Positions 1 through 64,000 of a stretch of DNA of 64,000 bases are shown piece after piece. Made by a program: the position numbers and the translations under genes. Location of the stretch: the NCBI GenBank assembly GCA_030145715.1, contig JAIXHQ010000002.1, positions 62,001-126,000 of the forward strand, written 5' to 3'. Origin of the DNA: Sphingopyxis sp. GTDB taxonomy: Bacteria; Pseudomonadota; Alphaproteobacteria; Sphingomonadales; Sphingomonadaceae. How positions within the stretch are numbered: the stretch's first letter is position 1; each line of letters opens with the position of its first letter. The notes under the pieces are model-generated. The model was not told the DNA's origin. It ran no database searches and saw only the letters and a program-made list of their open reading frames with translations.

Positions 1-618
1 CAATGCGGCGGCACCGAGCGGCGATTCGTTCAGGCGGCGCCGCGCGTCGGCAAAGCGCGAACGGTCACGGCCGAACATGTCGACATAGGCGAGCAGATGA
101 TGGCCAAGCGTCACCGGCTGCGCCACCTGAAGATGGGTAAAGCCAGGCATGATGCTGTCGGCATGTTCGGCGCCGCGGGTCAGCAGCGCGGACTGGATCG
201 CGGCGAGCCCCGCATCGATGCGTTCGCAGGCGGTGCGCGTCCACAGGCGAAAGTCGGTCGCGACCTGATCATTGCGCGAGCGCGCGGTGTGGAGCCGCCC
301 GGCGGCGTCACCGACCAGTTCCTTGAGCCGCGATTCCACCGTCATATGGATGTCTTCGAGCCTGAGATCGACAGGCACGCCGTTCGCGGCAAATTCGTCG
401 GCGATCTGCGCCAGTCCGCGGTCGATCACGATCGCATCGTCGGCCCCGATGATACCCGTCGCGCCCAACATCGCGGCATGGGCGCGGCTGGCGGCAATAT
501 CCTCTTCCCACAATCGCTTGTCGATGGGGATCGATGCGTTAATCTCTTGCATGATCGCCGCGGGTCCGCCACCGAAGCGGCCGCCCCACATGCTGTTGCT
601 ATCCGGAGTATTCGCCAT
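1..618 (-). CDS. argH: argininosuccinate lyase, N-terminal part (runs off the window)
   Basis: Last step of arginine synthesis: cleaves argininosuccinate to arginine and fumarate in the cytosol. Reading the minus strand from the ATG at 618 gives 206 codons with no stop before the window edge, so the C-terminal half, including the GSSxMPQKKNP loop, lies outside. The protein starts [15 protein letters not shown], the usual ArgH opening. It carries the canonical HTARSRNDQ substrate loop at about residues 110-118 and the THLQ motif at about 161-164 with its catalytic His. This canonical loop contrasts with the altered loop of the paralogue at 39786-41303. Its 5' end overlaps the divergent lipoprotein gene by 29 bases. 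Confidence 0.95.
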
Positions 619-1213
619 TCGCCGCGTCCCGAGCCCATATCCTGTAATCCTTGCCGTGCTTTTGGCCGGATCGATCGCCGGCTGCGATAGGGAAAAGCAG
701 CCAAGCGGGCAAGCGGGGCAAGGCCAAGCAAATGTTTCGGCCAGCCAAGCGGGGAAGCTGGAGTCATTCCAGTATCAGATCGATCGCAGCAAGAAGGGTG
801 AAGCGGCCCCGACCGTCGCGTTTAGCGGCCCCGATGGCGCGCCGGTGACGCTGGCGGAGTTTCGCGGCAAGCCGCTGCTCGTCAACCTGTGGGCGACATG
901 GTGCGCGCCCTGCGTTGCCGAGATGCCGACGCTCGACGCGATCGCGGCGCAGCGGGGCGAGACGATCAGCGTGATCGCCGTCGCGCAGGACTTGCAGGGC
1001 GCCGAAATCGTCAAGCCATGGTTCGAAAAGGCGGGTCTGAAAACGCTTCAGCCCTATGTCGATCCGGAAAACGGCCTGCTCGACGCGGCGAACAGCGCGC
1101 TGCCGACAAGCATCTATTACGACGCGAAAGGCCGCGAAATCTGGCGCGTCATCGGCGCCATCGACTGGCAGAGCGAAAAGGCGAAGGCGCTGCTGGCCGA
1201 AGCCGGCGCCTGA
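590..1213 (+). CDS. TlpA/ResA-type thioredoxin-like lipoprotein
   Basis: Predicted membrane-anchored disulfide reductase of the TlpA/ResA group, acting on the outer face of the inner membrane. From the ATG at 590 the protein is 207 aa. It has two arginines (11-12), a hydrophobic stretch and a lipobox ending IAGC with Cys32. A Gln/Ala/Ser-rich linker follows, then a thioredoxin fold with the active site WCAPC (Cys105 and Cys108). Known relatives reduce cytochrome c apoproteins or other periplasmic thiols; no cytochrome biogenesis gene is nearby, so the partner is unknown. No good ribosome site precedes 590, but later in-frame starts would destroy the signal peptide. Confidence 0.85.
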
Positions 1214-1257
1214 TCGCGCGCCGCTGGTCGCAAAGCCAAGAGAGGGCGGGGCCAAGA

Positions 1258-1286
1258 AAGGGCGGGCGCCCATGACGCCCACCCTT
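1258..1286. terminator. stem-loop between convergent genes
   Basis: An 11-base stem with one mismatch (arms 1258-1268 and 1276-1286, loop 1269-1275) lies between the lipoprotein gene and the convergent small secreted gene. There is no long T-run on either side, so its role as a shared terminator is only inferred from position. Confidence 0.35.
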
Positions 1287-1330
1287 CCCCGCGACCCAGA
1301 GCGATGCTCCGGGGAAAAGCCGAAAAGCGT

Positions 1331-1669
1331 TTAACCGCCGACAGTCACGCGGCCGCTACGATAGCCCTTGTCGCGCATTTTCTTCACATAATCCTTGTCG
1401 GCATCGACAACCTCATTTCCCCATTCATCCCACGCATCCCAACGGTCCTCGCGGTCAGTGGCCTTGCGCAGGTCGGTGCTCAGTTCCTTCTCCGCCTCCA
1501 GAATATCGGCCTTGTAATTATACCATTGCTTGTTGACGACGCCCGCGATCGGCGCGGTCCGGATGTGCGGCCGCTCAAATCCCGGCGGCATCGAAGCATA
1601 GGGAACCGCCGCGACGGCGGCGGTGGCCGGGAGAGCCAGAATAGCGGCAAAAGCGGTCCATTTTTTCAT
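1331..1669 (-). CDS. small secreted protein of unknown function
   Basis: Unrecognised 112-aa protein. The start at 1669 is preceded by AGGAG at good spacing. The first 21 residues (MKKWTAFAAILALPATAAVAA) form a clear Sec signal peptide, so the mature protein of about 90 aa is periplasmic or secreted. The mature part is charged and tryptophan-rich, with a segment containing DRWDAWDEWGNE, and has no cysteine for a disulfide. It ends with a basic tail (KKMRDKGYRSGRV). It lies between a thioredoxin-like lipoprotein and gpsA and is not obviously in an operon with either. No function is proposed. Confidence 0.7.
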   Translation of the reverse strand: MKKWTAFAAILALPATAAVAAVPYASMPPGFERPHIRTAPIAGVVNKQWYNYKADILEAEKELSTDLRKATDREDRWDAWDEWGNEVVDADKDYVKKMRDKGYRSGRVTVGG

Positions 1670-1794
1670 CGTCCATCTCCTGATGTCCTGCCCGCCTGCG
1701 GGCGGGTCAGGAGAGTCAACGAAGCGCAGGGCCGATTTCTTCCCCGCCGATCGCCAAAATCGCACGGGTCGCGGTGGAATCGCCCGAAATGCGC

Positions 1795-2796
1795 CTATCC
1801 GGGGTGCGCTTCATCGCCGACAGCGGACCGCAGCAGTCCGCGAAACACGTCCTGCGCGCTGCATTTTCCCTGTGTCACGTCATAGACATCGCGCGCGATC
1901 GGCATATCCACACCATGGCGTTCGGCGAGCGCAATAACCGTCGGCGCACTCTTCACCCCCTCCGCCACCATGTTCATGCCCTCGATAATCTCGTCGATCG
2001 GCCGCCCCTTGCCCAGTTCCACGCCGACGTGGCGGTTGCGCGACAACGGGCTGGTGCAGGTGGCGATCAGATCGCCCATGCCCGTCAGCCCGGCAAAGGT
2101 TTCGGCGCGTCCCCCCATGGCGACGCCCAGCCGGGTGATTTCGGACAGCCCGCGCGTCATCAGCGCCGACCGCGTATTGTCCCCGGCCCCCAGCCCGTCG
2201 CCCATGCCGACCGCAATCGCGATGATATTTTTCAGCACCCCGCCCAGTTCGCAGCCGAGCCGGTCGGTGTTGGTATAGACGCGGAACAGGCCCGAATGGA
2301 AAACCGGCTGGAGCGCGCGCACGACGATTTCATCCTCCATCGACAGCACGCTGGCCGCCGCCTGTCCCGCCATGATCTCACGCGCCAGATTGGGGCCGGT
2401 CAGAACGCCGACCGGATGGCCGGGCAACATTTCCTCGATCAGTTCGGTCATCCGTTTGCCCGACGACAGTTCAAGCCCCTTGGTCAGGCTGATGACCGGA
2501 ACCCACGGACGCAGGTAATGACGCGCTTCCTCCAGCACGCTGCGGAAACTGTGCGAGGGGACGCCCATCACCAGCACATCGGCGCCCGCGACGACCGCGC
2601 CCATGTCGCCCGTCGCGCGCAGCGCCGGAGGCAATTTGATGCCGGGCAGATATTTGCGATTTTCGTTGTCGGCATTGATGCCATCGACGGTTTCGGCGTC
2701 ACGCGCCCACAGCGTGATCGGCGCGTTGCGCGACACCACCGACGCGACCGTCGTCCCCCAACTGCCGCCGCCGAGCAGCCCGACATTCAACCGCAT
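1795..2796 (-). CDS. gpsA: glycerol-3-phosphate dehydrogenase [NAD(P)+]
   Basis: Cytosolic enzyme reducing dihydroxyacetone phosphate to sn-glycerol 3-phosphate, the backbone for glycerolipids. The 333-aa protein is family length. It opens MRLNVGLLGGGSWGTT with the Rossmann GxGxxG-type loop. It continues with VMGVPSH, LTKGLE, the LTGPNLAREI segment and the catalytic Lys in ELGGVLKN, then the GAGDN segment. The start at 2796 follows a GGGAGAGGG stretch; an in-frame upstream start at 2838 would read through that ribosome site. It is the last gene of a minus-strand lipid cluster that also encodes PlsB, the enzyme consuming its product, which suggests supply of glycerol-3-phosphate for neutral-lipid synthesis. 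Confidence 0.95.
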   Translation of the reverse strand: MRLNVGLLGGGSWGTTVASVVSRNAPITLWARDAETVDGINADNENRKYLPGIKLPPALRATGDMGAVVAGADVLVMGVPSHSFRSVLEEARHYLRPWVPVISLTKGLELSSGKRMTELIEEMLPGHPVGVLTGPNLAREIMAGQAAASVLSMEDEIVVRALQPVFHSGLFRVYTNTDRLGCELGGVLKNIIAIAVGMGDGLGAGDNTRSALMTRGLSEITRLGVAMGGRAETFAGLTGMGDLIATCTSPLSRNRHVGVELGKGRPIDEIIEGMNMVAEGVKSAPTVIALAERHGVDMPIARDVYDVTQGKCSAQDVFRGLLRSAVGDEAHPG

Positions 2797-2834
2797 GACC
2801 CTCTCCCACTTATGAGAAGAGACTGGCGCTGAAA

Positions 2835-3767
2835 TCAATGCTTGGCAAGGAAGTCGCGCTGAACCTCTGCGGTCGCCCTGGGGTCTTCGATCATCGGGAC
2901 GTGCGCGACATGTTCAAAGATATGCGACCTGCTGCCCGCTATGCCCTGTTCGAGGACGGCGACGCAACTGACGTCGATCAACTTGTCATGGCGGCCCCAC
3001 AGGATCAGTGTCGGGGCGGTCACTTTGCCAAGTTCGTCGTTGAGCGGTTTTTGCTCCATCTCGTCGGCGATCGTCCAGAAAATCTGGTCGAGCAGGTCGC
3101 GGTGCTTTAACGCATCGGCATAAATCACGGGCTTCAGCCGCGCCGGAACGAAGGTCGGTTTGCGGACGACAAAGGCGATCAGCCGGTCGGCGTCCTCCAG
3201 ATTGGCAAGCACGAGCGGATTATAGTCGCGATCGGCGACGAGTTTTTGCAGCTCGCTTTCGTCGCCGCCCATGACCCCGGCATTGTTCATCAGCGTCAGC
3301 GTGCGCAGACGATCGGGGTAATCGATCGCGAAACGCAGCGCGATCCAGCCGCCCATGCTGTTGCCGCCAAGATGCGGCCGATCGATACCGAGGGCGTCCA
3401 GAAAATCCTTGAGCCGCCGCGCCTGGCTGGCGACGTCAAAGGGCAGTTCGCGGTTGCGGTCATTTTCCCCGAATCCGGGCAGGTCAGGCGCGATCAGGTG
3501 ATAGTCGCGCGTCATCCACGGCGCGTAAAAGGTCCAGTGATCCTTGTCGGCGCCAAAGCCGTGGACCATCACCAGCGTCGGTTTCGACGGGTCGCCCCCC
3601 TCCAGATAGGGCCAAATGCGGCCATCGACCGTCACCGTCCGGCGCCGCACACGCGCGCGCCGCCGCATCAGCCAGCGGGCGCCCTGCATCAATTGTTCGG
3701 GGAACAGGAAATATAGCAGCGCGAGCGAAATCAGCGGCGCGAAGATCAGGACAAGCAGGATCTTCAT
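2835..3767 (-). CDS. alpha/beta hydrolase with N-terminal membrane anchor
   Basis: A 310-aa serine hydrolase. Residues 3-22 form one hydrophobic segment followed by a strongly basic stretch (RRRARVRRR), so it is probably anchored in the inner membrane. The catalytic core shows HGFG (oxyanion region), the nucleophile elbow GNSMGG (Ser137), an Asp in GRHDKLIDV and the His in HVAHVPMIE. The fold fits esterases, lipases and epoxide hydrolases. The start codon overlaps the stop of the upstream lipase gene as ATGA (3764-3767), so the two are translationally coupled. Context suggests an ester or lipid substrate; the precise reaction is unknown. Confidence 0.85.
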   Translation of the reverse strand: MKILLVLIFAPLISLALLYFLFPEQLMQGARWLMRRRARVRRRTVTVDGRIWPYLEGGDPSKPTLVMVHGFGADKDHWTFYAPWMTRDYHLIAPDLPGFGENDRNRELPFDVASQARRLKDFLDALGIDRPHLGGNSMGGWIALRFAIDYPDRLRTLTLMNNAGVMGGDESELQKLVADRDYNPLVLANLEDADRLIAFVVRKPTFVPARLKPVIYADALKHRDLLDQIFWTIADEMEQKPLNDELGKVTAPTLILWGRHDKLIDVSCVAVLEQGIAGSRSHIFEHVAHVPMIEDPRATAEVQRDFLAKH

Positions 3768-4630
3768 GGCTCGTCCCTTTCCTTCACATGCGCGTCGAAC
3801 CATTGGATCAGGTCGCCCAGCACCGCGTCACGTTCCGGCTCATTATATATTTCGTGAAACAGGCCGGGATAGATTTCGAGCCTCTTGTCGGTCGAGGCGA
3901 CATGATCGAACAGGAAGCGCGATCCTTCGGGCGCGGTCAGCCGGTCGTCGGCGCCGTGCTGAAGCAGCAGCGGCAGGTCGATTTCTCCCGCCCCGTCGCG
4001 CGCCGTTGCCATCGCGTCGAACATCTCGGCCGCGAGCCGCGCGCTCATCTTGCCCTTATGGACGAAGGGGTCGGCGAGATAGGCGGCGACCACCGCCGGA
4101 TCGCGGCTGACCCCGTTCGCTTCCAGCGCGATGACGCCCGCACGCGGGAAATAGCGCGAGAGGAAGCGGCTGATCCATATGGTCAGTTTCGATGGCGGCT
4201 TTGCAGTCAGGATTGCTGGCCCCGACAGCGCGGCGGCAGCAAAGTCGCGCTGATGCCCCGGCAACAGCAACGCCGCGATCAGACCGCCCATGCTGTGCCC
4301 GAGCAGCAGCCGCGGCTTGCCCGGCCATGCATCACGCACCCGCGAAATCAGCGCCGCCATGCCGTCGGTGTAGAGCGAAAAGGCGGGCACATAGCCCATC
4401 GTCCCGCTTGACCGGCCATGTCCCCAATGATCGACGGCATAGACGGCATATCCCGCCGCGGTCAGCCGCGCCGCGACATAGCCATAGCGTCCGGCATGTT
4501 CGGCATAGCCGTGCGCGAGCAGCACGACCGCCTTTGGTTCGCCCTGCGGCAGCCAGCGGGTCACATTCAGGCTCGACCCGTCGCCGCCCTGCCACGGCGG
4601 CAGCGTCAGCGGTTCGTTGTCGGCGCTCAT
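3764..4630 (-). CDS. monoacylglycerol lipase-like hydrolase (Hydrolase_4 family)
   Basis: A 288-aa alpha/beta hydrolase of the monoacylglycerol lipase/lysophospholipase type. It has HGYAEHAGRY after the first strand (oxyanion), DHWGHGRS, the nucleophile GHSMGG (Ser113), an Asp in HGADDRLT and a His in YPGLFHEIYNE, all in the order typical of the family. No signal peptide is visible, so it should act in the cytosol. The ATG at 4630 overlaps the patatin stop as ATGA. With the patatin lipase upstream it could finish breakdown of stored acylglycerols to glycerol and fatty acid. A longer in-frame upstream extension was rejected because it is antisense-like and lies inside the patatin gene. Confidence 0.85.
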   Translation of the reverse strand: MSADNEPLTLPPWQGGDGSSLNVTRWLPQGEPKAVVLLAHGYAEHAGRYGYVAARLTAAGYAVYAVDHWGHGRSSGTMGYVPAFSLYTDGMAALISRVRDAWPGKPRLLLGHSMGGLIAALLLPGHQRDFAAAALSGPAILTAKPPSKLTIWISRFLSRYFPRAGVIALEANGVSRDPAVVAAYLADPFVHKGKMSARLAAEMFDAMATARDGAGEIDLPLLLQHGADDRLTAPEGSRFLFDHVASTDKRLEIYPGLFHEIYNEPERDAVLGDLIQWFDAHVKERDEP

Positions 4631-6096
4631 CGCACCGCCTTTTTCATCGCGGCGCTGCGATGCCCCGGACCGTCGTCGCCCGCCGCGTCGATCCTGGCCA
4701 GGATCGCTTCGAGCGCGCGGCTGATCGCCGTCTGCATCCGCACCATTTCGACCTTTGGCCACGCGGTGCGTTCGCCGGTGTCGATCAGTTCGTCGATGTC
4801 ATCCTGTCCCAGGTCGGACAGGATCTTGGTCGGCGACCAGAATTTGGGCGGACGAATGATGTTGATGTCGCCGGTATATTCCTGGTTGATGACCGACCGC
4901 GCCATATTGGCCAGGCTGTTGAGCGGCGGAACCCAGCCCAGCGGTTTCTGAAAGATCACCATATTGGCGTTCAGCCACGCCTTGAACGTCGTCATCGACG
5001 CATGTTGGATCGCCTCGATCGGCGCCATCTGTTTGCGGGTATCGGTGGCAAAGGGCAGCGCGATCGGGTTCGCCTGGCTGACGATATGGTGGTTGACGCC
5101 ATATAGGCGTTCGAGCCGCCTGGTCGGAATGTCGTGCGTCACCGACCCGTCGACCCAGCGCCGGTCGGGCTGATAGGGCAGGCGCGCGCCGCTGTCGTCA
5201 CGCGCCATCAGCATCACCGGCGGAAAGACGCCGGGCACCGCGCACGACGCAAGCACCGCTTCGCGGATCAGCACATTGGGCGCGGTGATCGCGTTCAGCA
5301 GCCGCCCGTTCTGATGCTTTTCGGCGGGCGCCACCGACACATTGAGGTGGCGTCCGCTGACCTCATAGGCTTCCTGAAAGGTCAGGTCGGGGATCAGGTC
5401 GGCCAGCCGATCGCGCACTTCGTCGGGCGCCAGGCGTTTCTGTTCGGGATCGCGATCGGGATTGGCAAGGCGCTTGCTGGCAAGGACGGCGCCGATGTCC
5501 GCGTCCTTCCGCGTGCAGACGATCGCGGCAACGATCGACCCGCCGCTGGCGCCCGACATGATCGCGGGCAGCACGCCTTCTTCCCACAAGGCCTTTACGA
5601 CGCCGATGTGAAAGAAGAGGAAGCTGCCCGAGCCCGAGAGAAGCAGCGCCGAGCGGCCGTAGCAATGCTGGGCACGGCGAAAGAAATCGCGCTTTTCGTC
5701 GCGGCCGATGCTGCGCGCCGCCGCGATCTTGTCGAGCGAGGCGACGACTTCCGCCACATAATCCTCGATCAGCGCCTTCGTCCCAAAGCGGGCTTTTTGA
5801 TACAGGCGTTCGTGCCCCATGCCGTCGATATTGCCGTGGATGCCTTCGTTCAGGACAAAGAGCAGCCCCTTGACGTCGCTCGCCGCCGACAGTTTGCGCA
5901 GCTTTTCAAGCCGGGCGCGAATGGCCCGGTAATCGAAATGCTTGCTGTCATCGACATCGCGCCATTTCTGCATCCCCGATTTCCGGTCATGTTCACGCGC
6001 GGCCCTGGTCCAGGCCGCATAGTCGGGCGCGGTCACAAGGTCGCGGTCGGCGCTGAGCGTCGGGGTGAAAAGCATTCGGTAATCCTGCGAGAGCAT
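4627..6096 (-). CDS. patatin-like phospholipase with DUF3336-type N-terminus
   Basis: A 489-aa patatin-family acyl hydrolase of the kind related to yeast triacylglycerol lipases Tgl3/4/5. Residues 1 to about 145 form the N-terminal domain that precedes the patatin core in this group. The core follows with the oxyanion loop SGSGS (about 154-158), the GASGG nucleophile elbow (Ser184) and the DGS of the Ser-Asp dyad in WVDGSVTHDIP. Known relatives hydrolyse triacylglycerol or phospholipid. It starts 2 bases after the WS/DGAT stop and overlaps the next lipase by 4 bases. An enzyme that makes and one that can break triacylglycerol are therefore adjacent in the cluster. Confidence 0.9.
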   Translation of the reverse strand: MLSQDYRMLFTPTLSADRDLVTAPDYAAWTRAAREHDRKSGMQKWRDVDDSKHFDYRAIRARLEKLRKLSAASDVKGLLFVLNEGIHGNIDGMGHERLYQKARFGTKALIEDYVAEVVASLDKIAAARSIGRDEKRDFFRRAQHCYGRSALLLSGSGSFLFFHIGVVKALWEEGVLPAIMSGASGGSIVAAIVCTRKDADIGAVLASKRLANPDRDPEQKRLAPDEVRDRLADLIPDLTFQEAYEVSGRHLNVSVAPAEKHQNGRLLNAITAPNVLIREAVLASCAVPGVFPPVMLMARDDSGARLPYQPDRRWVDGSVTHDIPTRRLERLYGVNHHIVSQANPIALPFATDTRKQMAPIEAIQHASMTTFKAWLNANMVIFQKPLGWVPPLNSLANMARSVINQEYTGDINIIRPPKFWSPTKILSDLGQDDIDELIDTGERTAWPKVEMVRMQTAISRALEAILARIDAAGDDGPGHRSAAMKKAVR

Positions 6097-6098
6097 CT

Positions 6099-7655
6099 TT
6101 ATTTTTTCGGATTCTTGCCGGTCGCGTTCTTTTTAGCAACTGGTTTCACCCTGCTCTTTGTCGCAGTTCGGGCCACTGGTTTCGGTTTCGCCCCCGGCCC
6201 TGCCGCCGCTTTCGGCTTTGCCGTAGCGGCTTTTACTTTTTCCGGCCTGGGCGCCGCCGCCATCAGATCGGCGAAACTTTCGTCGATGCATTCGCGGAAA
6301 AACGCGATGTCGGGCATGATCGATCGTTCGCCGATGATCGAAAAGGCGATGCGGCCATTATAGCTGGGCGTCGCGACGAACAGCCCCATATTGTTCGCGA
6401 GCGGGGCCATGCCATATTGCTGCACCAGTTGCGCGCCGGCCAGATAGAGCGGCACCTGCGCGCCCGGAACGTTCGAGATGAAAAGGTTGGTGCCGCGCAC
6501 CGCGAAGCGTTCGCTGGTGACGAGCCGCGCGACCGCCGCCATCGTCGCGCCGGGAATATGCTGAGACAGATCGGTCATGATCCGCGCGCTGACCCCCGCC
6601 TTCGCCTCCTTTGCATCGACCGTATAGTCGCGGATCGCGGCGAGCCGGTCGAGCGGATCGCCGATGTCGGTGCGGATCGGCACGCTCATCGCCGACACCT
6701 GATTGCCGGGGGTCGCCGCCTTTCCGCCCTTGCCGCGCAGATTGATCGGCGCGACCGCGACCAGGCTTTCCGGCGGCAGCTCGTCATGCCTTGCCAGATA
6801 TTTGCGCAGCGCGCCGCCGACGGTGGTCAGCACGACGTCGTTGACCGTCGCGCCCGGCACTTTCCGACGGATTTCGGCCACATCGGTCAGCGCCACGGTG
6901 GTCGCGTCGAACATCTTGTGCGGGCCGACGGCCACGTTGAAGCGCGTTTCGGGAACACCCGCGGTCATCCCGCCGTCGGCGATCGACTTGCGCGCCGACG
7001 ATATGATCGCGGGCGACATCTTCATCAGCGCATTCATGAACTTGACCGGCGACTGCATCGAGGCGGCCCAGGCGCGCGACAGCGTTTCGGCACTCGACGG
7101 CGCGGTGCCCAGATCCTCGACCGGCGGCGGTTCGGGAATCGCGGGCGTCCCCTGTGCATCGATGTCGCTCATCGCGATGAAGGCATGGGCGCCCGACGCG
7201 CCATCGACCGCCGCATGATGGACGCGGTGCAGCATCGCAAAGCTGCCCTTTGGAATGCCGGGGATGCGGTCCAGTCCCTCGATGATGTAAATGTCCCAGA
7301 GCGGCCGGTTCATGTCCATGGGTTTCGAGAACCAGCGCGCAACCGCGATGCAGAATTGCCGCCAGTCGCCGGGTTCGGGCAGCCGCGCGTGGCTCATATG
7401 CGCTTCGATGTCGAAATGCTCGTCCTCGACCCAATAGGGATGGTCGATGTCGAACGGCAGGCGGTGAAGCCGCCGTTTGAACAGGGGCGATGTATCGACC
7501 CGGCCTTCGACATGGCTGATGATGTCCTTGAAACGCACAAAGCCGCCGGGCGCGGTCGAGGGGTCATAGATATAGACGCCCATGATGTGGGTCAGATTGT
7601 TCGCGGTCTGCGTATAGAGGAACTGGGCGTCCTGCGCGCTGAGTTGTTTGAGCAT
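6099..7655 (-). CDS. wax ester synthase/diacylglycerol acyltransferase (WS/DGAT)
   Basis: Bifunctional acyl-CoA:alcohol/diacylglycerol acyltransferase making wax esters or triacylglycerol at the cytoplasmic membrane. The start at 7655 follows AAAGGA with 7-base spacing, giving 518 aa. It has the defining HHxxxDG motif (HHAAVDG, His146-147 and Asp151), the upstream NRPLW segment (about 116-120) and the later NDVVLT and SNVPG segments of the family. The last 50 residues form a Lys/Ala/Pro-rich tail that most family members lack; it may bind anionic membrane or granule surfaces (inference). Neighbours supply its substrates (PlsB, PlsC) and hydrolyse its products (patatin). Confidence 0.93.
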   Translation of the reverse strand: MLKQLSAQDAQFLYTQTANNLTHIMGVYIYDPSTAPGGFVRFKDIISHVEGRVDTSPLFKRRLHRLPFDIDHPYWVEDEHFDIEAHMSHARLPEPGDWRQFCIAVARWFSKPMDMNRPLWDIYIIEGLDRIPGIPKGSFAMLHRVHHAAVDGASGAHAFIAMSDIDAQGTPAIPEPPPVEDLGTAPSSAETLSRAWAASMQSPVKFMNALMKMSPAIISSARKSIADGGMTAGVPETRFNVAVGPHKMFDATTVALTDVAEIRRKVPGATVNDVVLTTVGGALRKYLARHDELPPESLVAVAPINLRGKGGKAATPGNQVSAMSVPIRTDIGDPLDRLAAIRDYTVDAKEAKAGVSARIMTDLSQHIPGATMAAVARLVTSERFAVRGTNLFISNVPGAQVPLYLAGAQLVQQYGMAPLANNMGLFVATPSYNGRIAFSIIGERSIMPDIAFFRECIDESFADLMAAAPRPEKVKAATAKPKAAAGPGAKPKPVARTATKSRVKPVAKKNATGKNPKK

Positions 7656-7718
7656 CTTATGGTCCTTTACACACATCGTCATTGCGACCGAAGCGCAGCC
7701 ATGACGGAAGATGATGGG

Positions 7719-10064
7719 TCACAGCACGTCCCCCGCCCCCGGCAACCGATCGGCGAGCGCGACCGTCGAAAGCCGCATGGCTTCCATGACGTTGGCGAGG
7801 CCCCGCAGTTCCATGAGCAGCGCGCGCCGCGCGGCGATACGCTCTGGCGTTGCCTGTTCGGCCAGTCCCATATGGCGCATCAGCGCCAGCCCATTGGCGA
7901 ACAGCAGTTTGCCGATCGCCGCCTCGCTGCTGATCCGGCGGAGCAGATAGGCCTGCCGTCCCTCGATCAGCGCGGCGTCGAGCAATGACTTTTCATCGAC
8001 AATGTCACGGGGTTTTGCGCGGGCGAGCTGTTCGGCGACAATCGAATAGGCTTCGGCAAAGGGCAGCAGGATCGCGTGGCCGACGACGGGCTGGCAGCGG
8101 CGCATAAGCTGCGCGATGCCGCGATCGCCGCTCGCCAGGCGGCGGTCCCAGACGGGGTCGATCCGCGCCAGTTCCCCTTCGATCGCGACGCGATGTTCGT
8201 CGCGCGGCGGATAGAAAAATTCGAATTTAAAAAGGTCGCGAAGGCGATCGATCCGGTCCCAGAAGGCGGCGGTGGCATCGCCGCTGTCCGCATCCCGCAA
8301 TGCAAACAGCGCCAGTTCGATCATCGCCCGATCCAGAAAATGGTGCGCGATGATGTTGCGGTAATAGCTCGCCATCGGCTGTTTGGCGGGGTCGATCGAA
8401 TAGACGGTTTCGCTCCCTGCCTCATAACGCGCGAGCAGCCCGCTGGTGACAAGCGTGTCGATCGTCGCCGACAGCGCGCCATCGTCGCCGCTTTCCAGTT
8501 CGCTGCTGAGGCGGATGCCGCGCGCACGCGCCCAGTCGGTGACGGCGCCGATCGCCCCGAGCAATTCGGCGGATGTCGCCCCGCGCGGCGCCATGCCGAG
8601 CAGGATCAGACACATGACCGACGTGACGGTGAGCGGGGTGACCCGATTGGCCTCCACCGCCACCGCAAAGGCGATTTTTTCGAGCGCGCGCTTGTCGTCG
8701 GGGCCGGGGGCGGTGTCGATCACCACGGGGTTGCCGATGTCGAGCCGGATACGGCCCGAAGGTTCCTTCAGGCTTTTCAGATAGCCAAGGAACCAGGACA
8801 GGCTTTCGGGTTTCTTGTTCCGGCCGGTCTGTTCGGCGGCATATTCCTCGACGTCGCGGATCAGGTCGAAACTGGTGACGAAGGGCACGAAATGCACGTC
8901 CCTGGTGCCCGTCGCATGGGCCGCATCGAGGACATATTTCATCAGGCCATATTTGGGCGGCATCAGCTTGCCAAGGCGCGACCGCGTGCCCTCGAACGCC
9001 CATGACAGCGGAAAGCGTTTGGCGAGCAGCCAGGCAATATAGTGGCGCAGCACCAGCTTATAGACCGGCTGGTCCTGAAAGCTGCGGCGGATGAAGATCA
9101 TCCCCGACCGGCGGAAGAACCCGCCCATCACCGCAAAGTCGAGGTTCGCGCCGCCAAAGCTGTGCAGCATCGGCAGGTCGTTTTCATAGGCAAGCCGGCT
9201 GGGCGTCGCACCGTCGATATAGGTTTTGTGCGTGAACAGGATCGCGGTCGGATGTTCGCGCAATATGCCGCGCAGCTTTGCCAGTTCGGCGGCATCGACC
9301 TCCATCGCGGGCGCATAGCCGCCGAACATCATGCGATCGAGCCGCGCGCGCAGATCGAGGAACAGCGCGCTGGGCCGCGCGATCACCTCCTTCATCAACG
9401 GGCGCGCTTCGCGATAGAGGTCGCCCACCGGGCGACCCGTCCGGTCCGCCAGATCGGCCAGTGCCGCGCGGAATTTGGGGCTGGTGCGCAGCCCGTCGGC
9501 GACGAAGCGCGGCACCTTGTACCGCGTACCGCGAATGCCGCGTTCGGCGACGTCGAGCGTCAGCGCCGCCTGCCGCGCGACGAAACCGGCAAATTCGCGG
9601 CTGTCGCACCCGGCACCGTCGCCGCCGCCAGTCTGTGCCGCGAACCGGCCGCGCAGCATGTCCAGCGTGGCCGCCTCGCCGACCAATATCTGCGCGCGGC
9701 GGCGGTCGCGGAGCAGGATCAGCCGCGCGCGGAGCGATGCCGGATGGCGCGGATCGCCAAAGATCAGGTGGCGGAATTTGAGCGCGCGGTCCTTGTCGAA
9801 ACCGGGGATCCGCCACGCGACGCGCAGCGGCACCACCTGCCGCGACGCCGCGCCGCCAAGCCGCGCCTGTAACATGTCGACCGGCAGCGCATGGTCGCCG
9901 TCCTCGATGTCGAGGCTGGCCCACGCCGGTTCGCGGTCCCCGGCGGTGGCGTGGATCCAGTCGAGCAGCAAGCGGCGCTCCACCCCATTGCGCGCGTCGA
10001 TGATATAGAGGCGGTCGGCCGCGTCCTCGGTCACGATCGGAGCGCGGGGGGCACCGTCGGCCAC
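7719..10064 (-). CDS. plsB: glycerol-3-phosphate 1-O-acyltransferase, PlsB type
   Basis: Acylates glycerol 3-phosphate at sn-1 to give lysophosphatidic acid, at the inner membrane. The 781-aa length fits PlsB. All four acyltransferase blocks are visible: HKTYID (His279-Asp284), FFRRSGMIFIRR, FEGTRSRLGKL and VPFVTSFDLI. Block I is HKTYID instead of the usual HRSHMD and block III has GT for GG, so it is a divergent member. The GTG at 10064 is the furthest possible start because an in-frame TAG lies two codons upstream. It is followed 63 bases later by WS/DGAT and preceded by the HAD-PlsC gene, so the first two acylation steps are clustered. Confidence 0.9.
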   Translation of the reverse strand: MADGAPRAPIVTEDAADRLYIIDARNGVERRLLLDWIHATAGDREPAWASLDIEDGDHALPVDMLQARLGGAASRQVVPLRVAWRIPGFDKDRALKFRHLIFGDPRHPASLRARLILLRDRRRAQILVGEAATLDMLRGRFAAQTGGGDGAGCDSREFAGFVARQAALTLDVAERGIRGTRYKVPRFVADGLRTSPKFRAALADLADRTGRPVGDLYREARPLMKEVIARPSALFLDLRARLDRMMFGGYAPAMEVDAAELAKLRGILREHPTAILFTHKTYIDGATPSRLAYENDLPMLHSFGGANLDFAVMGGFFRRSGMIFIRRSFQDQPVYKLVLRHYIAWLLAKRFPLSWAFEGTRSRLGKLMPPKYGLMKYVLDAAHATGTRDVHFVPFVTSFDLIRDVEEYAAEQTGRNKKPESLSWFLGYLKSLKEPSGRIRLDIGNPVVIDTAPGPDDKRALEKIAFAVAVEANRVTPLTVTSVMCLILLGMAPRGATSAELLGAIGAVTDWARARGIRLSSELESGDDGALSATIDTLVTSGLLARYEAGSETVYSIDPAKQPMASYYRNIIAHHFLDRAMIELALFALRDADSGDATAAFWDRIDRLRDLFKFEFFYPPRDEHRVAIEGELARIDPVWDRRLASGDRGIAQLMRRCQPVVGHAILLPFAEAYSIVAEQLARAKPRDIVDEKSLLDAALIEGRQAYLLRRISSEAAIGKLLFANGLALMRHMGLAEQATPERIAARRALLMELRGLANVMEAMRLSTVALADRLPGAGDVL

Positions 10065-10087
10065 GCCCTAGAGAGCCTCCATCCCAT

Positions 10088-10172
10088 CCCCGCTCGTGTC
10101 GAGCGAAGTCGAGACACCCCGATAGCCATCGCCCGGCCGATGGGCGTCTCGACTTCGCGCGATGCGAACGGG
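10088..10172. repeat. imperfect intergenic inverted repeat
   Basis: Two arms (10088-10120 and 10142-10172) are imperfect inverted copies sharing the core CGAAGTCGAGAC / GTCTCGACTTCG. They fill most of the gap between the HAD-PlsC gene and plsB. This core resembles dispersed palindromes of sphingomonad genomes (recollection, not checked). It could fold in the transcript and separate the two genes. Confidence 0.6.
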
Positions 10173-10186
10173 AAAGGGATTTGCGG

Positions 10187-11743
10187 TCATGCCCTGGGAG
10201 CTTTCCCAGCCGCCTTTTTCTTCGGCGCCGCTTTTCTGGCGGCCGCTTTCTTGGGCGCCTTTTCGGGTTTCGCCTCGGGCGCAGGCTCGGTCGCCACCGA
10301 TTCCGCGACGCTTTCCTCCGGCTGGCCCAGCGTGCGCAGGAACATGTTGCGGACATCGCGAACATGGCCGTTGATCGTCTTTGCGCTCCATCCCGATGTG
10401 TCGACCGGAGGCAGGACGGTCACCCGCACCGTGGCGGGGCGCATGACAAATTCATTCTTGGGCGCGACGTCGGTCGCATTGTGGATGACGATCGGGACGA
10501 TCGGCACCCCCGCCTGCATCGCAAGGTGAAAGGCGCCCTTTTTGAACGGTTCGAGTTTGGGCGTCAGACTTCGCGTTCCTTCGGGCGAAATGCAGATCGA
10601 CTTGCCCTCTTCCCTGATCGCATCGACCAGCGGCTCCATCGCCTTGATCGCGCTCTTGCCGTCGGCGCGGTCGACGAAGACGGTGCCGCCCCATTCCATC
10701 AGCCTGCCGAGGATGGGAATATCCCTGATCTCCTTTTTTCCCACCCCGCCCATGTCGCGGCGGATGAGCTTGGCAAGGATCATCACGTCCGCCTTGCTCT
10801 GGTGGTTGAAGATGAAGACGCAGGGGCGCGACGCCCAAAGGTTCTTCTCATCCTCCACGTCCAGTTCGACGCCGGTGATCGCGGTCGCGAAATCGCCGAA
10901 CAGGCCGATCGAAAAATTGGCCGCCTCACGCTGCGAGCGGGTCAGCGCCCAGATCGGCAGGCCCGCGGCAAAAGCACCGACGAGCGAGCCGGTGGCATAG
11001 ATGGTGCGGGTGTAATCCACCCATGATGGCGTGCCGCGGCTGGCGAAACGCTGCACCGGCCAGCCCTTTTCATCGGCAATCGCCTTTAGTTTCAGATTGG
11101 GGTTGAGCGGGCGCGGCTTGCCGACGCGTTCGAGCAGTTCGATGTCGTCGTCGCTGTCCGAATAGAAAAAGCTCTGATCGAGGTCGAGGCCATATTCGGC
11201 CGCGAGTTCCTCCGCCGCCAGCACCTTGCCCTCGCCGAAACAGAGCGGCCGAATGATCTCACCGGTAAAGACGCCCTCCTCAATCTCATAGGATGAGCAT
11301 TTGATGTCGCGAATGCCGAGGTCGCGCGCGGTCGGTTCGATCTGATAGATCGTCGCTGACGAGATGATCGCGACACGGTGCCCCTTGGCCTGATGCGCCT
11401 CGATGATCGCGCGGGTTTCGGGGTAGATCTTGCGCGCGATATGCTTTTCGTAAAGTTCCTCGCCAAATGCGACGAAACTCTCTTCCTCGACGCCCCTCAT
11501 GAATTTGGCGGCGCCCGACATCAGGCCCGAAAAACCGATCGTGCCAAGACTGTGCTGGGCGAGCACCTGGGCGGTTTCGGCGATTTCCTCCACCGACATT
11601 TCGCGGCGCTGGAATTTCTCGCGCAGCATCGCGGTCGCCGAATAGCCCGAAATGATCGTGCCGTCGAAATCGAACAGCGCGGCGATGTGCGATCCGGGTT
11701 CGGACGCCAATACTTCTTCCAAATGCGGCTGCGGTCTTGGCAC
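10187..11743 (-). CDS. HAD-IB phosphatase / 1-acylglycerol-3-phosphate acyltransferase fusion
   Basis: Two-domain 518-aa protein. Residues 20-230 are a HAD-IB hydrolase with the nucleophile motif DFDGT (Asp25, Asp27), a Ser in IISSAT and the acidic motif YSDSDDD. Residues 300-450 are a PlsC domain with NHQSKAD (His314-Asp319) and PEGTRS (about 387-392). PlsC makes phosphatidic acid; a HAD partner could dephosphorylate it or lysophosphatidate to feed diacylglycerol to WS/DGAT (inference from fusion and context). The last 40 residues are a Lys/Ala/Pro-rich tail like that of WS/DGAT. The GTG start at 11743 follows GGGGAGAGG. Confidence 0.9.
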   Translation of the reverse strand: MPRPQPHLEEVLASEPGSHIAALFDFDGTIISGYSATAMLREKFQRREMSVEEIAETAQVLAQHSLGTIGFSGLMSGAAKFMRGVEEESFVAFGEELYEKHIARKIYPETRAIIEAHQAKGHRVAIISSATIYQIEPTARDLGIRDIKCSSYEIEEGVFTGEIIRPLCFGEGKVLAAEELAAEYGLDLDQSFFYSDSDDDIELLERVGKPRPLNPNLKLKAIADEKGWPVQRFASRGTPSWVDYTRTIYATGSLVGAFAAGLPIWALTRSQREAANFSIGLFGDFATAITGVELDVEDEKNLWASRPCVFIFNHQSKADVMILAKLIRRDMGGVGKKEIRDIPILGRLMEWGGTVFVDRADGKSAIKAMEPLVDAIREEGKSICISPEGTRSLTPKLEPFKKGAFHLAMQAGVPIVPIVIHNATDVAPKNEFVMRPATVRVTVLPPVDTSGWSAKTINGHVRDVRNMFLRTLGQPEESVAESVATEPAPEAKPEKAPKKAAARKAAPKKKAAGKAPRA

Positions 11744-11877
11744 GCGCCTCTCCCCACCAACGGCTATATTGCCGTTTTCTCCTGCACGATGGCAGTAAAG
11801 ATGGCGTTTATCAATGGCGCGAAACGACGGCGTCGTCCCAAATAAACGCGGCGTGCGTCCGCCAGGACAGGTCCGGA

Positions 11878-12501
11878 TTAGCTGGCCTTGAGCGCCGCCG
11901 CCTCGCGCGCCAAAGCTTCGATCCGGGCCGGATCGAGCGGCCCCGACGGGACGACCCAGCTACCGCCGACGCACAGCACGGGGTCGAGCGCCAGCCAGTC
12001 GGGCGCGGTTGCAAGGCTGATGCCGCCGGTCGGGCAAAACCGCGCCTCGCCGAACGGACCGGCCAGCGCCTTCAGCGCCGGGATGCCCCCACTGGTCGCG
12101 GCCGGAAAGAATTTGAAGCGCGACAGGCCAAGGTCCATGCCGCGCATGATGTCCCCGGCGTTCGCGGTGCCGGGAAGGAAAGGAATGCCGCTGGCCACCG
12201 CCGCTTCGCCCAGGCTGTCGGTCAGGCCGGGCGAAACGACGAATTCCGCGCCCGCGTCGATCGCGGCGTTCAGCATCCGGGGATTGAGCACGGTTCCCGC
12301 GCCGACGACCGCGCCCGGCACGCGCTTCATCGCGGCGATCGCATCGATCGCGGCGGGGGTCCGCATCGTCACTTCCAGCACCGTCAACCCGCCCGCGACA
12401 AGCGCCTCGGCCATCGGCACCGCATCCTCGACCCGGTCGATGACGATCACCGGGATGACGGGCGCAAGGCACATGATCTGGTCGATGGACTTATCGGTCA
12501 T
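11878..12501 (-). CDS. eda: 2-dehydro-3-deoxy-phosphogluconate (KDPG) aldolase
   Basis: Class I aldolase that splits KDPG into pyruvate and glyceraldehyde 3-phosphate, the last Entner-Doudoroff step. The 207-aa protein is of usual length. Family motifs are present: the catalytic Glu in LEVTMRT (Glu43), GAGTV (67-71), SPG, and the Schiff-base Lys in SRFKFFPAA (Lys130). It lies 66 bases downstream of edd on the same strand, forming zwf-edd-eda. The glucokinase gene often found between edd and eda in relatives is absent here. Confidence 0.96.
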   Translation of the reverse strand: MTDKSIDQIMCLAPVIPVIVIDRVEDAVPMAEALVAGGLTVLEVTMRTPAAIDAIAAMKRVPGAVVGAGTVLNPRMLNAAIDAGAEFVVSPGLTDSLGEAAVASGIPFLPGTANAGDIMRGMDLGLSRFKFFPAATSGGIPALKALAGPFGEARFCPTGGISLATAPDWLALDPVLCVGGSWVVPSGPLDPARIEALAREAAALKAS

Positions 12502-12567
12502 TCTTCACTCCGTTCCTGATTGCAAACCTGTCCGCCCCACGCCTGTCAAAGCAGGAACGGACGTCGG

Positions 12568-14409
12568 TCAGATGACGTGCTCCATCGCCGCCAAAACCGC
12601 CGATCCGCCTTTTTCCGCCTCATCGGCATGGAAACGGAACAGCGCGAACAATTCGCGGCCGACGCCGACAGCAGGCGGCGGTGCGACGGCGGCGGTGCGC
12701 GCGGCCCAGATCACCGGATCGACCAGCGCCAGCACCTCACCCTTGCGCGCGCAGACACGGACGATGTCGCCGTCGATCAGAAAGGCGAGCGGGCCGCTGA
12801 CCCCGTCGGCGCCGGGCAGCGCCTCTGGCGACAGATGGATCACGGCGGGCACCTTGCCGCTGGCGCCCGACATGCGGCCGTCGGTGAGCAACGCCACCCG
12901 GAAACCCCGGTCCTGCAATACGCCCAACGCAGGGGTCAGCTTGTGCAGTTCGGGCATACCGTTGGCGCGCGGTCCCTGAAAGCGGACGACCACCACGACG
13001 TCGCGTTCGAGTTCGCCCGCCTTGAACGCCGACAGCACCGCGTCCTGCGTATCGAAAATCCGGCACGGCGCCTCGATCGTCCAGCGATCTTCGGCGACCG
13101 CGCTCGTCTTGATGATCGCGCGGCCAAGATTGCCGGCCAGCAGACGCATCCCGCCGTCGGGCGAGAAGGGTTCGGCAACGGGGCGCAGCATCATGTCGTC
13201 GCGGCTGGTCGCGGGTGCCGCCTGCCATTGCAATGCGTCGTCGACCAGCACGGGTTCGGCCGCATAATCGGCCATCGTCCCGCCGACGGTCAGCACATCG
13301 CCATGAAGCAATCCGGCGCCGAGCAGTTCCTGCACGACATAGCCGATGCCACCCGCCGCATGAAAATTATTCACGTCGCCCGCCCCGTTCGGATAGACGC
13401 GCGCGAGCAAAGGCACCGCATGGCTCAGCGCATCGAAATCCTGCCAGTCGATGATGATCCCCGCCGCGCGGGCAATCGCGGGCAGGTGGATGGCATGGTT
13501 CGTCGATCCGCCGGTGGCGAGCAGGCCGATGGCCGCGTTGACGATCGCCTTTTCATCGATGCAGCGCGCCAGCGGACGGTAATCGTCGCCGTCCCAGCCG
13601 ATTTCGGCAATCCGGTGCGTCGCGGCGCGGGTCAGTTCCTGGCGCAATTTGGTGCCCGGATTGGTAAAGGCGCTGCCGGGGATATGCAGCCCCATCAACT
13701 CCATCATCATCTGGTTCGAATTGGCGGTGCCGTAAAAAGTGCAGGTGCCGGCACCATGATAGGATGCGGCCTCTGCCTCCAGCAACTCGTCGCGCGTCGC
13801 CTTACCCTCTGCATAAAGCTGCCGGATGCGCTGCTTTTCCTTGTTCGCGAGGCCCGACGGCATCGGCCCCGCCGGGATCAGGATTTGCGGCAGATGGCCA
13901 AAGCGCAGCGCGCCGATCAACAGGCCCGGCACGATCTTGTCGCAGATGCCGAGCAGCAGCGCGCCTTCGAACATCGCATGGCTGAGCGCGATCACCGTGC
14001 CCTGCGCGATATTGTCGCGACTGAACAGCGACAGGTCCATGCCCGCCTGCCCTTGCGTCACCCCGTCGCACATCGCGGGAACCCCGCCCGCGACCTGCGC
14101 CGTCGCGCCGACTTCGCGCGCGAACAGCTTGATCAGTTCGGGATAGCGGCCATAGGGCTGATGCGCCGACAGCATGTCGTTATAGCTGGTGACGATGCCG
14201 ATGTTCATCGCCGCGCCGGTGCGGATCACCGGCTTGTCCTGACCCGCCGCGGCAAAGCCGTGCGCCAGATTGCCGCACGACAGATTGCCACGATTCGTCC
14301 CCGCTTCGCGCTGGCGATCCATCAGGTCCAGATAAGCGGCACGGCCCCGACGACTGCGTTCGACGATGCGATCGGTGACGGCGGCGATGGCGGGATGAAG
14401 ATCAGTCAT
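12568..14409 (-). CDS. edd: 6-phosphogluconate dehydratase
   Basis: [4Fe-4S] dehydratase of the IlvD/Edd family converting 6-phosphogluconate to KDPG in the cytosol. The 613-aa protein is of family length. It carries the family signatures AMCDGVTQG and [13 protein letters not shown], whose cysteines are cluster ligands in relatives, and the C-terminal [13 protein letters not shown] segment. Its ATG at 14409 overlaps the end of zwf by 8 bases, implying translational coupling. Together with eda downstream, this gives the whole route from glucose-6-phosphate to pyruvate and triose phosphate except 6-phosphogluconolactonase, which is not in this cluster. Confidence 0.96.
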
Positions 14410-15865
14410 GCCAGCTTGCCCCGTCGCGTTCGATCAGCGCGACCGCGCTCGATGGCCCCCAGCTTCCCGCCGTATAGCTTTGCGGCGCCATGTCGACCGC
14501 GGCCCAGGCGTCGCGGATCGAATCGATCCATTGCCATTGCGCCTCTACCTCGTCACGGCGCACGAAAAGCGTCTGATCGCCCTCGATAAAATCGAGCAGC
14601 AGCCGTTCGTAGGCGATGCGCCGCCGCTCACCGGCAAAGCTGTGCGAGAGCGAGACGTCCATCGTCACCTCCTTCAACTTTACCCCGTCACGGTCGAGGC
14701 CCGGCTGCTTTGCCATCACCTTGACGCGGATATTTTCTTCGGGCTGAAGATTGATGATCATGCTGTTGGCATCGAGATTGCCCGCGCCGACGCGCGCGAA
14801 GATATTGTGCGGCACGGGCTTGAACTGGATCAGCACTTCGGACTTGCGCTGCGGCATCCGCTTGCCGGTCCGCAGGTAAAAGGGGACACCCTTCCACCGC
14901 CAATTGTCGATATAGGCCTTGATCGCGACAAAGGTTTCGGTGTTCGACGGCTGACCAAGTTCTTCGGCATAGCCGCCGACCGCGCCGCCGTTCACCGCGC
15001 CGCCGACATATTGCCCCTTGACGCTGTGCGACTTTACATCGTCGGCGCTCATCCTGCGCAAGGATCGCAACAGCTTGACCTTTTCGTCGCGCACAGCCGT
15101 CGACGACACGCTGGCGGGCGGCTCCATCGCGATGATCGCGAGCAGTTGGAGCATATGATTTTGCACCATGTCCTTCAGCGCGCCGACGCCGTCATAATAG
15201 GACACGCGGCCTTCCAGCCCGACGGTTTCGGCGACGGTGATCTGGACATGGTCGATCGCCTGCGCATTCCACAGCGGCTCGAACAACATATTGGCAAAAC
15301 GCAGCGCCAGCAGGTTCTGGACGGTTTCCTTGCCCAGATAATGGTCGATGCGAAACACCCGGTCTTCGGCAAAGGCGTCGCCGACCTGGGCATTCACGTC
15401 GCGCGACGAGGCAAGGTCGTGGCCGATCGGCTTTTCCATCGCGATGCGGCATTCGGCGCAGGCGATGTTCGCCGCCTTCAACCCATGGGCAATCGGCCCG
15501 AACATCGATGGCGGGGTCGACAGATAGACACCGATCGGCCGCCCCATGCGGTCGCCGAGCAGATTGGCCAATTCCGTATAGCCCGTGCCCGCGCCGGCAT
15601 CGATCGCGCAATAATCGATCCGGTCCAGAAAGGTCGCGACGCCCGCATCCTCGATCCGGTCGGCGGGCAGATGTTCGGTCAGCGCATCGCGGACCTGCTG
15701 TCGAAATGCCGCGCGATCAATCGCGGAGCGGCCGGACCCGACGATCGTCAAACCATCGGGCAACAGCGCGTCGAGGTGCAGATTATAGAGCGACGGAAAC
15801 AGCATACGCTGCGCAAGGTCGCCCGTCGCGCCGAACAGCACCAAAGTTTCGACTTTCACGCTCAC
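14402..15865 (-). CDS. zwf: glucose-6-phosphate 1-dehydrogenase
   Basis: Oxidises glucose 6-phosphate to 6-phosphogluconolactone with NAD(P)+. The 487-aa protein has the Rossmann motif GATGDLA (about 12-18), EKPIGHD (144-150) and the active-site signature RIDHYLGKE (172-180), then [11 protein letters not shown]. The start is GTG at 15865, backed by AGGGGA six to seven bases upstream; a second GTG two codons later is less well placed. It is first in the zwf-edd-eda operon and divergent from glpD, sharing a 122-base promoter region. No sequence matching a HexR operator was recognised there. Confidence 0.96.
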
Positions 15866-15987
15866 GATCGTCCCCTAGATAGCATGATGCGGAATTGGAG
15901 GATGCGCGGCGCGAATGCAACGCGCATACGTAGGCCGCATAGGATGCCTGCCCTTGGCAAATCCGGCAACGCTGCCATAGGAGATTC

Positions 15988-17511
15988 ATGCCCGACAGCC
16001 CCATTCCCTATGATGTCATCGTCGTCGGCGGCGGCGTGAACGGCGCAGGTATCGCGCGCGATGCCGCCGGACGCGGCGCGCGCGTCCTGTTGCTCGAAGG
16101 CGGCGATCTGGCGCAGGGCACATCGTCGAAATCGACCAAGCTGATCCACGGCGGGCTGCGTTATCTGGAACATTATGAATTCGGCCTTGTCCGCGAGGCG
16201 TTGAAAGAGCGGGAGACGCTGTGGGGCATCGCCCCGCATATCATCCACCCGCTGCGTTTCGTGTTGCCCCACCGCGACGGGCTGCGCCCGCGCTGGCTGC
16301 TGCGGCTTGGCCTGTTCCTCTATGATCATATCGGCGGGCGGAGAAAGCTGCCCGCCACGCAATCGATCGATCTGCGCCGCCATGTCGCTGGCGGTGCGTT
16401 GCAGCCGCAATATATTCGCGGTTTCGAATATTCCGACGGCTGGGTGGACGATGCACGGCTGGTCATACTCAATGCGCGCGATGCGGCGGATCGCGGCGCG
16501 CGGGTTCGCACGCGGACACACGCCGACATGCTGCGATGCGAGGACGGAATGTGGCTGGTCGATGCGAGCGACGATCAGGGGCATCAATATCGCTTTACAG
16601 GCCACAGCATCGTCAATGCCGCCGGGCCGTCGGTGCTGGACCTGCTGAAACGCGCCGACGCGGAACCCGATCATCGGATGCGGCTGGTGCGCGGGTCGCA
16701 TATCGTCGTGCGCAAGCTGTTCGATCACGACTATGCCTATTTCTTTCAGCTTCCCGACGGGCGCATCTTCTTTGCCATTCCCTATGAACGCGACTTCACG
16801 CTGATCGGCACAACCGATCAGGACCATCAGGACCCCGCGATCGTCCCAGAGGCAAGCGACGAGGAAATCGCCTATCTGTGCGAGGGGGCCAGCCTGTATT
16901 TCCGCAAGGCCGTCACGCCCGCCGATGTCGTGTGGACCTATTCCGGCGTCCGGCCGCTGATCGAGGATGGATCAGGCCGTCCCGAAGCCGCGACACGCGG
17001 TTACCGCATCGACATCGACATGGCGGAAGGCGCGCCGCTGCTGACCGTCTATGGCGGCAAGATCACAAGTTACCGCCATGTCGCCGAAGCCGCGATCGAC
17101 GAACTGGCCGCCCATGTCCCTGCCCTGTCCGGCAAGGGCTGGACCGCCAAGGCGGCGTTGCCCGGCGGCGATTTCCCGACGAGCGGCGCCGATGCACTCC
17201 GGTCCGAATATCGGCTGGCCCACCCCTTCCTCTCCGCCGCCACCGCCGACCGGATCGCCCGGGCCTATGGCACCGACGCGCGCCGATGGCTGGCGGGTGC
17301 CGACGGCTGGGACGCGCTGGGCGGCGAGATCGCGCACGGGCTGAGCGCCGCAGAGGCCGAATGGATGACGACCCGCGAATGGGCGCGGACGACCGACGAT
17401 ATATTGTGGCGGCGCAGCAAGCTGGGCCTGCACTTTACCGAAGAGGATGTGGCGAAGCTCGCCGCCTGGCTCGAAACCAGACGTCCATTTTCCACGCCCA
17501 TCCCCGATTGA
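15988..17511 (+). CDS. glpD: aerobic glycerol-3-phosphate dehydrogenase
   Basis: FAD-dependent peripheral membrane enzyme oxidising glycerol 3-phosphate to dihydroxyacetone phosphate and passing electrons to quinone. The 507-aa protein begins with the dinucleotide motif VVGGGVNGAGIARDAAGRG and carries SSKSTKLIHGGLRYLE, the FAD family signature of GlpD. It ends with the C-terminal DUF-type domain (TTREWARTTDDILWRR). AGGAG precedes the ATG. No glpK, glpF or glpR is adjacent. It is the catabolic counterpart of gpsA, encoded 13 kb away, so both directions of the glycerol-3-phosphate node are in this window. Confidence 0.96.
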   Translation: MPDSPIPYDVIVVGGGVNGAGIARDAAGRGARVLLLEGGDLAQGTSSKSTKLIHGGLRYLEHYEFGLVREALKERETLWGIAPHIIHPLRFVLPHRDGLRPRWLLRLGLFLYDHIGGRRKLPATQSIDLRRHVAGGALQPQYIRGFEYSDGWVDDARLVILNARDAADRGARVRTRTHADMLRCEDGMWLVDASDDQGHQYRFTGHSIVNAAGPSVLDLLKRADAEPDHRMRLVRGSHIVVRKLFDHDYAYFFQLPDGRIFFAIPYERDFTLIGTTDQDHQDPAIVPEASDEEIAYLCEGASLYFRKAVTPADVVWTYSGVRPLIEDGSGRPEAATRGYRIDIDMAEGAPLLTVYGGKITSYRHVAEAAIDELAAHVPALSGKGWTAKAALPGGDFPTSGADALRSEYRLAHPFLSAATADRIARAYGTDARRWLAGADGWDALGGEIAHGLSAAEAEWMTTREWARTTDDILWRRSKLGLHFTEEDVAKLAAWLETRRPFSTPIPD

Positions 17512-17517
17512 ATAGCG

Positions 17518-18690
17518 TCAGCCCGCGACCGACGGTTCGGGCGCCAGCCAGCTTTCCGCCAGCGCCACATGCAGGCGGATGCCGACCGGCAGCGCGTCGT
17601 CGTTGAAATCATAGTGCGGATTGTGAAGCGGCGCACCGCCAGCCGCGCTCCCCTGTCCCAGCCAGATATAGGCCCCCTGACACGCCTGAAGCATGAAGGC
17701 GAAGTCTTCGGACGTGAAGGCGGCATGGGCGGCCGTGACATTCGCTCCCGTCGATGCGGCGGCGTGCAGCGCCTCTGCCGCGGCATCGGCGTCGTTGATC
17801 GTCGCGGGATAATAGCGGTCGTAGCGAATTTCGACCTCCAGCCCAAAGGACCGCGCCGTGCCCGCCGCCATTTCGCGCACGCGGCTTTCAATGACATCCT
17901 GAACGTCCGGGTCGAAACTGCGCACCGTTCCGCCAACCGTCACGCGGGCGGGCAGGACATTATGGGCATGGCCGCCATGGATCTGGGTCACCGACAGAAC
18001 CGCGGAAGCGGTCGGGCTGACGCACCGCGACACGATCATATTGAGTTGGGCGACCAGCGCGGCGGCGGCGGCGATCGCGTCGGGCGTGTCCTGCGGCATC
18101 GCGGCATGACCGCCGCGCCCGACAAGCGCGATCTCGAACCGGTCGGCGGCGGCCATGATCGGTCCGGGGCAGGTCGCGATCGTGCCGAGCGGCAGGTCCG
18201 GCCAATTGTGCAGCGCATAGACGCGGTCGCAGGGAAAGCGCCGGAACAGCCCGTCCTCGACCATCGCGCGGCCGCCCGCCAGGCCTTCTTCGGCCGGTTG
18301 GAAGATGAAATTCACGGTGCCGTCGAACCGCCGGGTGGCCGCAAGGTGCAGCGCCGCGCCCAGCAGCATCGCGACATGGCCGTCATGGCCGCAGCCATGG
18401 AACACGCCGTCGTGCCGACTGGCATGGGGCAGCCCCGTTTCCTCCTGAAACGGCAGCGCATCCATATCGGCGCGCAGCCCGATCGCGCGGGCTGAGCCGC
18501 CGTTGCGCAGGACGCCGACGACGCCCGTGCCGCCGATCCCTTCATGCACCTCGATTCCAGCGGCGCGCAGCCGCGCGGCGATCAGCGCGGCGGTGCGCTG
18601 TTCCTGAAATCCCAGTTCGGGGTGCATGTGAATATCGCGGCGAAGCTGGACCAGATCGGCGGTCAGGTCGTCGATTTCGGCATGGGCCAT
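17518..18690 (-). CDS. M20 family amidohydrolase (hippurate/N-acyl-amino acid hydrolase type)
   Basis: Zinc/cobalt-type amidohydrolase removing an acyl group from an N-acylated amino acid or similar amide. The ATG at 18690 follows AGAGGA with 8-base spacing, giving 390 aa. Motifs are RRDIHMHPELGFQE, RADMDALP, the metal-binding GCGHDGH, FQPAEEG and a late SEDFAFM, in the order typical of the HipO/ILR1 group. It is the last gene of a run with aminotransferase and Lrp regulator, suggesting that an N-acyl amino compound is handled. The actual substrate cannot be read from sequence. It converges on glpD with a 6-base gap. Confidence 0.88.
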   Translation of the reverse strand: MAHAEIDDLTADLVQLRRDIHMHPELGFQEQRTAALIAARLRAAGIEVHEGIGGTGVVGVLRNGGSARAIGLRADMDALPFQEETGLPHASRHDGVFHGCGHDGHVAMLLGAALHLAATRRFDGTVNFIFQPAEEGLAGGRAMVEDGLFRRFPCDRVYALHNWPDLPLGTIATCPGPIMAAADRFEIALVGRGGHAAMPQDTPDAIAAAAALVAQLNMIVSRCVSPTASAVLSVTQIHGGHAHNVLPARVTVGGTVRSFDPDVQDVIESRVREMAAGTARSFGLEVEIRYDRYYPATINDADAAAEALHAAASTGANVTAAHAAFTSEDFAFMLQACQGAYIWLGQGSAAGGAPLHNPHYDFNDDALPVGIRLHVALAESWLAPEPSVAG

Positions 18691-18733
18691 GCGCAATTTC
18701 CTCTGGCGAACCGCGCGCGCCGCGGTCCGATCG

Positions 18734-19225
18734 TCAACCGGCGTCGAACAGGCTCTGGATCGGGTAGTGATGTTTGACGAAGGGCGATTTTATGACGACG
18801 TAGCTGAAATATTTTTCGATCCCATAATCACCCTCCAGCATCCCTTCGATGATGGATTGATAATGGCTGACGCCGCGCGTCACGAATTTCAGCAGATAGT
18901 CATAACCGCCGCTGACCAGATGGCATTCGACGATTTCGTCGAGCTTGCGGATCTTGGATTCGAACCGGGAAAAGTCACCAGACCGATGTTCGGTCAACGT
19001 CACCTCGGTAAACACGACCAGCACCTCGCCCAGCTTCGCGAGGTTGATCTGTGCATTATAGCCCGTGATGAAGCCCGATTTTTCCAGCCGCTTCACGCGC
19101 GTCAGGCACGGGCTGGGCGACAGGCCGACGGCGTCCGCCAGTTCGATATTCGTCATTCGCCCCGATTTCTGGAGCTGAGCGAGTATCTTCAGGTCGATAC
19201 GATCAAGCTTGAGTCCCGGCGCCAT
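18734..19225 (-). CDS. Lrp/AsnC family transcriptional regulator
   Basis: A 163-aa feast/famine regulator. Residues about 5-65 form the winged helix-turn-helix (DRIDLKILAQLQKSGRMTN, then LSPSPCLTRVKRLEKSG), and residues about 75-160 form the RAM ligand-binding domain (VECHLVSGGYDYLLKF). It lies 14 bases downstream of the class III aminotransferase and 43 bases upstream of the M20 amidohydrolase, so it most likely controls this catabolic run in response to an amino acid. It is the only regulator recognised between 17.5 and 41 kb. A palindrome at 24350-24368 is a candidate site. Confidence 0.93.
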   Translation of the reverse strand: MAPGLKLDRIDLKILAQLQKSGRMTNIELADAVGLSPSPCLTRVKRLEKSGFITGYNAQINLAKLGEVLVVFTEVTLTEHRSGDFSRFESKIRKLDEIVECHLVSGGYDYLLKFVTRGVSHYQSIIEGMLEGDYGIEKYFSYVVIKSPFVKHHYPIQSLFDAG

Positions 19226-19239
19226 GGCTGGTTCTCCCT

Positions 19240-20622
19240 TCAGCTTACCGCGCGCCGGATGTCAGGTTCGTCGATAAGCTCGTCGAGCGTCTTGCGGATG
19301 CGTTGGAAGATCATATCCATTTCGTCATCGGAGCAACAGAGGGCAGGCGCAAGCCCGATAATATTGTCCGCGAAGGCGCGGAAAATGACGCCATTGGCAT
19401 AGCCGCGCGCGAACAACCGATCCGCCAGCCCCAGCGACGGGTCGAAACGCGCCTTGCTGTCCTTGTTCGCGACCAGTTCGATCGCGCCGAGCAGCCCACG
19501 GCCGCGCGTGTCGCCGACCAGCGGATGGTCGTCGAGCGACGCCAGACCTGCGGCGAAACGCGGCCCCACGGCCTGTCCGTTGGCAAGAATGCCGCCTTCC
19601 TCATAGAGCCGCAGCACTTCCAGCCCGACCGCCGCGCTGACGGGGTGGCCCGAATAGGTCAGGCCATGACCGATGGCCAGTTCGGGCGCAGCGCCGTCGG
19701 CGATGCCCTGATAGACCCGGTCGGACATCAGCAAGGCCCCCATCGGGGCGTAACCGGCGGTCAGCCCCTTGGCGAGCGTCATCAGGTCCGGCGACACATC
19801 CTCGTCCGAACAGGCGAACAGCGGGCCGGTGCGGCCAAAGCCGGTGATGACTTCGTCGGCGACGAACAGGATGTCCAATTCGGTGCACAGGTCGCGCATC
19901 GCCTTTAGCCAGCCGCGCGGCGGCACGATGACCCCACCCGACCCCTGGATCGGTTCGCAGAAAAAGGCCGCGACATTGTCCACGCCCAGTTCGTCGACCT
20001 TGGCACGAAGCTGTGCCACCGACGCCGCGATGATCGAGGCATCGTCCGCCGCGTCGCTGCGATAGGCATAGGGCGAGGGAATATGATGTTGCCACGACCG
20101 CGGCACGTCGAAATTGCGGTGGAAATTGGCGAGTGCGGTCAGGCCCGATCCATTGCTGCTGGACCCATGATAGCCGCGTTCGAGCGCAATGAACTGTTTT
20201 TTCGACGGCTTGCCGACAGCGTTCCAATAATGGACGATATAGCGGATCGCGCTGTCCACCGCGTCCGATCCGCCAAGCGTGAAGAAGACATGGTCCAGTC
20301 CCTCGGGCGCCAGCGAAGCAAGACGCTGGGCGAGGCGGATCGCCGGTTCGCTTCCGAAATGAAAATATCCGGTGGCATAGGGCAGGTCGCGCATCTGTTG
20401 CGCGGCGGCTTCGACGATGGAGTCGTGGCCATAGCCTACGTTGACGCACCAGAGGCCGGCAAAGGCGTCGAGCAGCACATTGTCGTCCATGTCGGTCAGC
20501 CACATGCCCCGGCCGCTTTTCAGGATCGTCGCGCCGCGCGCCTCGTGCCCGCGAAACGATGTCACGGGATGGATCAGATGGTCGCGGTCCATTTCAAGCA
20601 GGGAGAGGTTGGATTTGGACAT
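19240..20622 (-). CDS. class III aminotransferase (omega-amine/putrescine:pyruvate type)
   Basis: PLP-dependent aminotransferase of 460 aa moving an amino group from an omega-amine or beta-amino acid to a keto acid. It has DAFAGLWCVNVGYGH, the cofactor-binding GSDAVDSAIR region, HGSS, the ADEVITGFGRTG signature and the PLP lysine in TLAKGLTAGYAPMG. The start MSKSNLS at 20622 was chosen because the upstream in-frame extension is low-complexity and overlaps nothing coding. The closest remembered families are SpuC-like putrescine-pyruvate and beta-alanine-pyruvate transaminases. Together with the downstream-acting semialdehyde dehydrogenase gene upstream in the run, it suggests amine to aldehyde to acid catabolism. 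Confidence 0.88.
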   Translation of the reverse strand: MSKSNLSLLEMDRDHLIHPVTSFRGHEARGATILKSGRGMWLTDMDDNVLLDAFAGLWCVNVGYGHDSIVEAAAQQMRDLPYATGYFHFGSEPAIRLAQRLASLAPEGLDHVFFTLGGSDAVDSAIRYIVHYWNAVGKPSKKQFIALERGYHGSSSNGSGLTALANFHRNFDVPRSWQHHIPSPYAYRSDAADDASIIAASVAQLRAKVDELGVDNVAAFFCEPIQGSGGVIVPPRGWLKAMRDLCTELDILFVADEVITGFGRTGPLFACSDEDVSPDLMTLAKGLTAGYAPMGALLMSDRVYQGIADGAAPELAIGHGLTYSGHPVSAAVGLEVLRLYEEGGILANGQAVGPRFAAGLASLDDHPLVGDTRGRGLLGAIELVANKDSKARFDPSLGLADRLFARGYANGVIFRAFADNIIGLAPALCCSDDEMDMIFQRIRKTLDELIDEPDIRRAVS

Positions 20623-20775
20623 GAACCTGATTCTTCTTTCCGATGTGGGTGTCGATGCCAGCCTAGGCCCCTCTTCCAGAGCAAAGCGCCGACTTGTCGC
20701 CGTCGGACACAAAACCCGCCATCATATCGCACCGGTCGCAGCAGAAAATGCCGCAACCGGTATGCGCGATACGGG

Positions 20776-21858
20776 TCAGGTCATCGCGGCCGCGACGGCC
20801 TTTCCACATTCCTCGGTATTCGCCGTGCCTTTCAGGTCGCCGGTGCGCCGGGCGGGGTCGGCCAGCACCGTTTCGACCGCGCGCATGATCGACGCCGCAG
20901 CGGCCTGTTCGCCCAGATGGTCCAGCATCATCGCCGCCGACCATATCTGTCCGATCGGATTGGCGATGCCCCGTCCGGCAATGTCCGGCGCCGATCCGTG
21001 GACGGGTTCGAACAGCGAGGGCGCGGTCCGATCGGGGTTGATGTTGCCCGACGGCGCGACGCCGATCGTCCCGGTGCAGGCGGGGCCAAGGTCCGACAAT
21101 ATGTCGCCGAACAGGTTGGACGCCACGACGACATCGAAACGGTCGGGGTTGAGCACGAATTGCGCCGTCAGAATATCGATATGATATTTGTCGACCCGGA
21201 CGTCGGGATAGTCGGACGCCATCGCTTCGACCCGCTGGTCCCAAAAGGGCATGGAAATGGCGATGCCGTTCGATTTGGTCGCCGATGTCAGGTGCCGTGC
21301 ATCGCGGGTGCGCGCCAGATCAAAGGCATAGCGCAGCACGCGATCGACGCCGTGGCGGCTCATCACCGTTTCCTGAATGACGATTTCGCGCGGGGTGCCC
21401 GCATACATATGGCCACCGAGCGCGCCATATTCGCCTTCGGTATTTTCGCGGACGATCCACATGTCGATGCTGCCCGGACCGCGTCCCGCCAGCGGCGATT
21501 CGACGCCGGGCATCAGCCGCGCCGGCCGCAGGTTGACATATTGATCGAACTCCCGCCGGAACAGCAGCAGCGACCCGCCAAGCGAGACATGGTCGGGGAC
21601 CGTGTCGGGCCAGCCCACCGCGCCAAAGAAGATCGCGTCGGACCCGCCGATGCGGTCCTTCCAGTCGTCGGGCATCATGGTGCCGTGGCGCATATAATAA
21701 TCGCAACTGGCGAAATCATGCCATTGCTGGTCGATGGTGAACCCATAAAGGGCGGCGGCGCGTTCGAGGATGCGGACGCCCTCGGGCATAACTTCCTTGC
21801 CGATCCCGTCGCCGGGAATGACCGCGATGGAATAGGTGCGCACTGTGTTCGTCGTCAT
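20776..21858 (-). CDS. tartrate dehydrogenase / D-malate dehydrogenase family enzyme
   Basis: Decarboxylating NAD+ dehydrogenase of the isopropylmalate/isocitrate dehydrogenase superfamily, 360 aa. It opens with IAVIPGDGIGKEVMPEG and has the substrate segment RREFDQYVNLRPARLMPG, the RENTEGEY motif and the metal-site NLFGDILSDLG. The pattern fits the tartrate/D-malate (DmlA/TtuC) branch better than LeuB, which has an RQELDLYANLRP-type loop and sits with leu genes. D-malate would give pyruvate and CO2. Good AGGAAC ribosome site before 21858. It follows the semialdehyde dehydrogenase by 12 bases, so the two are cotranscribed. Confidence 0.85.
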   Translation of the reverse strand: MTTNTVRTYSIAVIPGDGIGKEVMPEGVRILERAAALYGFTIDQQWHDFASCDYYMRHGTMMPDDWKDRIGGSDAIFFGAVGWPDTVPDHVSLGGSLLLFRREFDQYVNLRPARLMPGVESPLAGRGPGSIDMWIVRENTEGEYGALGGHMYAGTPREIVIQETVMSRHGVDRVLRYAFDLARTRDARHLTSATKSNGIAISMPFWDQRVEAMASDYPDVRVDKYHIDILTAQFVLNPDRFDVVVASNLFGDILSDLGPACTGTIGVAPSGNINPDRTAPSLFEPVHGSAPDIAGRGIANPIGQIWSAAMMLDHLGEQAAAASIMRAVETVLADPARRTGDLKGTANTEECGKAVAAAMT

Positions 21859-21870
21859 ATGCTGTTCCTG

Positions 21871-23334
21871 TCAGATCTGAAGTCCGGCGATGTGAAAGGC
21901 CTTGGATTCGAGATATTCCTCGATCCCCGCGCGGCCGCCTTCGCGGCCAAGGCCCGACATCTTGACGCCGCCAAAGGGCGCCATTTCCATCGCAATCACA
22001 CCGGTATTGAGTGCGACCATACCCGCCTCCAGCCGCTCCGCGACGCGGAAGGCACGCCGGATATTCTCGGTATAGAAATAGCTGGCGAGGCCATATTCGG
22101 TGTCGTTGGCGATCGCGATCGCTTCCTCTTCGTGCTGGAAGCGGAACAGCGGCGCGACGGGGCCGAATGTCTCCTCGCTCGCGAGGCGCATCGCCGACGT
22201 CGCGCCGGTCAGGACGACCGGGGCAACAAAGCGCGAGCCAAGACCCGCCGCATCGGCGCTGGCGTGCAGGCTTGCGCCCTTGCTCAGCGCATCATCGACA
22301 TGTTCGGCGACCTTTGCCGCCGCCTGATCGTTGATAAGCGGGCCGATCGTGACCCCGTCCCGGTCGCCCGGACCAACGCGCAGGTCGCGCACCGCGGCGG
22401 CCAGCCGATCGGCAAAGGCATCATAGACGCCGTCCTGTACCAGGATGCGGTTCGCGCACACGCACGTCTGACCGGCGTTGCGGAATTTGCTGATCATCGC
22501 GCTGCGCACCGCGAGGTCGATGTCGGCGTCGTCAAAGACGATCAGCGGGGCGTTGCCGCCCAATTCCATTCTCGTCCGCTTGACCGTGTCGGCGCACTGG
22601 CGAAGCAGCAGGGTTCCGACGCGGGTCGACCCGGTAAAGGACAGCTTGCGCACGGTGGGGCTGGACGTCAGCGCCTGTCCGATCGCTTCGGGCGCGCCGG
22701 TGACGATGTTGAACACGCCCTTTGGAAAGCCCGCCAGTTCGGCGAGGCGCGCCAGCGCCAGCGCGGTAAAGGGCGTCAGGTCGGACGGCTTGACGATGAC
22801 GGGGCATCCCGCCGCCAGCGCGGGCGCGCATTTGCGCGTGATCATCGCCGCCGGGAAATTCCACGGCGTGATCGCCGCCGACACGCCGACCGGCTGTTTC
22901 AGAACGAAGATGCGGCGGTCGGTATCGGGCGCCGCGACGTCATATCCCGACGATCGGCGTCCTTCCTCCGCGAACCATTTGACGAAGGTGGCGGCATAGC
23001 GGATTTCGCCCTCTGCCTCGGCCAGCGGCTTGCCCTGCTCTGCCGTCATGATGCGGGCAAGATCGGCCACATTATCGAGGATCAGCGCATGCCATGCCTC
23101 CAGCAGGCGCGACCGTTCGCCGGCCGACTTGGCCCGCCATCCGTCAAAGGCTTCCGCCGCGGCGGCGATCGCCTGTTCGGTTTCGGCCGCACCGCAATCG
23201 GGCACCGATCCGATGATGCGCCCCGTGGCCGGATCGTCGACGCCGATCGTGCGCGCCGATGCCGCCTGCACCCACGCGCCGCCGATGAAGATGGCTTCGC
23301 GAAAAAGGTCCGCGTTCTGCAAATTGTCGATCAT
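21871..23334 (-). CDS. gabD: NAD(P)-dependent succinate-semialdehyde dehydrogenase-like enzyme
   Basis: Aldehyde dehydrogenase of 487 aa from the ATG at 23334. It shows the cofactor region ITPWNFPAAMITRK, KPSDLTPF, FTGSTRVG, the general base in MELGGNAPLIV and the catalytic Cys in NAGQTCVCANR, all as in GabD. The C-terminal KMSGLGREGG is also typical. It would oxidise succinate semialdehyde or a related omega-aldehyde released by the aminotransferase in the same run. The 39-residue upstream extension of the frame is arginine-rich and was rejected. The exact aldehyde is not certain; glutarate and ketoglutarate semialdehyde enzymes look alike. Confidence 0.85.
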   Translation of the reverse strand: MIDNLQNADLFREAIFIGGAWVQAASARTIGVDDPATGRIIGSVPDCGAAETEQAIAAAAEAFDGWRAKSAGERSRLLEAWHALILDNVADLARIMTAEQGKPLAEAEGEIRYAATFVKWFAEEGRRSSGYDVAAPDTDRRIFVLKQPVGVSAAITPWNFPAAMITRKCAPALAAGCPVIVKPSDLTPFTALALARLAELAGFPKGVFNIVTGAPEAIGQALTSSPTVRKLSFTGSTRVGTLLLRQCADTVKRTRMELGGNAPLIVFDDADIDLAVRSAMISKFRNAGQTCVCANRILVQDGVYDAFADRLAAAVRDLRVGPGDRDGVTIGPLINDQAAAKVAEHVDDALSKGASLHASADAAGLGSRFVAPVVLTGATSAMRLASEETFGPVAPLFRFQHEEEAIAIANDTEYGLASYFYTENIRRAFRVAERLEAGMVALNTGVIAMEMAPFGGVKMSGLGREGGRAGIEEYLESKAFHIAGLQI

Positions 23335-23383
23335 GAAGGAAAACCTGTTCTGATGATTGCGGGCGACGCCAGCCCCGTCCTGT

Positions 23384-24241
23384 TCAACCCAGCGCCTGAT
23401 TTGCGAGCGAATAGACCTGAACATCCTTGTCCGCCGACGGCGGCGTGCCACGGCACATCCGCGTCACGCGCCCGACGCAGGGCAAGCCAAGTCCGTCGAG
23501 CCAAGCCGACAGGCCGCTTTCTTCCGGCACGTCGAGGCGGCAGAACATGCCAGGGTTCGACCCCAGCCAGTGGGTGATCAGCGCCCTGGCCCCGCCGCGA
23601 TCGGGCGCCACGACCGGCCCGATCGACAGGCCGCGACCAAAGCGCCGGAACAGGGCGTATCCAGCCTGTTCGCCGCTGCGATTGAGGACCACGCCCTGCG
23701 CGTAATCGCACAGATAAAGCACGACATCGCGGCGATCCATGCCGATCGCGCGCCGATCCAGCGCCGCGATCGTCTCTATCTCTCCCGCCTTCATCGGTGC
23801 GATGCGTTCGTCGGGAATCAGTTCGGCGATCGGAACCGCAAAGGCGGCGCCCTGATGCTGAAAGATCGTGCCGATCGTTTCGAAACCCATCGAACGATAC
23901 AGCGGCAGCCCCGCATCGGTGGCGTTGAGGAGGATCGACCGGTCGCCGATCGCGTCGAACGCCGCCTGCATCAGCCGCCGGCCCAGTCCCTTGCCCTGCT
24001 GCGAATTGGCGACGATGACCATGCCGACGACGGCATGATCGGCGCCATAGGTCCACCACATGGTTGTTCCCACGACATGCCCGTCACATTCCGCGACGAC
24101 GCCCTGCCCCAGTTCCAGCAGCCGAACCCAGTCGGCCTTGCGATGCGGCCATTGCTGCTCGCTCGACAGCTTGTGCGCCGACGGCAAATCCTGCGCCGTC
24201 ATCGCGCGCAGGGTTGAAACGCCGACTGCCCCCGTTGTCAT
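23384..24241 (-). CDS. GNAT N-acetyltransferase with C-terminal YitH-like domain
   Basis: A 285-aa acetyltransferase with a strong ribosome site (GGAGG, 7 bases before 24241). Residues about 8-140 form a GNAT fold, with the acetyl-CoA loop in VIVANSQQGKGLGRRLM. The remaining half (about 150-285) matches the second domain seen in YitH-type proteins. It is first in the minus-strand catabolic run and divergent from an aldehyde dehydrogenase gene. Acetylation of an amine intermediate would fit with the M20 deacylase at the end of the same run, but this link is only inference. Confidence 0.82.
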   Translation of the reverse strand: MTTGAVGVSTLRAMTAQDLPSAHKLSSEQQWPHRKADWVRLLELGQGVVAECDGHVVGTTMWWTYGADHAVVGMVIVANSQQGKGLGRRLMQAAFDAIGDRSILLNATDAGLPLYRSMGFETIGTIFQHQGAAFAVPIAELIPDERIAPMKAGEIETIAALDRRAIGMDRRDVVLYLCDYAQGVVLNRSGEQAGYALFRRFGRGLSIGPVVAPDRGGARALITHWLGSNPGMFCRLDVPEESGLSAWLDGLGLPCVGRVTRMCRGTPPSADKDVQVYSLANQALG

Positions 24242-24349
24242 TTCAAAGCCTCCATCCGGCCGCTCGCTTTCGTTACCGGTCGAAACGGACCACCTATCAA
24301 AAATAGAATGCGTCGATGGAATTAGCTGCCGCCTTGGCCCTCGTTTCAG

Positions 24350-24368
24350 AAGAATATCGCGGATTCTT
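24350..24368. promoter_or_regulatory. candidate operator palindrome
   Basis: AAGAAT-N7-ATTCTT is a perfect 6-base inverted repeat in the AT-richer part of the 203-base gap between the divergent GNAT and aldehyde dehydrogenase genes. The Lrp/AsnC regulator 5 kb away is the obvious candidate binder. There is no direct evidence of binding, and short palindromes occur by chance. Confidence 0.35.
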
Positions 24369-24444
24369 TGGTCGGTAAAAGGCAAATGCCGCCGTGTCGG
24401 CAGTTTAATGCAGCCCAACAGCAAGGAATCTTTTGGAGTAACCT

Positions 24445-25920
24445 ATGAACGGCTTCGATCCGGATCTCGTCACGGTCGGTCCCGCCAATAATTTCGTCGC
24501 GGGCCTGCGCCTGCACGGAACCGGCGACCATATGCAGGTGCTTCGCCCGTCCGACGGGCGGGTCTATGGCGACCTGGATTCCGCCCATGTCGATCAGGTG
24601 GACGAAGCGGTCACCAATGCATGGCAGGCCTATCGCAAAGGCGACTGGGCAAAGGCCGAGCCCCGGCATCGTATCAGCGTGATGCGGCGCTGGGCCGACC
24701 TGCTGGAATCCGACGCGGAGGCGCTGGCCCCGATCGAGGCGGCGGGATCGACGCGCCTGTTCAGCGAGATTTGCAGTTGGGATCTGGCCTATGCCGCCGA
24801 CTGCATCCGCTTTTTCGCCGAATTTGCCGACAAGACATCGGGCGAAACGGTGCCGACGACCCCGGACAAGATGGGGTTCACCCTGTTGGAACCCTATGGC
24901 GTGATCGCAGCGATCGCGCCGTGGAACCTGCCGCTCATCATGGCGATCTGGAAAATCGCGCCGGCGATCGCGGCGGGCAATTCGGTCGTGCTCAAGCCGT
25001 CGGAACTGACGCCGTTCAGCATCGTGCGCGTCGCCGAACTGGCGATCGGCGCGGGGCTGCCGCCGGGCGTCTTCAACATCGTTCAGGGCCATGGCGCCTC
25101 GGTCGGCGACCGGCTGTGCCGTCATCCCTTGGTCGCAAAGGTCAGCTTTACCGGATCGACCCAGACGGGGCGCGCGATCATGGCCGCCTGCGCCGCCGAA
25201 GGTCCCAAGCCGGTGACGCTGGAACTGGGCGGCAAGAGCGCGCAGCTTGTCTTTTCCGATGCGCCCGATCTGGCGCAGACCGCCGCGACGCTGGCGCGCG
25301 GCATCACCGTCAATTCGGGGCAGGTCTGTGTCGCGGGATCGCGCCTGCTGGCCCATGAAAAGGTCGCCGACGAACTGGTCGATCGTCTGTCGCAGGCCTT
25401 TTCGGCGCATCGCATCGGCGCGACATGGGACGAACAGACGACGATGGGCCCGATCATTTCGGAAAAGCAGGTCGGCCAGATCGATGCGATGGTGGGCCGC
25501 GCACTGGCGTCGGGCGGCAGCGCGGTGGTCGGCGGAGGCCGCGCCGCGGCGCCGCAGGACGGCAGCTATTTCTCACCCACGATCATCGCCGGGCTGGCGC
25601 CCGATGCGGAGGCGATCCGCGACGAGATTTTCGGGCCGGTGCTGACCGTCCAGACCTTTGCCGACGAGGAAGAGGCCTATTCGCTGGCGAACGACAGCAA
25701 ATATGGGCTGGCGGCGGGCGTCCATACCGGCGACCTGAGCCGCGCGCTGCGTGCGACCCGCGCGCTGGAAGCGGGAACGATCTGGGTCAACCGCTATGGC
25801 CGCAGCAATGATTATATCCTGCCGACCGGCGGTTACAAACAGTCGGGGATCGGCAAGGATCTGGGCCGCGAGGCCTATCTGGCCAGCCTGCGGTCCAAGG
25901 CCGCGCTGATCCAGCTTTGA
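24445..25920 (+). CDS. aldehyde dehydrogenase, NAD-dependent
   Basis: A 491-aa aldehyde dehydrogenase. GGAG is 6 bases before the ATG. It has IAPWNLPLIMAIWKIAPA, KPSELTPF, FTGSTQTGR, the base ELGGKSAQLVF and the catalytic Cys in NSGQVCVAGSR, with YKQSGIGKDLG near the end. It is a different branch from the GabD-like enzyme at 21871-23334 and resembles betaine/gamma-aminobutyraldehyde dehydrogenases (inference from motif style). It is the only plus-strand gene in this catabolic region, reads away from the GNAT gene across a shared promoter and converges on the opine-oxidase-like operon with a 13-base gap. Confidence 0.9.
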   Translation: MNGFDPDLVTVGPANNFVAGLRLHGTGDHMQVLRPSDGRVYGDLDSAHVDQVDEAVTNAWQAYRKGDWAKAEPRHRISVMRRWADLLESDAEALAPIEAAGSTRLFSEICSWDLAYAADCIRFFAEFADKTSGETVPTTPDKMGFTLLEPYGVIAAIAPWNLPLIMAIWKIAPAIAAGNSVVLKPSELTPFSIVRVAELAIGAGLPPGVFNIVQGHGASVGDRLCRHPLVAKVSFTGSTQTGRAIMAACAAEGPKPVTLELGGKSAQLVFSDAPDLAQTAATLARGITVNSGQVCVAGSRLLAHEKVADELVDRLSQAFSAHRIGATWDEQTTMGPIISEKQVGQIDAMVGRALASGGSAVVGGGRAAAPQDGSYFSPTIIAGLAPDAEAIRDEIFGPVLTVQTFADEEEAYSLANDSKYGLAAGVHTGDLSRALRATRALEAGTIWVNRYGRSNDYILPTGGYKQSGIGKDLGREAYLASLRSKAALIQL

Positions 25921-25933
25921 TCGAAAGGCCGGT

Positions 25934-27073
25934 TCAGCCCGCGCTGAACCGGTCGGCCCGATAGGGTGCAAGGTCGATGTCGGTGCGGCCCGTCGCGATC
26001 AGTTCGGCCATCGTGTCGCCGACGCCGGGGCCAAGCTGAAACCCCGCGCCGGCAAAGCCAAAGGCATAATAGAGGCCACTGGTGGTCATGCTGGGCCCCA
26101 TGACGGGCGCGCTGTCGGGCAGATAACCCTCGATCCCGCTCCATGTGCGGATGACGCTGACCCGGCCGACGGCGGGAATCAGCCGCTGAATCTGGCGCCA
26201 CAGGCTGAGGCTGTTTTCGGGTCGGACATCGACGCGATAGCGGTCGGGATAGCTGGGGTTATAGAAACTGCCCCCCATCACCAGATTGCCGCGCTCGACC
26301 TGACGGATATAGACCGATTCCTCGGTATCGGGCGTCACGACGCCGACCGAAGGCCGCAGGGCATAGGGCAGCGGTTCGGTCACGCACATGTTCGGGGCGC
26401 GCGAGGTGAGCGGCAGCGGTTCGCCGAACGCCGCCGCGAACCGGTCGCCCCATGCCCCCGCGGTAATCAGCAGTACGGGCGCGCGAAACTGGCGCCCATC
26501 CGCCGCCGCGACGACGAAATCATCGCCCATCTTGGCCGTTTCGGTGACGGCGCAGCGTTCGTGGACCATGGCGCCCAGCCGCTGCGCGGCGCGGGCGAAG
26601 GCGGGGGAAACCAGCCGCGGATTGGCATGGCCGCACAAGGGCGAATAGGACGCGGCCAGCACCTCTTCGCCCAGAAAGGGAAAGCGGGTGCGCAGCATGT
26701 TGCCCGACAGCATCTCAAGATCCAGATCGCTCTGCCGAGCGTCGGCGGCATATTGCTCCATCGTCGCGGCCAGTTCGGGCCGCGTCCGATAACATACGCG
26801 CATATGGCCGAACTGGCGATATTCGACGTCGCAATCGAGCAGCGCCTCTGCCTCACGCCATATCGCGATCGCGCGGTTGGCGAGGGCAAGCTGATAGAGG
26901 GGGCGCCCCTGTCGCCGGACATTGCCGAAATTGGTGCCGCTCGCCTGCCGTCCGATCAGGTCGCTTTCGAGCAACGTCACCGACAGCCCGCGCCGACGCA
27001 GGAAAAAGGCCGCAGAGCTGCCCATGATGCCGCCGCCGACGATGATCACGTCGCTGGATGCGGGGGCCGTCAT
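25934..27073 (-). CDS. FAD-dependent amine/amino-acid oxidoreductase, OoxB/HcnC-like subunit
   Basis: A 379-aa DAO-family flavoprotein. The N-terminal Rossmann motif is VIIVGGGIMGSSAAFFLRRRG, followed by FGNVRRQGR. The C-terminal half has WSGIEGYLPDSAPVMGPS and AFGFAGAGFQLGPGVG, as in glycine/sarcosine-oxidase-like enzymes. It would be the catalytic beta subunit of an opine oxidase, hydroxyproline dehydrogenase or hydrogen cyanide synthase-like complex, oxidising a secondary amine carbon. The ATG at 27073 overlaps the OoxA-like stop as ATGA. An in-frame ATG at 27082 is the alternative. It is the last gene of the nine-gene operon. Confidence 0.85.
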   Translation of the reverse strand: MTAPASSDVIIVGGGIMGSSAAFFLRRRGLSVTLLESDLIGRQASGTNFGNVRRQGRPLYQLALANRAIAIWREAEALLDCDVEYRQFGHMRVCYRTRPELAATMEQYAADARQSDLDLEMLSGNMLRTRFPFLGEEVLAASYSPLCGHANPRLVSPAFARAAQRLGAMVHERCAVTETAKMGDDFVVAAADGRQFRAPVLLITAGAWGDRFAAAFGEPLPLTSRAPNMCVTEPLPYALRPSVGVVTPDTEESVYIRQVERGNLVMGGSFYNPSYPDRYRVDVRPENSLSLWRQIQRLIPAVGRVSVIRTWSGIEGYLPDSAPVMGPSMTTSGLYYAFGFAGAGFQLGPGVGDTMAELIATGRTDIDLAPYRADRFSAG

Positions 27074-28449
27074 CGATCGCATCGCCCGGCCGAACCGATG
27101 GCGATGGGCTTGACGGGCGCCGCCGCGCGCAGGCGCCCGACCGCTTCAACTGGCGTCCCGACCGCGCCCGCGATCAGTTCGGCCGCCGCGAGGCCGCAAT
27201 AGCGCCCCTGGCATCGGCCCATGCCGATCCGGCTGAACGCCTTGGCCCGATTGGCCTCTTCCGCCCCGGTTTCCGCGATGGTGCGCCGCAGATCGCCCAC
27301 GGTGATGGCTTCGCAGCGGCAAAGGATCGTCGCATCGCCCAGAGCAGACGTCTGTTCGTGCGGCCAGGGATAGGCCCGCGCCAGCCCCTCGGCAAAGCGG
27401 CGGGCGCGGGCGACGGCTTGCCGCGCATCCTGCCGCGCGGTGTCCGACACGCGATAGCCGCGATCGGCCAGGATGGTCAGCGCCGCCAGTTCGCCCGCCG
27501 CCTCTGCCGCGACGGCACCTAGGATGCGCGCGCCATCCCCCGCCAGATAGACGCCGGGTTGCGACGATCGCCCGTCGGCATCGCGCACCGGCAGCCATTG
27601 GCGAACCATGGCGTCAAAGGCAAAGTCGCATCCGGCCAGTTCCGCAAGCTGCGTTTCGGGCCGCAGATGATGCCCCATCGCGGCGGCGTCGCAATCGATG
27701 GTCAGCGCATCGCCCCGGCTGGTCCGCACCGTCACGCCCGACACGCCGCGATCGGCATCGCCGTGGATTTCCACCGGCGTGATACCGCGATGAATGGGCA
27801 CGCCCGCGCGCCGCAGGTCGCGAAGCAGCCCAACGCCGACGCGCAATGTCGCGGGCTGAGCCAGCAGCCGGGGGAGCGCCGCGACCGAAGCGGACATCGA
27901 CGATGTGTCGAGCACCGCGGCGACCTCTGCACCCGCCTTCGCATATTGCGCCGCGACCAGATAGAGCAGCGGCCCCGACCCCATGAAGACCGTCCGCCGA
28001 CCGATCGCGCAGGCCTGTGCCTTCAGCGCGATCTGCGCGCCGCCAAGGCTGTAGCAACCGGCCCAATGCCATCCGCTGACCGGCATCAATCGATCGGTCG
28101 CGCCGGTACACAGCAACAGCGCATCGAACGGCAGTACCTGCTGGCCGTCCGGGCCCGCTGTAAAAATCCGCCGGTCCGATATGTTCCACGCCAGCGTTTG
28201 CGGCCGATAGTCGACATGGCCGTGCAGCGCGTCGAAACAATCATGAACCGCCTTCGCGCGGTCGGCCTCGCTGCCGTAAAGATCGGTATAGGATCGCGTG
28301 AAGCCGTCGGGCTGACGCCGATAGATCTGACCGCCCGCGCGCATCGCTTCGTCGATCACGACGGGGCGGACCCCCGCCGCGACCAGCGCGGCCGCCGCCC
28401 GGACACCGGCCGGACCGGCGCCGATGATCGCTACGACCGGGTCGGCCAT
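27070..28449 (-). CDS. FAD/NAD(P)-binding oxidoreductase, OoxA/HcnB-like subunit
   Basis: A 459-aa flavoprotein. It starts MADPVVAIIGAGPAGVRAAAAL (FAD site), has a second dinucleotide site near RRTVFMGSGPLLYLVA and ends in a BFD-like [2Fe-2S] domain, with CRCEAIT followed by GRCQGRYCG supplying four cysteines. This layout matches OoxA of opine oxidases, HcnB and the alpha subunit of D-hydroxyproline dehydrogenases, which pass electrons from the DAO-type subunit. Its start lies 19 bases inside the small [2Fe-2S] gene and its stop overlaps the OoxB-like gene, so all three subunits are coupled. The physiological acceptor cannot be deduced. Confidence 0.87.
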   Translation of the reverse strand: MADPVVAIIGAGPAGVRAAAALVAAGVRPVVIDEAMRAGGQIYRRQPDGFTRSYTDLYGSEADRAKAVHDCFDALHGHVDYRPQTLAWNISDRRIFTAGPDGQQVLPFDALLLCTGATDRLMPVSGWHWAGCYSLGGAQIALKAQACAIGRRTVFMGSGPLLYLVAAQYAKAGAEVAAVLDTSSMSASVAALPRLLAQPATLRVGVGLLRDLRRAGVPIHRGITPVEIHGDADRGVSGVTVRTSRGDALTIDCDAAAMGHHLRPETQLAELAGCDFAFDAMVRQWLPVRDADGRSSQPGVYLAGDGARILGAVAAEAAGELAALTILADRGYRVSDTARQDARQAVARARRFAEGLARAYPWPHEQTSALGDATILCRCEAITVGDLRRTIAETGAEEANRAKAFSRIGMGRCQGRYCGLAAAELIAGAVGTPVEAVGRLRAAAPVKPIAIGSAGRCDR

Positions 28450-28739
28450 GCGGTTGCGGGCTGCCGGGTGGACAGGCGGGCGCCATCGACGGCGGGGGTC
28501 GAACAGGCGCGCACCCGATCGCCCTCTTCGGTCCATATCCAGCAATCCTGACAGGCGCCCATCAGGCAAAAGCCCGCCCGCGCCTCGCCGCCAAATTCGG
28601 ACCGACGGAGCGACCGATTTGCGATGAGCATCGCGGTCATCAGCGTATCACCGGCAAGCGCGGCCGCCGGAATGCCATCGACGAACAGCGTGATCGGCGA
28701 CCGGCCCGCCTCCGCCACGCGCACGAACCGCCCGCTCAC
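28431..28739 (-). CDS. small [2Fe-2S] subunit, OoxX/HcnA-like
   Basis: A 102-aa ferredoxin-like protein of the Fer2_4 type. An N-terminal beta region (ITLFVDGIPAAALAGDTLMTAML) leads to the cluster loop GFCLMGACQDCWIW with a fourth Cys in VRACSTP. Small subunits of this kind accompany opine oxidases, hydroxyproline dehydrogenases and HcnABC. The GTG at 28739 overlaps the ABC ATPase stop as GTGA, and the 3' end overlaps the OoxA-like gene by 19 bases. Loss of this gene would be expected to break electron transfer in the complex (inference). Confidence 0.87.
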   Translation of the reverse strand: MSGRFVRVAEAGRSPITLFVDGIPAAALAGDTLMTAMLIANRSLRRSEFGGEARAGFCLMGACQDCWIWTEEGDRVRACSTPAVDGARLSTRQPATAWPTRS

Positions 28740-30574
28740 GCGGCGCCCATGTTGCCGCGCGCAAAGGGCAACAGCTTTTCATCGGCGAAATGACAGAGAA
28801 TCTCATTGCCGGTGGGCAGGCGGTGCCGCGGCGGGAAACTGGCGTCGCAGAGGCCCGCGACGCGGGTGTCGCACCGCGCCAGAAAGGGACAAAGATCGGC
28901 CGCGTTTCCACTTTCATCCACCGGCGGGAGCGGCGGCGCCGACCCGGCATCGGGCAGCCAGCCGATCCGCAATTCGGGCACCGACGACACCAGCAACCTT
29001 GTGTAGGGATGATGCAGCGCCTCTGCGAACGTATCGCGCGGCCCCTGTTCGACGGCATGGCCGTGATACAGCACCAGAATATCGTCGCAGATCGCCCGCA
29101 CGGTCGAAATATCGTGGCTGATGAATATCATGCCGATGCCCAGATCGCGCCGAAGGTCGGCGAGCAGGTCGAGGATCGCCGCCCCCACCACCGTATCGAG
29201 CGCCGATGTCACCTCGTCGCACAGGATGATGTCGGGATTGGCGGCGAGCGCGCGGGCCAGGTTCACGCGCTGTTTCTGCCCGCCCGACAATTCGGTGCAG
29301 CGCCGGTCGCCGATCGTCGCGGGCAGCCGGATCAGGTCGAGCAGTTCGGCGATGCGTGCGTCCGCCGCCGCCCCGCGCAGCCCGTGATAAAAGGCGAGCG
29401 GGCGTTTCAATATCTGCCGCACGCTCTGCGCCGGGTTCAACGCGACGTCGGCGTTCTGGAACACGATCTGGACGCGGCGAAAATCGTCGCGCGTCCGTCC
29501 CTTCAGGCCCGGCGGCAGCGGTGCGCCATCCAGCAGCACCTGACCGCGCGCGGGCGGCAGCAGGCCCGAAATCGCGCGCGCCAGCGTCGATTTTCCCGAT
29601 CCCGATTCGCCGATAACGCCCAGCGTCTGGCCGCGTTGCAGCGACAGCGAGACGTCGCGAAGCACCGGGATCGCGGGATGGCCCGCCGCGTCGATCCGGC
29701 CATAGCCCGCGGTCACGCCGCGCACCTCCAGCAGCGGGACATCCGCCGCCGGGCCGCGTTCGGGCACGGACGGCGCGGGATGCGCCGCCGCCATCAGGGT
29801 GCGGGTATAATCCTGTTCGGGCGCCTCGATCATCCGGGCCGCCCTGCCCGCTTCGACGATATGCCCCTGTTGCAGGACAAGGATATGATCCGCCATCTGT
29901 GCGACGACGGCCAGGTCGTGACTGACATAGATGGCGGTCGTGCCGCGCCGCCGGACGACGTTGCGGAATGCCTGTAGCACGCCGATCTGTGTCGTGACGT
30001 CGAGCGCGGTGGTCGGTTCGTCGAGGATGATGAGGTCGGGGTCCGACATCAGCGCCATCGCGGCCATCAACCGCTGCAACTGGCCGCCGGAAAATTGATG
30101 CGGATATTTGCGTCCGATGCTTTCGGGGCGCGGCAGGCCCAGTTCGCCGAACAGGCCGACGGCCTTGGCCTCTGCCTCCGCCCGCGACATCAGGCCGTGG
30201 ACGAGCGCGGCCTCGATCGCCTGATCCATGATCGTGCGCGCGGGGTTGAACGCCGCCGCCGCGCTTTGCGCGACATAGCAGATGCGGTTGCCGCGCAGCG
30301 CGCGCAGGTCCGCCGCGCCCAGCGACGCCAGATCGACGTCGCCGACGCGGATGCTGCCGCCCGTGATCGCCGCACCATTGCGGGCGTGGCCCAGCATCGC
30401 GAGCGCGATCGTCGTCTTGCCCGACCCCGATTCACCGATCAGCGCCAGCACCTCGCCCCGCGCCAGCGAAAAGTCGATGTCGCTGACGATGTCGAAATCG
30501 CTGCCGTCGGGACGCCGCGCCGATACGCGCAGGCCCGATACCGCGACATAAGGATTGGCGGATGCGTCGGCCAT
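28736..30574 (-). CDS. fused dipeptide/oligopeptide ABC transporter ATPase (DppD-DppF type)
   Basis: One 612-aa protein with two ABC domains. Domain 1 (about 10-260) has Walker A GESGSGKTT (48-56), signature FSGGQLQR and Walker B LIILDEPTTALD. Domain 2 (about 290-540) has GESGSGKST, LSGGQKQR and IILCDEVTSALD. The C-terminal LCPFLARCD with a nearby Cys is the oligopeptide-family cysteine tail. In domain 2 the usual DEP is DEV. It powers import by the two permeases and the lipoprotein encoded upstream. The start ATG at 30574 overlaps the permease stop by one base. A 289-residue in-frame upstream extension lies antisense-like within the permease gene and was discarded. Confidence 0.92.
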   Translation of the reverse strand: MADASANPYVAVSGLRVSARRPDGSDFDIVSDIDFSLARGEVLALIGESGSGKTTIALAMLGHARNGAAITGGSIRVGDVDLASLGAADLRALRGNRICYVAQSAAAAFNPARTIMDQAIEAALVHGLMSRAEAEAKAVGLFGELGLPRPESIGRKYPHQFSGGQLQRLMAAMALMSDPDLIILDEPTTALDVTTQIGVLQAFRNVVRRRGTTAIYVSHDLAVVAQMADHILVLQQGHIVEAGRAARMIEAPEQDYTRTLMAAAHPAPSVPERGPAADVPLLEVRGVTAGYGRIDAAGHPAIPVLRDVSLSLQRGQTLGVIGESGSGKSTLARAISGLLPPARGQVLLDGAPLPPGLKGRTRDDFRRVQIVFQNADVALNPAQSVRQILKRPLAFYHGLRGAAADARIAELLDLIRLPATIGDRRCTELSGGQKQRVNLARALAANPDIILCDEVTSALDTVVGAAILDLLADLRRDLGIGMIFISHDISTVRAICDDILVLYHGHAVEQGPRDTFAEALHHPYTRLLVSSVPELRIGWLPDAGSAPPLPPVDESGNAADLCPFLARCDTRVAGLCDASFPPRHRLPTGNEILCHFADEKLLPFARGNMGAA

Positions 30575-31401
30575 TATCGACGCCCCGCGCGCGGCAGCGC
30601 GTCGATGAGCAGGTTCACGCCGACGGTCAGCGTGGCGATGGCCAGCGCGGGCATCAATATGGCTGGGGCGCCTTCGACAATTCCCGATATATTCTCTCGC
30701 ACCAGCGAACCGAGGTCGGCCGCCGGCGGCTGAACCCCCAGGCCCAGGAAACTGAGCGCCGACAGCAGCAGGACGATGAAGACGAAGCGAAGGCCGAAAT
30801 CGGCCAGCAGCGGGTGGATCATGTTGGGCAGAATTTCGAACAGCGCGATATGTGTCGCGCGTTCGCCGCGCGCCCGCGCCGCGACGACGAAATCGGTCTG
30901 GTTGAGGTTGACCGCAAGCGCGCGCGCGATGCGATAATTGCCGGGCACATAGGTAAAGGCGGCGATCACCATCAGCAGCAGGAGCGACGATCCGAAGGCC
31001 GCGATCAGCACGAGCGCGAGAATCTTTGACGGGATCGACAGCAGCGTGTCCATGAAGCGCGACAGCAGTTCGTCGGTCCAGCGGCTGCCGAGCGCGGCGA
31101 CCAGCGCCAGCCCGGTGCCGACCATGCAGGCGGCGATGGCGGCGCTGGCGCCAAGCCCGACCGTGTAGCGCGCGCCCGACAACAGACGGCTGAGCACGTC
31201 GCGGCCCAGATAATCGCTGCCGAGCGGAAAGCGGCTGGAATAGCCACCGAACACGTCGCGATCGACAAAGGCGCCGACCGGATGCGGCGCGAGCATCGGG
31301 CCGACCAGCGCGACGACGCCCCAAAAGAGGACAAGGCCAAGCCCGATACGGCCCGACAGCGAAAGACCGCGCAGCGATCGAAGAAAGCGTCCGACGCTCA
31401 T
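30574..31401 (-). CDS. ABC transporter permease, DppC type
   Basis: Inner-membrane permease of 275 aa with about six hydrophobic segments, the first at residues 18-38 (GLGLVLFWGVVALVGPMLAP). It carries the DppC/OppC N-terminal pattern with PLGSDYLGRDVLSRLLSGAR, and the EAA-like loop ARARGERATHIALFEILPN facing the ATPase. Its ATG at 31401 overlaps the stop of the DppB-type gene as ATGA. Peptide-type transporters carry di- and oligopeptides, nickel complexes, opines and glycosides, so the family alone does not fix the substrate. Confidence 0.92.
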   Translation of the reverse strand: MSVGRFLRSLRGLSLSGRIGLGLVLFWGVVALVGPMLAPHPVGAFVDRDVFGGYSSRFPLGSDYLGRDVLSRLLSGARYTVGLGASAAIAACMVGTGLALVAALGSRWTDELLSRFMDTLLSIPSKILALVLIAAFGSSLLLLMVIAAFTYVPGNYRIARALAVNLNQTDFVVAARARGERATHIALFEILPNMIHPLLADFGLRFVFIVLLLSALSFLGLGVQPPAADLGSLVRENISGIVEGAPAILMPALAIATLTVGVNLLIDALPRAGRR

Positions 31402-32384
31402 TGGTTGCGAAGCCTTGGGTTGGCGAGAATGGCGGCGACATCGGCGATCAGCATGAGCGCGAGATAGACGGCGCAAAAAATCATGGCGCAGGCCTGTAGC
31501 AGCGGCATGTCGCGGCTGGTCACGGCATTGACCATCAGGCTGGCCAGCCCCGGATAGTTGAAGATCGTCTCCACGATGATCGCGCCGCCCAACAGATAGG
31601 ACAGGCTGAGCGCAATCGCGTTGAAGATCGGTCCGACGCTGTTCGGCAGGACATGGGTGATGATGATCCGCCGCGCCGAAAATCCCTTGAGGACCGCCAT
31701 TTCGACATAGGGCCGGTCGAGCTGGTCGATGATCGCGGCGCGCGTCATCCGCGCCATCTGCGCCATCACGACCACGGCCAGCGCGGCGACGGGCATCGCC
31801 AGCGCCTTCAGCAATTCGGCGACCCCCGCCTCTTCGGGCACCAGCGCGATCGAGGGCAGCCATTGCAACTGCACCGAAAAGACCAGAACGGCGAGCGTGG
31901 CGACCAGAAATTCGGGCAGCGCGACCATCGACAGGGTGACGATGTTCAGCGCGCGATCGAGGCGGCCGTCGCGGTTCATCGCGCTGGCGATGCCGATGCC
32001 CAGCGCCAGCGGCACGGCGACCAGCGTCGTCAGGGCGGCAAGCAACAGCGAATTGGGCAGCCGTTCGCTGATGATGTCGCCGACCGGCATGTTGGCCACC
32101 AGCGACTGACCGGCGTCGCCGCCGACCATGCCCCAGGCCCAGGTTGCGAACCGTTCATAGGCGGGCCGGTCGAGCCCCATTTCCTGCCGCAGCGCGGCGA
32201 TCTGTTCGGCGGTCGCGCTCTGCCCCAATGCTTCCTGCGCGGCATCGCCGGGCAGCAGGCTGCTGATCACGAAGACGACCAGCGCGACCAGGATCAGCGT
32301 CACGAAAGACGCGCCGATCCGGCCAAGGATCATCAGCGCAAGGCGGCGCCCGCCATTGTTGGGCGCATCCGGGGAAGCCGCCAT
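31398..32384 (-). CDS. ABC transporter permease, DppB type
   Basis: Inner-membrane permease of 328 aa. The first membrane segment (about residues 20-42) is followed by the DppB-type periplasmic region with LPGDAAQEALG and MGLDRPAYERF. The coupling loop is VLKGFSARRIIITHVLPN. Its start at 32384 has a GGAGG ribosome site lying within the last codons of the substrate-binding-protein gene, only 4 bases before which that gene stops. This supports the chosen start over the frame's earlier ATG at 32423. Confidence 0.92.
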   Translation of the reverse strand: MAASPDAPNNGGRRLALMILGRIGASFVTLILVALVVFVISSLLPGDAAQEALGQSATAEQIAALRQEMGLDRPAYERFATWAWGMVGGDAGQSLVANMPVGDIISERLPNSLLLAALTTLVAVPLALGIGIASAMNRDGRLDRALNIVTLSMVALPEFLVATLAVLVFSVQLQWLPSIALVPEEAGVAELLKALAMPVAALAVVVMAQMARMTRAAIIDQLDRPYVEMAVLKGFSARRIIITHVLPNSVGPIFNAIALSLSYLLGGAIIVETIFNYPGLASLMVNAVTSRDMPLLQACAMIFCAVYLALMLIADVAAILANPRLRNQ

Positions 32385-32388
32385 CGCG

Positions 32389-33951
32389 TTAATCCTCCCA
32401 CCACAGATGTTCGGCAAAGGCATAGCCCATGAACCCGCCCAACGGCACCGGATACCATCCCTTCAGCCGCCGGTCATAACCGTCGATAAGGCTGATGAAC
32501 ACCGGAATGCCGATGCCGCTATGGTCCCTGACCAGCCCCTGCATCTCGCCATATAATTGCTTGCGCCGCGCCTCGTCACCCTCGCCCCGCGCTTCGACCA
32601 GCAGGCGGTCGAAAGCCGGATTGCGCCAGCCCGATTCATTCCACGCGGCGCCGGATTCAAAGAACAGGCTGAACACCAGATCGGCCGTGGGGCGCGGATT
32701 GACCGACCCGAAACCGATCGGATGCTTCATCCAGTGCGTCGACCAATAGCCGTCGGCCGGCACGCGATTGACCGCGAAATTCAACCCGACGCGCGCGCCA
32801 TATTCCTGAAACACCGACGCCATGTCGACCGATCCCTCGGCGGCGGGGGTCGCATAGATGGGCAAGGGTGTGCGGCCGATGTCGGTGCGCCGCAGATGCC
32901 AGCGCGCCCGGTCCAGATCGAGCGTCGTCTGGGGCAGGTCGGCGCGGTAATAGGGATGAAAGGGCGGGATCGGATGATCGTTGCCGACCGTGGCGAAATC
33001 GCGGAACAGCGCCCGCTTGATCAGTTCGCGATCGGTCAGATATTTCATCGCCGCGACGAAATCGGGGTTGGACCCCGGAAAGCGGTCCACCCGCATCACC
33101 AGGTCGGTGTAAAGTCCCGACGGTGTTTCACGCACGACATGGCCGGGCGATGCCGCGATCCGGCCGGTCGAGCGCGGGTTGACCGACAGCGCCATGTGGA
33201 CGTCGCCGGCCAGCAGCGCGTTCACCCGGCTGACCTCGTCCGCGATGCCGATCAGTTCAATCTCTTCCAGATGCGGTTTGCCCGGTTTGAAATAGGCGGT
33301 GTTCTTGCGCGCGAGCGTGCGGACGCCGGGGGTAAAGGAAACCAGCCGATAGGGGCCGGTCCCGTTGCCGCTGGCAAATCGCGTCTCGCCATCGGGCACG
33401 ATGCCGAAATGCGACTGCGACAGGATGATCGGAAGGTCGGCGTTGGCCCCGGCGAGTTCGATGACCAGATTCAGCGGCCCGTCGGCACGCACCGCGACAA
33501 ATTGTTCCGCGATGCCCGCGACCTTTGACCCGGTCAGCGGCTGTTTGTGGCGCAGCAGCGAATAGGCAACGTCGGCGGCGGTGAGCGATTTGCCGTCGTG
33601 AAAGGTCACGCCGCTGCGCAGCCGGACGTGCCAGACGCGCTGATCCTCGCTGACGATGCTTTCCGCCAGATTGGGAAGCGGCCTCTGGTTGCGGTCCAGT
33701 TCGGTCAGGCAACTGTACAGCATGTAATGACGCACATAGTCGCTCGACAGCGCGGCCTTTGCCGGATCGAGCGTGTCCGCCGTCGACAGCGACATGCAGG
33801 CGGCGCGCACCCGGCCGCTGCTGTTGGCGCCGCCGCTGCGCGCGGCCGGTCCGCATCCGGCGAGCAACAGCGAACCCGCGCCGGCCGCGACCCCTCCCCC
33901 CAACGCCGTTTCCAGCAATCTGCGCCTTGAAATGGAACCGGCGTCGGACAT
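32389..33951 (-). CDS. peptide-type solute-binding lipoprotein (SBP family 5)
   Basis: Substrate-recognition component of the ABC importer, 520 aa. The N-terminus has a twin-arginine pattern (SRRRLLE, Arg9-11) before a hydrophobic stretch and lipobox LLAGC (Cys33), so it is probably exported folded by Tat and lipid-anchored in the periplasm. The mature part has family-5 features: TLDPAKAALS, TFHDGKSLTAADVAYSL, SGNGTGPYRLVSF and a late WNESGWRNPAFDRLL. The ATG at 33951 overlaps the upstream oxidoreductase stop by one base. A Tat-lipoprotein binding protein is a less common arrangement for this family. Confidence 0.92.
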   Translation of the reverse strand: MSDAGSISRRRLLETALGGGVAAGAGSLLLAGCGPAARSGGANSSGRVRAACMSLSTADTLDPAKAALSSDYVRHYMLYSCLTELDRNQRPLPNLAESIVSEDQRVWHVRLRSGVTFHDGKSLTAADVAYSLLRHKQPLTGSKVAGIAEQFVAVRADGPLNLVIELAGANADLPIILSQSHFGIVPDGETRFASGNGTGPYRLVSFTPGVRTLARKNTAYFKPGKPHLEEIELIGIADEVSRVNALLAGDVHMALSVNPRSTGRIAASPGHVVRETPSGLYTDLVMRVDRFPGSNPDFVAAMKYLTDRELIKRALFRDFATVGNDHPIPPFHPYYRADLPQTTLDLDRARWHLRRTDIGRTPLPIYATPAAEGSVDMASVFQEYGARVGLNFAVNRVPADGYWSTHWMKHPIGFGSVNPRPTADLVFSLFFESGAAWNESGWRNPAFDRLLVEARGEGDEARRKQLYGEMQGLVRDHSGIGIPVFISLIDGYDRRLKGWYPVPLGGFMGYAFAEHLWWED

Positions 33952-35237
33952 CAGTAGAGCTTGTCCTGAATCTTGTACCAGGCGCCCACCATCGGCAGGA
34001 ACCACGGTTTGCCCATATGGCCCGGGATCGCGGGCCACGGCATGTCGGCCCAGGGATTGGCGCTGAGGTCGCCGCCCATATAACGCGCCATATTCTGACC
34101 CATATGGACCGACATCTGCACCCCGTGACCGCTATAGGCCATGGCATAGAACAGGCCGTCCTGTTCGCCCGCGCGCGGCAGCCGGTCGGCGGTCAGGTCG
34201 ATCATGCCGCCCCAGATATGATCGACGCGGACGGCGTCCAATTGCGGGAACATCCGCCGCATCGCGGATGTCAGGATGACGCCGCTTTTGCGGTCCGATT
34301 TGCTGTCCGACAACGCGAAGCGCGCCCGGCCGCCGAATATCAGGCGATCGTCGGCGGTCAGGCGGAAGAAATTGCCGATGATACGGCTGGTGACATAATT
34401 GCGCCGCGTCGGGAAAAGCTCGTCGATCAGTGCGGGCGCCAGCGGTTCGGTCGCGATCACGAAACTGCCGACGGCGACCATGCGCCGCTGGAACCAGCGG
34501 AACGGACGCTGCGGCGCGGCGCCGCCGGTGGCGACCAGAACCTGCTTGGCGCGAACCTGACCGCGCGCGGTCGTTACCAGCCAGCGGCCATCGGGCGTGC
34601 GCGCCAGATCCTCGACCGCCGCCTGTTCGAAAATATGCGCGCCGTTGGCGGCGGCGGCGTTGGCAAGCGCGATGCCAAAGCGTCCGACATGCATCTGCGC
34701 GCTGGTGGTCTGAAGCAGACCGCCGTGAAATTCGCTGGACCGCACCTCGGTCGTGATCCGGTCGGGGGTGATCAGTTCGACGTTCGAATCCACCTCTGCC
34801 TTCAACAGGGCATAGGCCTTTTCGATCTTGGCGAAATGTTCCGGTTTCGCCGCGATCTTCAGCCGCCCACAGCGGCGGAAATCGCAGTCGATGTCATATT
34901 TGCGGATCGTCGCCTCGATCGTATCGACCGCGTCGACATAGGCCCGGTAATAGGCCTGCGCCCTGTCGCGGCCGATCTGGGCGACAAGGGCGCCATAATC
35001 CTGATGCGTGCCGTTGTTGCACTGACCGCCGTTGCGTCCCGACGCCTCACCGACGACCTCGCCCGCTTCGAACAGCGCGACCGACGCGCCGCGCTCGCGA
35101 AGGGCAAGCGCGGCGGACAGCCCGGTGAACCCGCCGCCGACAATGGCGACATCATAATCGCCCTCCGGCGCATCGACGATCCCCCCGGTAAAGGGCGGCG
35201 CCGATGCGAGCCAATAGGATTGCGGGCTGGGTTGCAT
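33951..35237 (-). CDS. FAD-dependent oxidoreductase, PuuB/OrdL-like
   Basis: A 428-aa DAO-fold flavoprotein resembling gamma-glutamylputrescine oxidoreductase. The N-terminus MQPSPQSYWLASA matches the SYY/WxAS opening of the family. FAD binding is in YDVAIVGGGFTGLSAALAL and the next segment GEASGRNGGQCNNG, and the C-terminus has YSGHGVQMSVHMGQ. It probably oxidises a secondary or N-substituted amine, releasing an aldehyde. There is no PuuA synthetase nearby, so the classical Puu route is not complete here. The ATG at 35237 was chosen; a TTG at 35261 overlapping the HAD stop as TTGA is an alternative. Confidence 0.83.
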   Translation of the reverse strand: MQPSPQSYWLASAPPFTGGIVDAPEGDYDVAIVGGGFTGLSAALALRERGASVALFEAGEVVGEASGRNGGQCNNGTHQDYGALVAQIGRDRAQAYYRAYVDAVDTIEATIRKYDIDCDFRRCGRLKIAAKPEHFAKIEKAYALLKAEVDSNVELITPDRITTEVRSSEFHGGLLQTTSAQMHVGRFGIALANAAAANGAHIFEQAAVEDLARTPDGRWLVTTARGQVRAKQVLVATGGAAPQRPFRWFQRRMVAVGSFVIATEPLAPALIDELFPTRRNYVTSRIIGNFFRLTADDRLIFGGRARFALSDSKSDRKSGVILTSAMRRMFPQLDAVRVDHIWGGMIDLTADRLPRAGEQDGLFYAMAYSGHGVQMSVHMGQNMARYMGGDLSANPWADMPWPAIPGHMGKPWFLPMVGAWYKIQDKLY

Positions 35238-35257
35238 GGCCGGGCGGTCGGGTTTCG

Positions 35258-35926
35258 TCAAAGGCCGACGACGGCGGGGAGACAGCCGATGTGCGGGATT
35301 TCGATGTCCCGGTAGTTGGCGTTCGACGGTTCGTGCGCGCGATTGATGAACACGCGGCAGCCAAAGCGCAGGTCGCTGGCCGTGTTGTGGTCGTAGCGGA
35401 AGCTGGACGACACATGCATCATTTCTTCCGGGCCGCAGCCGAGCTGGTCGAACATATATTCGAAAGCCTGCATCCGCGGCTTGTACGCCTGCGCCGATTC
35501 AGCGGTGTACACGCGGTGGAACGGGGCGCCCAGCTTGTCGACGTTCGACTGGATCTGGCTGTTCATCGCGTTCGACAGGATGACGAGCGGAATCTTGTCC
35601 GCGATCTGCGACAGGCCGCCGGGCACGTCGGCATGCGGACCCCAGGTCGGCACCGCGTCATAGACCGCCTGCCCTTCGCTCTCGTCAAAGGCGATGCCCC
35701 ATTTGGCGCAGGCGCGCGACAGCGAATTGACGATGACGTCGCGATAGGGCTTCCACGGGCCAAGCACTTCGTCGAGACGATAGCGCGCCCAATCGGTCAG
35801 AAAGGCATCCATCCGCTCTGCCGGGACCTGATCCTTGTAAAATTCCTGTGCCATTTCCGACATCTGGAAACGCGTCAGCGTACCGTAACAATCGAAGCTG
35901 ATATATTTCGGGCGAAAACTGGTCAT
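35258..35926 (-). CDS. haloacid dehalogenase-like hydrolase (type II HAD)
   Basis: A 222-aa HAD-superfamily hydrolase. Motif I is ISFDCYGTLTRF, the Asp nucleophile; motif II Ser is in VILSNAM; motif III Lys is in AQAYKPRMQAFEY; the acidic motif IV is replaced by SFRYDHNTASDL. It aligns with the L-2-haloacid dehalogenase branch, but the usual Arg/Trp substrate segment near residue 45 reads WARYRLDEVLG, so dehalogenation is not assured. It is the promoter-proximal gene of the nine-gene operon. A phosphatase or a C-N/C-X bond hydrolase acting on the imported compound is possible. Confidence 0.82.
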   Translation of the reverse strand: MTSFRPKYISFDCYGTLTRFQMSEMAQEFYKDQVPAERMDAFLTDWARYRLDEVLGPWKPYRDVIVNSLSRACAKWGIAFDESEGQAVYDAVPTWGPHADVPGGLSQIADKIPLVILSNAMNSQIQSNVDKLGAPFHRVYTAESAQAYKPRMQAFEYMFDQLGCGPEEMMHVSSSFRYDHNTASDLRFGCRVFINRAHEPSNANYRDIEIPHIGCLPAVVGL

Positions 35927-36440
35927 CGAAAACTGTCCTTTTGAAAGGCTGGTTACATCCGAGAATTAGTCATGCCGATACCAAAAGTTTGCCCCGATGT
36001 GGCGGGTGCATCCAGCAGTATCATGCCATTTATGCCGTCATTTGGCATTGTTTGCCGCGCTGGCGGCGCACCGCCGCCGTGACAAGGGTCAGGACCCATT
36101 AATTCCCCGATCGAGGCGTCGAAATGGCGAAGATATCGGGCTCGGGCGGGCGCAGCGGGTAGCATCGCTACCCGCAAGGCCGCGCGGGCCTGAGATCGAA
36201 GCCATTTCGGCGTCCCTTGGGATTTGACCGATTTTGCCCATTGCTTCGTCGAAAAGTCTTGAAATATTGACATATTCCTTCGCCTTTCCTCCTCGCACTG
36301 AGCAAAATCGCTTCAAACCTCGACCGGGGAATTAATGGGTCCTGACCCTAGGGCCGACCTGATGAACAGGTCGGCCCCGTCCGGATTCGACGGAGGATGG
36401 TCGGTGTCACACCCACCCCCCGGCGACTGGCAAACCGAGG
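35927..36440. other. non-coding gap containing a MITE-like element
   Basis: A 514-base gap between the HAD gene and the TonB receptor gene, both on the minus strand. Bases 36086-36348 are an inverted-repeat element described separately. The first 159 bases should hold the promoter of the nine-gene operon, but no convincing -35/-10 pair or operator was recognised. Short frames here overlap the element and look non-coding. Confidence 0.7.
36086..36348. mobile_element. MITE-like element with 31-base terminal inverted repeats
   Basis: The ends 36086-36116 and 36318-36348 are inverted copies with a single mismatch; each begins GGGTCAGGACCCATTAATTC read inward. The interior has a nested imperfect palindrome (arms near 36117-36127 and 36202-36212) with a perfect 9-base hairpin at its centre (36155-36163 and 36167-36175). 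At 263 bases with no transposase, it fits a non-autonomous element moved by a transposase encoded elsewhere. No target-site duplication is evident at the edges, so insertion is old or of a type leaving none. Confidence 0.75.
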
Positions 36441-38606
36441 TTAGAACCGATAGGTCGCGCGGACCGTGAAGCGCCGCGGCGCGCCGGGATAGGTCCACAG
36501 GGCGGAATAGGAGTTGGCAAACCAACGCTTGTCGAACAGATTTTCGACATTGCCGCTGATCCGCAGGCTTTCCGTGACGTCGACCGAAGCCATCAACCGG
36601 ACGAGCGTGACGGCCGGCAGGAAGTAATCGGTGGCCGTTTCGCCAAGCCGCTTGCCGATATATTGCACGCCGCCGCCGATCATCGCCGACTTGCCGCCAC
36701 CGATGTCGAAATCCTTGGTCAGCATCACGTTGCCGCTGTGTTTCGCCACGTTGATGAGCGGATCGCCCGGCAGGATCGCGTTGCCGAAATCGGCGTCGAG
36801 GACGCTCGACGTCGAAAAGGCATCGACATAGGAATAGGCCAGCATCAGGTTGAAATCATACGGAAGCTTGGCATTCACATCGACTTCGACGCCGCGGCTC
36901 TTGGCCGCGCCCACCGCGATGACATAGCCCGAACGTTCCGGATTGGGATCGGCCGTCAGGATGTTGGTCTTGGTCATCGTGAACAGCGCCAGCGACGCCG
37001 TCAACCGGTTGCCAGGCAGGGCATATTTCGCGCCGACCTCATAGGATTCCGACTTTTCCGGGGCAAAGGCGTTGCCGAAGAAATCCTGACCCGTGTTGGG
37101 GCGGAAACCGCGACCGAAGCTGCCATAGAAGGACAGGGTATCGGTCGGCTGGATCACCAGGCCCGCCTGCGGGCTGAAGGCGGACACATTCTGCCCGCTG
37201 GTCCCCAGCGTCGTGCGATCGAAGATCGTCTGACGGAATTCGTCATACCGTCCGCCAACGCGAACCTTCAGCCATTCGGTGAGGTCGATCTGGTCATAGA
37301 AATAGGCGCCCCAGCTTTTCGCGACCTCGTCCTGGTCAAACACGGTCGAACCAAAGGCATTGGGCAGCGGATAGGCGCCATAGACCGGATTGAGGACGTT
37401 GATTCCGTTGATCTGTTCCAGCGTCATGCCCGGCACATAGACGGGCGGACGAAAGCGCGTCTGGAGCCGATCAAGGTCCATATAGTCATAATCGACGCCG
37501 ACGACGAGCGTGTTCGAAAGACCGCCCACATTGAAGTGCCCGGTCAGTTCGGCCCGCGCGATCAGGCTTTGCGACCGGCTGTCTTCAAAACGCCGTTGAC
37601 GCGACAGGGTCGTGCCGTCGGTGAAGAAGGGCTGGCGGCTCGCGACCAGTTCGGGATATTCGCCGGTGCCACGCAGACGCGTCTCGCGATAGGACGCCCC
37701 GACCAGCAGGCTCCAGTCGTCCGAAAAATCGTGCTGGAACTGGACCTGGTTGCCCCAGACGTTGATCTTGATCGGGCCATCGCCGGGTTCACCCAGAAAG
37801 CGGGAGACAGGAAGCCGGTCAAAGTCTTTGTTGAAGATCGGCGTGCCGCGATCGAAGGGAATTTCCTGCGACGAAAATTCCATTTCATAGGAAATGCTCG
37901 TGCGGTCGCTGATCTGCCACAAGACCGACGGGGTCACGAAAAATTTCTGGGTGCGGATGGTGTCGCGATAGCTGCCCGCATCGTCATATGCGGCGTTGAT
38001 GCGAAAGGCGAGCTCGTCCGAAACCGGGGTTGTATAATCCGCCTCGCCGCGAAAGGATTTCCAGCTCCCACCCTGAAGAAGGATATAACCTTCCGGCCGG
38101 AACTCGGGCTTTTTGGTGACGATGTTCACCGTGCCGCCGGGTTCGCCGCGACCGAAGAGAGCCGAGGTCGGGCCCTTCAGAACATCGACTCGTTCGACGC
38201 TGGAGGTATCGCGCGGGCCGCCAAAGCCGCGGGCGCCGTTGAAGCCGTTGACCAGAAAGCCCGACGGCAGACCGGCGACGTCGCCGGAAAAGCCGCGGAT
38301 CGCATAGCTGTCCCAAAGACCGCCGAAATTGTTGAGGTGCGAGACGCCGCTGACCAGATTGAGCGCGCCGTTAAGCTGGGTGATCGCCGCCATGTCGAGC
38401 GTCTCGGTCGTCAGCGATTGAACATTCTGCGGAATGTCCTGAACCGGGAAGTCACCGATATAGGCCTGGCGCTGCCCGACGACGACGATCGTGCTGTCGC
38501 CGGCATCGGAATCATCTGCATCCTGAGCAAATGAGGGAGAAGAAAGCAGGAGGGAGGCGAGAGAAACGCCTTTCATCAGTCGAATGAACGTACGGTCATT
38601 ATTCAT
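36441..38606 (-). CDS. TonB-dependent siderophore-type receptor
   Basis: A 721-aa outer-membrane receptor. It has a signal peptide ending SPSFAQ (about residue 28) and a TonB-box-like DSTIVVVGQRQ. The plug domain has RGFSGDVAGLPSGFLVNGFNG, VERVDVLKGPTSALFGRGEPGG and GTVNIVTKKP, the TonB-siderophore signature. A 22-strand-type barrel follows, ending in the aromatic TYRF typical of barrel insertion. It would import a ferric or metal chelate using TonB energy. The start at 38606 follows AAAGGGGAC. It is separated from the ABC operon by the MITE and is divergent from a bicupin. The ligand is unknown. Confidence 0.93.
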   Translation of the reverse strand: MNNDRTFIRLMKGVSLASLLLSSPSFAQDADDSDAGDSTIVVVGQRQAYIGDFPVQDIPQNVQSLTTETLDMAAITQLNGALNLVSGVSHLNNFGGLWDSYAIRGFSGDVAGLPSGFLVNGFNGARGFGGPRDTSSVERVDVLKGPTSALFGRGEPGGTVNIVTKKPEFRPEGYILLQGGSWKSFRGEADYTTPVSDELAFRINAAYDDAGSYRDTIRTQKFFVTPSVLWQISDRTSISYEMEFSSQEIPFDRGTPIFNKDFDRLPVSRFLGEPGDGPIKINVWGNQVQFQHDFSDDWSLLVGASYRETRLRGTGEYPELVASRQPFFTDGTTLSRQRRFEDSRSQSLIARAELTGHFNVGGLSNTLVVGVDYDYMDLDRLQTRFRPPVYVPGMTLEQINGINVLNPVYGAYPLPNAFGSTVFDQDEVAKSWGAYFYDQIDLTEWLKVRVGGRYDEFRQTIFDRTTLGTSGQNVSAFSPQAGLVIQPTDTLSFYGSFGRGFRPNTGQDFFGNAFAPEKSESYEVGAKYALPGNRLTASLALFTMTKTNILTADPNPERSGYVIAVGAAKSRGVEVDVNAKLPYDFNLMLAYSYVDAFSTSSVLDADFGNAILPGDPLINVAKHSGNVMLTKDFDIGGGKSAMIGGGVQYIGKRLGETATDYFLPAVTLVRLMASVDVTESLRISGNVENLFDKRWFANSYSALWTYPGAPRRFTVRATYRF

Positions 38607-38993
38607 TTTATGTCCCCTTTATTAATTTTACACTCAACTTCCTGCAAACAAATATTATTATTTTTTGTAATATTATCAATTTTTCGAACTCAAATGCTCC
38701 TGGGGGAAGGAACTCGTCCTATTTTCGAAATTAACGACGCGTTCGAGAATCTTTCTTCAAAAGCGGGGCGCCCAACAGCCGAAAGTTGTGAATGCGGACC
38801 CGTTTGCGTGGAATGTGCTGCCGGGGCGCCCATCGTCATGGATCGGTGGGAAACCCGCGAATGATGGCCGCAGACCGCGCATTTCCGCCGATCCGGCATA
38901 GGCTGTCCGCCAGGGGCGCCATATCGGCATAAAATGTCAGGCGCCCATCCTAAAGCATGGCCTGTCTTGCATCCAGGAAAGGCCCCGCCTCTC
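38607..38993. other. AT-rich divergent control region
   Basis: A 387-base gap between the TonB receptor gene and the bicupin gene. Bases about 38610-38700 are far more AT-rich than anything else nearby and must hold the receptor promoter. The remainder is ordinary high-GC sequence with only short frames on both strands, which I do not consider genes. The bicupin promoter should be in the right half but was not identified. Confidence 0.6.
38651..38674. promoter_or_regulatory. candidate metal-regulator operator upstream of the TonB receptor
   Basis: AATATTA-N10-TAATATT, an inverted repeat 45-70 bases upstream of the receptor start. The reverse strand contains GATAATATTAC, reminiscent of Fur-type AT-rich boxes. 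An iron-responsive repressor site would suit a siderophore receptor, but this is inference from base pattern and position. Confidence 0.4.
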
Positions 38994-39758
38994 ATGACCA
39001 CATCCTCTACCTCGCATTCCGCCAGCCCGCACCGCGACCGCGCGCGGGCTCCCTCTTTCGTCGACCTGCGCGCCTTGGCGGACGATTTCGCCGGCCCTCT
39101 GCGCGAACGGGACGACGGCGCCGACGCTTTCATGCAATGCCGCGAGCCGCTGTGGGCGGCGGGCGCGCCGTCAGCGGTCGGCGTGATGCGCCTTGCCGGC
39201 AGCGGCCGGGTCGAAGCGATGCCCGCCGACGAATATGTCATCGTGATCCAGGGGACCGTGACGCTGGAAAGCGGCCAGGGGACAATCGTCCTGGCCGAAG
39301 GCGAAAGCGCGGTCCTGCAAAAGGACGCCGGCTTCGCATGGCAGGCCGATGACGAGGCGATCCTTGCCTATATGCGCTATTTCGAAAGCGGCGATGGCGA
39401 TGCGAAAATCGTCGAGATCGGCCGGGCGCCGGAGCTGGCCCCGTCCGCGGCCCCGGCGGAAAGCCTGCTGATCGGCCCCGCGCCCGCGTGCCGCACGCAC
39501 CTTGACTATGCGGCGAACGAGGGCCGTTTCAAATGCGGCACATGGGACAGCACGCCCTGCCGTCGGCACGGCTTTCGCTATCCGCACCATGAAATCATGC
39601 ATATCCTCGACGGCGAGGTAACGCTGGAGGATGAATTCGGCGCCGCGCACCGCTTTGTCCAGGGCGACATCATCCTGGCAGAAAAGGGATCGCATTGCGC
39701 GTGGGACAGCCCGGCGCCGGTGACCAAGACCTTTGCCATCTATCGCCTCGCGCCATGA
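38994..39758 (+). CDS. bicupin protein (Cupin_3/ureidoglycine aminohydrolase-like)
   Basis: A 254-aa protein with two cupin barrels. The first (about 55-140) has DEYVIVIQGTVTLESGQG without the usual His ligands. The second (about 160-250) has FRYPHHEIMHILDGEVTLED and GDIILAEKGSHCAWDS, providing metal-ligand histidines and a Glu. Such one-active-barrel bicupins include (S)-ureidoglycine aminohydrolase and many unknowns. The start at 38994 was preferred over 38934, which has no ribosome site; GGAAAGG lies 12 bases upstream of it. It is divergent from the TonB receptor and convergent with the lyase paralogue. Its substrate is unknown. Confidence 0.78.
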   Translation: MTTSSTSHSASPHRDRARAPSFVDLRALADDFAGPLRERDDGADAFMQCREPLWAAGAPSAVGVMRLAGSGRVEAMPADEYVIVIQGTVTLESGQGTIVLAEGESAVLQKDAGFAWQADDEAILAYMRYFESGDGDAKIVEIGRAPELAPSAAPAESLLIGPAPACRTHLDYAANEGRFKCGTWDSTPCRRHGFRYPHHEIMHILDGEVTLEDEFGAAHRFVQGDIILAEKGSHCAWDSPAPVTKTFAIYRLAP

Positions 39759-39785
39759 TCGGCTGACCGTTCGAGAGGGGGCGGA

Positions 39786-41303
39786 TCAACCGACCAGCAG
39801 GTCGTCGATCGCCCCTTCCAGCACCGCCGCCGCGGCGGCAATGCGGGCGTTGGTATCGCCATACCATGTCACGTCATCGGCCAGCGCGGCGTCATGAATG
39901 GCCAGGGCTTCCTCGACCCGCGCGCGCGCCGGTCCGCCCGGCAACTGCTGTCGCGCGACCGAACGGCGGGGATCGAGCGCGTCGTCGATGACATCCTGCG
40001 GGATCGACAGCGCGCGGCCGATCTGCTGCAGCGCCGCCTCGTCCACCAGCGCCGACGACAGCGTGTCGGGCGTCTGCCCCGCCTCTATGGCAAGCCGGAC
40101 GGTGATGCCGGTGATCTGATGCGCGGCGCGCCAAGGGATGCCCGCGTGGCGCACGAACGCGGCGGCCAGATCGGTCGCCGTCGACCAGTGGCGCGCCGAC
40201 GCGGTTTCCATCCGGTCGCCATGGACGGTCAGGTCGCCCAGAACCGCCGCCATCAGGCGCAGTCCGCCCGCGACCTCGTCGTAACAGCGCCACGCGTCGC
40301 TCATCGATCGCACCCAGTCGAATACGGGCACGGTCGACGGATTCTTGTGGACCATGACGGTGCTCATCAGAAAGCCGGTGGTCGTCGCCACGACGCCCTT
40401 CAGGCATTCGAGCGCGTTCGGATTCTTCTTTTGCGGCATGATCGAGCTGGTGCCGCAAAAGCCGTCGGCGGTTTCGACAAAGCCGAACTCCGGCGCCGAC
40501 CACAGCATCAGATCCTCTGCGAAGCGGTTGAAGTCACCGGCGAGGATGGTCATCACCGCCTGCGCCTCAATCTCAAGATCGCGGCCCCAGACCGCATCGC
40601 GCGTGTTCAGCGCCAGCCCGTCAAAGCCCAGGAACGCGGCAACGCGATCGCGGTCGAGCGGAAATTCCGAGCCGTTGAGGATCGCAGCGCCCGCGGGGCT
40701 GAGGTTAAGCCGCGCATAAAACTGCCGGATGCGTTCGGCATCGCGATCGAACGCCGACGCCCAGGACAAGAGATAATGGCCAAAGCTTTCGGGCTGCGCG
40801 TGCTGCAAATGGGTGCATCCGGGCATGACGGTGTCGATATGCCGCCGCGCAAGGTCGAGCGTCGCGCGGCGCACCGCGTCAAGCTGTGCCGCGACGGTCA
40901 ACAGCCGCGCGCGCAGCGTCAGGCGATAGCTGACGGCCAGCAGGTCGCCCGAACTGCGGCCAAGGTGCATGGTCCCGGCGACCTCCTTGCCCAGCGCGGC
41001 GGTCAGGATCGCCTCGCCCGAATGCATATGTTCGGCGGTCGCCGCGCGGGTCGCGACCATATCGCCCGCCTCGATACGGCGCAGTTCGGCCAGCATCGCC
41101 CGCGCGCCCGCGCCGTCGATCAGGCCTTCCTCCGCCAGCATCGCGATATGCGCCTTGTCGAACGCATGAAACGCTTCGAGCTGGGGCCGCATCCGCGCAT
41201 ATTGGCCAAGGACGCTCTCGTCCGGACCGGGCAGGCAGACGTCGGCCAATTCGGGCCGGACGTCTTCGGTCAGGCGAATATTCTCGGCGCGATAGACGGA
41301 CAA
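39786..41303 (-). CDS. argininosuccinate lyase-family C-N lyase with altered substrate loop
   Basis: A 505-aa member of the fumarase/aspartase superfamily, ArgH branch. It has MPGCTHLQHAQPESFGHYL with the general-acid His and the catalytic flexible loop GTSSIMPQKKNP. However, the loop that is HTARSRNDQ in true ArgH (seen at 1-618) reads HLGRSSGDL here, so argininosuccinate is probably not the substrate. Relatives cleave other N-substituted aspartates, for example EDDS lyase. The start is TTG at 41303 with AGGAG seven bases upstream; the 119-residue extension before it is discarded. Neighbouring TonB receptor and amine-oxidation genes suggest a catabolic role releasing fumarate. Confidence 0.85.
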   Translation of the reverse strand: MSVYRAENIRLTEDVRPELADVCLPGPDESVLGQYARMRPQLEAFHAFDKAHIAMLAEEGLIDGAGARAMLAELRRIEAGDMVATRAATAEHMHSGEAILTAALGKEVAGTMHLGRSSGDLLAVSYRLTLRARLLTVAAQLDAVRRATLDLARRHIDTVMPGCTHLQHAQPESFGHYLLSWASAFDRDAERIRQFYARLNLSPAGAAILNGSEFPLDRDRVAAFLGFDGLALNTRDAVWGRDLEIEAQAVMTILAGDFNRFAEDLMLWSAPEFGFVETADGFCGTSSIMPQKKNPNALECLKGVVATTTGFLMSTVMVHKNPSTVPVFDWVRSMSDAWRCYDEVAGGLRLMAAVLGDLTVHGDRMETASARHWSTATDLAAAFVRHAGIPWRAAHQITGITVRLAIEAGQTPDTLSSALVDEAALQQIGRALSIPQDVIDDALDPRRSVARQQLPGGPARARVEEALAIHDAALADDVTWYGDTNARIAAAAAVLEGAIDDLLVG

Positions 41304-41707
41304 ATGGATGCTCCTGCGAACGGGCCGAAGCCCGGCTTTTGAGCGATCATAAAGACTCGCGGCGGCAGAACAGTCCGAAATGGCGGGGAATAGAGCATAG
41401 GCCACCTGCGCAGAGGCCCCCGGCCGCGCATTCGGTCCGCGCCGAACCGATCGGCCGACATCGGCTGGGCGAGCATTCGATATGCGTGGGCGCCTAGAGG
41501 CGTTGCTGGCACACGCCGAACGAAGCGCCGCTGGCCTGATGACACCCGGGCAGCGACGCATCGAGGCTCGCCTGCTCTCCTTCCCTACAAAGCCGCGCCG
41601 AAAGGGTCGCGAAGCCTCTCGCAAGTCCAAGCTATAAGACGACGATGAATGAACGAACATCGAGGATCAAAGGAGCGGCGGCGCGCCCCTATGATATTTT
41701 CCGCCAA
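41304..41707. other. intergenic stretch, nothing recognised
   Basis: A 404-base gap between the lyase start and the end of the DUF2971 gene. The left part is high-GC and must include the lyase promoter; base composition falls after about 41640 as the tRNA-proximal patch begins. No gene, RNA or clear repeat was seen. Confidence 0.6.
41311..41315 (-). promoter_or_regulatory. ribosome binding site fixing a TTG start
   Basis: On the minus strand these bases read AGGAG, seven bases before the TTG at 41303. This is the only good site in the region and decides the start of the lyase paralogue. Confidence 0.75.
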
Positions 41708-42487
41708 TCAGGCGTCTTCGATGTCCACTCGGTAATTTTGCTCATTGAGCCGCGTCCGCTTGAATGCGACCGGAGCTGCGCGCTCGGCCACGATCGCGCG
41801 CAACTCATCTTCGTCAGCTTGGAGCGTGCCCACACCAAGAATGATCGCTTTCAGCGCTTGCGGAGGAAATTCGATCGGCCCGAAGGCGATGGGATGCACC
41901 ATGCGCCATTCGCATTCATGCGCCCAGAAGTCGGCTTTGTGCAGCAGAGTTCGTGCGATGAGATCATTGCGATCCGGATCGAAAATTCGAAAAGTAGGCC
42001 GCTGCTTCGCATAGGCGACGCGGTAGGCTAGCGAGAGCGGCAGAATGGTCGCATCGAATTCTAGACAATAGCCCTTATGGCTATTGGCGTAGTGCGCCCA
42101 CATCAGCATGTCGTCGGGCCGTTCAGTAAGGCTGAGAACGCCGACACTTGCAAGATTGCTCCGCCATTCAAGGAATTCGGCCCGTGCTTCGGGAATCGCA
42201 AGCGCTGTCTCGACCATCGTGACGGCTTCCGCGACCGATATTCCCAGCGCGGGTGCACAGGCCGCCGCCCAAGCTTCCTTTTCTTCCTGCGTCCCCTCGA
42301 AATCAATAACGGCAAAGCAATCAAACGGATCGTTGAATTCCAATGGCGTTCCGGCCCAAAGCCGTCCATCTATTATGATGGATCGGTCACGCTCATATGG
42401 CGCGGCGTTCGCACGACCTTTATCGAAAGTCCGATATTTGTAGAGATTTGCGGGGGGCGAATCTGTGGCTAGCTCTTCTCCGGTCAC
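41708..42487 (-). CDS. DUF2971 domain protein
   Basis: A 259-aa protein with DUF2971 features: an N-terminal LYKYRTF, the RLWAGTPLEFNDPFDC segment (about 40-55), SLTERPDDMLMWAHYANSHKGYCLEFD and a C-terminal WRMVHPIAFGPIEFP. The biochemical role of the family is unknown; members often lie in defence or mobile regions. The start is GTG at 42487, with AGGAG nine bases before it; TTG at 42496 abuts that site and is less likely. Base composition is clearly less GC-rich than its neighbours and it sits 272 bases from tRNA-Arg, both signs of horizontal arrival. Confidence 0.85.
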   Translation of the reverse strand: MTGEELATDSPPANLYKYRTFDKGRANAAPYERDRSIIIDGRLWAGTPLEFNDPFDCFAVIDFEGTQEEKEAWAAACAPALGISVAEAVTMVETALAIPEARAEFLEWRSNLASVGVLSLTERPDDMLMWAHYANSHKGYCLEFDATILPLSLAYRVAYAKQRPTFRIFDPDRNDLIARTLLHKADFWAHECEWRMVHPIAFGPIEFPPQALKAIILGVGTLQADEDELRAIVAERAAPVAFKRTRLNEQNYRVDIEDA

Positions 42488-42759
42488 AATACCCAACTCC
42501 TAGCTGCCGTGCCAACCTGCCGACTTGCGACCGTGTTCGCGAGTACAAGTTCAGTAAACGCGCATTCCTCAACACATAGCATCTTGAGATTTACTCGCGG
42601 AATAATCCGAAAATTGCTCCCAATAACAGGCAGATTTTGTTCTAATTTTGTTTCATGTATCTCCCGCCAGTCTGTGAAACCTACGGAAATTTACAGAATT
42701 CCGCGGAACGCCACGGAAAGGCGACTTGGACAACAAATACAGCTAAGCCATTGAAAAGA

Positions 42760-42836
42760 TGGTGCACCCGACAGGATTCGAACCTGTGGCCCCCAGATTA
42801 GGAATCTGATGCTCTATCCTGCTGAGCTACGGGTGC
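42760..42836 (-). tRNA. tRNA-Arg(CCT)
   Basis: Minus-strand cloverleaf of 77 bases. The acceptor arms GCACCCG and CGGGTGC pair fully, and the discriminator A is followed by an encoded CCA (42760-42762). The D arm GCTC/GAGC, anticodon stem TCAGA/TCTGG with loop TTCCTAA (anticodon CCT, reading AGG) and T arm ACAGG-TTCGAAT-CCTGT are all intact. Its 3' end faces the AT-richer patch at 41.6-42.76 kb, the usual orientation for integrase attachment sites. Confidence 0.97.
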
Positions 42837-42883
42837 GCCGGGGCTCGTTTAGCGGCGCGAAGCGTGAAGCGTCAATCGGTCGA

Positions 42884-43351
42884 TCAATTCGCCGCTTCGG
42901 GCGGGACGATCGGCACGAGCAGCGGCATCGCGGCGATCCCATCGTCGCGCAGGTCTTGCGCTTCTTGCGGCGATGTCTGTCCGTGGATCAGGGCTTCGGC
43001 GACGCGGCCTTCGTGCATCGCGCGTGCGGCATCGGCGAAATCGCGGCCGACCCAGCGCGATTGCGGCAGCATTTCGGCCTGCTTCGCGGCGATCTCGGCA
43101 ACCACCTTACGCATCAGGTCAGCCGAAATTTCGGGCGCAGATGCCGCCGCCGGCTTTGCTTCCGCCGCGACCAACTGGTTCGATTTGGCGCCGATGCGCG
43201 GCGCCATGACCGCCTTTCGCACGTCGCTGTCGCCGCATATGGGGCAGCCGATCAATCCGCGCGCCTGTTGGTCGGCGAAACTGTCGCTGCTGGCAAACCA
43301 GGCTTCGAAACGGTGGTCGCCAGCGGCACAATTCAGGTCGAAAACGATCAA
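42884..43351 (-). CDS. DUF1178 family protein
   Basis: A 155-aa conserved alphaproteobacterial/betaproteobacterial protein of unknown function. It begins (TTG start at 43351) LIVFDLNCAAGDHRFEAWF and continues with ARGLIGCPICGDSDVRKAVMAP, the zinc-ribbon-like CPxC of DUF1178. The C-terminus is acidic and Pro-rich. It lies one base after the glutaredoxin stop, so the two are coupled. The CPIC pair with an upstream Cys could bind metal, but no activity is known. Confidence 0.88.
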   Translation of the reverse strand: MIVFDLNCAAGDHRFEAWFASSDSFADQQARGLIGCPICGDSDVRKAVMAPRIGAKSNQLVAAEAKPAAASAPEISADLMRKVVAEIAAKQAEMLPQSRWVGRDFADAARAMHEGRVAEALIHGQTSPQEAQDLRDDGIAAMPLLVPIVPPEAAN

Positions 43352-43352
43352 A

Positions 43353-43613
43353 TCAGGCCAGCCCCAACAGGGGATCGAGCCCGCCGCGCGCATCGAGCGC
43401 CGCCATGTCGTCGCTGCCGCCGATATGTTTGCCGTCGATGAAAATCTGCGGCACCGTGCGCGCGCCGCCCGCGCGTTCGACCATCGCGTCGAACCCGGCG
43501 CGGTCCATCGTCACGTCGATCTCCTGATATTCGACGCCTTTGCCGTCCAGCAACGCCTTGGCACGCGAGCAATAGGGGCAGAGGAATTTCGTAAAAACTT
43601 CGATCTTGGCCAT
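43353..43613 (-). CDS. grxC: glutaredoxin 3
   Basis: Small 86-aa thiol-disulfide oxidoreductase using glutathione. It has the active site CPYC (residues 12-15), the cis-proline in RTVPQIFIDGKHIGG and a DDMAALDARGGLDPLL C-terminal helix, all as in GrxC. It lies between comF upstream (22-base gap) and DUF1178 downstream on the same strand, a common order in sphingomonads and related alphaproteobacteria. Confidence 0.95.
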   Translation of the reverse strand: MAKIEVFTKFLCPYCSRAKALLDGKGVEYQEIDVTMDRAGFDAMVERAGGARTVPQIFIDGKHIGGSDDMAALDARGGLDPLLGLA

Positions 43614-43635
43614 GCGGCTATCCTGTCATCTCTTC

Positions 43636-44481
43636 CTACGACATATCGGAATCCAACGAAGCAAAGTCAAATATGTTGCCGGTCATCAAGGCATCGGGAA
43701 CGACGCGCGCCCAGGTGAGCGCCGACACCCGCGCCGCGCCGCCGCGCCGCAGCACCCGCGCCGCCGCGCGCAGCGTCGCGCCGCTTGCATGGACATCGTC
43801 GATCAATACCAGATGACGCGCAGCCACGCGCGCCTTTGCGCCGGGGGCCAGCGCGAACGCCCCGCCGACGATCCGTTCGCGCTCGCGCCGCCCCTTGCCG
43901 CGCAGCGAAGCCGTGGCCCGCGTCCGCAACAGCAGGTGATGATCGTGCGGCACGCCGGTCAATCGGCTCAACGCATCCGCAACGAGCGCCGCCTGGTTAA
44001 AGCCGCGCGACCAGAGCCGCCAGCGGTGCAGCGGCACGGCGACCAGCACCATCTGTCCGGTATCGCCCAGCGCGGCAAGCCGCCGCGCCATCAACTGCGC
44101 CATCAACCGCGCATGGCCCGTCCGCCGACCATATTTGAACCGCAGCGCGACGGTGCGGGCGACGGGTCCATAGGCGACCGCCGCCGGAGCGCCTTCGAAG
44201 GGCGGCGGGTTGGCCAGGCAGGCGCCGCAGGACATCGGCTGGCCGACAATCGCGGTGGGCAGGGGGATCGAGCAATGCAAACAGGCGGGCCCGTCCAGAA
44301 AATGCAGCGACGACCAGCATCCCAGGCAGAATTGCCGATCCGCCCCGACGATCGTGCCGCAGCCCGGACAGCGCGGCGGCAGCGCATAATCGACCATCGC
44401 GCGCGCCGCGATCCGCAGCCAGCGGGCGGGCATTGCCGCCGACACCCTTGTTTCTTCGGCTTCCCCCGTCGCCATGGCCAT
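43636..44481 (-). CDS. comF: ComF family phosphoribosyltransferase-like protein
   Basis: A 281-aa protein. The N-terminal zinc module has paired cysteines (RCPGCG, FCLGCW, CLHC, SCGAC). The phosphoribosyltransferase fold follows, with VAVPLHRWRLWSRGFNQA and the PRPP-loop LVLIDDVHASGATL. ComF proteins in competent bacteria help DNA uptake; elsewhere the function is unclear. The start at 44481 has AAGGG five bases upstream; ATG at 44475 is the alternative. Its 5' end is 42 bases from that of a divergent methyltransferase gene. Confidence 0.92.
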   Translation of the reverse strand: MAMATGEAEETRVSAAMPARWLRIAARAMVDYALPPRCPGCGTIVGADRQFCLGCWSSLHFLDGPACLHCSIPLPTAIVGQPMSCGACLANPPPFEGAPAAVAYGPVARTVALRFKYGRRTGHARLMAQLMARRLAALGDTGQMVLVAVPLHRWRLWSRGFNQAALVADALSRLTGVPHDHHLLLRTRATASLRGKGRRERERIVGGAFALAPGAKARVAARHLVLIDDVHASGATLRAAARVLRRGGAARVSALTWARVVPDALMTGNIFDFASLDSDMS

Positions 44482-44523
44482 CCAGCCCTTGTGAAGCATC
44501 GGCGAAGGCGGCACAAGCCGCGC

Positions 44524-45375
44524 ATGTCGCAGTCCCCGCGCCCGCTGTTTTCATCCGCCCGCCACCGCAGCCAGCGCGACCGCATGGCACGCCTGCCCGT
44601 CGCCGCCAATTTCCTGGCCCCGGTGATCGCCGAAACCCTGCTCGACCGGCTGGCAATGGTCACCCGCGAATTTCCGCGCACCCTGTTGATCGGCGCACAT
44701 GACAGGGCGCTGATCGACCATCTGCGCGCCGTCGGCACCGAATTGACGATCATCGAGGCCGGGCCAAGGCTTGCCTTGCAAAGCGGCGCGATCGCGGTCG
44801 AAGCCGACGCGGTCGACCTGCCCTTTGCCGGTTTCGACCTGATCGTCTGGCCGGGCGGGCTCGACAGCGTCAACGACGTCCCCGGCGCGCTGGTTCGGCT
44901 GCGCGCATTGCTGGCACCCGACGGGCTGCTGCTCGGCACCTTTGTCGGTGACGGCAGCTTGCCCCGGCTTCGCCGCGCGATGATGACGGACGGCGTCCGG
45001 TCGATCGCGCGAATGCACCCGCAGATCGACCTGTCGGCCATGGGCAACCTGCTTCAGCGTGTCGGCTTCACCATGCCCGTCGTCGATGTCGAGGCGCTGA
45101 CCGTGCGATATGGCGACTGGTTCGCGATGGTCCGCGATCTGCGCGCCGCCGGGCTATCCAGCCGACTGGCGCCCGCGCCGCCGCCGCTGACGCGGGAAGA
45201 AGCCGCACGGATCGCCGCGGCCTTTACCGCGCAGGCCGACCCCGATGGCCGCATCGCCGACAGTTTCCGCCTTGTCCATTTCAGCGGCTGGGCCCCCCAC
45301 CCCGATCAGCAACAACCCGCCCGCCGGGGTAGCGGCAGCGTCTCGCTGGCCGACGCATTGAAACCGAGGGTCTAA
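44524..45375 (+). CDS. SAM-dependent methyltransferase (BioC/NDUFAF5-like)
   Basis: A 283-aa class I methyltransferase. Residues about 20-160 carry a Rossmann-like region (FPRTLLIGAHDRALIDHL, then LPFAGFDLIVWPGGLDSVNDVPGALVRLRALL, the motif II and III pattern). The layout, with a C-terminal helical part, resembles the BioC/NDUFAF5 hydroxylase/methyltransferase family conserved next to comF in alphaproteobacteria. The glycine-rich SAM loop is degenerate (LLIGAHD), so catalytic competence is not certain. The far larger frame that begins at 43606 is an artefact of reading through comF on the opposite strand. Confidence 0.8.
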   Translation: MSQSPRPLFSSARHRSQRDRMARLPVAANFLAPVIAETLLDRLAMVTREFPRTLLIGAHDRALIDHLRAVGTELTIIEAGPRLALQSGAIAVEADAVDLPFAGFDLIVWPGGLDSVNDVPGALVRLRALLAPDGLLLGTFVGDGSLPRLRRAMMTDGVRSIARMHPQIDLSAMGNLLQRVGFTMPVVDVEALTVRYGDWFAMVRDLRAAGLSSRLAPAPPPLTREEAARIAAAFTAQADPDGRIADSFRLVHFSGWAPHPDQQQPARRGSGSVSLADALKPRV

Positions 45376-45384
45376 GACTGCGTT

Positions 45385-45407
45385 CGGTTTTGACGGAATC
45401 AAAACCG
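45385..45407 (+). terminator. hairpin after the methyltransferase gene
   Basis: A perfect 9-base stem CGGTTTTGA/TCAAAACCG with a 5-base loop, 10 bases after the stop codon. A run of seven T (45421-45427) lies 13 bases further on, further than in a standard intrinsic terminator. Confidence 0.55.
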
Positions 45408-45429
45408 GCACTCTGGATTCTTTTTTTCC

Positions 45430-45472
45430 GTGATTTCCGAGACGCGAAATGTTCCATTTCGCTCGAAATCAC
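45430..45472. terminator. long hairpin between convergent genes
   Basis: Outer arms GTGATTT/AAATCAC (45430-45436 and 45466-45472) and inner arms CGAAATG/CATTTCG (45445-45451 and 45455-45461) form one extended stem-loop abutting the stop of the Nudix gene. It could end transcription from that gene, although no T-run follows on the minus strand. Confidence 0.5.
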
Positions 45473-45473
45473 T

Positions 45474-45902
45474 CTAGATCAGCGCCTCGAGCAGCCCGAT
45501 CAGCGGCTTGTCGGCTGGCGGCATGTCGAGCGCGTGCAGTTCGACCGGACGCACCCAGCGCAGCGCGCTGGCATGGCGCGCAACCGGCGTCCCGCGCCAT
45601 TTTCGGCAGACATAAAGGAGCAGCAGCAAATGCCTGTCCTCCAGCATGTCGCTCGCGAAACAGGCGGGGGCGAGGCACGCATGATCGACGTCGATCGCCA
45701 GTTCCTCTTCCAGTTCGCGGATCAGCGCCGCTTCGGGCGTCTCGCCGGGTTCCAGCTTTCCGCCGGGAAACTCCCACAGTCCAGCCATTGGCAACCCCGC
45801 TGGCCGTTGCTGAACGAGCAGCCGTCCGTCGCGGTCCACCAGCGCCGCCGCAACGACGACAAGGCTGTTTTTTGGCGGTTTTCCGGGGGCAAACGGGGAC
45901 AA
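45474..45902 (-). CDS. mutT: Nudix hydrolase, MutT type (8-oxo-dGTP diphosphatase)
   Basis: A 142-aa Nudix hydrolase, expected to clear oxidised nucleotides such as 8-oxo-dGTP. The Nudix box is complete: GGKLEPGETPEAALIRELEE with its EE(L) (about residues 47-69). WEFPGGK precedes it as in MutT. There is no ATG near the N-terminus; TTG at 45902 is supported by AGGAAGG eight bases upstream (45911-45917). The gene is convergent with the methyltransferase and divergent from the first pilin gene. Confidence 0.9.
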   Translation of the reverse strand: MSPFAPGKPPKNSLVVVAAALVDRDGRLLVQQRPAGLPMAGLWEFPGGKLEPGETPEAALIRELEEELAIDVDHACLAPACFASDMLEDRHLLLLLYVCRKWRGTPVARHASALRWVRPVELHALDMPPADKPLIGLLEALI

Positions 45903-45910
45903 AATGTTAA

Positions 45911-45917
45911 CCTTCCT
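45911..45917 (-). promoter_or_regulatory. ribosome binding site fixing the Nudix gene start
   Basis: AGGAAGG on the minus strand, eight bases before the TTG at 45902. It is the only plausible site and supports the non-ATG start. Confidence 0.7.
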
Positions 45918-45968
45918 ATGCGAATGTCGGAACCCTCGGGAACTATAAACACAGTCAGGGGCGGAACA

Positions 45969-46139
45969 ATGCGCAACTTTTACAGGCTGATGCGGTCGAC
46001 CAGAGCCGCCACAGCCGTCGAATATGGCCTGATATTAGGCCTCGTCTTTCTGGCGGTGGTCGTCTCCGTGGGAAATGTCGCAAACTCCACGACGAACATG
46101 TGGAGCGGCATCTCGACCGCGGCACAAAAGCACATGTAA
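45969..46139 (+). CDS. Flp/Fap pilin component (first copy)
   Basis: A 56-aa Flp-type prepilin: MRNFYRLMRSTRAATAVEY, then one membrane-spanning hydrophobic stretch (GLILGLVFLAVVVSVGNVA) and a short C-terminal part. The ATAVEY motif matches the EY pair of Flp pilins processed by the TadV peptidase; the residue before the motif is Ala where Gly is more usual. Flp pili serve surface adhesion. No tad/cpa secretion genes lie within the window. A second copy follows after 182 bases. Confidence 0.87.
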   Translation: MRNFYRLMRSTRAATAVEYGLILGLVFLAVVVSVGNVANSTTNMWSGISTAAQKHM

Positions 46140-46321
46140 TCCCTGTTTAGATCGGATGCCCTACCGTCAGGACATAAAAGATCGCCTGTCCGATTTCGGG
46201 ACTCGTCATTTCGTCCGGTTTGGCTGCCGCATTAAGATTTTCAAAACCTATTCCGCCTAGACCTGCAACGGTTGACCCCGACCAGACCGTCAACAGGGTA
46301 AGTGAAACGAGGAGACCAGTC

Positions 46322-46492
46322 ATGAAGTTCATCAAGAAATTCGTCCGCGACACCGAAGCCGCGACCGCCATCGAATATGGCCTGATCGCCGCTCTGATCG
46401 CCGTCGCCGGCATCACCGCTATGGGCGCCGTCGGCAACAGCGTCAGCAACACCTTCACCAAGGTTGGCACCGAGCTCGACAAGAAGCGTTAA
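46322..46492 (+). CDS. Flp/Fap pilin component (second copy)
   Basis: A 56-aa Flp prepilin: MKFIKKFVRDTEAATAIEY, then the hydrophobic helix GLIAALIAVAGITAMGAVGN and a short polar tail. A strong GAGGAGA ribosome site precedes the ATG, and a classical terminator follows, suggesting high expression as expected of a major pilin. Like its neighbour it has Ala at the predicted cleavage position. The two copies share the motif region but differ in the tail, so they may be major and minor subunits. Confidence 0.92.
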   Translation: MKFIKKFVRDTEAATAIEYGLIAALIAVAGITAMGAVGNSVSNTFTKVGTELDKKR

Positions 46493-46502
46493 GCTTGGCG
46501 GC

Positions 46503-46519
46503 CCGCTCTATCAGAGCGG
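46503..46519 (+). repeat. short hairpin after the second pilin gene
   Basis: CCGCTCT-ATC-AGAGCGG, a perfect 7-base stem with a 3-base loop, 11 bases after the stop and upstream of the main terminator. It may protect the pilin transcript 3' end (inference). Confidence 0.5.
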
Positions 46520-46532
46520 CAAGAACATGAAG

Positions 46533-46561
46533 GGGCGGTGGAGCATTCCACCGCCCTTTTT
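46533..46561 (+). terminator. intrinsic terminator of the pilin gene
   Basis: Perfect 10-base GC-rich stem GGGCGGTGGA/TCCACCGCCC with loop GCAT, followed directly by five T (46557-46561). This is the clearest Rho-independent terminator in the window. It ends just before the stop of the convergent protease gene. Confidence 0.92.
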
Positions 46562-46567
46562 ATTTGC

Positions 46568-48067
46568 CTAACGACTGCCGTAAACGACGACTTTCACCTT
46601 TTGCCCTGGCGTCAGGGCGCTGGTCGCGGTCAGGCGGTTGAGCACCTGAAACCGTTCCGACTGATAATCGGCATAGGCCATGCGTTGAGCCAGCGTGGCG
46701 ACCGTATCGCCGCGCGCCACCGTCACCACATGGATTCGGCGCGGTTTGATTGCCGTGGCTTCCGCCGCGCTCAATCGCCGGACGCTGTTGAACATCGAAT
46801 TGAAGACACCGCCGCCCCCTGCCTTGGTCAGCGCGACGAAATGATAGGCGCTGGTGCGCGAAAATTCATAGGCAAAGACGGTCACATCGACCTGTCCCGA
46901 CTGGCTGTTGACGCGCGCGGTCGAATAGGATGCCGGGATGCCGCCCACGGTCGTACGCTGAATAGTACCGGGATTGACCGTGGCGTTTCCGGCGACCGAC
47001 TGAAAAGCCGCGGCGATATAGGCATTCATATCGCCATTATAGGTGCCGGTGGTGAATTGCGCCTGCCCGCCATTGCCGCTGATCGATACCGCGTCGGCAC
47101 CATTTTGCATCCCATAGCCGCTCGGCACCGCGAATTTGAGCCGCATGTCGGGGTGAAGAAATTCGTTTCCGTCCACCACGCCCTGCGCCGGGTCGTCGCC
47201 GTACAGCACATTATCGACCGCCGCGAAAAACGCATCGGCGTTGCGCATACCGCCGTTTCCGCCGACCCGACTTGCCAGCGTTTGCGCATTCCGCACGCGC
47301 GAAGCGGGGTCGGGGTGCGTGCTCGCCCATTCGGGAAGCGAACGCGCGTCGCCGCCCGCCAGCCGCGCATCAAGGCTAGTCTGCGCGGCCAGGCTTGCCA
47401 GCATTGTCGACAGCGCGACGGGATCATAGCCCGCGCTCCGCAGATATTGGACGCCAAGCTGATCGGCCTCCAGTTCCTGGCTGCGCGAAAACCCCAGCGT
47501 CGCCATCTGTGCGATGCGCTGTGAATTATTCTGGAGCAACCCGCCCAGCCCGCCGAGCAGACCGCCATTGTCGCCGATCACGCCGCCCAGCACCGCGCCC
47601 AGCACGCCGAGAATCTGGTTGCGCGTCGCCGCCGACTGGCGTTTCTTGCTGTGCTGTGCGGCGACATGGCCGACCTCGTGCCCCAGGACGCCGGCAAGTT
47701 CGCCCTCGTCGTTCATCAGCGCCATCAACTGGCGCGTGACATAGACATAGCCGCCGGGGATCGCGAAGGCGTTGTTGACGGGTGAATTGAGCAAGGTGAC
47801 GGTAAAATCGCTGGGACTGCGCGAGAGACCCGACTGAAGCGCGATATTCTGTCCGATGCGGTTCACATAGGCGGCCTGCGACCCGGCATAGGCGCCGCCA
47901 AATTCCTGCACCAGTTGCGGGTGGGCGTCGGACCCCTGCTTGCGTTCGGCGGACGAGATATTGGTCTGGGTCTTGATCGCCCTCAACTGGGCGTCGGCCG
48001 CACCGGCCACCGCGATACCGCCGACCAACAGCGCCGCCGCCAGGGCCTTTCCGCTTTTCCAATTCAT
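46568..48067 (-). CDS. M48 family zinc metalloprotease with C-terminal LysM-like domain
   Basis: A 499-aa exported protease. The start at 48067 has GGGAGG seven bases upstream. A signal peptide ends GAADAQ (about residue 26). The peptidase domain has the zinc motif HEVGHVAAQH and the third ligand in SQELEADQLG. The last 55 residues (from RRIHVVTVARGDTV) resemble a LysM-like module that may bind peptidoglycan. Periplasmic M48 enzymes such as BepA survey outer-membrane protein assembly; a similar quality-control role is inferred. The long frame upstream of 48067 overlaps accA antisense and is rejected. Confidence 0.9.
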   Translation of the reverse strand: MNWKSGKALAAALLVGGIAVAGAADAQLRAIKTQTNISSAERKQGSDAHPQLVQEFGGAYAGSQAAYVNRIGQNIALQSGLSRSPSDFTVTLLNSPVNNAFAIPGGYVYVTRQLMALMNDEGELAGVLGHEVGHVAAQHSKKRQSAATRNQILGVLGAVLGGVIGDNGGLLGGLGGLLQNNSQRIAQMATLGFSRSQELEADQLGVQYLRSAGYDPVALSTMLASLAAQTSLDARLAGGDARSLPEWASTHPDPASRVRNAQTLASRVGGNGGMRNADAFFAAVDNVLYGDDPAQGVVDGNEFLHPDMRLKFAVPSGYGMQNGADAVSISGNGGQAQFTTGTYNGDMNAYIAAAFQSVAGNATVNPGTIQRTTVGGIPASYSTARVNSQSGQVDVTVFAYEFSRTSAYHFVALTKAGGGGVFNSMFNSVRRLSAAEATAIKPRRIHVVTVARGDTVATLAQRMAYADYQSERFQVLNRLTATSALTPGQKVKVVVYGSR

Positions 48068-48147
48068 CCACATTCCTCCCACATCATGCGGCCTGCCAGG
48101 TCGAAGGGGGAACGCGACGGGCCGTGATCGGGTTCCGCAAGCCCGGT

Positions 48148-49095
48148 TCAGGCGCGGCCCATCGCCAGGAATTTTTCCTCGCGCGCGGCAAGGATCGCGT
48201 CGCGCGGCAGACCTTTCAGCGCGTCGAGTTCCTGTTCGATCGCATCGCCCAGCGCGGCGATCGCAACCTCTGGCGAACGGTGCGCGCCGCCGACGGGTTC
48301 GGGGACAATACGGTCGATGACCTTGAGCGCGAGAAGATCCTGCGCCGACATCTTCATGGCCGCCGCGGCATCCGCCGCCTTGTCCGACGTCCGCCACAGG
48401 ATCGACGCGCAACCTTCGGGCGAAATCACCGAATAGACGGCATGTTCGAACATCAGCACCCGGTTCGCCGCCGCCAGCGCGATGGCGCCGCCCGACCCGC
48501 CTTCACCGACAACCGCCGCGACCATCGGAACGCCAAGCGCCAGGCATTGTTCGGTCGATCGCGCGATCGCTTCGGCCTGACCGCGTTCCTCTGCCTGGAT
48601 GCCCGGAAAGGCGCCCGAGGTATCGACCAGCGTCACCACGGGCAGGCCAAAGCGGTCGGCAAGCTGCATCAGGCGGATCGCCTTGCGATACCCCTCGGGC
48701 TTCGCCATCCCGAAATTATGCTTCATCCGCGACGGAATATCGTCGCCCTTTTCATGCCCGATCACCATCACCCGGCGACCGCGAAACCGCGCAAGCCCGC
48801 CGAGAATCGCTTGATCGTCGCTGAAATTGCGGTCGCCGGCCAGCGGCATCCAGTCGTCGAACATATCGGCGACATAATGTTTGAAGTGCGGGCGATCGGG
48901 ATGGCGCGCGACCTGCGTTTTTTGCCAGGGCGTCAGTTTCGAATAGATTTCGCGCAGCAGTTTCGAGGATTTATCCTCCAGCCGTGCAATATCATTGTCG
49001 ATGTTGAGCGTGGGGTCGTCCCCCATCTCGCGCAGTTCGGCAATCTGGCGATCGAGCGCCGCGACCTGTTTTTCGAAGTCCAGAAAGGCTGTCAT
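48148..49095 (-). CDS. accA: acetyl-CoA carboxylase carboxyltransferase subunit alpha
   Basis: Transfers CO2 from biotin to acetyl-CoA with AccD to make malonyl-CoA, the first step of fatty acid synthesis. The 315-aa protein has the usual N-terminal coiled region (FEKQVAALDRQIAEL), then the crotonase-like core with FGMAKPEGYRKAIRLM, TLVDTSGAFPG, the GEGGSGGAIAL oxyanion region and SVISPEGCASILWR. It lies 11 bases after the recombinase gene on the same strand, an order common in alphaproteobacteria. Confidence 0.97.
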   Translation of the reverse strand: MTAFLDFEKQVAALDRQIAELREMGDDPTLNIDNDIARLEDKSSKLLREIYSKLTPWQKTQVARHPDRPHFKHYVADMFDDWMPLAGDRNFSDDQAILGGLARFRGRRVMVIGHEKGDDIPSRMKHNFGMAKPEGYRKAIRLMQLADRFGLPVVTLVDTSGAFPGIQAEERGQAEAIARSTEQCLALGVPMVAAVVGEGGSGGAIALAAANRVLMFEHAVYSVISPEGCASILWRTSDKAADAAAAMKMSAQDLLALKVIDRIVPEPVGGAHRSPEVAIAALGDAIEQELDALKGLPRDAILAAREEKFLAMGRA

Positions 49096-49106
49096 GGCAA
49101 AGACCG

Positions 49107-50018
49107 CTAGGAGGAAGGCGCGTTGAGGTCAACGTTCTCCATCCGCGCCAGCGGATGGCGCCGGTTGACCAGTTCGACCAGTCGGCGGCTGTCGACATGG
49201 GTATAGATTTCGGTGGTCGCGATGTCGGCATGGCCCAGCATCAATTGCAATGCGCGCAGATCCGCGCCGCCTTCGAGCAGGTGGGTGGCAAAGGCGTGGC
49301 GCAGCACATGCGGGCTGATCGCGGTGGGATCAATCCCTGCGCGCGCCGCCAGTTCGCGGAGCATCTGGAACAGCCGGACGCGCGAAATATGCGCCTTGCC
49401 CGACGGAAACAGCCAGGGCGATCCGTCGGCGATCAACGGCAGCCAGCGGTCGAACGCCTGGCGCGCACGGTCGGACACGGGCACCAGCCGTTCCTTGTCG
49501 CCCTTACCCCGGACGATCAGATATTCGCGTTCGCCAGCGACGGCGCGGCGCGGCAGCGACACAAGTTCGCTGGCGCGCAGCCCCGATCCATAAAGTAGTT
49601 CGAGGAGCAGCAGCATCCGCACCGCGCTGGCCGGCGGCGATGGCCCCGCCGCTTCCTCGCCCGCCTGTTCGAACAGGCGATCGACGTCGGCATGGGCCAG
49701 GATGCGCGGCAACGGGCGGCGCGTCGCGGGCCGGGCGATGTCGAGCGCCGGATTGTCGGCACGTTCCCCCTCGTCGATCAGAAAGGCGAAGAATTGGCGC
49801 AGCGCGGACAGCTTGCGCGCGGCGCTGCTGGCGGCCAACGCATGATAGTCCGCCATCAATTTTCGCAGCGCGGCCGCATCGGCATCGCCAAGCGGCCCCT
49901 GTATCCATTCGGCCGCCTGTTCCAGATCGCGGCGATAGGCGGCCAGCGTGTTGCGCGAGGCGCCCCGTTCGGCCGCCATCATTTCCAGAAAGCGGCCGAT
50001 CAGGACGCCGTCAGACAC
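49107..50018 (-). CDS. xerD: tyrosine recombinase XerD-like
   Basis: A 303-aa site-specific recombinase, probably XerD acting with XerC at the dif site to resolve chromosome dimers. The N-terminal SAM-like domain (about 1-90) is followed by the catalytic domain with the Arg in YGSGLRASELVSL, the Lys in VRGKGDKERLVP and the HxLRH box HVLRHAFATHLLEGG. The later LGHADIATTEIYTHV supplies the nucleophile Tyr. The GTG start overlaps the upstream gene by 8 bases. XerC-like and other integrases share these motifs, but the accA neighbour favours XerD. Confidence 0.9.
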   Translation of the reverse strand: MSDGVLIGRFLEMMAAERGASRNTLAAYRRDLEQAAEWIQGPLGDADAAALRKLMADYHALAASSAARKLSALRQFFAFLIDEGERADNPALDIARPATRRPLPRILAHADVDRLFEQAGEEAAGPSPPASAVRMLLLLELLYGSGLRASELVSLPRRAVAGEREYLIVRGKGDKERLVPVSDRARQAFDRWLPLIADGSPWLFPSGKAHISRVRLFQMLRELAARAGIDPTAISPHVLRHAFATHLLEGGADLRALQLMLGHADIATTEIYTHVDSRRLVELVNRRHPLARMENVDLNAPSS

Positions 50019-51837
50019 GCACCAACGCTTCGGCGGCGATCATCCGCGCTTCCGACCCAAGACCGACTTCGCGCAGCGCGCGGACGATATAATAGAGGTG
50101 ATAGGGCGGCACTTTCGACCATTCGCCCTGCATCCCCGCCGCCGCGAGCAGCGCCACCATGCCCGGTTCGCGCCGTTCCGCCGCGGCCATGATCGCCCGC
50201 GACCAGCGCGTCTGCTTGCCCAGATCGACCTTCAGATCGCCCGCCGCCGACGCCGCCGCCCCGGCATCGATCCGGCCAAGGCCCGCCAGACCGGCCAGCA
50301 GGAATTTCGATCGCAGCATGTCGGCGCTGTCGTCGTCGCCCGAAAACTGACCGACGGCGCCCGCGCTCATCCCGGTCAGCGCGCGCGGCGAACCGACGGC
50401 GAGGACGCCCCAAGCGTGGCTGCCCACCGACACTTTCGGCACCCAAGCGACCGCATTTTCATCATAGCCGCCCGCCAGCATCGATCCGATCAATTGCCAC
50501 GGGTCGCCGCCCACGTCCGTATTGGGAGAGAGGGCAGCGGCGGCGCGCGCCGTCGCGACCATCGACGCATAACGCTGGGTCGGCGAAGACCCGGCACCCC
50601 ACAGGCGTTCCATCGCGGCATAGCGATCGGCGCCGCGCGCCAGGCGAAAGGCGCCGCGCAATTGTTCGGCCTGGGTCGCCAGCGCCTCGGCCGGTTCCTC
50701 CTCGCTCGCCGCCGCGCTGAGCAGCGAGACATATGCCTCGCTCGACAACACGCCGCGCGCCGCCGCCTCTGGCGCCGCGGCAACGCGGTTCGCCATGTCG
50801 GTCATCGGCGCAAGCACCGTCCAGCCCTTCATATAGGCGGGCGCCGACGTTCGCAGCGGTTCGGGGACGGGGATCGCCGTCGCGGTCGCCATACCGAAAC
50901 GCCAGCTTGTCAGCCGGTCGATATTCTCCCACTCGATTGTCGTCGAACGGCGACCGCTGCCCGTCGCGCCCAGGACGCGTTCGGCAAGCAATATGTCAAA
51001 ATTCGAAATCCGGCCGCTCGATCGCACCCGGCTGATCGCCCATCCGGCCGGGCCAGCCTCTCCCGACAGGCCCGCACAGATGGCCGCAGACAGGCGCCAC
51101 GCCTGTTCGTCGCCGCTGGCAAGGCCCGCCGGAACATAGGGACACATGCCCGCCGGATCGGCGTTGGCAAGATAGGCCTGTTGCGCCGCCGCGATCATGC
51201 GCGGGCTGGCGCGGTCATAATCGACCGACTGCACAATCCAGCGCGCGGTGATCGATTCGCCCATCCGAAGCAACAGCGCGGCGCGATCGGCGGCCAGGTC
51301 GGCGCCGTTGATCGTGCCGGGCGTGTCGATCGCCGACGCCAGCGAACGGCGAAGCAGGATCTGGCCCCAGCGCGAGGCAAGTTCGCCGTTCGTCCGGCGC
51401 ATGATCGCGGCGGCATATTGACCGCGTACGCCAAATGCGTCGGGCGCCAGCCCGCCCGTTTCGGGCGTCAGCGGCCCGATGCGGGTCAGCAGGCGGCGCG
51501 CGCCCGGCGGCAGGTCATATTTCAGCCCGCCCGATGCGACCTCCTCGCCCTCTTCGCCCTCTTCATCGTCGCCGCCATCGTCCGCCGCCATGCTGGGCGG
51601 CGGGGCGCCCACGGTCGGAACGACGGGTAGCGGGCCCGCGCCGTTTTTGGGCGTCGAGCCCGGCGCCGGGGTCGCGGTGGGCGACGGCGTGGGCGACGGG
51701 CGCGACGCGGGCGCGTCGGCGGGGCCGCCAAAACCTTCGGGCAAAAGCGATTCCTGCGCCAGTGCGGGCAGGACCAATGCGGCGGCCATCGCCGTTCCCG
51801 ACAGCGCCAACGCCAGCGATACTGTCCGCGCCCTCAT
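50011..51837 (-). CDS. large secreted protein of unknown function
   Basis: A 608-aa protein I do not recognise. A signal peptide ends PALAQ (about residue 27). Residues 40-100 are low-complexity: a Pro/Thr/Ser-rich stretch, then a run of Asp/Glu/Gly, then KYDLPPGARRLLTRIG. The rest (about 110-600) is Ala-rich and mostly helical in pattern, with repeated AAxxxLLxxAG-type segments, suggesting an alpha-solenoid. There are only two cysteines. Its stop overlaps xerD by 8 bases and it is divergent from aroK with a gap of 191 bases. It probably acts in the periplasm; no enzyme motif is visible. Confidence 0.8.
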   Translation of the reverse strand: MRARTVSLALALSGTAMAAALVLPALAQESLLPEGFGGPADAPASRPSPTPSPTATPAPGSTPKNGAGPLPVVPTVGAPPPSMAADDGGDDEEGEEGEEVASGGLKYDLPPGARRLLTRIGPLTPETGGLAPDAFGVRGQYAAAIMRRTNGELASRWGQILLRRSLASAIDTPGTINGADLAADRAALLLRMGESITARWIVQSVDYDRASPRMIAAAQQAYLANADPAGMCPYVPAGLASGDEQAWRLSAAICAGLSGEAGPAGWAISRVRSSGRISNFDILLAERVLGATGSGRRSTTIEWENIDRLTSWRFGMATATAIPVPEPLRTSAPAYMKGWTVLAPMTDMANRVAAAPEAAARGVLSSEAYVSLLSAAASEEEPAEALATQAEQLRGAFRLARGADRYAAMERLWGAGSSPTQRYASMVATARAAAALSPNTDVGGDPWQLIGSMLAGGYDENAVAWVPKVSVGSHAWGVLAVGSPRALTGMSAGAVGQFSGDDDSADMLRSKFLLAGLAGLGRIDAGAAASAAGDLKVDLGKQTRWSRAIMAAAERREPGMVALLAAAGMQGEWSKVPPYHLYYIVRALREVGLGSEARMIAAEALVRV

Positions 51838-52028
51838 CGTGCGGCGCCTGTGGGTTGGGCGTATTCGGCCATGTTTCCGGTCACATCCATCTCAATCATT
51901 CGGGGCTGCCGCCGCCTTTCCCGATCTGCGCCATGTGCGCAACATCCAATGCGGTCGTTCGGCCCGCGCTGCGCCCGCGTAGCAAAACCATTGTCCCGCG
52001 CGCCTTGCGCGGTATAGCCGCGCGCACC

Positions 52029-52604
52029 ATGTCGCGAAACCCGAAAAGCCCGGCGCCAAAGCCATCCGATGCGATCGCCGCGTCGATCCGTGAGCGGTCG
52101 ATCGTGCTCGTCGGCCTGATGGGATCGGGGAAATCGACGATCGGCCGCCGTCTCGCGCAACGGCTGGACATGCGATTCGCGGACGCCGACGACGAGATTG
52201 AGCGCGCCGCCGACATGACCATTTCCGACATTTTCGCGCGGTTCGGCGAAGCGCATTTTCGCGACGGCGAACGCCGGGTGATCGCGCGGCTGCTTGCCGG
52301 GCCGCCGTTGGTCCTCGCAACCGGCGGGGGCGCATTCATCAACGACGAGACACGCGCGCTGATCCTGCGGGACAGCCTGTGCATCTGGCTGGACGCCGAT
52401 ATACCGACATTGGTCGATCGCGTCGGCCGCCGCAGCCACCGCCCGCTTTTGAAAGACCGCGACCCCGGCGAGGTGCTTCGCGAACTCGCCGCCGTCCGCA
52501 ACCCGCTTTACGCCGAGGCGCATCTGCGCATCAGTTCGGCGAGCACGCCGCACGATCATACGGTGCGCGCCATCATGGGAGCATTGGCCACATGCAAAAA
52601 CTGA
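52029..52604 (+). CDS. aroK: shikimate kinase
   Basis: Phosphorylates shikimate with ATP in aromatic amino acid synthesis. A 191-aa protein from the ATG at 52029. Walker A is LVGLMGSGKSTIGRRLA (about 28-42), followed by the substrate Asp in DADDEIE, ATGGGAF for shikimate binding and the lid RSHRPLL. The N-terminal 20 residues are extra relative to short family members. It overlaps aroB by 13 bases, the classical aroK-aroB pairing. The much longer frame beginning at 51435 overlaps the divergent unknown gene and is rejected. Confidence 0.95.
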   Translation: MSRNPKSPAPKPSDAIAASIRERSIVLVGLMGSGKSTIGRRLAQRLDMRFADADDEIERAADMTISDIFARFGEAHFRDGERRVIARLLAGPPLVLATGGGAFINDETRALILRDSLCIWLDADIPTLVDRVGRRSHRPLLKDRDPGEVLRELAAVRNPLYAEAHLRISSASTPHDHTVRAIMGALATCKN

Positions 52605-53686
52605 CCGTCGAGCTGGGCACACGCAGCTATCCCATCCTGATCGGCGACGGGCTGATCCGCAGCATGGGACAACATGTCGCGCCGCTGTTGAAACGACCGC
52701 GCACGATGATCGTCACCGATGCCCATGTCGCCGACCATTATCTGGCCCCGCTCGGCGCCTCGCTGGGCATGGAGGGCATATCCTTTTCCTCCTTCGTCCT
52801 CGAACCGGGAGAGGCGACGAAAAGCTGGGCCGGCCTTGCCCGCCTGACCGAGTGGCTGATCGGCGAAGGCGTCGAACGCGGCGATCATGTGATCGCGCTG
52901 GGCGGCGGCGTCATCGGCGATCTGGTCGGGTTCGCCTGTTCGATCGTCAAGCGCGGATGCAACTTCATCCAGGTGCCGACCACCCTGCTGGCGCAGGTCG
53001 ACAGCAGCGTCGGCGGCAAGACGGCGATCAACGTGCCCGCGGGCAAGAATCTGATCGGCGCCTTTCACCAGCCCGCGCTCGTCGTCATCGACCCCGCGAC
53101 GCTCGAAACGCTGCCCCGCCGCGACCTTGGCGCCGGCTATGCCGAAGTCGTCAAATATGGCCTGATCGACGATCCGGAATTTTTTGGCTGGTGCGAGGCG
53201 CATGGCGCGGCGTTGCTCGCGGGGGACAGCGCGGCGCGTCACAAGGCGATCGCGCACAGCGTCGCGGCCAAAGCGCGCATCGTCGCCGCCGACGAACGCG
53301 AAACGCAGGACATTCGCGCGCTGCTCAACCTCGGCCACAGCTTTGGTCACGCGCTGGAGGCGGAAACCGGCTATTCGGACCGGCTGCTCCATGGCGAAGC
53401 GGTGGCGGCGGGCATGGTGCTGGCGCATCAATTTTCGGCGGCGAACGGCCTGTGCGCCGCCGAAGACGCCGAACGGGTGCGCGCACATCTGGCCAGCGTC
53501 GACCTGCCGCACAGCCTGGCCAGCGCGGGCGTCAACGCCGACGGCCGGACGCTGGCGGCGCATATGGCGCATGACAAAAAGGTGCGCGGCGGCAAATTGC
53601 CGCTGATCCTGACGCGCGGCATCGGACAAAGCTTTGTCACCGAAGACTATGGGCTGGACAGGGTCGCGGCGTTTCTCGACGCCTGA
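52592..53686 (+). CDS. aroB: 3-dehydroquinate synthase
   Basis: Converts DAHP to 3-dehydroquinate, second step of the shikimate pathway, using NAD+ and a divalent metal. The 364-aa protein has the NAD-binding GGGVIGDLVGF, the PTTLLAQVDSSVGGKTAINVP signature and the metal ligands Glu in GYAEVVKYG, His in NLGHSFGHALE and the later His in LLHGEAVAAGM. It starts within the 3' end of aroK, so the two are translationally coupled. It converges on the antiporter gene. Confidence 0.97.
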   Translation: MQKLTVELGTRSYPILIGDGLIRSMGQHVAPLLKRPRTMIVTDAHVADHYLAPLGASLGMEGISFSSFVLEPGEATKSWAGLARLTEWLIGEGVERGDHVIALGGGVIGDLVGFACSIVKRGCNFIQVPTTLLAQVDSSVGGKTAINVPAGKNLIGAFHQPALVVIDPATLETLPRRDLGAGYAEVVKYGLIDDPEFFGWCEAHGAALLAGDSAARHKAIAHSVAAKARIVAADERETQDIRALLNLGHSFGHALEAETGYSDRLLHGEAVAAGMVLAHQFSAANGLCAAEDAERVRAHLASVDLPHSLASAGVNADGRTLAAHMAHDKKVRGGKLPLILTRGIGQSFVTEDYGLDRVAAFLDA

Positions 53687-53769
53687 ACGCGGCCCGAAAT
53701 GGCCGGACATTCGGCCTTAACGCGACAAGGGATTTGCGTGGACGCTGATAAGCTGTCCCCTTGGTTGCT

Positions 53770-55662
53770 TTAGCCGGGGGCGCCTTCTGCCGACGATCCG
53801 GCCTCGGCCTCTTCCTTTGCCAGCTTGGCCGCGTGGCGCCGTTCGCGCAGCGTTTCCAGCACGCTGGCCGCCTGCCGACCGCCACCGGCGATGAAGCGGT
53901 GGTCCATGCCGGCGCGCAGATCGCCTTCGCTGATCTGGGCATGGAGCCGTTCGGAGTCGAGGTGACGAAGCGCCTGTTCGACGTCGGCGATCTCGGCCTC
54001 GCTGACGTCGATCTGCTTGAGCGCGAGCAACCCCATCGCGATCGAGCTTTCAAAAGTTTCGCGCACCGCGCCATCGACGCCCGCGCCGTCGATCGCCATC
54101 AATTGGCGCCGGTCAAAGACGCGGACCAGGATTTTCGCCTTTGGAAAGGCCTTGACGACCGGCTTCAACGCCTCTGCATCCACGCTGCGGTCGTCGGTGC
54201 AGAAAATGATGAGCCGCGCCTCGTCGGCATCGGCGCGGCGCAGCACGTCGACCTTCAGCCCGTCGCCATAATAGACCTTGGTATCATAGCGGCCCGACAG
54301 TTCGATCTGGCTCGGCTTTTTGTCGATCAGCGTCACCGAACAATCGACCGCGTTCAGCATTTGCGTGACGATCTGACCGAACCGGCCATAGCCGACGACG
54401 ATCGCCGAACCACGCGGCGCATGTTCGGGGCCGTCCATGTCCGATCCGTCGCTTTCGGGCGCCAGTTCCAGATTGCGGGCGAACAGCATCAGAAAGGGTG
54501 TCGACATCATCGACAGCGTCACCACGGCGCTGAACAGGCTGGCCGCCGCCGGTTCGATCAACAGCGCGTCGGTCGCCTGCGTGAACAGCAGGAAACCGAA
54601 TTCGCCGCCCTGACTGAGCAACAGCCCCAGCCCCAATGCGGCTTTCCACGGCTTTCCGAACAGATGCACGATGACGGTCAGCACCGACAGCTTGACCACC
54701 ACCAGCCCCGCCGCGAGCGCGACGACCAACAGCGGCCGCGCCAGCACCGCCTGAATGTCGAGCACCATCCCGACAGCCAGGAAAAACAGCCCGAGCAGCA
54801 CCAGGCGGAACGGTTCGACGTCGGCCTCTATCTCGTGACGATAGGGCGAATCGGCGAGCATCACGCCCGCGATGAACGCGCCCAGCGCCGTCGACAGGTG
54901 CATCGAGTGCATGAATGCCGCGCTGGCAAGGACGACGAGCAGCCCGACGACGACGAACAATTCGCGTTCGCCATAGCGGCCGACGACGCGCAGCAACGGA
55001 TTGACGACGAAACGCCCGACAAGGACGAGGACGACGATCGCCCACAGGGTAAAGAAAGCGGTCTGCCATCCCGGCGGCGCGTCGGGGTTGGCGGGCGCGC
55101 GCGACAAGGCCGCCACGATGGTAATCATCGGAACGATCGCCAGATCCTGAAACAACAGGATCGAAAAGGCCTTTTCGCCGAAGGGCGAATTGATGCGGCC
55201 CGAACTTTTCAGGCTGGGCAACACCTGCGCGGTCGAGGACAGCGCCAGCGGCAGGCCCAGCGCGAGCGCCGCCTGCCAACTGAAACCCAGCGTCACGATG
55301 ATCAGGCCCGTCAGAATCAACCCGGTCACGACGACCTGTGCGAGGCCAAGGCCAAAGATCGCGCGGCGCAGATCCCACAGCCGGCGCGGATGCAGTTCCA
55401 GCCCGACCAGAAAGAGCAGGAAGGCGATCCCGATTTCGGCAAAGGCCAGTTTCGATTCGCCGCCGCCGACCAGCCCCAGCCCGTGCGGCCCGACCAGCGC
55501 GCCCGCCAAAAGATAGCCCAGCACCGCACCCAGCCCGAGCCGGCGGAACGCCATGACGAATAATGTGGCGACGCCCAGCAGGATCGTCGCTTCGAACAAC
55601 ATGGTGCTGGTCGATCCGGCGGCGGCGGCGTCGGTCGCCGCGGCGAGCATCAACAGGGTCAT
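53770..55662 (-). CDS. KefB/KefC-type monovalent cation:proton antiporter
   Basis: A 630-aa CPA2-family transporter. Residues about 20-390 hold a dozen hydrophobic segments (for example FLLFLVGLELHPRRLW and GAFIAGVMLADSPYRHEIE, typical of KefB/KefC). Residues about 405-530 form an RCK/TrkA-N domain with VVGYGRFGQIVTQML binding NAD(H) or glutathione. It probably exports K+ in exchange for H+ under electrophile stress. No KefG/KefF partner is adjacent. The ATG at 55662 overlaps the NifU/IscU-like stop as ATGA. Confidence 0.92.
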   Translation of the reverse strand: MTLLMLAAATDAAAAGSTSTMLFEATILLGVATLFVMAFRRLGLGAVLGYLLAGALVGPHGLGLVGGGESKLAFAEIGIAFLLFLVGLELHPRRLWDLRRAIFGLGLAQVVVTGLILTGLIIVTLGFSWQAALALGLPLALSSTAQVLPSLKSSGRINSPFGEKAFSILLFQDLAIVPMITIVAALSRAPANPDAPPGWQTAFFTLWAIVVLVLVGRFVVNPLLRVVGRYGERELFVVVGLLVVLASAAFMHSMHLSTALGAFIAGVMLADSPYRHEIEADVEPFRLVLLGLFFLAVGMVLDIQAVLARPLLVVALAAGLVVVKLSVLTVIVHLFGKPWKAALGLGLLLSQGGEFGFLLFTQATDALLIEPAAASLFSAVVTLSMMSTPFLMLFARNLELAPESDGSDMDGPEHAPRGSAIVVGYGRFGQIVTQMLNAVDCSVTLIDKKPSQIELSGRYDTKVYYGDGLKVDVLRRADADEARLIIFCTDDRSVDAEALKPVVKAFPKAKILVRVFDRRQLMAIDGAGVDGAVRETFESSIAMGLLALKQIDVSEAEIADVEQALRHLDSERLHAQISEGDLRAGMDHRFIAGGGRQAASVLETLRERRHAAKLAKEEAEAGSSAEGAPG

Positions 55663-56090
55663 GCCCGCACCGCCGCTTTTTCGAGCGCGATCGCAGCGGC
55701 ATCGAACGGCAGCAGGATCGCACCCTGGCGCGCCGGATAGTCGCGCGCCGGTGCCAAAAGATCGAAGCCCGGCCAATCGGGCGTGTCGCCCGTGCCGCCG
55801 AACCAGTCCGCAATCGCATCGCGCGCCGCCCGAATGGCGTCCCGATCGCGGCCCGGCGCGTGGCGCGCCAGCAGCGTTGCCGCCGCCTGTCCCAGCGCGC
55901 AGGCTTCGACATGCATCCCGACGCCGGTCACGCGCCCGGCGGCATCGACATCAAGGTCGAGAATGATCCGGCTGCCGCACAGCGGCGCCCGCGCGCTGGC
56001 ATGATAGCGCGCCTCTGGTCGCGGCAAATGTTCCGCGGTCGCGACGGCCAGCGCCAATATGTCGCGATTATAGAGCGGTGCGCTGCTCAT
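55659..56090 (-). CDS. NifU/IscU-like iron-sulfur scaffold-related protein
   Basis: A 143-aa protein with the fold pattern of IscU/NifU N-domains: YHASARAPLCGSRIILDLDVDAAGRVTGVGMHVEACALGQAAATLL. Two of the three scaffold cysteines are visible (in APLCGSR and VEACALGQ). The third, expected near the C-terminus, is not present, so cluster assembly as a free scaffold is doubtful. It may act as a carrier or have another role. ATGA overlaps couple it to cvpA upstream and the Kef-type antiporter downstream. Confidence 0.8.
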   Translation of the reverse strand: MSSAPLYNRDILALAVATAEHLPRPEARYHASARAPLCGSRIILDLDVDAAGRVTGVGMHVEACALGQAAATLLARHAPGRDRDAIRAARDAIADWFGGTGDTPDWPGFDLLAPARDYPARQGAILLPFDAAAIALEKAAVRA

Positions 56091-56620
56091 TCGCCGGCCT
56101 TTGCCTCTGCCTCTCGCGCGGCGGCGCGGCGTTCGGCGATCACCTTGCTGAGCGCGCTGCTCGTCGCGCTCAATGCCGGATAGGTGCGGCTGTCGGTCAC
56201 CCACGCCGGCCGCTGGGCATTGCCATAGCCGATGTCGTACAGCAGCGTGATCGCCATAAAGCCGATCGTCGCGATCAACAGCCCCTTGACCGCCCCGAAC
56301 CCGGCACCCAGTCCCCGATCGAACCCGCCGACCAGCGACGCGCGGCTGCGATGTCCCATCGCGCGCCCGGCCCATTTGGTGACGATGAAAACCGAACCAA
56401 AGAGCAGGACGAACGCCAGCATCGCCGCGCCACCGCCATCGCCCATCCAGCCGCCGAGCAGGTCGGTCGCCAGCGGGTGAAAGAAACGCACCGCCGCAAT
56501 CGCCAGAATCCAGGCGAGCAGGCTCGTCACCTCCTGCACCAGGCCGCGCGAAAAGCCGAGCAGCGCGCTGCCGCCGACAAGCGTCAGCACGATGATGTCC
56601 AGAGCCGTCAGACTTCCCAT
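56087..56620 (-). CDS. cvpA: CvpA family membrane protein
   Basis: A 177-aa inner-membrane protein with four hydrophobic segments, opening LTALDIIVLTLVGGSALLGFSRGLVQEV, the conserved N-terminal signature of CvpA, and LLIATIGFMAITLLYDI near residue 125. The C-terminal 40 residues are charged and probably cytoplasmic. CvpA is tied to colicin V export and membrane homeostasis in known species. It is 10 bases from radA and overlaps the NifU/IscU-like gene by 4 bases, so radA-cvpA-iscU-like-kef reads as one unit. Confidence 0.93.
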   Translation of the reverse strand: MGSLTALDIIVLTLVGGSALLGFSRGLVQEVTSLLAWILAIAAVRFFHPLATDLLGGWMGDGGGAAMLAFVLLFGSVFIVTKWAGRAMGHRSRASLVGGFDRGLGAGFGAVKGLLIATIGFMAITLLYDIGYGNAQRPAWVTDSRTYPALSATSSALSKVIAERRAAAREAEAKAGE

Positions 56621-56630
56621 TTGCCGGTCG

Positions 56631-57992
56631 CTAGTCGCGCCCGAGCATCAGGTCAACGAGTTCGCCGAGGCGACCGAAACCCGTGACCGAAATCCCGCCG
56701 ACCGGCTTCATCCCCCTTGGCCCCCAGCCGCGCGAAAAACCCAGCTTTGCCGCCTCGCGCAGCCGCAGCCCGTCGTGCGATACCTGTCGCACCTCGCCCG
56801 ACAGCGACAATTCGCCGAATATGATCGCATCGGCGGGAACCGGCCGTTCGCTGAATGCCGAAATCAGCGCCGCCGCGACCGCGAGATCGGCCGCCGGATC
56901 GGTCAGGCGATAACCGCCCGCGATGTTCAGATAAACCTCCGCCGCCCCCATTTGCAGCCCGCAGCGCGCCTCCAGCACCGCCAGCACCATCGCCAGCCGC
57001 CCGCTGTCCCAGCCGACGACGGCGCGGCGCGGGGTCGCCCCGCTCGCCAACCGCACGGTCAGCGCCTGCACCTCGACCAGCACGGGCCGCGTCCCTTCGA
57101 GCGCGGGAAAGACGACCGATCCCGGCACGTCGCGGCTGCGATCGGTCAGGAACAGGCTGGACGGATTGGACACCTCGCCCAGCCCCTCTTCGCCCATCGC
57201 GAACACGCCGATTTCGTCCGTGCCGCCAAAGCGGTTCTTTACCGCGCGCAGGATGCGATATTGGTGGCTGCGTTCCCCCTCAAACGCCAGCACGGTATCG
57301 ACCATATGTTCCAGCACGCGCGGCCCCGCGATCGTCCCGTCCTTGGTCACATGGCCGACCAGCACGATCGCGGCGCCGCTGTCCTTGGCATAGCGGATCA
57401 GTTCCTGCGCGCTGGCGCGGACCTGGCTGACCGTGCCGGGGGCGCTGTCGATCAGGTCGCTGTGCATCGTCTGGATCGAATCGATCACCACGAAATCGGC
57501 GGTCCGGCTGTCGAGCGTCGCGAGGATGTCGCGCACCGACGTCGCGCTGGCGAGCGCGACCGGCGCATCGCCCAGCCCCAGCCGCTGGGCGCGCAGCCGC
57601 ACCTGCGCCGCCGCTTCCTCGCCGCTGATATAGACGACCGACCGGCCCGCCTTTGCCAGCCGCCCCGCCGCCTGTAACAACAGGGTCGATTTGCCGATCC
57701 CCGGATCGCCGCCGATCAGCGTCGCCGATCCCGCGACGAATCCGCCGCCGAGCGCACGGTCGAACTCCGTGATGCCGCACAGCATCCGTTCGGGCATCCT
57801 GCTTTCGGCATTCAGCGTTTCGAGCGCGATCGCGCGGCCGCCTTTGCTGAGGTCATGCTTGGCCGAAAAGGCGGTTTCGCCCGCTTCCTCGACCAAGCTG
57901 TTCCACTCGCCGCAATCGGCGCACTGCCCCTGCCAGCGATGGCTGGCCGATCCGCAATTCTGGCAGACATAGTGACGCTTTGCTTTGGCCAT
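56631..57992 (-). CDS. radA: DNA repair protein RadA
   Basis: Branch-migration ATPase of the RecA/DnaB type in recombinational repair. The 453-aa protein starts with a four-Cys zinc finger (YVCQNCG and QCADCGEW), then Walker A GGDPGIGKSTLL (about 93-104), the RadA-specific KNRFGGTDEIGVF motif and a Lon-like C-terminal domain (ALTVRLASG, AGGYRLTDPAADLAVAAAL). Length and order are standard. It is the first gene of the radA-cvpA operon. Confidence 0.96.
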   Translation of the reverse strand: MAKAKRHYVCQNCGSASHRWQGQCADCGEWNSLVEEAGETAFSAKHDLSKGGRAIALETLNAESRMPERMLCGITEFDRALGGGFVAGSATLIGGDPGIGKSTLLLQAAGRLAKAGRSVVYISGEEAAAQVRLRAQRLGLGDAPVALASATSVRDILATLDSRTADFVVIDSIQTMHSDLIDSAPGTVSQVRASAQELIRYAKDSGAAIVLVGHVTKDGTIAGPRVLEHMVDTVLAFEGERSHQYRILRAVKNRFGGTDEIGVFAMGEEGLGEVSNPSSLFLTDRSRDVPGSVVFPALEGTRPVLVEVQALTVRLASGATPRRAVVGWDSGRLAMVLAVLEARCGLQMGAAEVYLNIAGGYRLTDPAADLAVAAALISAFSERPVPADAIIFGELSLSGEVRQVSHDGLRLREAAKLGFSRGWGPRGMKPVGGISVTGFGRLGELVDLMLGRD

Positions 57993-58041
57993 GACTGGCG
58001 CTTAGCGGGAACATATATGGAACACCAGCACTTTCCACATC

Positions 58042-58118
58042 CGTCATTGCGAGCGTAGCGAAGCAATCCAGAGCGGTTGCTGCTGGCTCTGGATTGCTTC
58101 GCTACGCTCGCAATGACG
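58042..58118. repeat. perfect 33-base intergenic palindrome
   Basis: Arms 58042-58074 and 58086-58118 are exact inverted copies around an 11-base loop. The core CATTGCGAGCGTAGCGAAG and its continuation resembles a dispersed repeat of sphingomonad genomes (recollection). It lies between the divergent radA and transaldolase genes and would form a very stable hairpin in either transcript. It is probably a REP/MITE-type element. Confidence 0.85.
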
Positions 58119-58180
58119 AGGAAAGGGCTCTAGGGCGAATCCAGCCCCGAATCACTCGTCCCAAAAGGAACGCCTGCGTC

Positions 58181-58831
58181 ATGAAATTCTTTGCCGACAC
58201 CGCCGAAATCGCCGACATTCAGGAACTGGCCGCGACCGGCCTGCTCGACGGCGTCACCACCAACCCGTCACTGATCGCCAAGTCGGGCCGCGATTTCAAG
58301 GAAGTGACCAAGGAAATCTGTGCGCTGACCACCGGCCCCGTATCAGCAGAGGTCGTCGCGCTGGATCATGCGACGATGATGAAGGAGGCCGAAATCCTGC
58401 GCAAGATCGCCGACAATGTCTGCATCAAGGTGCCGTTGACGATCGACGGGCTCAAGACCTGCAAGGCGCTGACCAGCGACGGCACGATGGTCAATGTCAC
58501 CCTGTGTTTTTCCGCGGCGCAGGCGCTGCTCGCGGCAAAGGCCGGCGCGACCTTTGTCTCGCCTTTCGTGGGCCGCCACGACGACAATGGTTTCGACGGG
58601 ATGCAGTTGATCGCCGACATCCGGCTGATCTATGACAATTATGCCTATGACACCGAAATCCTGGTCGCCAGCGTCCGCCACGGCATCCATGTGCTGGAAG
58701 CCGCAAAGATCGGCGCCGACGTGATGACCGCGCCGCCGTCGGTCATCAAGGGCCTGTTCAAGCATATCCTGACCGAAAAGGGCATCGAGGGTTTCCTCGC
58801 CGACTGGGCAAAGACCGGCCAGTCGATCTGA
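58181..58831 (+). CDS. tal: transaldolase (fructose-6-phosphate aldolase-like, small type)
   Basis: A 216-aa TalC/FSA-type transaldolase moving a dihydroxyacetone unit in the pentose phosphate pathway. It has [22 protein letters not shown], the Schiff-base Lys in [28 protein letters not shown] and PFVGRHDD. An ATG at 58181 with AAAAGGAA 10-12 bases upstream is the only sensible start; the longer frame from 58094 begins in the palindrome. The gene stands alone on the plus strand between the palindrome and the enoyl-CoA hydratase gene. Confidence 0.93.
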
Positions 58832-58865
58832 TCCGCGCCGCCCTTGCGAGGAGCGATATGACGAT

Positions 58866-58893
58866 GGGCGGTTGACGTAAACGTCAACCGCCC
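58866..58893. promoter_or_regulatory. 26-base palindromic operator candidate before an acyl-CoA degradation pair
   Basis: Arms 58866-58878 and 58881-58893 are perfect inverted copies; the core reads TTGACGTAAACGTCAA. It is 31 bases before the start of the enoyl-CoA hydratase gene, the position of an operator or -10/-35 spacer. The core resembles, as I recall it, sites of LiuR-type MerR regulators of branched-chain acyl-CoA degradation (ACGT-N2-ACGT-like). Identity of the regulator is inference. Confidence 0.65.
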
Positions 58894-58924
58894 GCGATAC
58901 TCGCCCGAAAGGGAGAGATTCGCG

Positions 58925-59719
58925 ATGACCGACACCACCATCCTCACCACCCGGCGCGGCCATGTGCTGATCGTCACGATCAACCGCCCCGAAGCGCGCA
59001 ACGCGGTCAACGCGGCGGTCCATGTCGGCATCGGCACCGCGCTCGAAACCGCCGAGAATGACCCGGAAATCCGCGCCGTGGTGATAACCGGCGCGGGTGA
59101 CAAAAGCTTTTGCGCCGGGGCCGACCTGGTCGCGCTGTCGCGCGGCGAGAGCCTTCAGCCGACCGATCCCGCGCAGCAGGAATGGGGTTTCGCGGGCATG
59201 GTCGCCCATCCGATCTCGAAACCGATCATCGCCGCCGTCAATGGCGTCGCCTTTGGCGGGGGGTGCGAGATTGCGTTGATGAGCGACATCATCGTCGCCG
59301 CCGACCACGCCCAATTCGGCCTGCCCGAAGTGAAGGTCGGCCTGTTCGCGGCGGCGGGCGGCGCATTCCGCATCATACAGCAACTGCCGCGCAAGATCGC
59401 GATGGAGCATCTGTTGACCGGCGACCCGATCCCCGCCGCGCGCGCCGCCGAATTCGGACTGGTCAACCATGTCGTCCCGCTGGCCGACCTGTTGCCGTTC
59501 GCGCTGGCGATCGCCGACAAGATCGCGGGCAATGCGCCGCTGTCGGTGCAGGTGTCAAAGCGCGTCGCACTGGGCATCCAGGACGGGCGGATCGCGTCGG
59601 ACGCCACCTATTGGGAGCATAATGTCCGCGAACGGGCAATGCTGATGCGCAGCGAGGACGCGCGCGAAGGGCCGCGCGCCTTTGCCGAAAAGCGCAAGCC
59701 CGAATGGAAGGCGCGCTGA
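58925..59719 (+). CDS. enoyl-CoA hydratase/isomerase family protein
   Basis: Crotonase-fold enzyme of 264 aa hydrating or isomerising a 2-enoyl-CoA. It has GAGDKSFCAGADL (the oxyanion and acyl-CoA loop), AAVNGVAFGGGCEIALMSD with the first catalytic Glu and AQFGLPEVKVGLFAAAGG with the second. It starts 31 bases after the strong palindrome and is followed, with a 2-base gap to the chosen start, by a thiolase-like gene. The pair suggests a branch of acyl-CoA degradation. Confidence 0.92.
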   Translation: MTDTTILTTRRGHVLIVTINRPEARNAVNAAVHVGIGTALETAENDPEIRAVVITGAGDKSFCAGADLVALSRGESLQPTDPAQQEWGFAGMVAHPISKPIIAAVNGVAFGGGCEIALMSDIIVAADHAQFGLPEVKVGLFAAAGGAFRIIQQLPRKIAMEHLLTGDPIPAARAAEFGLVNHVVPLADLLPFALAIADKIAGNAPLSVQVSKRVALGIQDGRIASDATYWEHNVRERAMLMRSEDAREGPRAFAEKRKPEWKAR

Positions 59720-59721
59720 CG

Positions 59722-61224
59722 ATGGGCATGACGGACCCCGAGCGGATTCCCGTCATCATCGGCGTCGGACAGGTCAACGACCGGCCCGACGATCCCGACA
59801 GGGGGCTCGATTCGCTGGAGCTGATGGTCGCGGCGCTGAACGTCGCGGCGGCGGACGCGGGCGTTCCCCTTGCCGACATCGACAGCCTGGCGATCGTCGA
59901 TCAGATCAGTTTCCACAGCATGGGCAAGTTCCCCGAACCGCTGGCCGCCGCGATCGGGGCCAGCCCCGCCATCGCCTATCAATCGGCCGCGCCGCACGGC
60001 GACACGCCGGTCCGCCTGCTGAACGAGGCGGCGAACCGCATCGGCGCCGGCGACGTCAAACTGGCCGCCATCGTCGGCGCCGAGGCGCTGCGCACGGCGG
60101 CGGGCCGCGCCGCCAAGGCCGCGAGCGGTGAGGACAAAAGCTATAACGCGATCCGCAAGGTCGCGACCCGCCGCGAACCCGATTATGCGCAACGGCACGG
60201 CTTGGCCGCGCCGGTCGACGTCTATCCGCTATATGAAAATGCGACGCGCGCGGCATGGGGCCAAAGCCTGGAGGAGGCGCAGTTCGAAAGCGCCGAAATC
60301 TGGTCGCGCTTTTCCGAAGTCGCCGCCGCCAACGACGGCGCATGGATCCGCAAAGCCGCCTCGCCCGCCGACATATTGCGCATCGATGAACGCAACCGTC
60401 CGATCGCCTTTCCCTATTCCAAGCTGATGGTCGCCAATTCGTCGGTCAATCAGGGCGCGGGATTCCTGGTCGCCAGCCTGGCCGAGGCGCGGCGCCGCGG
60501 CATCGCCGAAGACCGCCTGATCCATGTCGGCATGGGCGCCGCCGCAAAGGAACCCGCCGGCATCCTCTACCGCGACCGGTATGACGGCAGCGTCAGCATG
60601 GAAATATCGATCACCCGCACGCTGGAATTGAACGGCATGACGGTGGACGATTTCGACTGCGTCGAACTTTACAGTTGCTTTCCCTGCGTGCCCAAGATGG
60701 CCCGGCGCATCCTGGGCTGGCCGTGGGATCGCCCCGCCAGCCTGTTCGGCGGGCTGACCTTTGGCGGCGGCCCGATCGCCAATTATATGAGCCATGCGAT
60801 CGTATCGATGGTCGAAAAACTGCGGAGCGAGGGCCGCTATGGCTTTCTGTTCGCGAACGGCGGCTTTGCCACCGACAATCATTGCATCGTGCTGGGCCGC
60901 CAGCCGATCGCGGCGGCACATTTCCCCCAGGATTTCGACTATCAGGCCGAAGCCGAAGCGAAACGCGGGCCGCTGCCCCCATTGGCCGAAGATTATGCCG
61001 GACCCGCGACGATCGAAAGCTATACGGTCTTTTACGGCCGCGACGGCGCGCCAAAGGCCGGGGTGGTGGTGGCCCGGACGCCCGACAGCCGGCGGACGCT
61101 GGCGCATGTCGATGTCGGCGACGCGGCGATGCTGGCGTTCCTGACCGACGGCGCGGCGGAACCGGTCGGGACGCGCGGCGAGGTCGTGCGGCTGAACGAA
61201 GGATATGGCTGGCGGGCCATTTAG
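59722..61224 (+). CDS. thiolase-superfamily acetyl-CoA acetyltransferase-like protein
   Basis: A 500-aa member of the SCP2-thiolase/acetyl-CoA acetyltransferase group. It begins VIIGVGQVNDRPDDPDRGLDSLELM, has a HGDTPVRLLNEAANRIGAGD segment and ends with GPATIESYTVFYGRDG and EVVRLNEGYG, an OB-like C-terminal domain seen in this subgroup. A Cys in DCVELYSCFPCVPKMA is present, but the usual thiolase nucleophile context near residue 90 is not (AYQSAAPHGD), so cleavage activity is uncertain. Starts at 59704 and 59728 are alternatives. Probably cotranscribed with the enoyl-CoA hydratase. Confidence 0.85.
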   Translation: MGMTDPERIPVIIGVGQVNDRPDDPDRGLDSLELMVAALNVAAADAGVPLADIDSLAIVDQISFHSMGKFPEPLAAAIGASPAIAYQSAAPHGDTPVRLLNEAANRIGAGDVKLAAIVGAEALRTAAGRAAKAASGEDKSYNAIRKVATRREPDYAQRHGLAAPVDVYPLYENATRAAWGQSLEEAQFESAEIWSRFSEVAAANDGAWIRKAASPADILRIDERNRPIAFPYSKLMVANSSVNQGAGFLVASLAEARRRGIAEDRLIHVGMGAAAKEPAGILYRDRYDGSVSMEISITRTLELNGMTVDDFDCVELYSCFPCVPKMARRILGWPWDRPASLFGGLTFGGGPIANYMSHAIVSMVEKLRSEGRYGFLFANGGFATDNHCIVLGRQPIAAAHFPQDFDYQAEAEAKRGPLPPLAEDYAGPATIESYTVFYGRDGAPKAGVVVARTPDSRRTLAHVDVGDAAMLAFLTDGAAEPVGTRGEVVRLNEGYGWRAI

Positions 61225-61438
61225 CGCCCCTCCCCCATCGTCACCCCGGACTGGGTCCGCGACCATAGCTGTTGGCCAAATGCAAAGACAGCGATGAGGC
61301 GCGGGTGCCCGCGCGGCATCTTACAGATGCACAGCTCAATCTCTCATGGGACGAAAAGATGAAAACTACTGGAAAACCCTCGCGCTGGCGGGGCCGCACA
61401 CGCCTGACGACGGCGCCCGTCGCACGGCGTACGAAAGC

Positions 61439-62314
61439 ATGAGCATCGCCGCGCTGGTCATCGCACTTCCGCTGGCGACGGGGCAACCGGCCGCACAGGC
61501 CATGTGGGGAAATCCCGGCCCGGAGGCGGCAAGCAGCCCGGCAACGGATTCCGTAACCGTCAGCACGGCGAGCGAAGCGGTCAAGGATTCTTCGCCCGGC
61601 ACCCTCGAAACCGCCCCCCATGACACGATTGTCGTAACGGCGGAGCCCGGCGCGCCTCCGGGCGACCCGCTGCACGGAATCAACAGCCTGTCCTATTCCG
61701 CGGTCCAGTCGGTCGATAAGGCCATCACCGGGCCGGTCGCGCGCGCCTATAAACGGACCCTGCCAGGCCCCGCGCGAAGCGGGCTGCGCAACGTCCTGCG
61801 CAACCTTGGGGAGCCAGTCGTCTTTCTCAACTATCTGTTGCAGCTCAAGCCCGGCAAGAGCATCGAGACGCTTGGGCGCTTTACGATCAATTCGACGATC
61901 GGCGTGGCCGGGCTGTTCGACGTCGCCAAGCGAAAGCCCTTTCACCTGCCGTATCGGACCAACGGATTCGGTTACACGCTCGGCTATTATGGCGTAAAGC
62001 CGGGTCCCTATATGTATTTGCCGTTGATCGGCCCGACCACGCTTCGCGATCTTGGGGGGCGCCTGGTCGATCTGTCCGTGGTGCCGGTGGCGGTCGGCAA
62101 GCCGTTCACGAATCCCGCCTTCGCCATTCCGACGACGGCCATCCGCCTGATCGACGAACGCGCCGAAGCCGAAGATACGACGCGAAAGCTGATCGACGAC
62201 GCAGCCGATCCATATGCGGCCGTCCGTGACGACTATCTGCGCACGCGCCAGGCCGAGATCGATGCGCTCAAGGGCATCGATCGTGACGAGAACCCACCTT
62301 CGACGAAATTATGA
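61439..62314 (+). CDS. mlaA: MlaA/VacJ family outer-membrane lipid-asymmetry protein
   Basis: Removes phospholipid from the outer leaflet of the outer membrane for retrograde transport by the Mla system. The 291-aa protein has a signal peptide (MSIAALVIALPLATGQPAAQA) followed by a Ser/Thr/Pro-rich linker of about 50 residues, then the VacJ domain with DPLHGINSLSYSAVQSVDK, NVLRNLGEPVVFLNYLLQ, GRFTINSTIGVAGLFDVA and YFG-like YMYLPLIGPTTLRDLGG. There is no lipobox Cys, unlike the enterobacterial lipoprotein. A start at 61346 would add 31 residues and bury the signal sequence, so 61439 is preferred. No mlaBCDEF genes are adjacent. Confidence 0.88.
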   Translation: MSIAALVIALPLATGQPAAQAMWGNPGPEAASSPATDSVTVSTASEAVKDSSPGTLETAPHDTIVVTAEPGAPPGDPLHGINSLSYSAVQSVDKAITGPVARAYKRTLPGPARSGLRNVLRNLGEPVVFLNYLLQLKPGKSIETLGRFTINSTIGVAGLFDVAKRKPFHLPYRTNGFGYTLGYYGVKPGPYMYLPLIGPTTLRDLGGRLVDLSVVPVAVGKPFTNPAFAIPTTAIRLIDERAEAEDTTRKLIDDAADPYAAVRDDYLRTRQAEIDALKGIDRDENPPSTKL

Positions 62315-62438
62315 TGGACGGGATGGGCGTCGTTGACCGCGGGTCCGGAAAATCGCCGCCCATCCCCCGGAAATTCTGCCGCGCCCGCCAGCGCCGGAAG
62401 CGGCGCGACGGAGCGCCGGGTCTGCTACCCGTCCGGGG

Positions 62439-63590
62439 TCATTGGCGCTCCATAAACGCCAGAATCGCCTCGGCCGCGCGTTCCGATGACGGGCGCCCCT
62501 GCAGGTCGAAGCTATAGCGGAACAGATATTCCTGCCGCGCGCGGATCGCCGATGTCAGGCGCGGCACGCCGTCGAGCGCGGCGACCAACTCGTCCATCGA
62601 CGACACCACGTCGCCCATGCGCCAATGACGGAAATCCGGGTCTCCTTGCCACGGCAAACGCCGCGGATTGAGGAAGATGCAGGGCCGTGGACGCCGGATG
62701 AATTCATAAACCTGACTGCTCGCGTCGCCGAGATAGATGTCGGCGGCATCGGTGTAGGTCATGTCGAGACTGGCCGGACTGCCGGTGTCGATCAGCATAT
62801 GGTCCTGCGCATATTCCTCGGGCCGCGGCCTGTGGTTCCGGCCGAGCCCAAACGGCGATAGCGAAGCCGTCGCCGGATTCTTGAACGGCAGGACATGCGG
62901 GGCGAAGATCAGATTATAACGGCCATCCTGCGCGAACCAGTCGAGAATCTGCGGCCCCATGCGATACCAGGAGGACAGCGCAGGCGAGGGATGCGGATTG
63001 TACAGGATCGTCGGCCGGTCCTTTGGAAACAGCCGCTTAGGCCTGGGCGTTGCGGCATCGAATTTGGGATGGCCGACGATCGCATAGCTCGCCTGTTCAA
63101 GCAGGTCGGCCTGTTCGAGCCGATCGCGGATTTTCTCACCCGACAGTAGCAGCAGATCGAACTTGCCGCTCGCCTTGTCGAAACCAATCTCCCTATCGCC
63201 CGCTGCGTGACGGGTATGCACAAGCTTCAGCGATTTCAGGCCGAACAGCGATCGCAGCAGCAGCGACGTCTTTTCAGGCACGACCAGCGCGTCGAGATTA
63301 CGGAAGCGGTCGAGATTGCGGTGCAGCGTCGAAACAATATCGACCGGAAGCGATCGGCCGCTGGCGCGGCTTGCCAGACTCGCCCATGCGGACGGAGGAC
63401 GGAGGGGGACGATCTCTGGCGCGGGTCCGGCGCGGCCACGGACGAGCCGCCGGACCTCCGTCTCGCATCCGGCGGACACGAGGACCGACACCCGCGCGCC
63501 CGCCGCCTGCCGCGCCAGTTCGAGCGCGACCGGCAGGGCGTGGGCGACCTGGTCGCTGCCCTGATGGCTGAAGAGAAATCCGATCCGCAT
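62439..63590 (-). CDS. CDP-glycerol/glycosyltransferase-like cell-surface enzyme
   Basis: A 383-aa protein with a GT-B-like two-domain pattern: N-terminal RIGFLFSHQGSDQVAHALPVALEL and later NPHPSPALSSWYRMG, IFAPHVLPFKN, DTGSPASLDMTYTDAADIYLGDASSQVYEFI, which matches the CDP-glycerol glycerophosphotransferase C-terminal motif. It probably adds a sugar or glycerol phosphate to a surface polymer. The ATG at 63590 was chosen; GTG at 63599 would overlap the upstream HAD stop as GTGA. It lies directly downstream of a truncated HAD gene. Confidence 0.8.
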   Translation of the reverse strand: MRIGFLFSHQGSDQVAHALPVALELARQAAGARVSVLVSAGCETEVRRLVRGRAGPAPEIVPLRPPSAWASLASRASGRSLPVDIVSTLHRNLDRFRNLDALVVPEKTSLLLRSLFGLKSLKLVHTRHAAGDREIGFDKASGKFDLLLLSGEKIRDRLEQADLLEQASYAIVGHPKFDAATPRPKRLFPKDRPTILYNPHPSPALSSWYRMGPQILDWFAQDGRYNLIFAPHVLPFKNPATASLSPFGLGRNHRPRPEEYAQDHMLIDTGSPASLDMTYTDAADIYLGDASSQVYEFIRRPRPCIFLNPRRLPWQGDPDFRHWRMGDVVSSMDELVAALDGVPRLTSAIRARQEYLFRYSFDLQGRPSSERAAEAILAFMERQ

Positions 63591-63595
63591 CGCGC

Positions 63596-63775
63596 TCACC
63601 GATGGAACTGGCGCCAGTCGAGCGCCGGCCAGCCCCGCTGGGCTGCGATCGCGAGCAATCGGGTCGAAGGATCCACGGCAATCGCTTTGTCCGCATATTC
63701 AAAGGTCGGCAGGATGGTGAGCGTGCGGTCCAGATCGAAGACCGACAGCGCCATCAGACGCGGCCCAGGTGCCAT
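63596..63775 (-). pseudogene. truncated HAD-type hydrolase fragment
   Basis: A 59-residue frame starting MAPGPRLMALSVFDLDRTLT, with AAAGGA ten bases upstream. It has HAD motif I (DLDRTLT, two Asp) but stops after about 40 further residues, before motifs II-IV that need another 150. Homologous HAD-IB proteins start in the same way (recollection). It is either a degenerate gene or a true small peptide; without activity motifs it should not be a phosphatase. The stop abuts the start of the glycosyltransferase gene. Confidence 0.55.
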
Positions 63776-63800
63776 GGGACCAATTCCTTTCGTCGTTTTA

Positions 63801-63830
63801 AGTCGCCGCCCGGCCATGCGGGCGGCGACT
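63801..63830. terminator. hairpin between outer-membrane protein gene and HAD fragment
   Basis: A perfect 12-base stem AGTCGCCGCCCG/CGGGCGGCGACT with loop GCCATG. It lies 51 bases after the minus-strand outer-membrane protein stop and may end its transcript, though only TTAAAA rather than a T-run follows on that strand. Confidence 0.5.
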
Positions 63831-63881
63831 GAGGCGGCAGAGCGGCACCGGCGCGGCGCCGCCCTACCCTCATCGGCGCGT

Positions 63882-64000
63882 TCAGAAACTATAGGTGATC
63901 CCGAAAATTCCCTGCGGACTTGTCTTTTTATAGACGATCGGGCTGTTCTTCGGGTCGCCCATCAAGGTCGACACGCCGCCCATTGCCACCACGCCGATCC
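63882..64000 (-). CDS. outer-membrane beta-barrel protein, C-terminal end (MipA/OmpV-like?)
   Basis: The last 39 codons of a minus-strand gene that begins outside the window. The frame reads IGVVAMGGVSTLMGDPKNSP, continues with IVYKKTSPQGIFGITYSF and stops at 63882-63884. The C-terminal Phe with alternating aromatic/hydrophobic residues is the outer-membrane insertion signal. The LMGDPKNSPIVYKK then QGIFGITYSF pattern is like MipA/OmpV proteins as I remember them. Most of the protein is unseen, so the family call is tentative. Confidence 0.6.
   Translation of the reverse strand, partial: IGVVAMGGVSTLMGDPKNSPIVYKKTSPQGIFGITYSF

Follow-up and report, generated by a model that had tools for sequence, protein, structure and literature searches.

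Introduction

The assimilation of L-azetidine-2-carboxylate has been described in Aspergillus, where the HAD hydrolase AzhA and a GABA transaminase are required to use the compound and the GNAT acetyltransferase NgnA helps in its detoxification, as stated in the passages cited (PMC8016842). According to the same passages, the product of the AC hydrolase of Pseudomonas A2C is 2-hydroxy-4-aminobutyrate, which is transaminated afterwards (PMC8016842). Nicotianamine combines an azetidine ring with two aminobutyrate units and binds Fe3+, Cu2+ and Ni2+ most strongly, and Medicago truncatula requires it to fix nitrogen, as given in the excerpt cited (PMC10341464). Phytosiderophore analogues are in development as iron fertilisers, and soil microbes degrade mugineic acids, in the part of the account cited (PMC7946895). 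In the literature searched, no description of genes for nicotianamine or phytosiderophore breakdown was found.

Results

The operon and its island

The window is the whole 64,000-nucleotide stretch of Sphingopyxis sp. DNA that was analysed. The first-pass annotation had proposed a nine-gene uptake-and-oxidation operon in it. All nine genes were found on the minus strand, from 35926 to 25934, and the claimed families were confirmed:

35258..35926, minus strand, HAD type II hydrolase, candidate for opening the ring of azetidine-2-carboxylate or of an N-substituted azetidine (TIGR01428 164 bits, over cut-off)
33951..35261, minus strand, FAD-dependent amine oxidoreductase (FADox1), candidate for the first N-C bond cleavage (DAO 229 bits)
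32389..33951, minus strand, solute-binding protein of family 5, carrying a twin-arginine signal and a lipobox (SBP_bac_5 190 bits)
31398..32384, minus strand, inner-membrane permease of DppB/NikB type (BPD_transp_1 118 bits)
30574..31401, minus strand, inner-membrane permease of DppC/NikC type (BPD_transp_1 89 bits)
28736..30574, minus strand, fused dual ATPase of DppD-DppF type, 612 aa (two ABC_tran stretches and oligo_HPY)
28431..28739, minus strand, [2Fe-2S] small subunit of an Oox-type dehydrogenase (Fer2_4 81 bits)
27070..28449, minus strand, OoxA-like subunit (pyridine nucleotide-disulphide fold, BFD [2Fe-2S] and sarcosine oxidase A3 domain)
25934..27073, minus strand, OoxB-like catalytic DAO subunit, candidate for the second N-C bond cleavage (DAO 236 bits)

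The HAD and FAD oxidoreductase genes overlap by 4 bases with a TTG start, while the alternative ATG at 35237 leaves a 20-base gap. The FAD oxidoreductase gene overlaps the binding protein gene by 1 base, a 4-base gap separates the latter from permease B, and the following junctions are overlaps of 4 bases (permeases B and C), 1 base (permease C and ATPase), 4 bases (ATPase and [2Fe-2S] subunit, the latter with a GTG start), 19 bases ([2Fe-2S] and OoxA-like subunits) and 4 bases (OoxA-like and OoxB-like subunits). Read from the overlaps alone, translation is predicted to be coupled across the nine genes. The frames of 901, 549 and 499 aa in the ORF list run too far upstream of the true gene starts.

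The sets compared were 39 loci including the window, and 28 non-redundant loci with both HAD and importer (importer loci). Gene families, order and conservation were observed directly in this DNA. Since the uninterrupted order HAD-FADox-SBP-B-C-ATPase-FeS-OoxA-OoxB recurs in 9 of 38 compared loci that carry the HAD (the window, L003, L014, G271, G175, G503, G718, G602 and G735), and the 19-base FeS/OoxA overlap is kept in Sphingobium RAC03 (L014), the arrangement is not due to chance. The operon coordinates were too narrow, as the unit continues past them on both sides; the nine genes form the centre of a larger, likewise conserved island that runs from about 17.5 to 38.6 kb of the window and also holds:

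36441..38606, minus strand, TonB-dependent siderophore-type receptor, 721 aa, candidate for outer-membrane metal-chelate uptake (TIGR01783 325 bits, over cut-off)
24445..25920, plus strand, aldehyde dehydrogenase convergent with the operon, candidate for oxidation of released semialdehydes (Aldedh 505 bits)
23384..24241, minus strand, two-domain GNAT acetyltransferase (domain matches)
21871..23331, minus strand, succinate-semialdehyde-type dehydrogenase (SSADH), candidate for malate semialdehyde to malate (TIGR01780 665 bits, over cut-off)
20776..21858, minus strand, tartrate/D-malate dehydrogenase (TIGR02089 547 bits, over cut-off; best PDB match 3flk, 506 bits)
19240..20625, minus strand, class III aminotransferase (NF004625 835 bits, over cut-off)
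18734..19225, minus strand, Lrp/AsnC-type regulator (domain and family matches)
17518..18696, minus strand, M20 amidohydrolase/deacetylase (TIGR01891 348 bits, over cut-off; DoeB2 331 of 550)

The SSADH start was placed by eye, the query used being 21871-23451, and NF004625 is a family without assigned function. The aminotransferase and the Lrp gene had been predicted from Novosphingobium synteny to lie between the M20 and tartrate dehydrogenase genes and were then found there. Position and orientation of the aldehyde dehydrogenase are kept in L003, G175, G503, G718, G602 and G735.

Alpha-, beta- and gamma-proteobacteria have versions of the island, one of them on Sinorhizobium meliloti pSymA; it is common to many plant- and soil-living bacteria and is carried by plasmids of plant-associated ones. 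Further genes counted in the 28 importer loci were SSADH (25), GhrA (25), tartrate dehydrogenase (21) and aminotransferase (20). The window has no GhrA, and its genome, a MAG 88% complete, has no close homologue (best 29% identity). In the DNA compared, tartrate dehydrogenase was not found in the Klebsiella, Serratia and B. cepacia versions, and the aminotransferase of the Klebsiella and Serratia versions is just 29% identical.

The uptake system

The TonB receptor has Plug and barrel domains and a homologue in 18/39 loci compared (16/28 importer loci). The binding protein is 520 aa long; its aligned orthologues carry the twin-arginine pattern in 29/29 cases and the lipobox pattern in 6/29. 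It scored far below both curated cut-offs, with 91 of 600 bits against the NikA-type model and 25 of 800 against CntA; as neither equivalog cut-off was reached, neither identity is supported. The fused ATPase passed the cut-offs of NikD and NikE and narrowly missed that of CntD, scores to which both fused domains add.

The amine-oxidising enzymes

The earlier description of FADox1 as PuuB-like extends no further than the DAO fold and is not borne out by a curated PuuB match or by puu pathway neighbours: the PuuB model was absent among the 25 listed of the 58 NCBIfam matches, no gamma-glutamylputrescine synthetase was found among the island genes scanned, and the best curated model was L-pipecolate oxidase (AmaA), at 188 of 600 bits. 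The FeS, Pyr_redox/BFD/A3 and DAO subunits of the second enzyme are encoded together, as in the three-subunit Oox/Hcn/Sox type, to which octopine/nopaline oxidase OoxAB, HcnABC and SoxAB belong. Its OoxB-like subunit stayed below the soxB cut-off (124 bits against 529), as did the OoxA-like subunit for soxA (59 of 1164 bits).

A FADox1-type gene is present in 26/28 importer loci and a second oxidase in the same 26, which bears out the claims of two separate amine-oxidising systems and of a single import-and-oxidation unit. The second oxidase is FADox2 only in 15 loci, Oox only in 10, both in 1 and neither in 2; the FADox2/Oox split gave a Fisher p of 5e-5 among loci that are not independent. 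G566 and G526 have the importer, yet neither oxidase kind in the DNA compared. The pairing had been thought unusual, but a restriction to the window is not supported; OoxA homologues accompany the unit in 12/39 loci compared, window included.

It had also been suggested that the imported compound has two N-substituted centres, as in an opine. More than one such centre is supported; opines became less likely, because the HAD, the aminotransferase, the semialdehyde and tartrate/D-malate dehydrogenases and the siderophore receptor suit a chelator containing azetidine-2-carboxylate better. If the substrate was an opine-like compound or another N-carboxyalkyl amino acid that lacks an azetidine ring, taken up and then split by both oxidases, the HAD would hydrolyse another intermediate. 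The three-subunit Oox-type enzyme and the DAO oxidases would agree with this, as would AgaA and AccA (agropine- and agrocinopine-type) among the 56 PDB matches of the binding protein, though not as the best, and the island's place on plasmids of plant-associated bacteria. However, we regard it as unlikely, as it offers no role for a type II HAD together with the importer-conserved GNAT, class III aminotransferase, SSADH and D-malate-type dehydrogenase. As first put forward, the opine reading had no explanation for the HAD and made no connection to the downstream dehydrogenases, the aminotransferase or the upstream siderophore receptor.

The HAD hydrolase

The window HAD shows the type II fold, an Asp nucleophile and a catalytic Lys, as in AC hydrolase/AzhA, and Asp12, Asn119, Lys149 and Asp179 are near-invariant in the alignment of 36 orthologues. 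Among the 32 PDB sequences matched, the best-scoring group was that of 8hp5, at 93 to 89 bits; since 8hp5 is deposited as (S)-2-haloacid dehalogenase, a dehalogenase-like role is possible. The second group consists of 3smv (66 bits) and its variant 8yvw (64 bits); 3smv bears two names, (S)-2-haloacid dehalogenase and L-azetidine-2-carboxylate hydrolase. Its score lies below the 8hp5 group and above most dehalogenases, with sequences deposited as epoxide hydrolases (up to 46 bits) and the next haloacid dehalogenase (39 bits) further down. No obvious signal sequence was seen by eye in the window HAD, unlike the Pseudomonas hydrolase, which the cited passages describe as periplasmic (PMC8016842). 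Plasmid records matching this clade ('haloacid dehalogenase type II') at 60-80% identity number 207.

The GNAT gene is present in 25/28 importer loci. HAD and GNAT also lie side by side without a conserved importer in G107, G096 and G380, like AzhA and NgnA in the passages cited (PMC8016842); G107 and G096 lack a conserved transaminase as well, and in G107 and G380 a FAD oxidase is also beside GNAT (by eye). Such loci would suit assimilation and detoxification of free L-azetidine-2-carboxylate, the importer and oxidases serving unrelated or derived plant amino acids. Yet a free C4 amino acid needs no 520-aa binding protein, no siderophore receptor and no two amine oxidases, and both oxidase kinds are present in 26/28 importer loci, so that we find this quite improbable.

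Metal-related genes

Homologues of CopB/C/D, multicopper oxidase, HupE/UreJ and DUF4198 were counted near the HAD. In the order sample, 12/14 HAD genomes had them within 20 kb and 8/14 within 10 kb, against 0/35 control windows of 20 kb. The sphingomonad relatives have copper and HupE/UreJ-DUF4198 genes, and similar metal genes adjoin the Massilia island. None was found in the window, nor near the HAD in the 9 other class-sample loci, and CusA-type matches do not discriminate (4/40 loci vs 2/35 controls). Co-location on plasmids could explain the copper genes instead.

Discussion

The importer, the siderophore receptor, the two amine oxidases and the copper and HupE/UreJ-DUF4198 genes of sphingomonads suggest an N-substituted azetidine chelator, and the HAD, GNAT, transaminase and semialdehyde dehydrogenase correspond to the described L-azetidine-2-carboxylate route. 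We propose, with a probability of roughly 0.45, that the island imports and degrades nicotianamine or a related plant chelator (mugineic-acid phytosiderophores, N-substituted azetidine-2-carboxylates). We infer the substrate, the order of the cuts, the stereochemistry and each single reaction as follows. The metal complex would cross the outer membrane via the TonB receptor, be bound by the twin-arginine-exported binding protein and enter via the Dpp/Nik-type ABC importer. One N-substituted centre would then be cut by FADox1 and another by the Oox-type dehydrogenase; both cuts would release C4 amino- or hydroxy-semialdehydes, to be oxidised by aldehyde dehydrogenases, and would leave azetidine-2-carboxylate as end product. 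The HAD would open the azetidine ring to 4-amino-2-hydroxybutyrate, in the D/R form if the opening is inverting, with which the D-malate-type dehydrogenase is consistent. The class III aminotransferase would turn this into malate semialdehyde, which the SSADH-type enzyme would convert to D-malate, and from D-malate the tartrate/D-malate dehydrogenase would form pyruvate. GhrA (D-2-hydroxyacid dehydrogenase family), present in relatives, may lead the other C4 units to D-malate as well. GNAT and M20 probably serve in amine protection and deprotection or in azetidine-2-carboxylate detoxification. The cupin, OCD and rhizobial second HAD genes are without a place in this route.

M20, GNAT, class III aminotransferase, SSADH and Lrp could also belong to a 2,4-diaminobutyrate/ectoine-type pathway, as in ectoine breakdown. 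The M20 protein reaches 331 bits to DoeB2 (cut-off 550), and some clusters have Lrp, OCD and threonine dehydratase genes nearby, neighbours which we take to resemble ectoine loci. But the HAD and the D-malate-type dehydrogenase would be without a place, the annotated gene tables read name neither an ectoine hydrolase nor an importer for ectoine, and DoeA was not found by name or family match among the window genes scanned; we consider it very improbable. One more gene has to be weighed:

39786-41354, argininosuccinate-lyase-like gene (best PDB match 6g3d, 236 bits)

It would be the first enzyme if an aminopolycarboxylate (EDDS, an aspergillomarasmine-type chelator) was degraded. The best match, deposited as argininosuccinate lyase, is presumably EDDS lyase, its variant 6rx8 gave 235 bits and the next argininosuccinate lyase 188, and a better argH exists elsewhere in the genome. 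But the lyase is present in just 2/39 loci, the window and its close relative L003, and the HAD route would be left unexplained, so that such a pathway is hardly to be expected.

If the nicotianamine reading is true, rhizobia, sphingomonads and others would live on the plant's metal carrier and perhaps strip its metal, and the S. meliloti pSymA island would touch the metal supply of the nodule. The 'haloacid dehalogenase type II' clade would gain a function, and the microbes and enzymes that destroy phytosiderophore chelators would become testable via named gene knockouts. With somewhat more reserve, the island may be the first set of bacterial genes for breaking down nicotianamine and mugineic-acid phytosiderophores, a route on which the three C4 units would all end as D-malate and pyruvate.

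The azetidine-free analogue PDMA is also biodegradable, as the part of the account cited states (PMC7946895), which counts against an azetidine chelator.

Comparison with known systems

The importer shares with Dpp, Nik and Cnt a family 5 binding protein, two permeases and two ATP-binding domains, and differs in its twin-arginine signal, its fused ATPase and its tie to catabolic enzymes. The second oxidase resembles Oox/Hcn/Sox enzymes in its DAO catalytic, pyridine-nucleotide-disulphide/BFD/A3 and [2Fe-2S] subunits; unlike in Oox/Sox systems, its counterpart is a single-chain FAD oxidase in 15/28 importer loci. M20 deacetylase, class III aminotransferase, SSADH/ALDH and Lrp-type regulator are shared with ectoine degradation (Doe/Eut), whereas the HAD, the amine oxidases and the D-malate-type dehydrogenase set the island apart, and no ectoine hydrolase is named. 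The characterised azetidine hydrolase (3smv) is only distantly related to the window HAD (66 bits), and near the last catalytic Asp the HAD clade has S-[FL]-R-Y-D where 3smv has S-L-Y-H-D. With L-azetidine-2-carboxylate assimilation, as far as the cited passages describe it (PMC8016842), the island has in common a HAD-family hydrolase, a GNAT acetyltransferase and GABA-type transamination; it differs in that a dedicated transaminase lies together with SSADH and a D-malate-type dehydrogenase in a single island, and adds an ABC importer, a TonB receptor and two amine oxidases.

Gene order and extent of the island

The first-pass annotation had proposed a nine-gene, closely coupled operon, and this was borne out: the genes run on the minus strand from 35926 to 25934, and neighbours either overlap by 1, 4 or 19 bases or are no more than 20 bases apart. 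Their order is a HAD hydrolase, a DAO-family FAD amine oxidoreductase (FADox1), a family 5 binding protein with a twin-arginine signal and a lipobox, two permeases and a fused dual ATPase (together the importer), and a three-part amine dehydrogenase (Oox) made up of [2Fe-2S], OoxA-like and OoxB-like subunits. All nine proteins were matched at 82-96% identity in L003, a MAG labelled Sphingopyxis, which points to a sphingomonad as the probable host. The window is part of a 191,618-base contig of a draft genome of 2.83 Mb in 89 contigs, and the features discussed here are the following.

Features of the island and its flanks
18696-20776, minus strand: interval holding the aminotransferase and Lrp genes
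33951-35261, minus strand: FADox1
35258-35926, minus strand: HAD type II hydrolase
36085-36349: MITE-like element of about 270 bases between the TonB receptor and HAD, with 32-nt inverted ends that are 97% complementary
36441-38606: TonB-dependent, siderophore-type receptor
38934-39758, divergent from the receptor: bicupin (EutQ-like) gene
39786-41354: argininosuccinate-lyase-like paralogue, best PDB match 6g3d, which we take to be EDDS lyase

In Novosphingobium pentaromativorans US6-1 the HAD and importer genes are adjoined by genes for a GNAT, a succinate-semialdehyde-type dehydrogenase (SSADH), a tartrate dehydrogenase, a class III aminotransferase, an Lrp regulator and an M20 hydrolase. 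From this gene order, the aminotransferase and Lrp genes were predicted in the window before they were looked for, and both were present. Since the entire order of the window, from the TonB receptor to M20 and including an aldehyde dehydrogenase gene of opposite orientation, recurs in three related genomes (G718, G602 and G735, which additionally carry GhrA and PepSY genes), the island covers approx. 21 kb (window positions 17.5 to 38.6 kb) and is larger than the nine-gene operon.

A consensus scan of positions 25000-39000 gave 8 promoter-like sites against 3.1 expected, and 6 terminator-like sites against 10.4 expected. The promoter-like sites of the minus strand were upstream of the receptor, with one more past the operon end; inside the nine-gene operon and immediately ahead of it this strand had none.

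Distribution

The island is accessory. Of 396 genomes from the order, 14 had a HAD match at E <= 1e-60, and of 385 from the class, 10 had one at E <= 1e-40; the window's genome is included in both counts. The order listing included 18 more genomes of its genus, all without a match. In a tblastn search 399 plasmid records matched HAD, 148 from Rhizobium and 76 from Sinorhizobium. Judged by 60 records spread over these 399, with at least 80% of the query covered, the HAD clade is well separated in sequence, because identity drops from at least 50% to at most 33%.

Neighbourhoods, either annotated or mapped by tblastn, were obtained from rhizobia and others (S. meliloti pSymA, R. etli, R. tumorigenes, Mesorhizobium, Chelatococcus, Ponticoccus) and from Paraburkholderia, onion B. 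cepacia, Klebsiella, Serratia, Novosphingobium, Sphingobium and Massilia. The synteny set comprised 39 loci: the window, L003, L004 (a locus without a HAD match), 14 of the 399 HAD-matching plasmid records, hand-picked from two listings, and every remaining genome with a HAD match from the class sample (9) and the order sample (13). Loci without a 40% importer match (L033, G182, G355, G107, G380, G096, G071 and G604; of these, G355, G071 and G604 are truncated at contig ends) were left out of the partner-gene counts, as were L003, a near duplicate of the window, and L015, a near duplicate of L037. This left 28 non-redundant loci in which HAD and importer occur together. A FADox1-type gene was present in 26 of them, GNAT, SSADH and a GhrA-type reductase in 25 each, tartrate dehydrogenase in 21, aminotransferase and Lrp in 20 each, M20/ArgE in 18 and the TonB receptor in 16; the identity thresholds were set by us, and the loci differ in length.

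In the class sample the conserved importer lay beside HAD in four of the ten HAD genomes (the window's own, G271, G175 and G051). G107 and G380 have HAD-GntR-GNAT-FAD oxidase units, in which the regulator and the oxidase were assigned by eye; these hint at a smaller module that lacks the importer.

Several variants were observed among individual loci. In L048, L051 and L052 a GntR-like regulator (assigned by eye) and a GNAT adjoin the HAD orthologue and the conserved importer is absent; L048 and L051 also have an FAD oxidase (by eye) at this place. In rhizobial and Chelatococcus versions (L016, L032, L034, L036, L037) a second HAD-IA hydrolase directly adjoins the binding protein. On the enterobacterial plasmids L030 and L035 (Klebsiella, Serratia) a GabT-type aminotransferase replaces the usual one.

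GhrA is absent from the window, and no close homologue was found in its genome. In G503 and other genomes the GhrA gene is situated between the receptor and HAD, where the window carries the MITE-like element instead; seven further near-identical copies of this element are present in the genome, five of about full length and two partial (one at a contig start). Both the cupin and the lyase-like gene were weighed as pathway members. Cupin genes recur in 19 of the 39 loci; the lyase-like gene was dropped, being present in only 2 of the 39; the other, better argH of the genome (561 bits) straddles the left end of the window. A run of lipid genes, recognized by eye from the translations (patatin-like, wax-ester-synthase-like, glycerol-phosphate-acyltransferase-like and a HAD-acyltransferase fusion), occupies 4627-11743.

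Two oxidases

As second oxidase, 15 of the 28 loci carried only FADox2, a single-chain FAD oxidase, 10 only Oox, one (Paraburkholderia) both, and two (G566 and G526) neither. The near mutual exclusion of FADox2 and Oox (Fisher p = 5e-5, n = 28, related loci not being independent) leads us to read them as alternative enzymes for one job, and FADox1 as the enzyme for another. In the DNA compared, G566 and G526 had no FADox1-type gene either. Since the oxidases of US6-1, whose gene order is related to that of G566, are located 16 and 28 kb from HAD, these two loci may be incomplete rather than true exceptions.

The HAD hydrolase and proposed ring opening

In the PDB search the window HAD matched 3smv, a sequence named both azetidine-2-carboxylate hydrolase and (S)-2-haloacid dehalogenase, with 66 bits, and epoxide hydrolases and other dehalogenases ranked below it. 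The 8hp5 group, deposited as (S)-2-haloacid dehalogenase, scored above 3smv (93 bits), so that by sequence alone HAD may be either kind of enzyme. The structure model of HAD (2 sequences) had a mean pLDDT of 52, too poor for a fold search. A plain dehalogenase role was set aside on gene context alone, the partners being amine enzymes, and HAD is best read as an azetidine-type ring opener, which it probably is.

HAD type II enzymes displace the leaving group at C2 via an Asp ester and invert C2, and tartrate dehydrogenases accept D-malate. A Pseudomonas A2C enzyme was reportedly described by Gross et al. in 2008. If the HAD of the island inverts C2, ring opening would yield (R)-4-amino-2-hydroxybutyrate, which would then pass through malate semialdehyde and D-malate to pyruvate. 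We infer that such a chain would need a dedicated D-malate-type dehydrogenase, whereas one leading to L-malate would not.

Metal context and substrate

CopB, CopC, CopD, multicopper oxidase or HupE/UreJ-DUF4198 homologues were present within 20 kb of HAD in 12 of the 14 order-sample HAD genomes. Within 10 kb, copper or HupE/UreJ-DUF4198 homologues were present in 8 of the 14, as against none in 35 control windows, each 20 kb long, from 10 order-sample and 3 class-sample genomes (13 in all; Fisher p = 7e-6). They were found neither in the window nor near HAD in the nine other class-sample loci. Nine of 40 loci, but none of the 35 controls, had PepSY_TM genes, which adjoin the receptor and GhrA; CusA-type matches were not discriminating (4 of 40 vs 2 of 35). 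The Massilia locus L113, found via FADox1 and annotated without a binding protein beside the permeases, was counted only in this comparison with the controls. Plasmid linkage may be a partial cause of the metal-gene association. In four loci (L018, L085, L113, L013) CopB, CopC, CopD, multicopper oxidase, HupE/UreJ, DUF4198 and CusA-type genes were seen in or beside the island.

Nicotianamine is azetidine-2-carboxylate with a side chain on the ring nitrogen that contains another secondary amine, giving two N-substituted centres, and the stability of its complexes follows the order Fe3+ > Cu2+ > Ni2+ (PMC10341464). Free azetidine-2-carboxylate is an unlikely substrate, since neither a binding protein of 520 residues nor a siderophore-type receptor nor a pair of amine oxidases would be required for it. 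The PDB matches of the receptor (pyochelin, ferrichrome, FoxA/CntO-labelled and others) indicated no single ligand, and modelling of the binding protein (3 sequences) gave a mean pLDDT of 35, too poor for a fold search. Nicotianamine-type chelators are the best reading of the substrate, to which we give a probability of about 0.45.

Comparison with known systems

The catabolic island is real and conserved, and plausibly undescribed; no bacterial genes for nicotianamine or mugineic-acid catabolism were described in the titles and abstract openings listed by full-text searches of CC-licensed papers, one of which covered 2024 onward only and another of which was dominated by general biodegradation papers. 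Mugineic acids are degraded by soil microbes, and so is the proline analogue PDMA (PMC7946895). The GNAT of the window gave weak general matches in the PDB, Mpr1 not being named among the 13. In Aspergillus the use of azetidine-2-carboxylate requires AzhA, a HAD enzyme, and GABA transaminase, and the GNAT protein NgnA aids its detoxification; the product of the Pseudomonas enzyme is 2-hydroxy-4-aminobutyrate, which is transaminated next (PMC8016842). The island likewise encodes a HAD, a GNAT and a class III aminotransferase, and in addition an SSADH and a tartrate/D-malate dehydrogenase.
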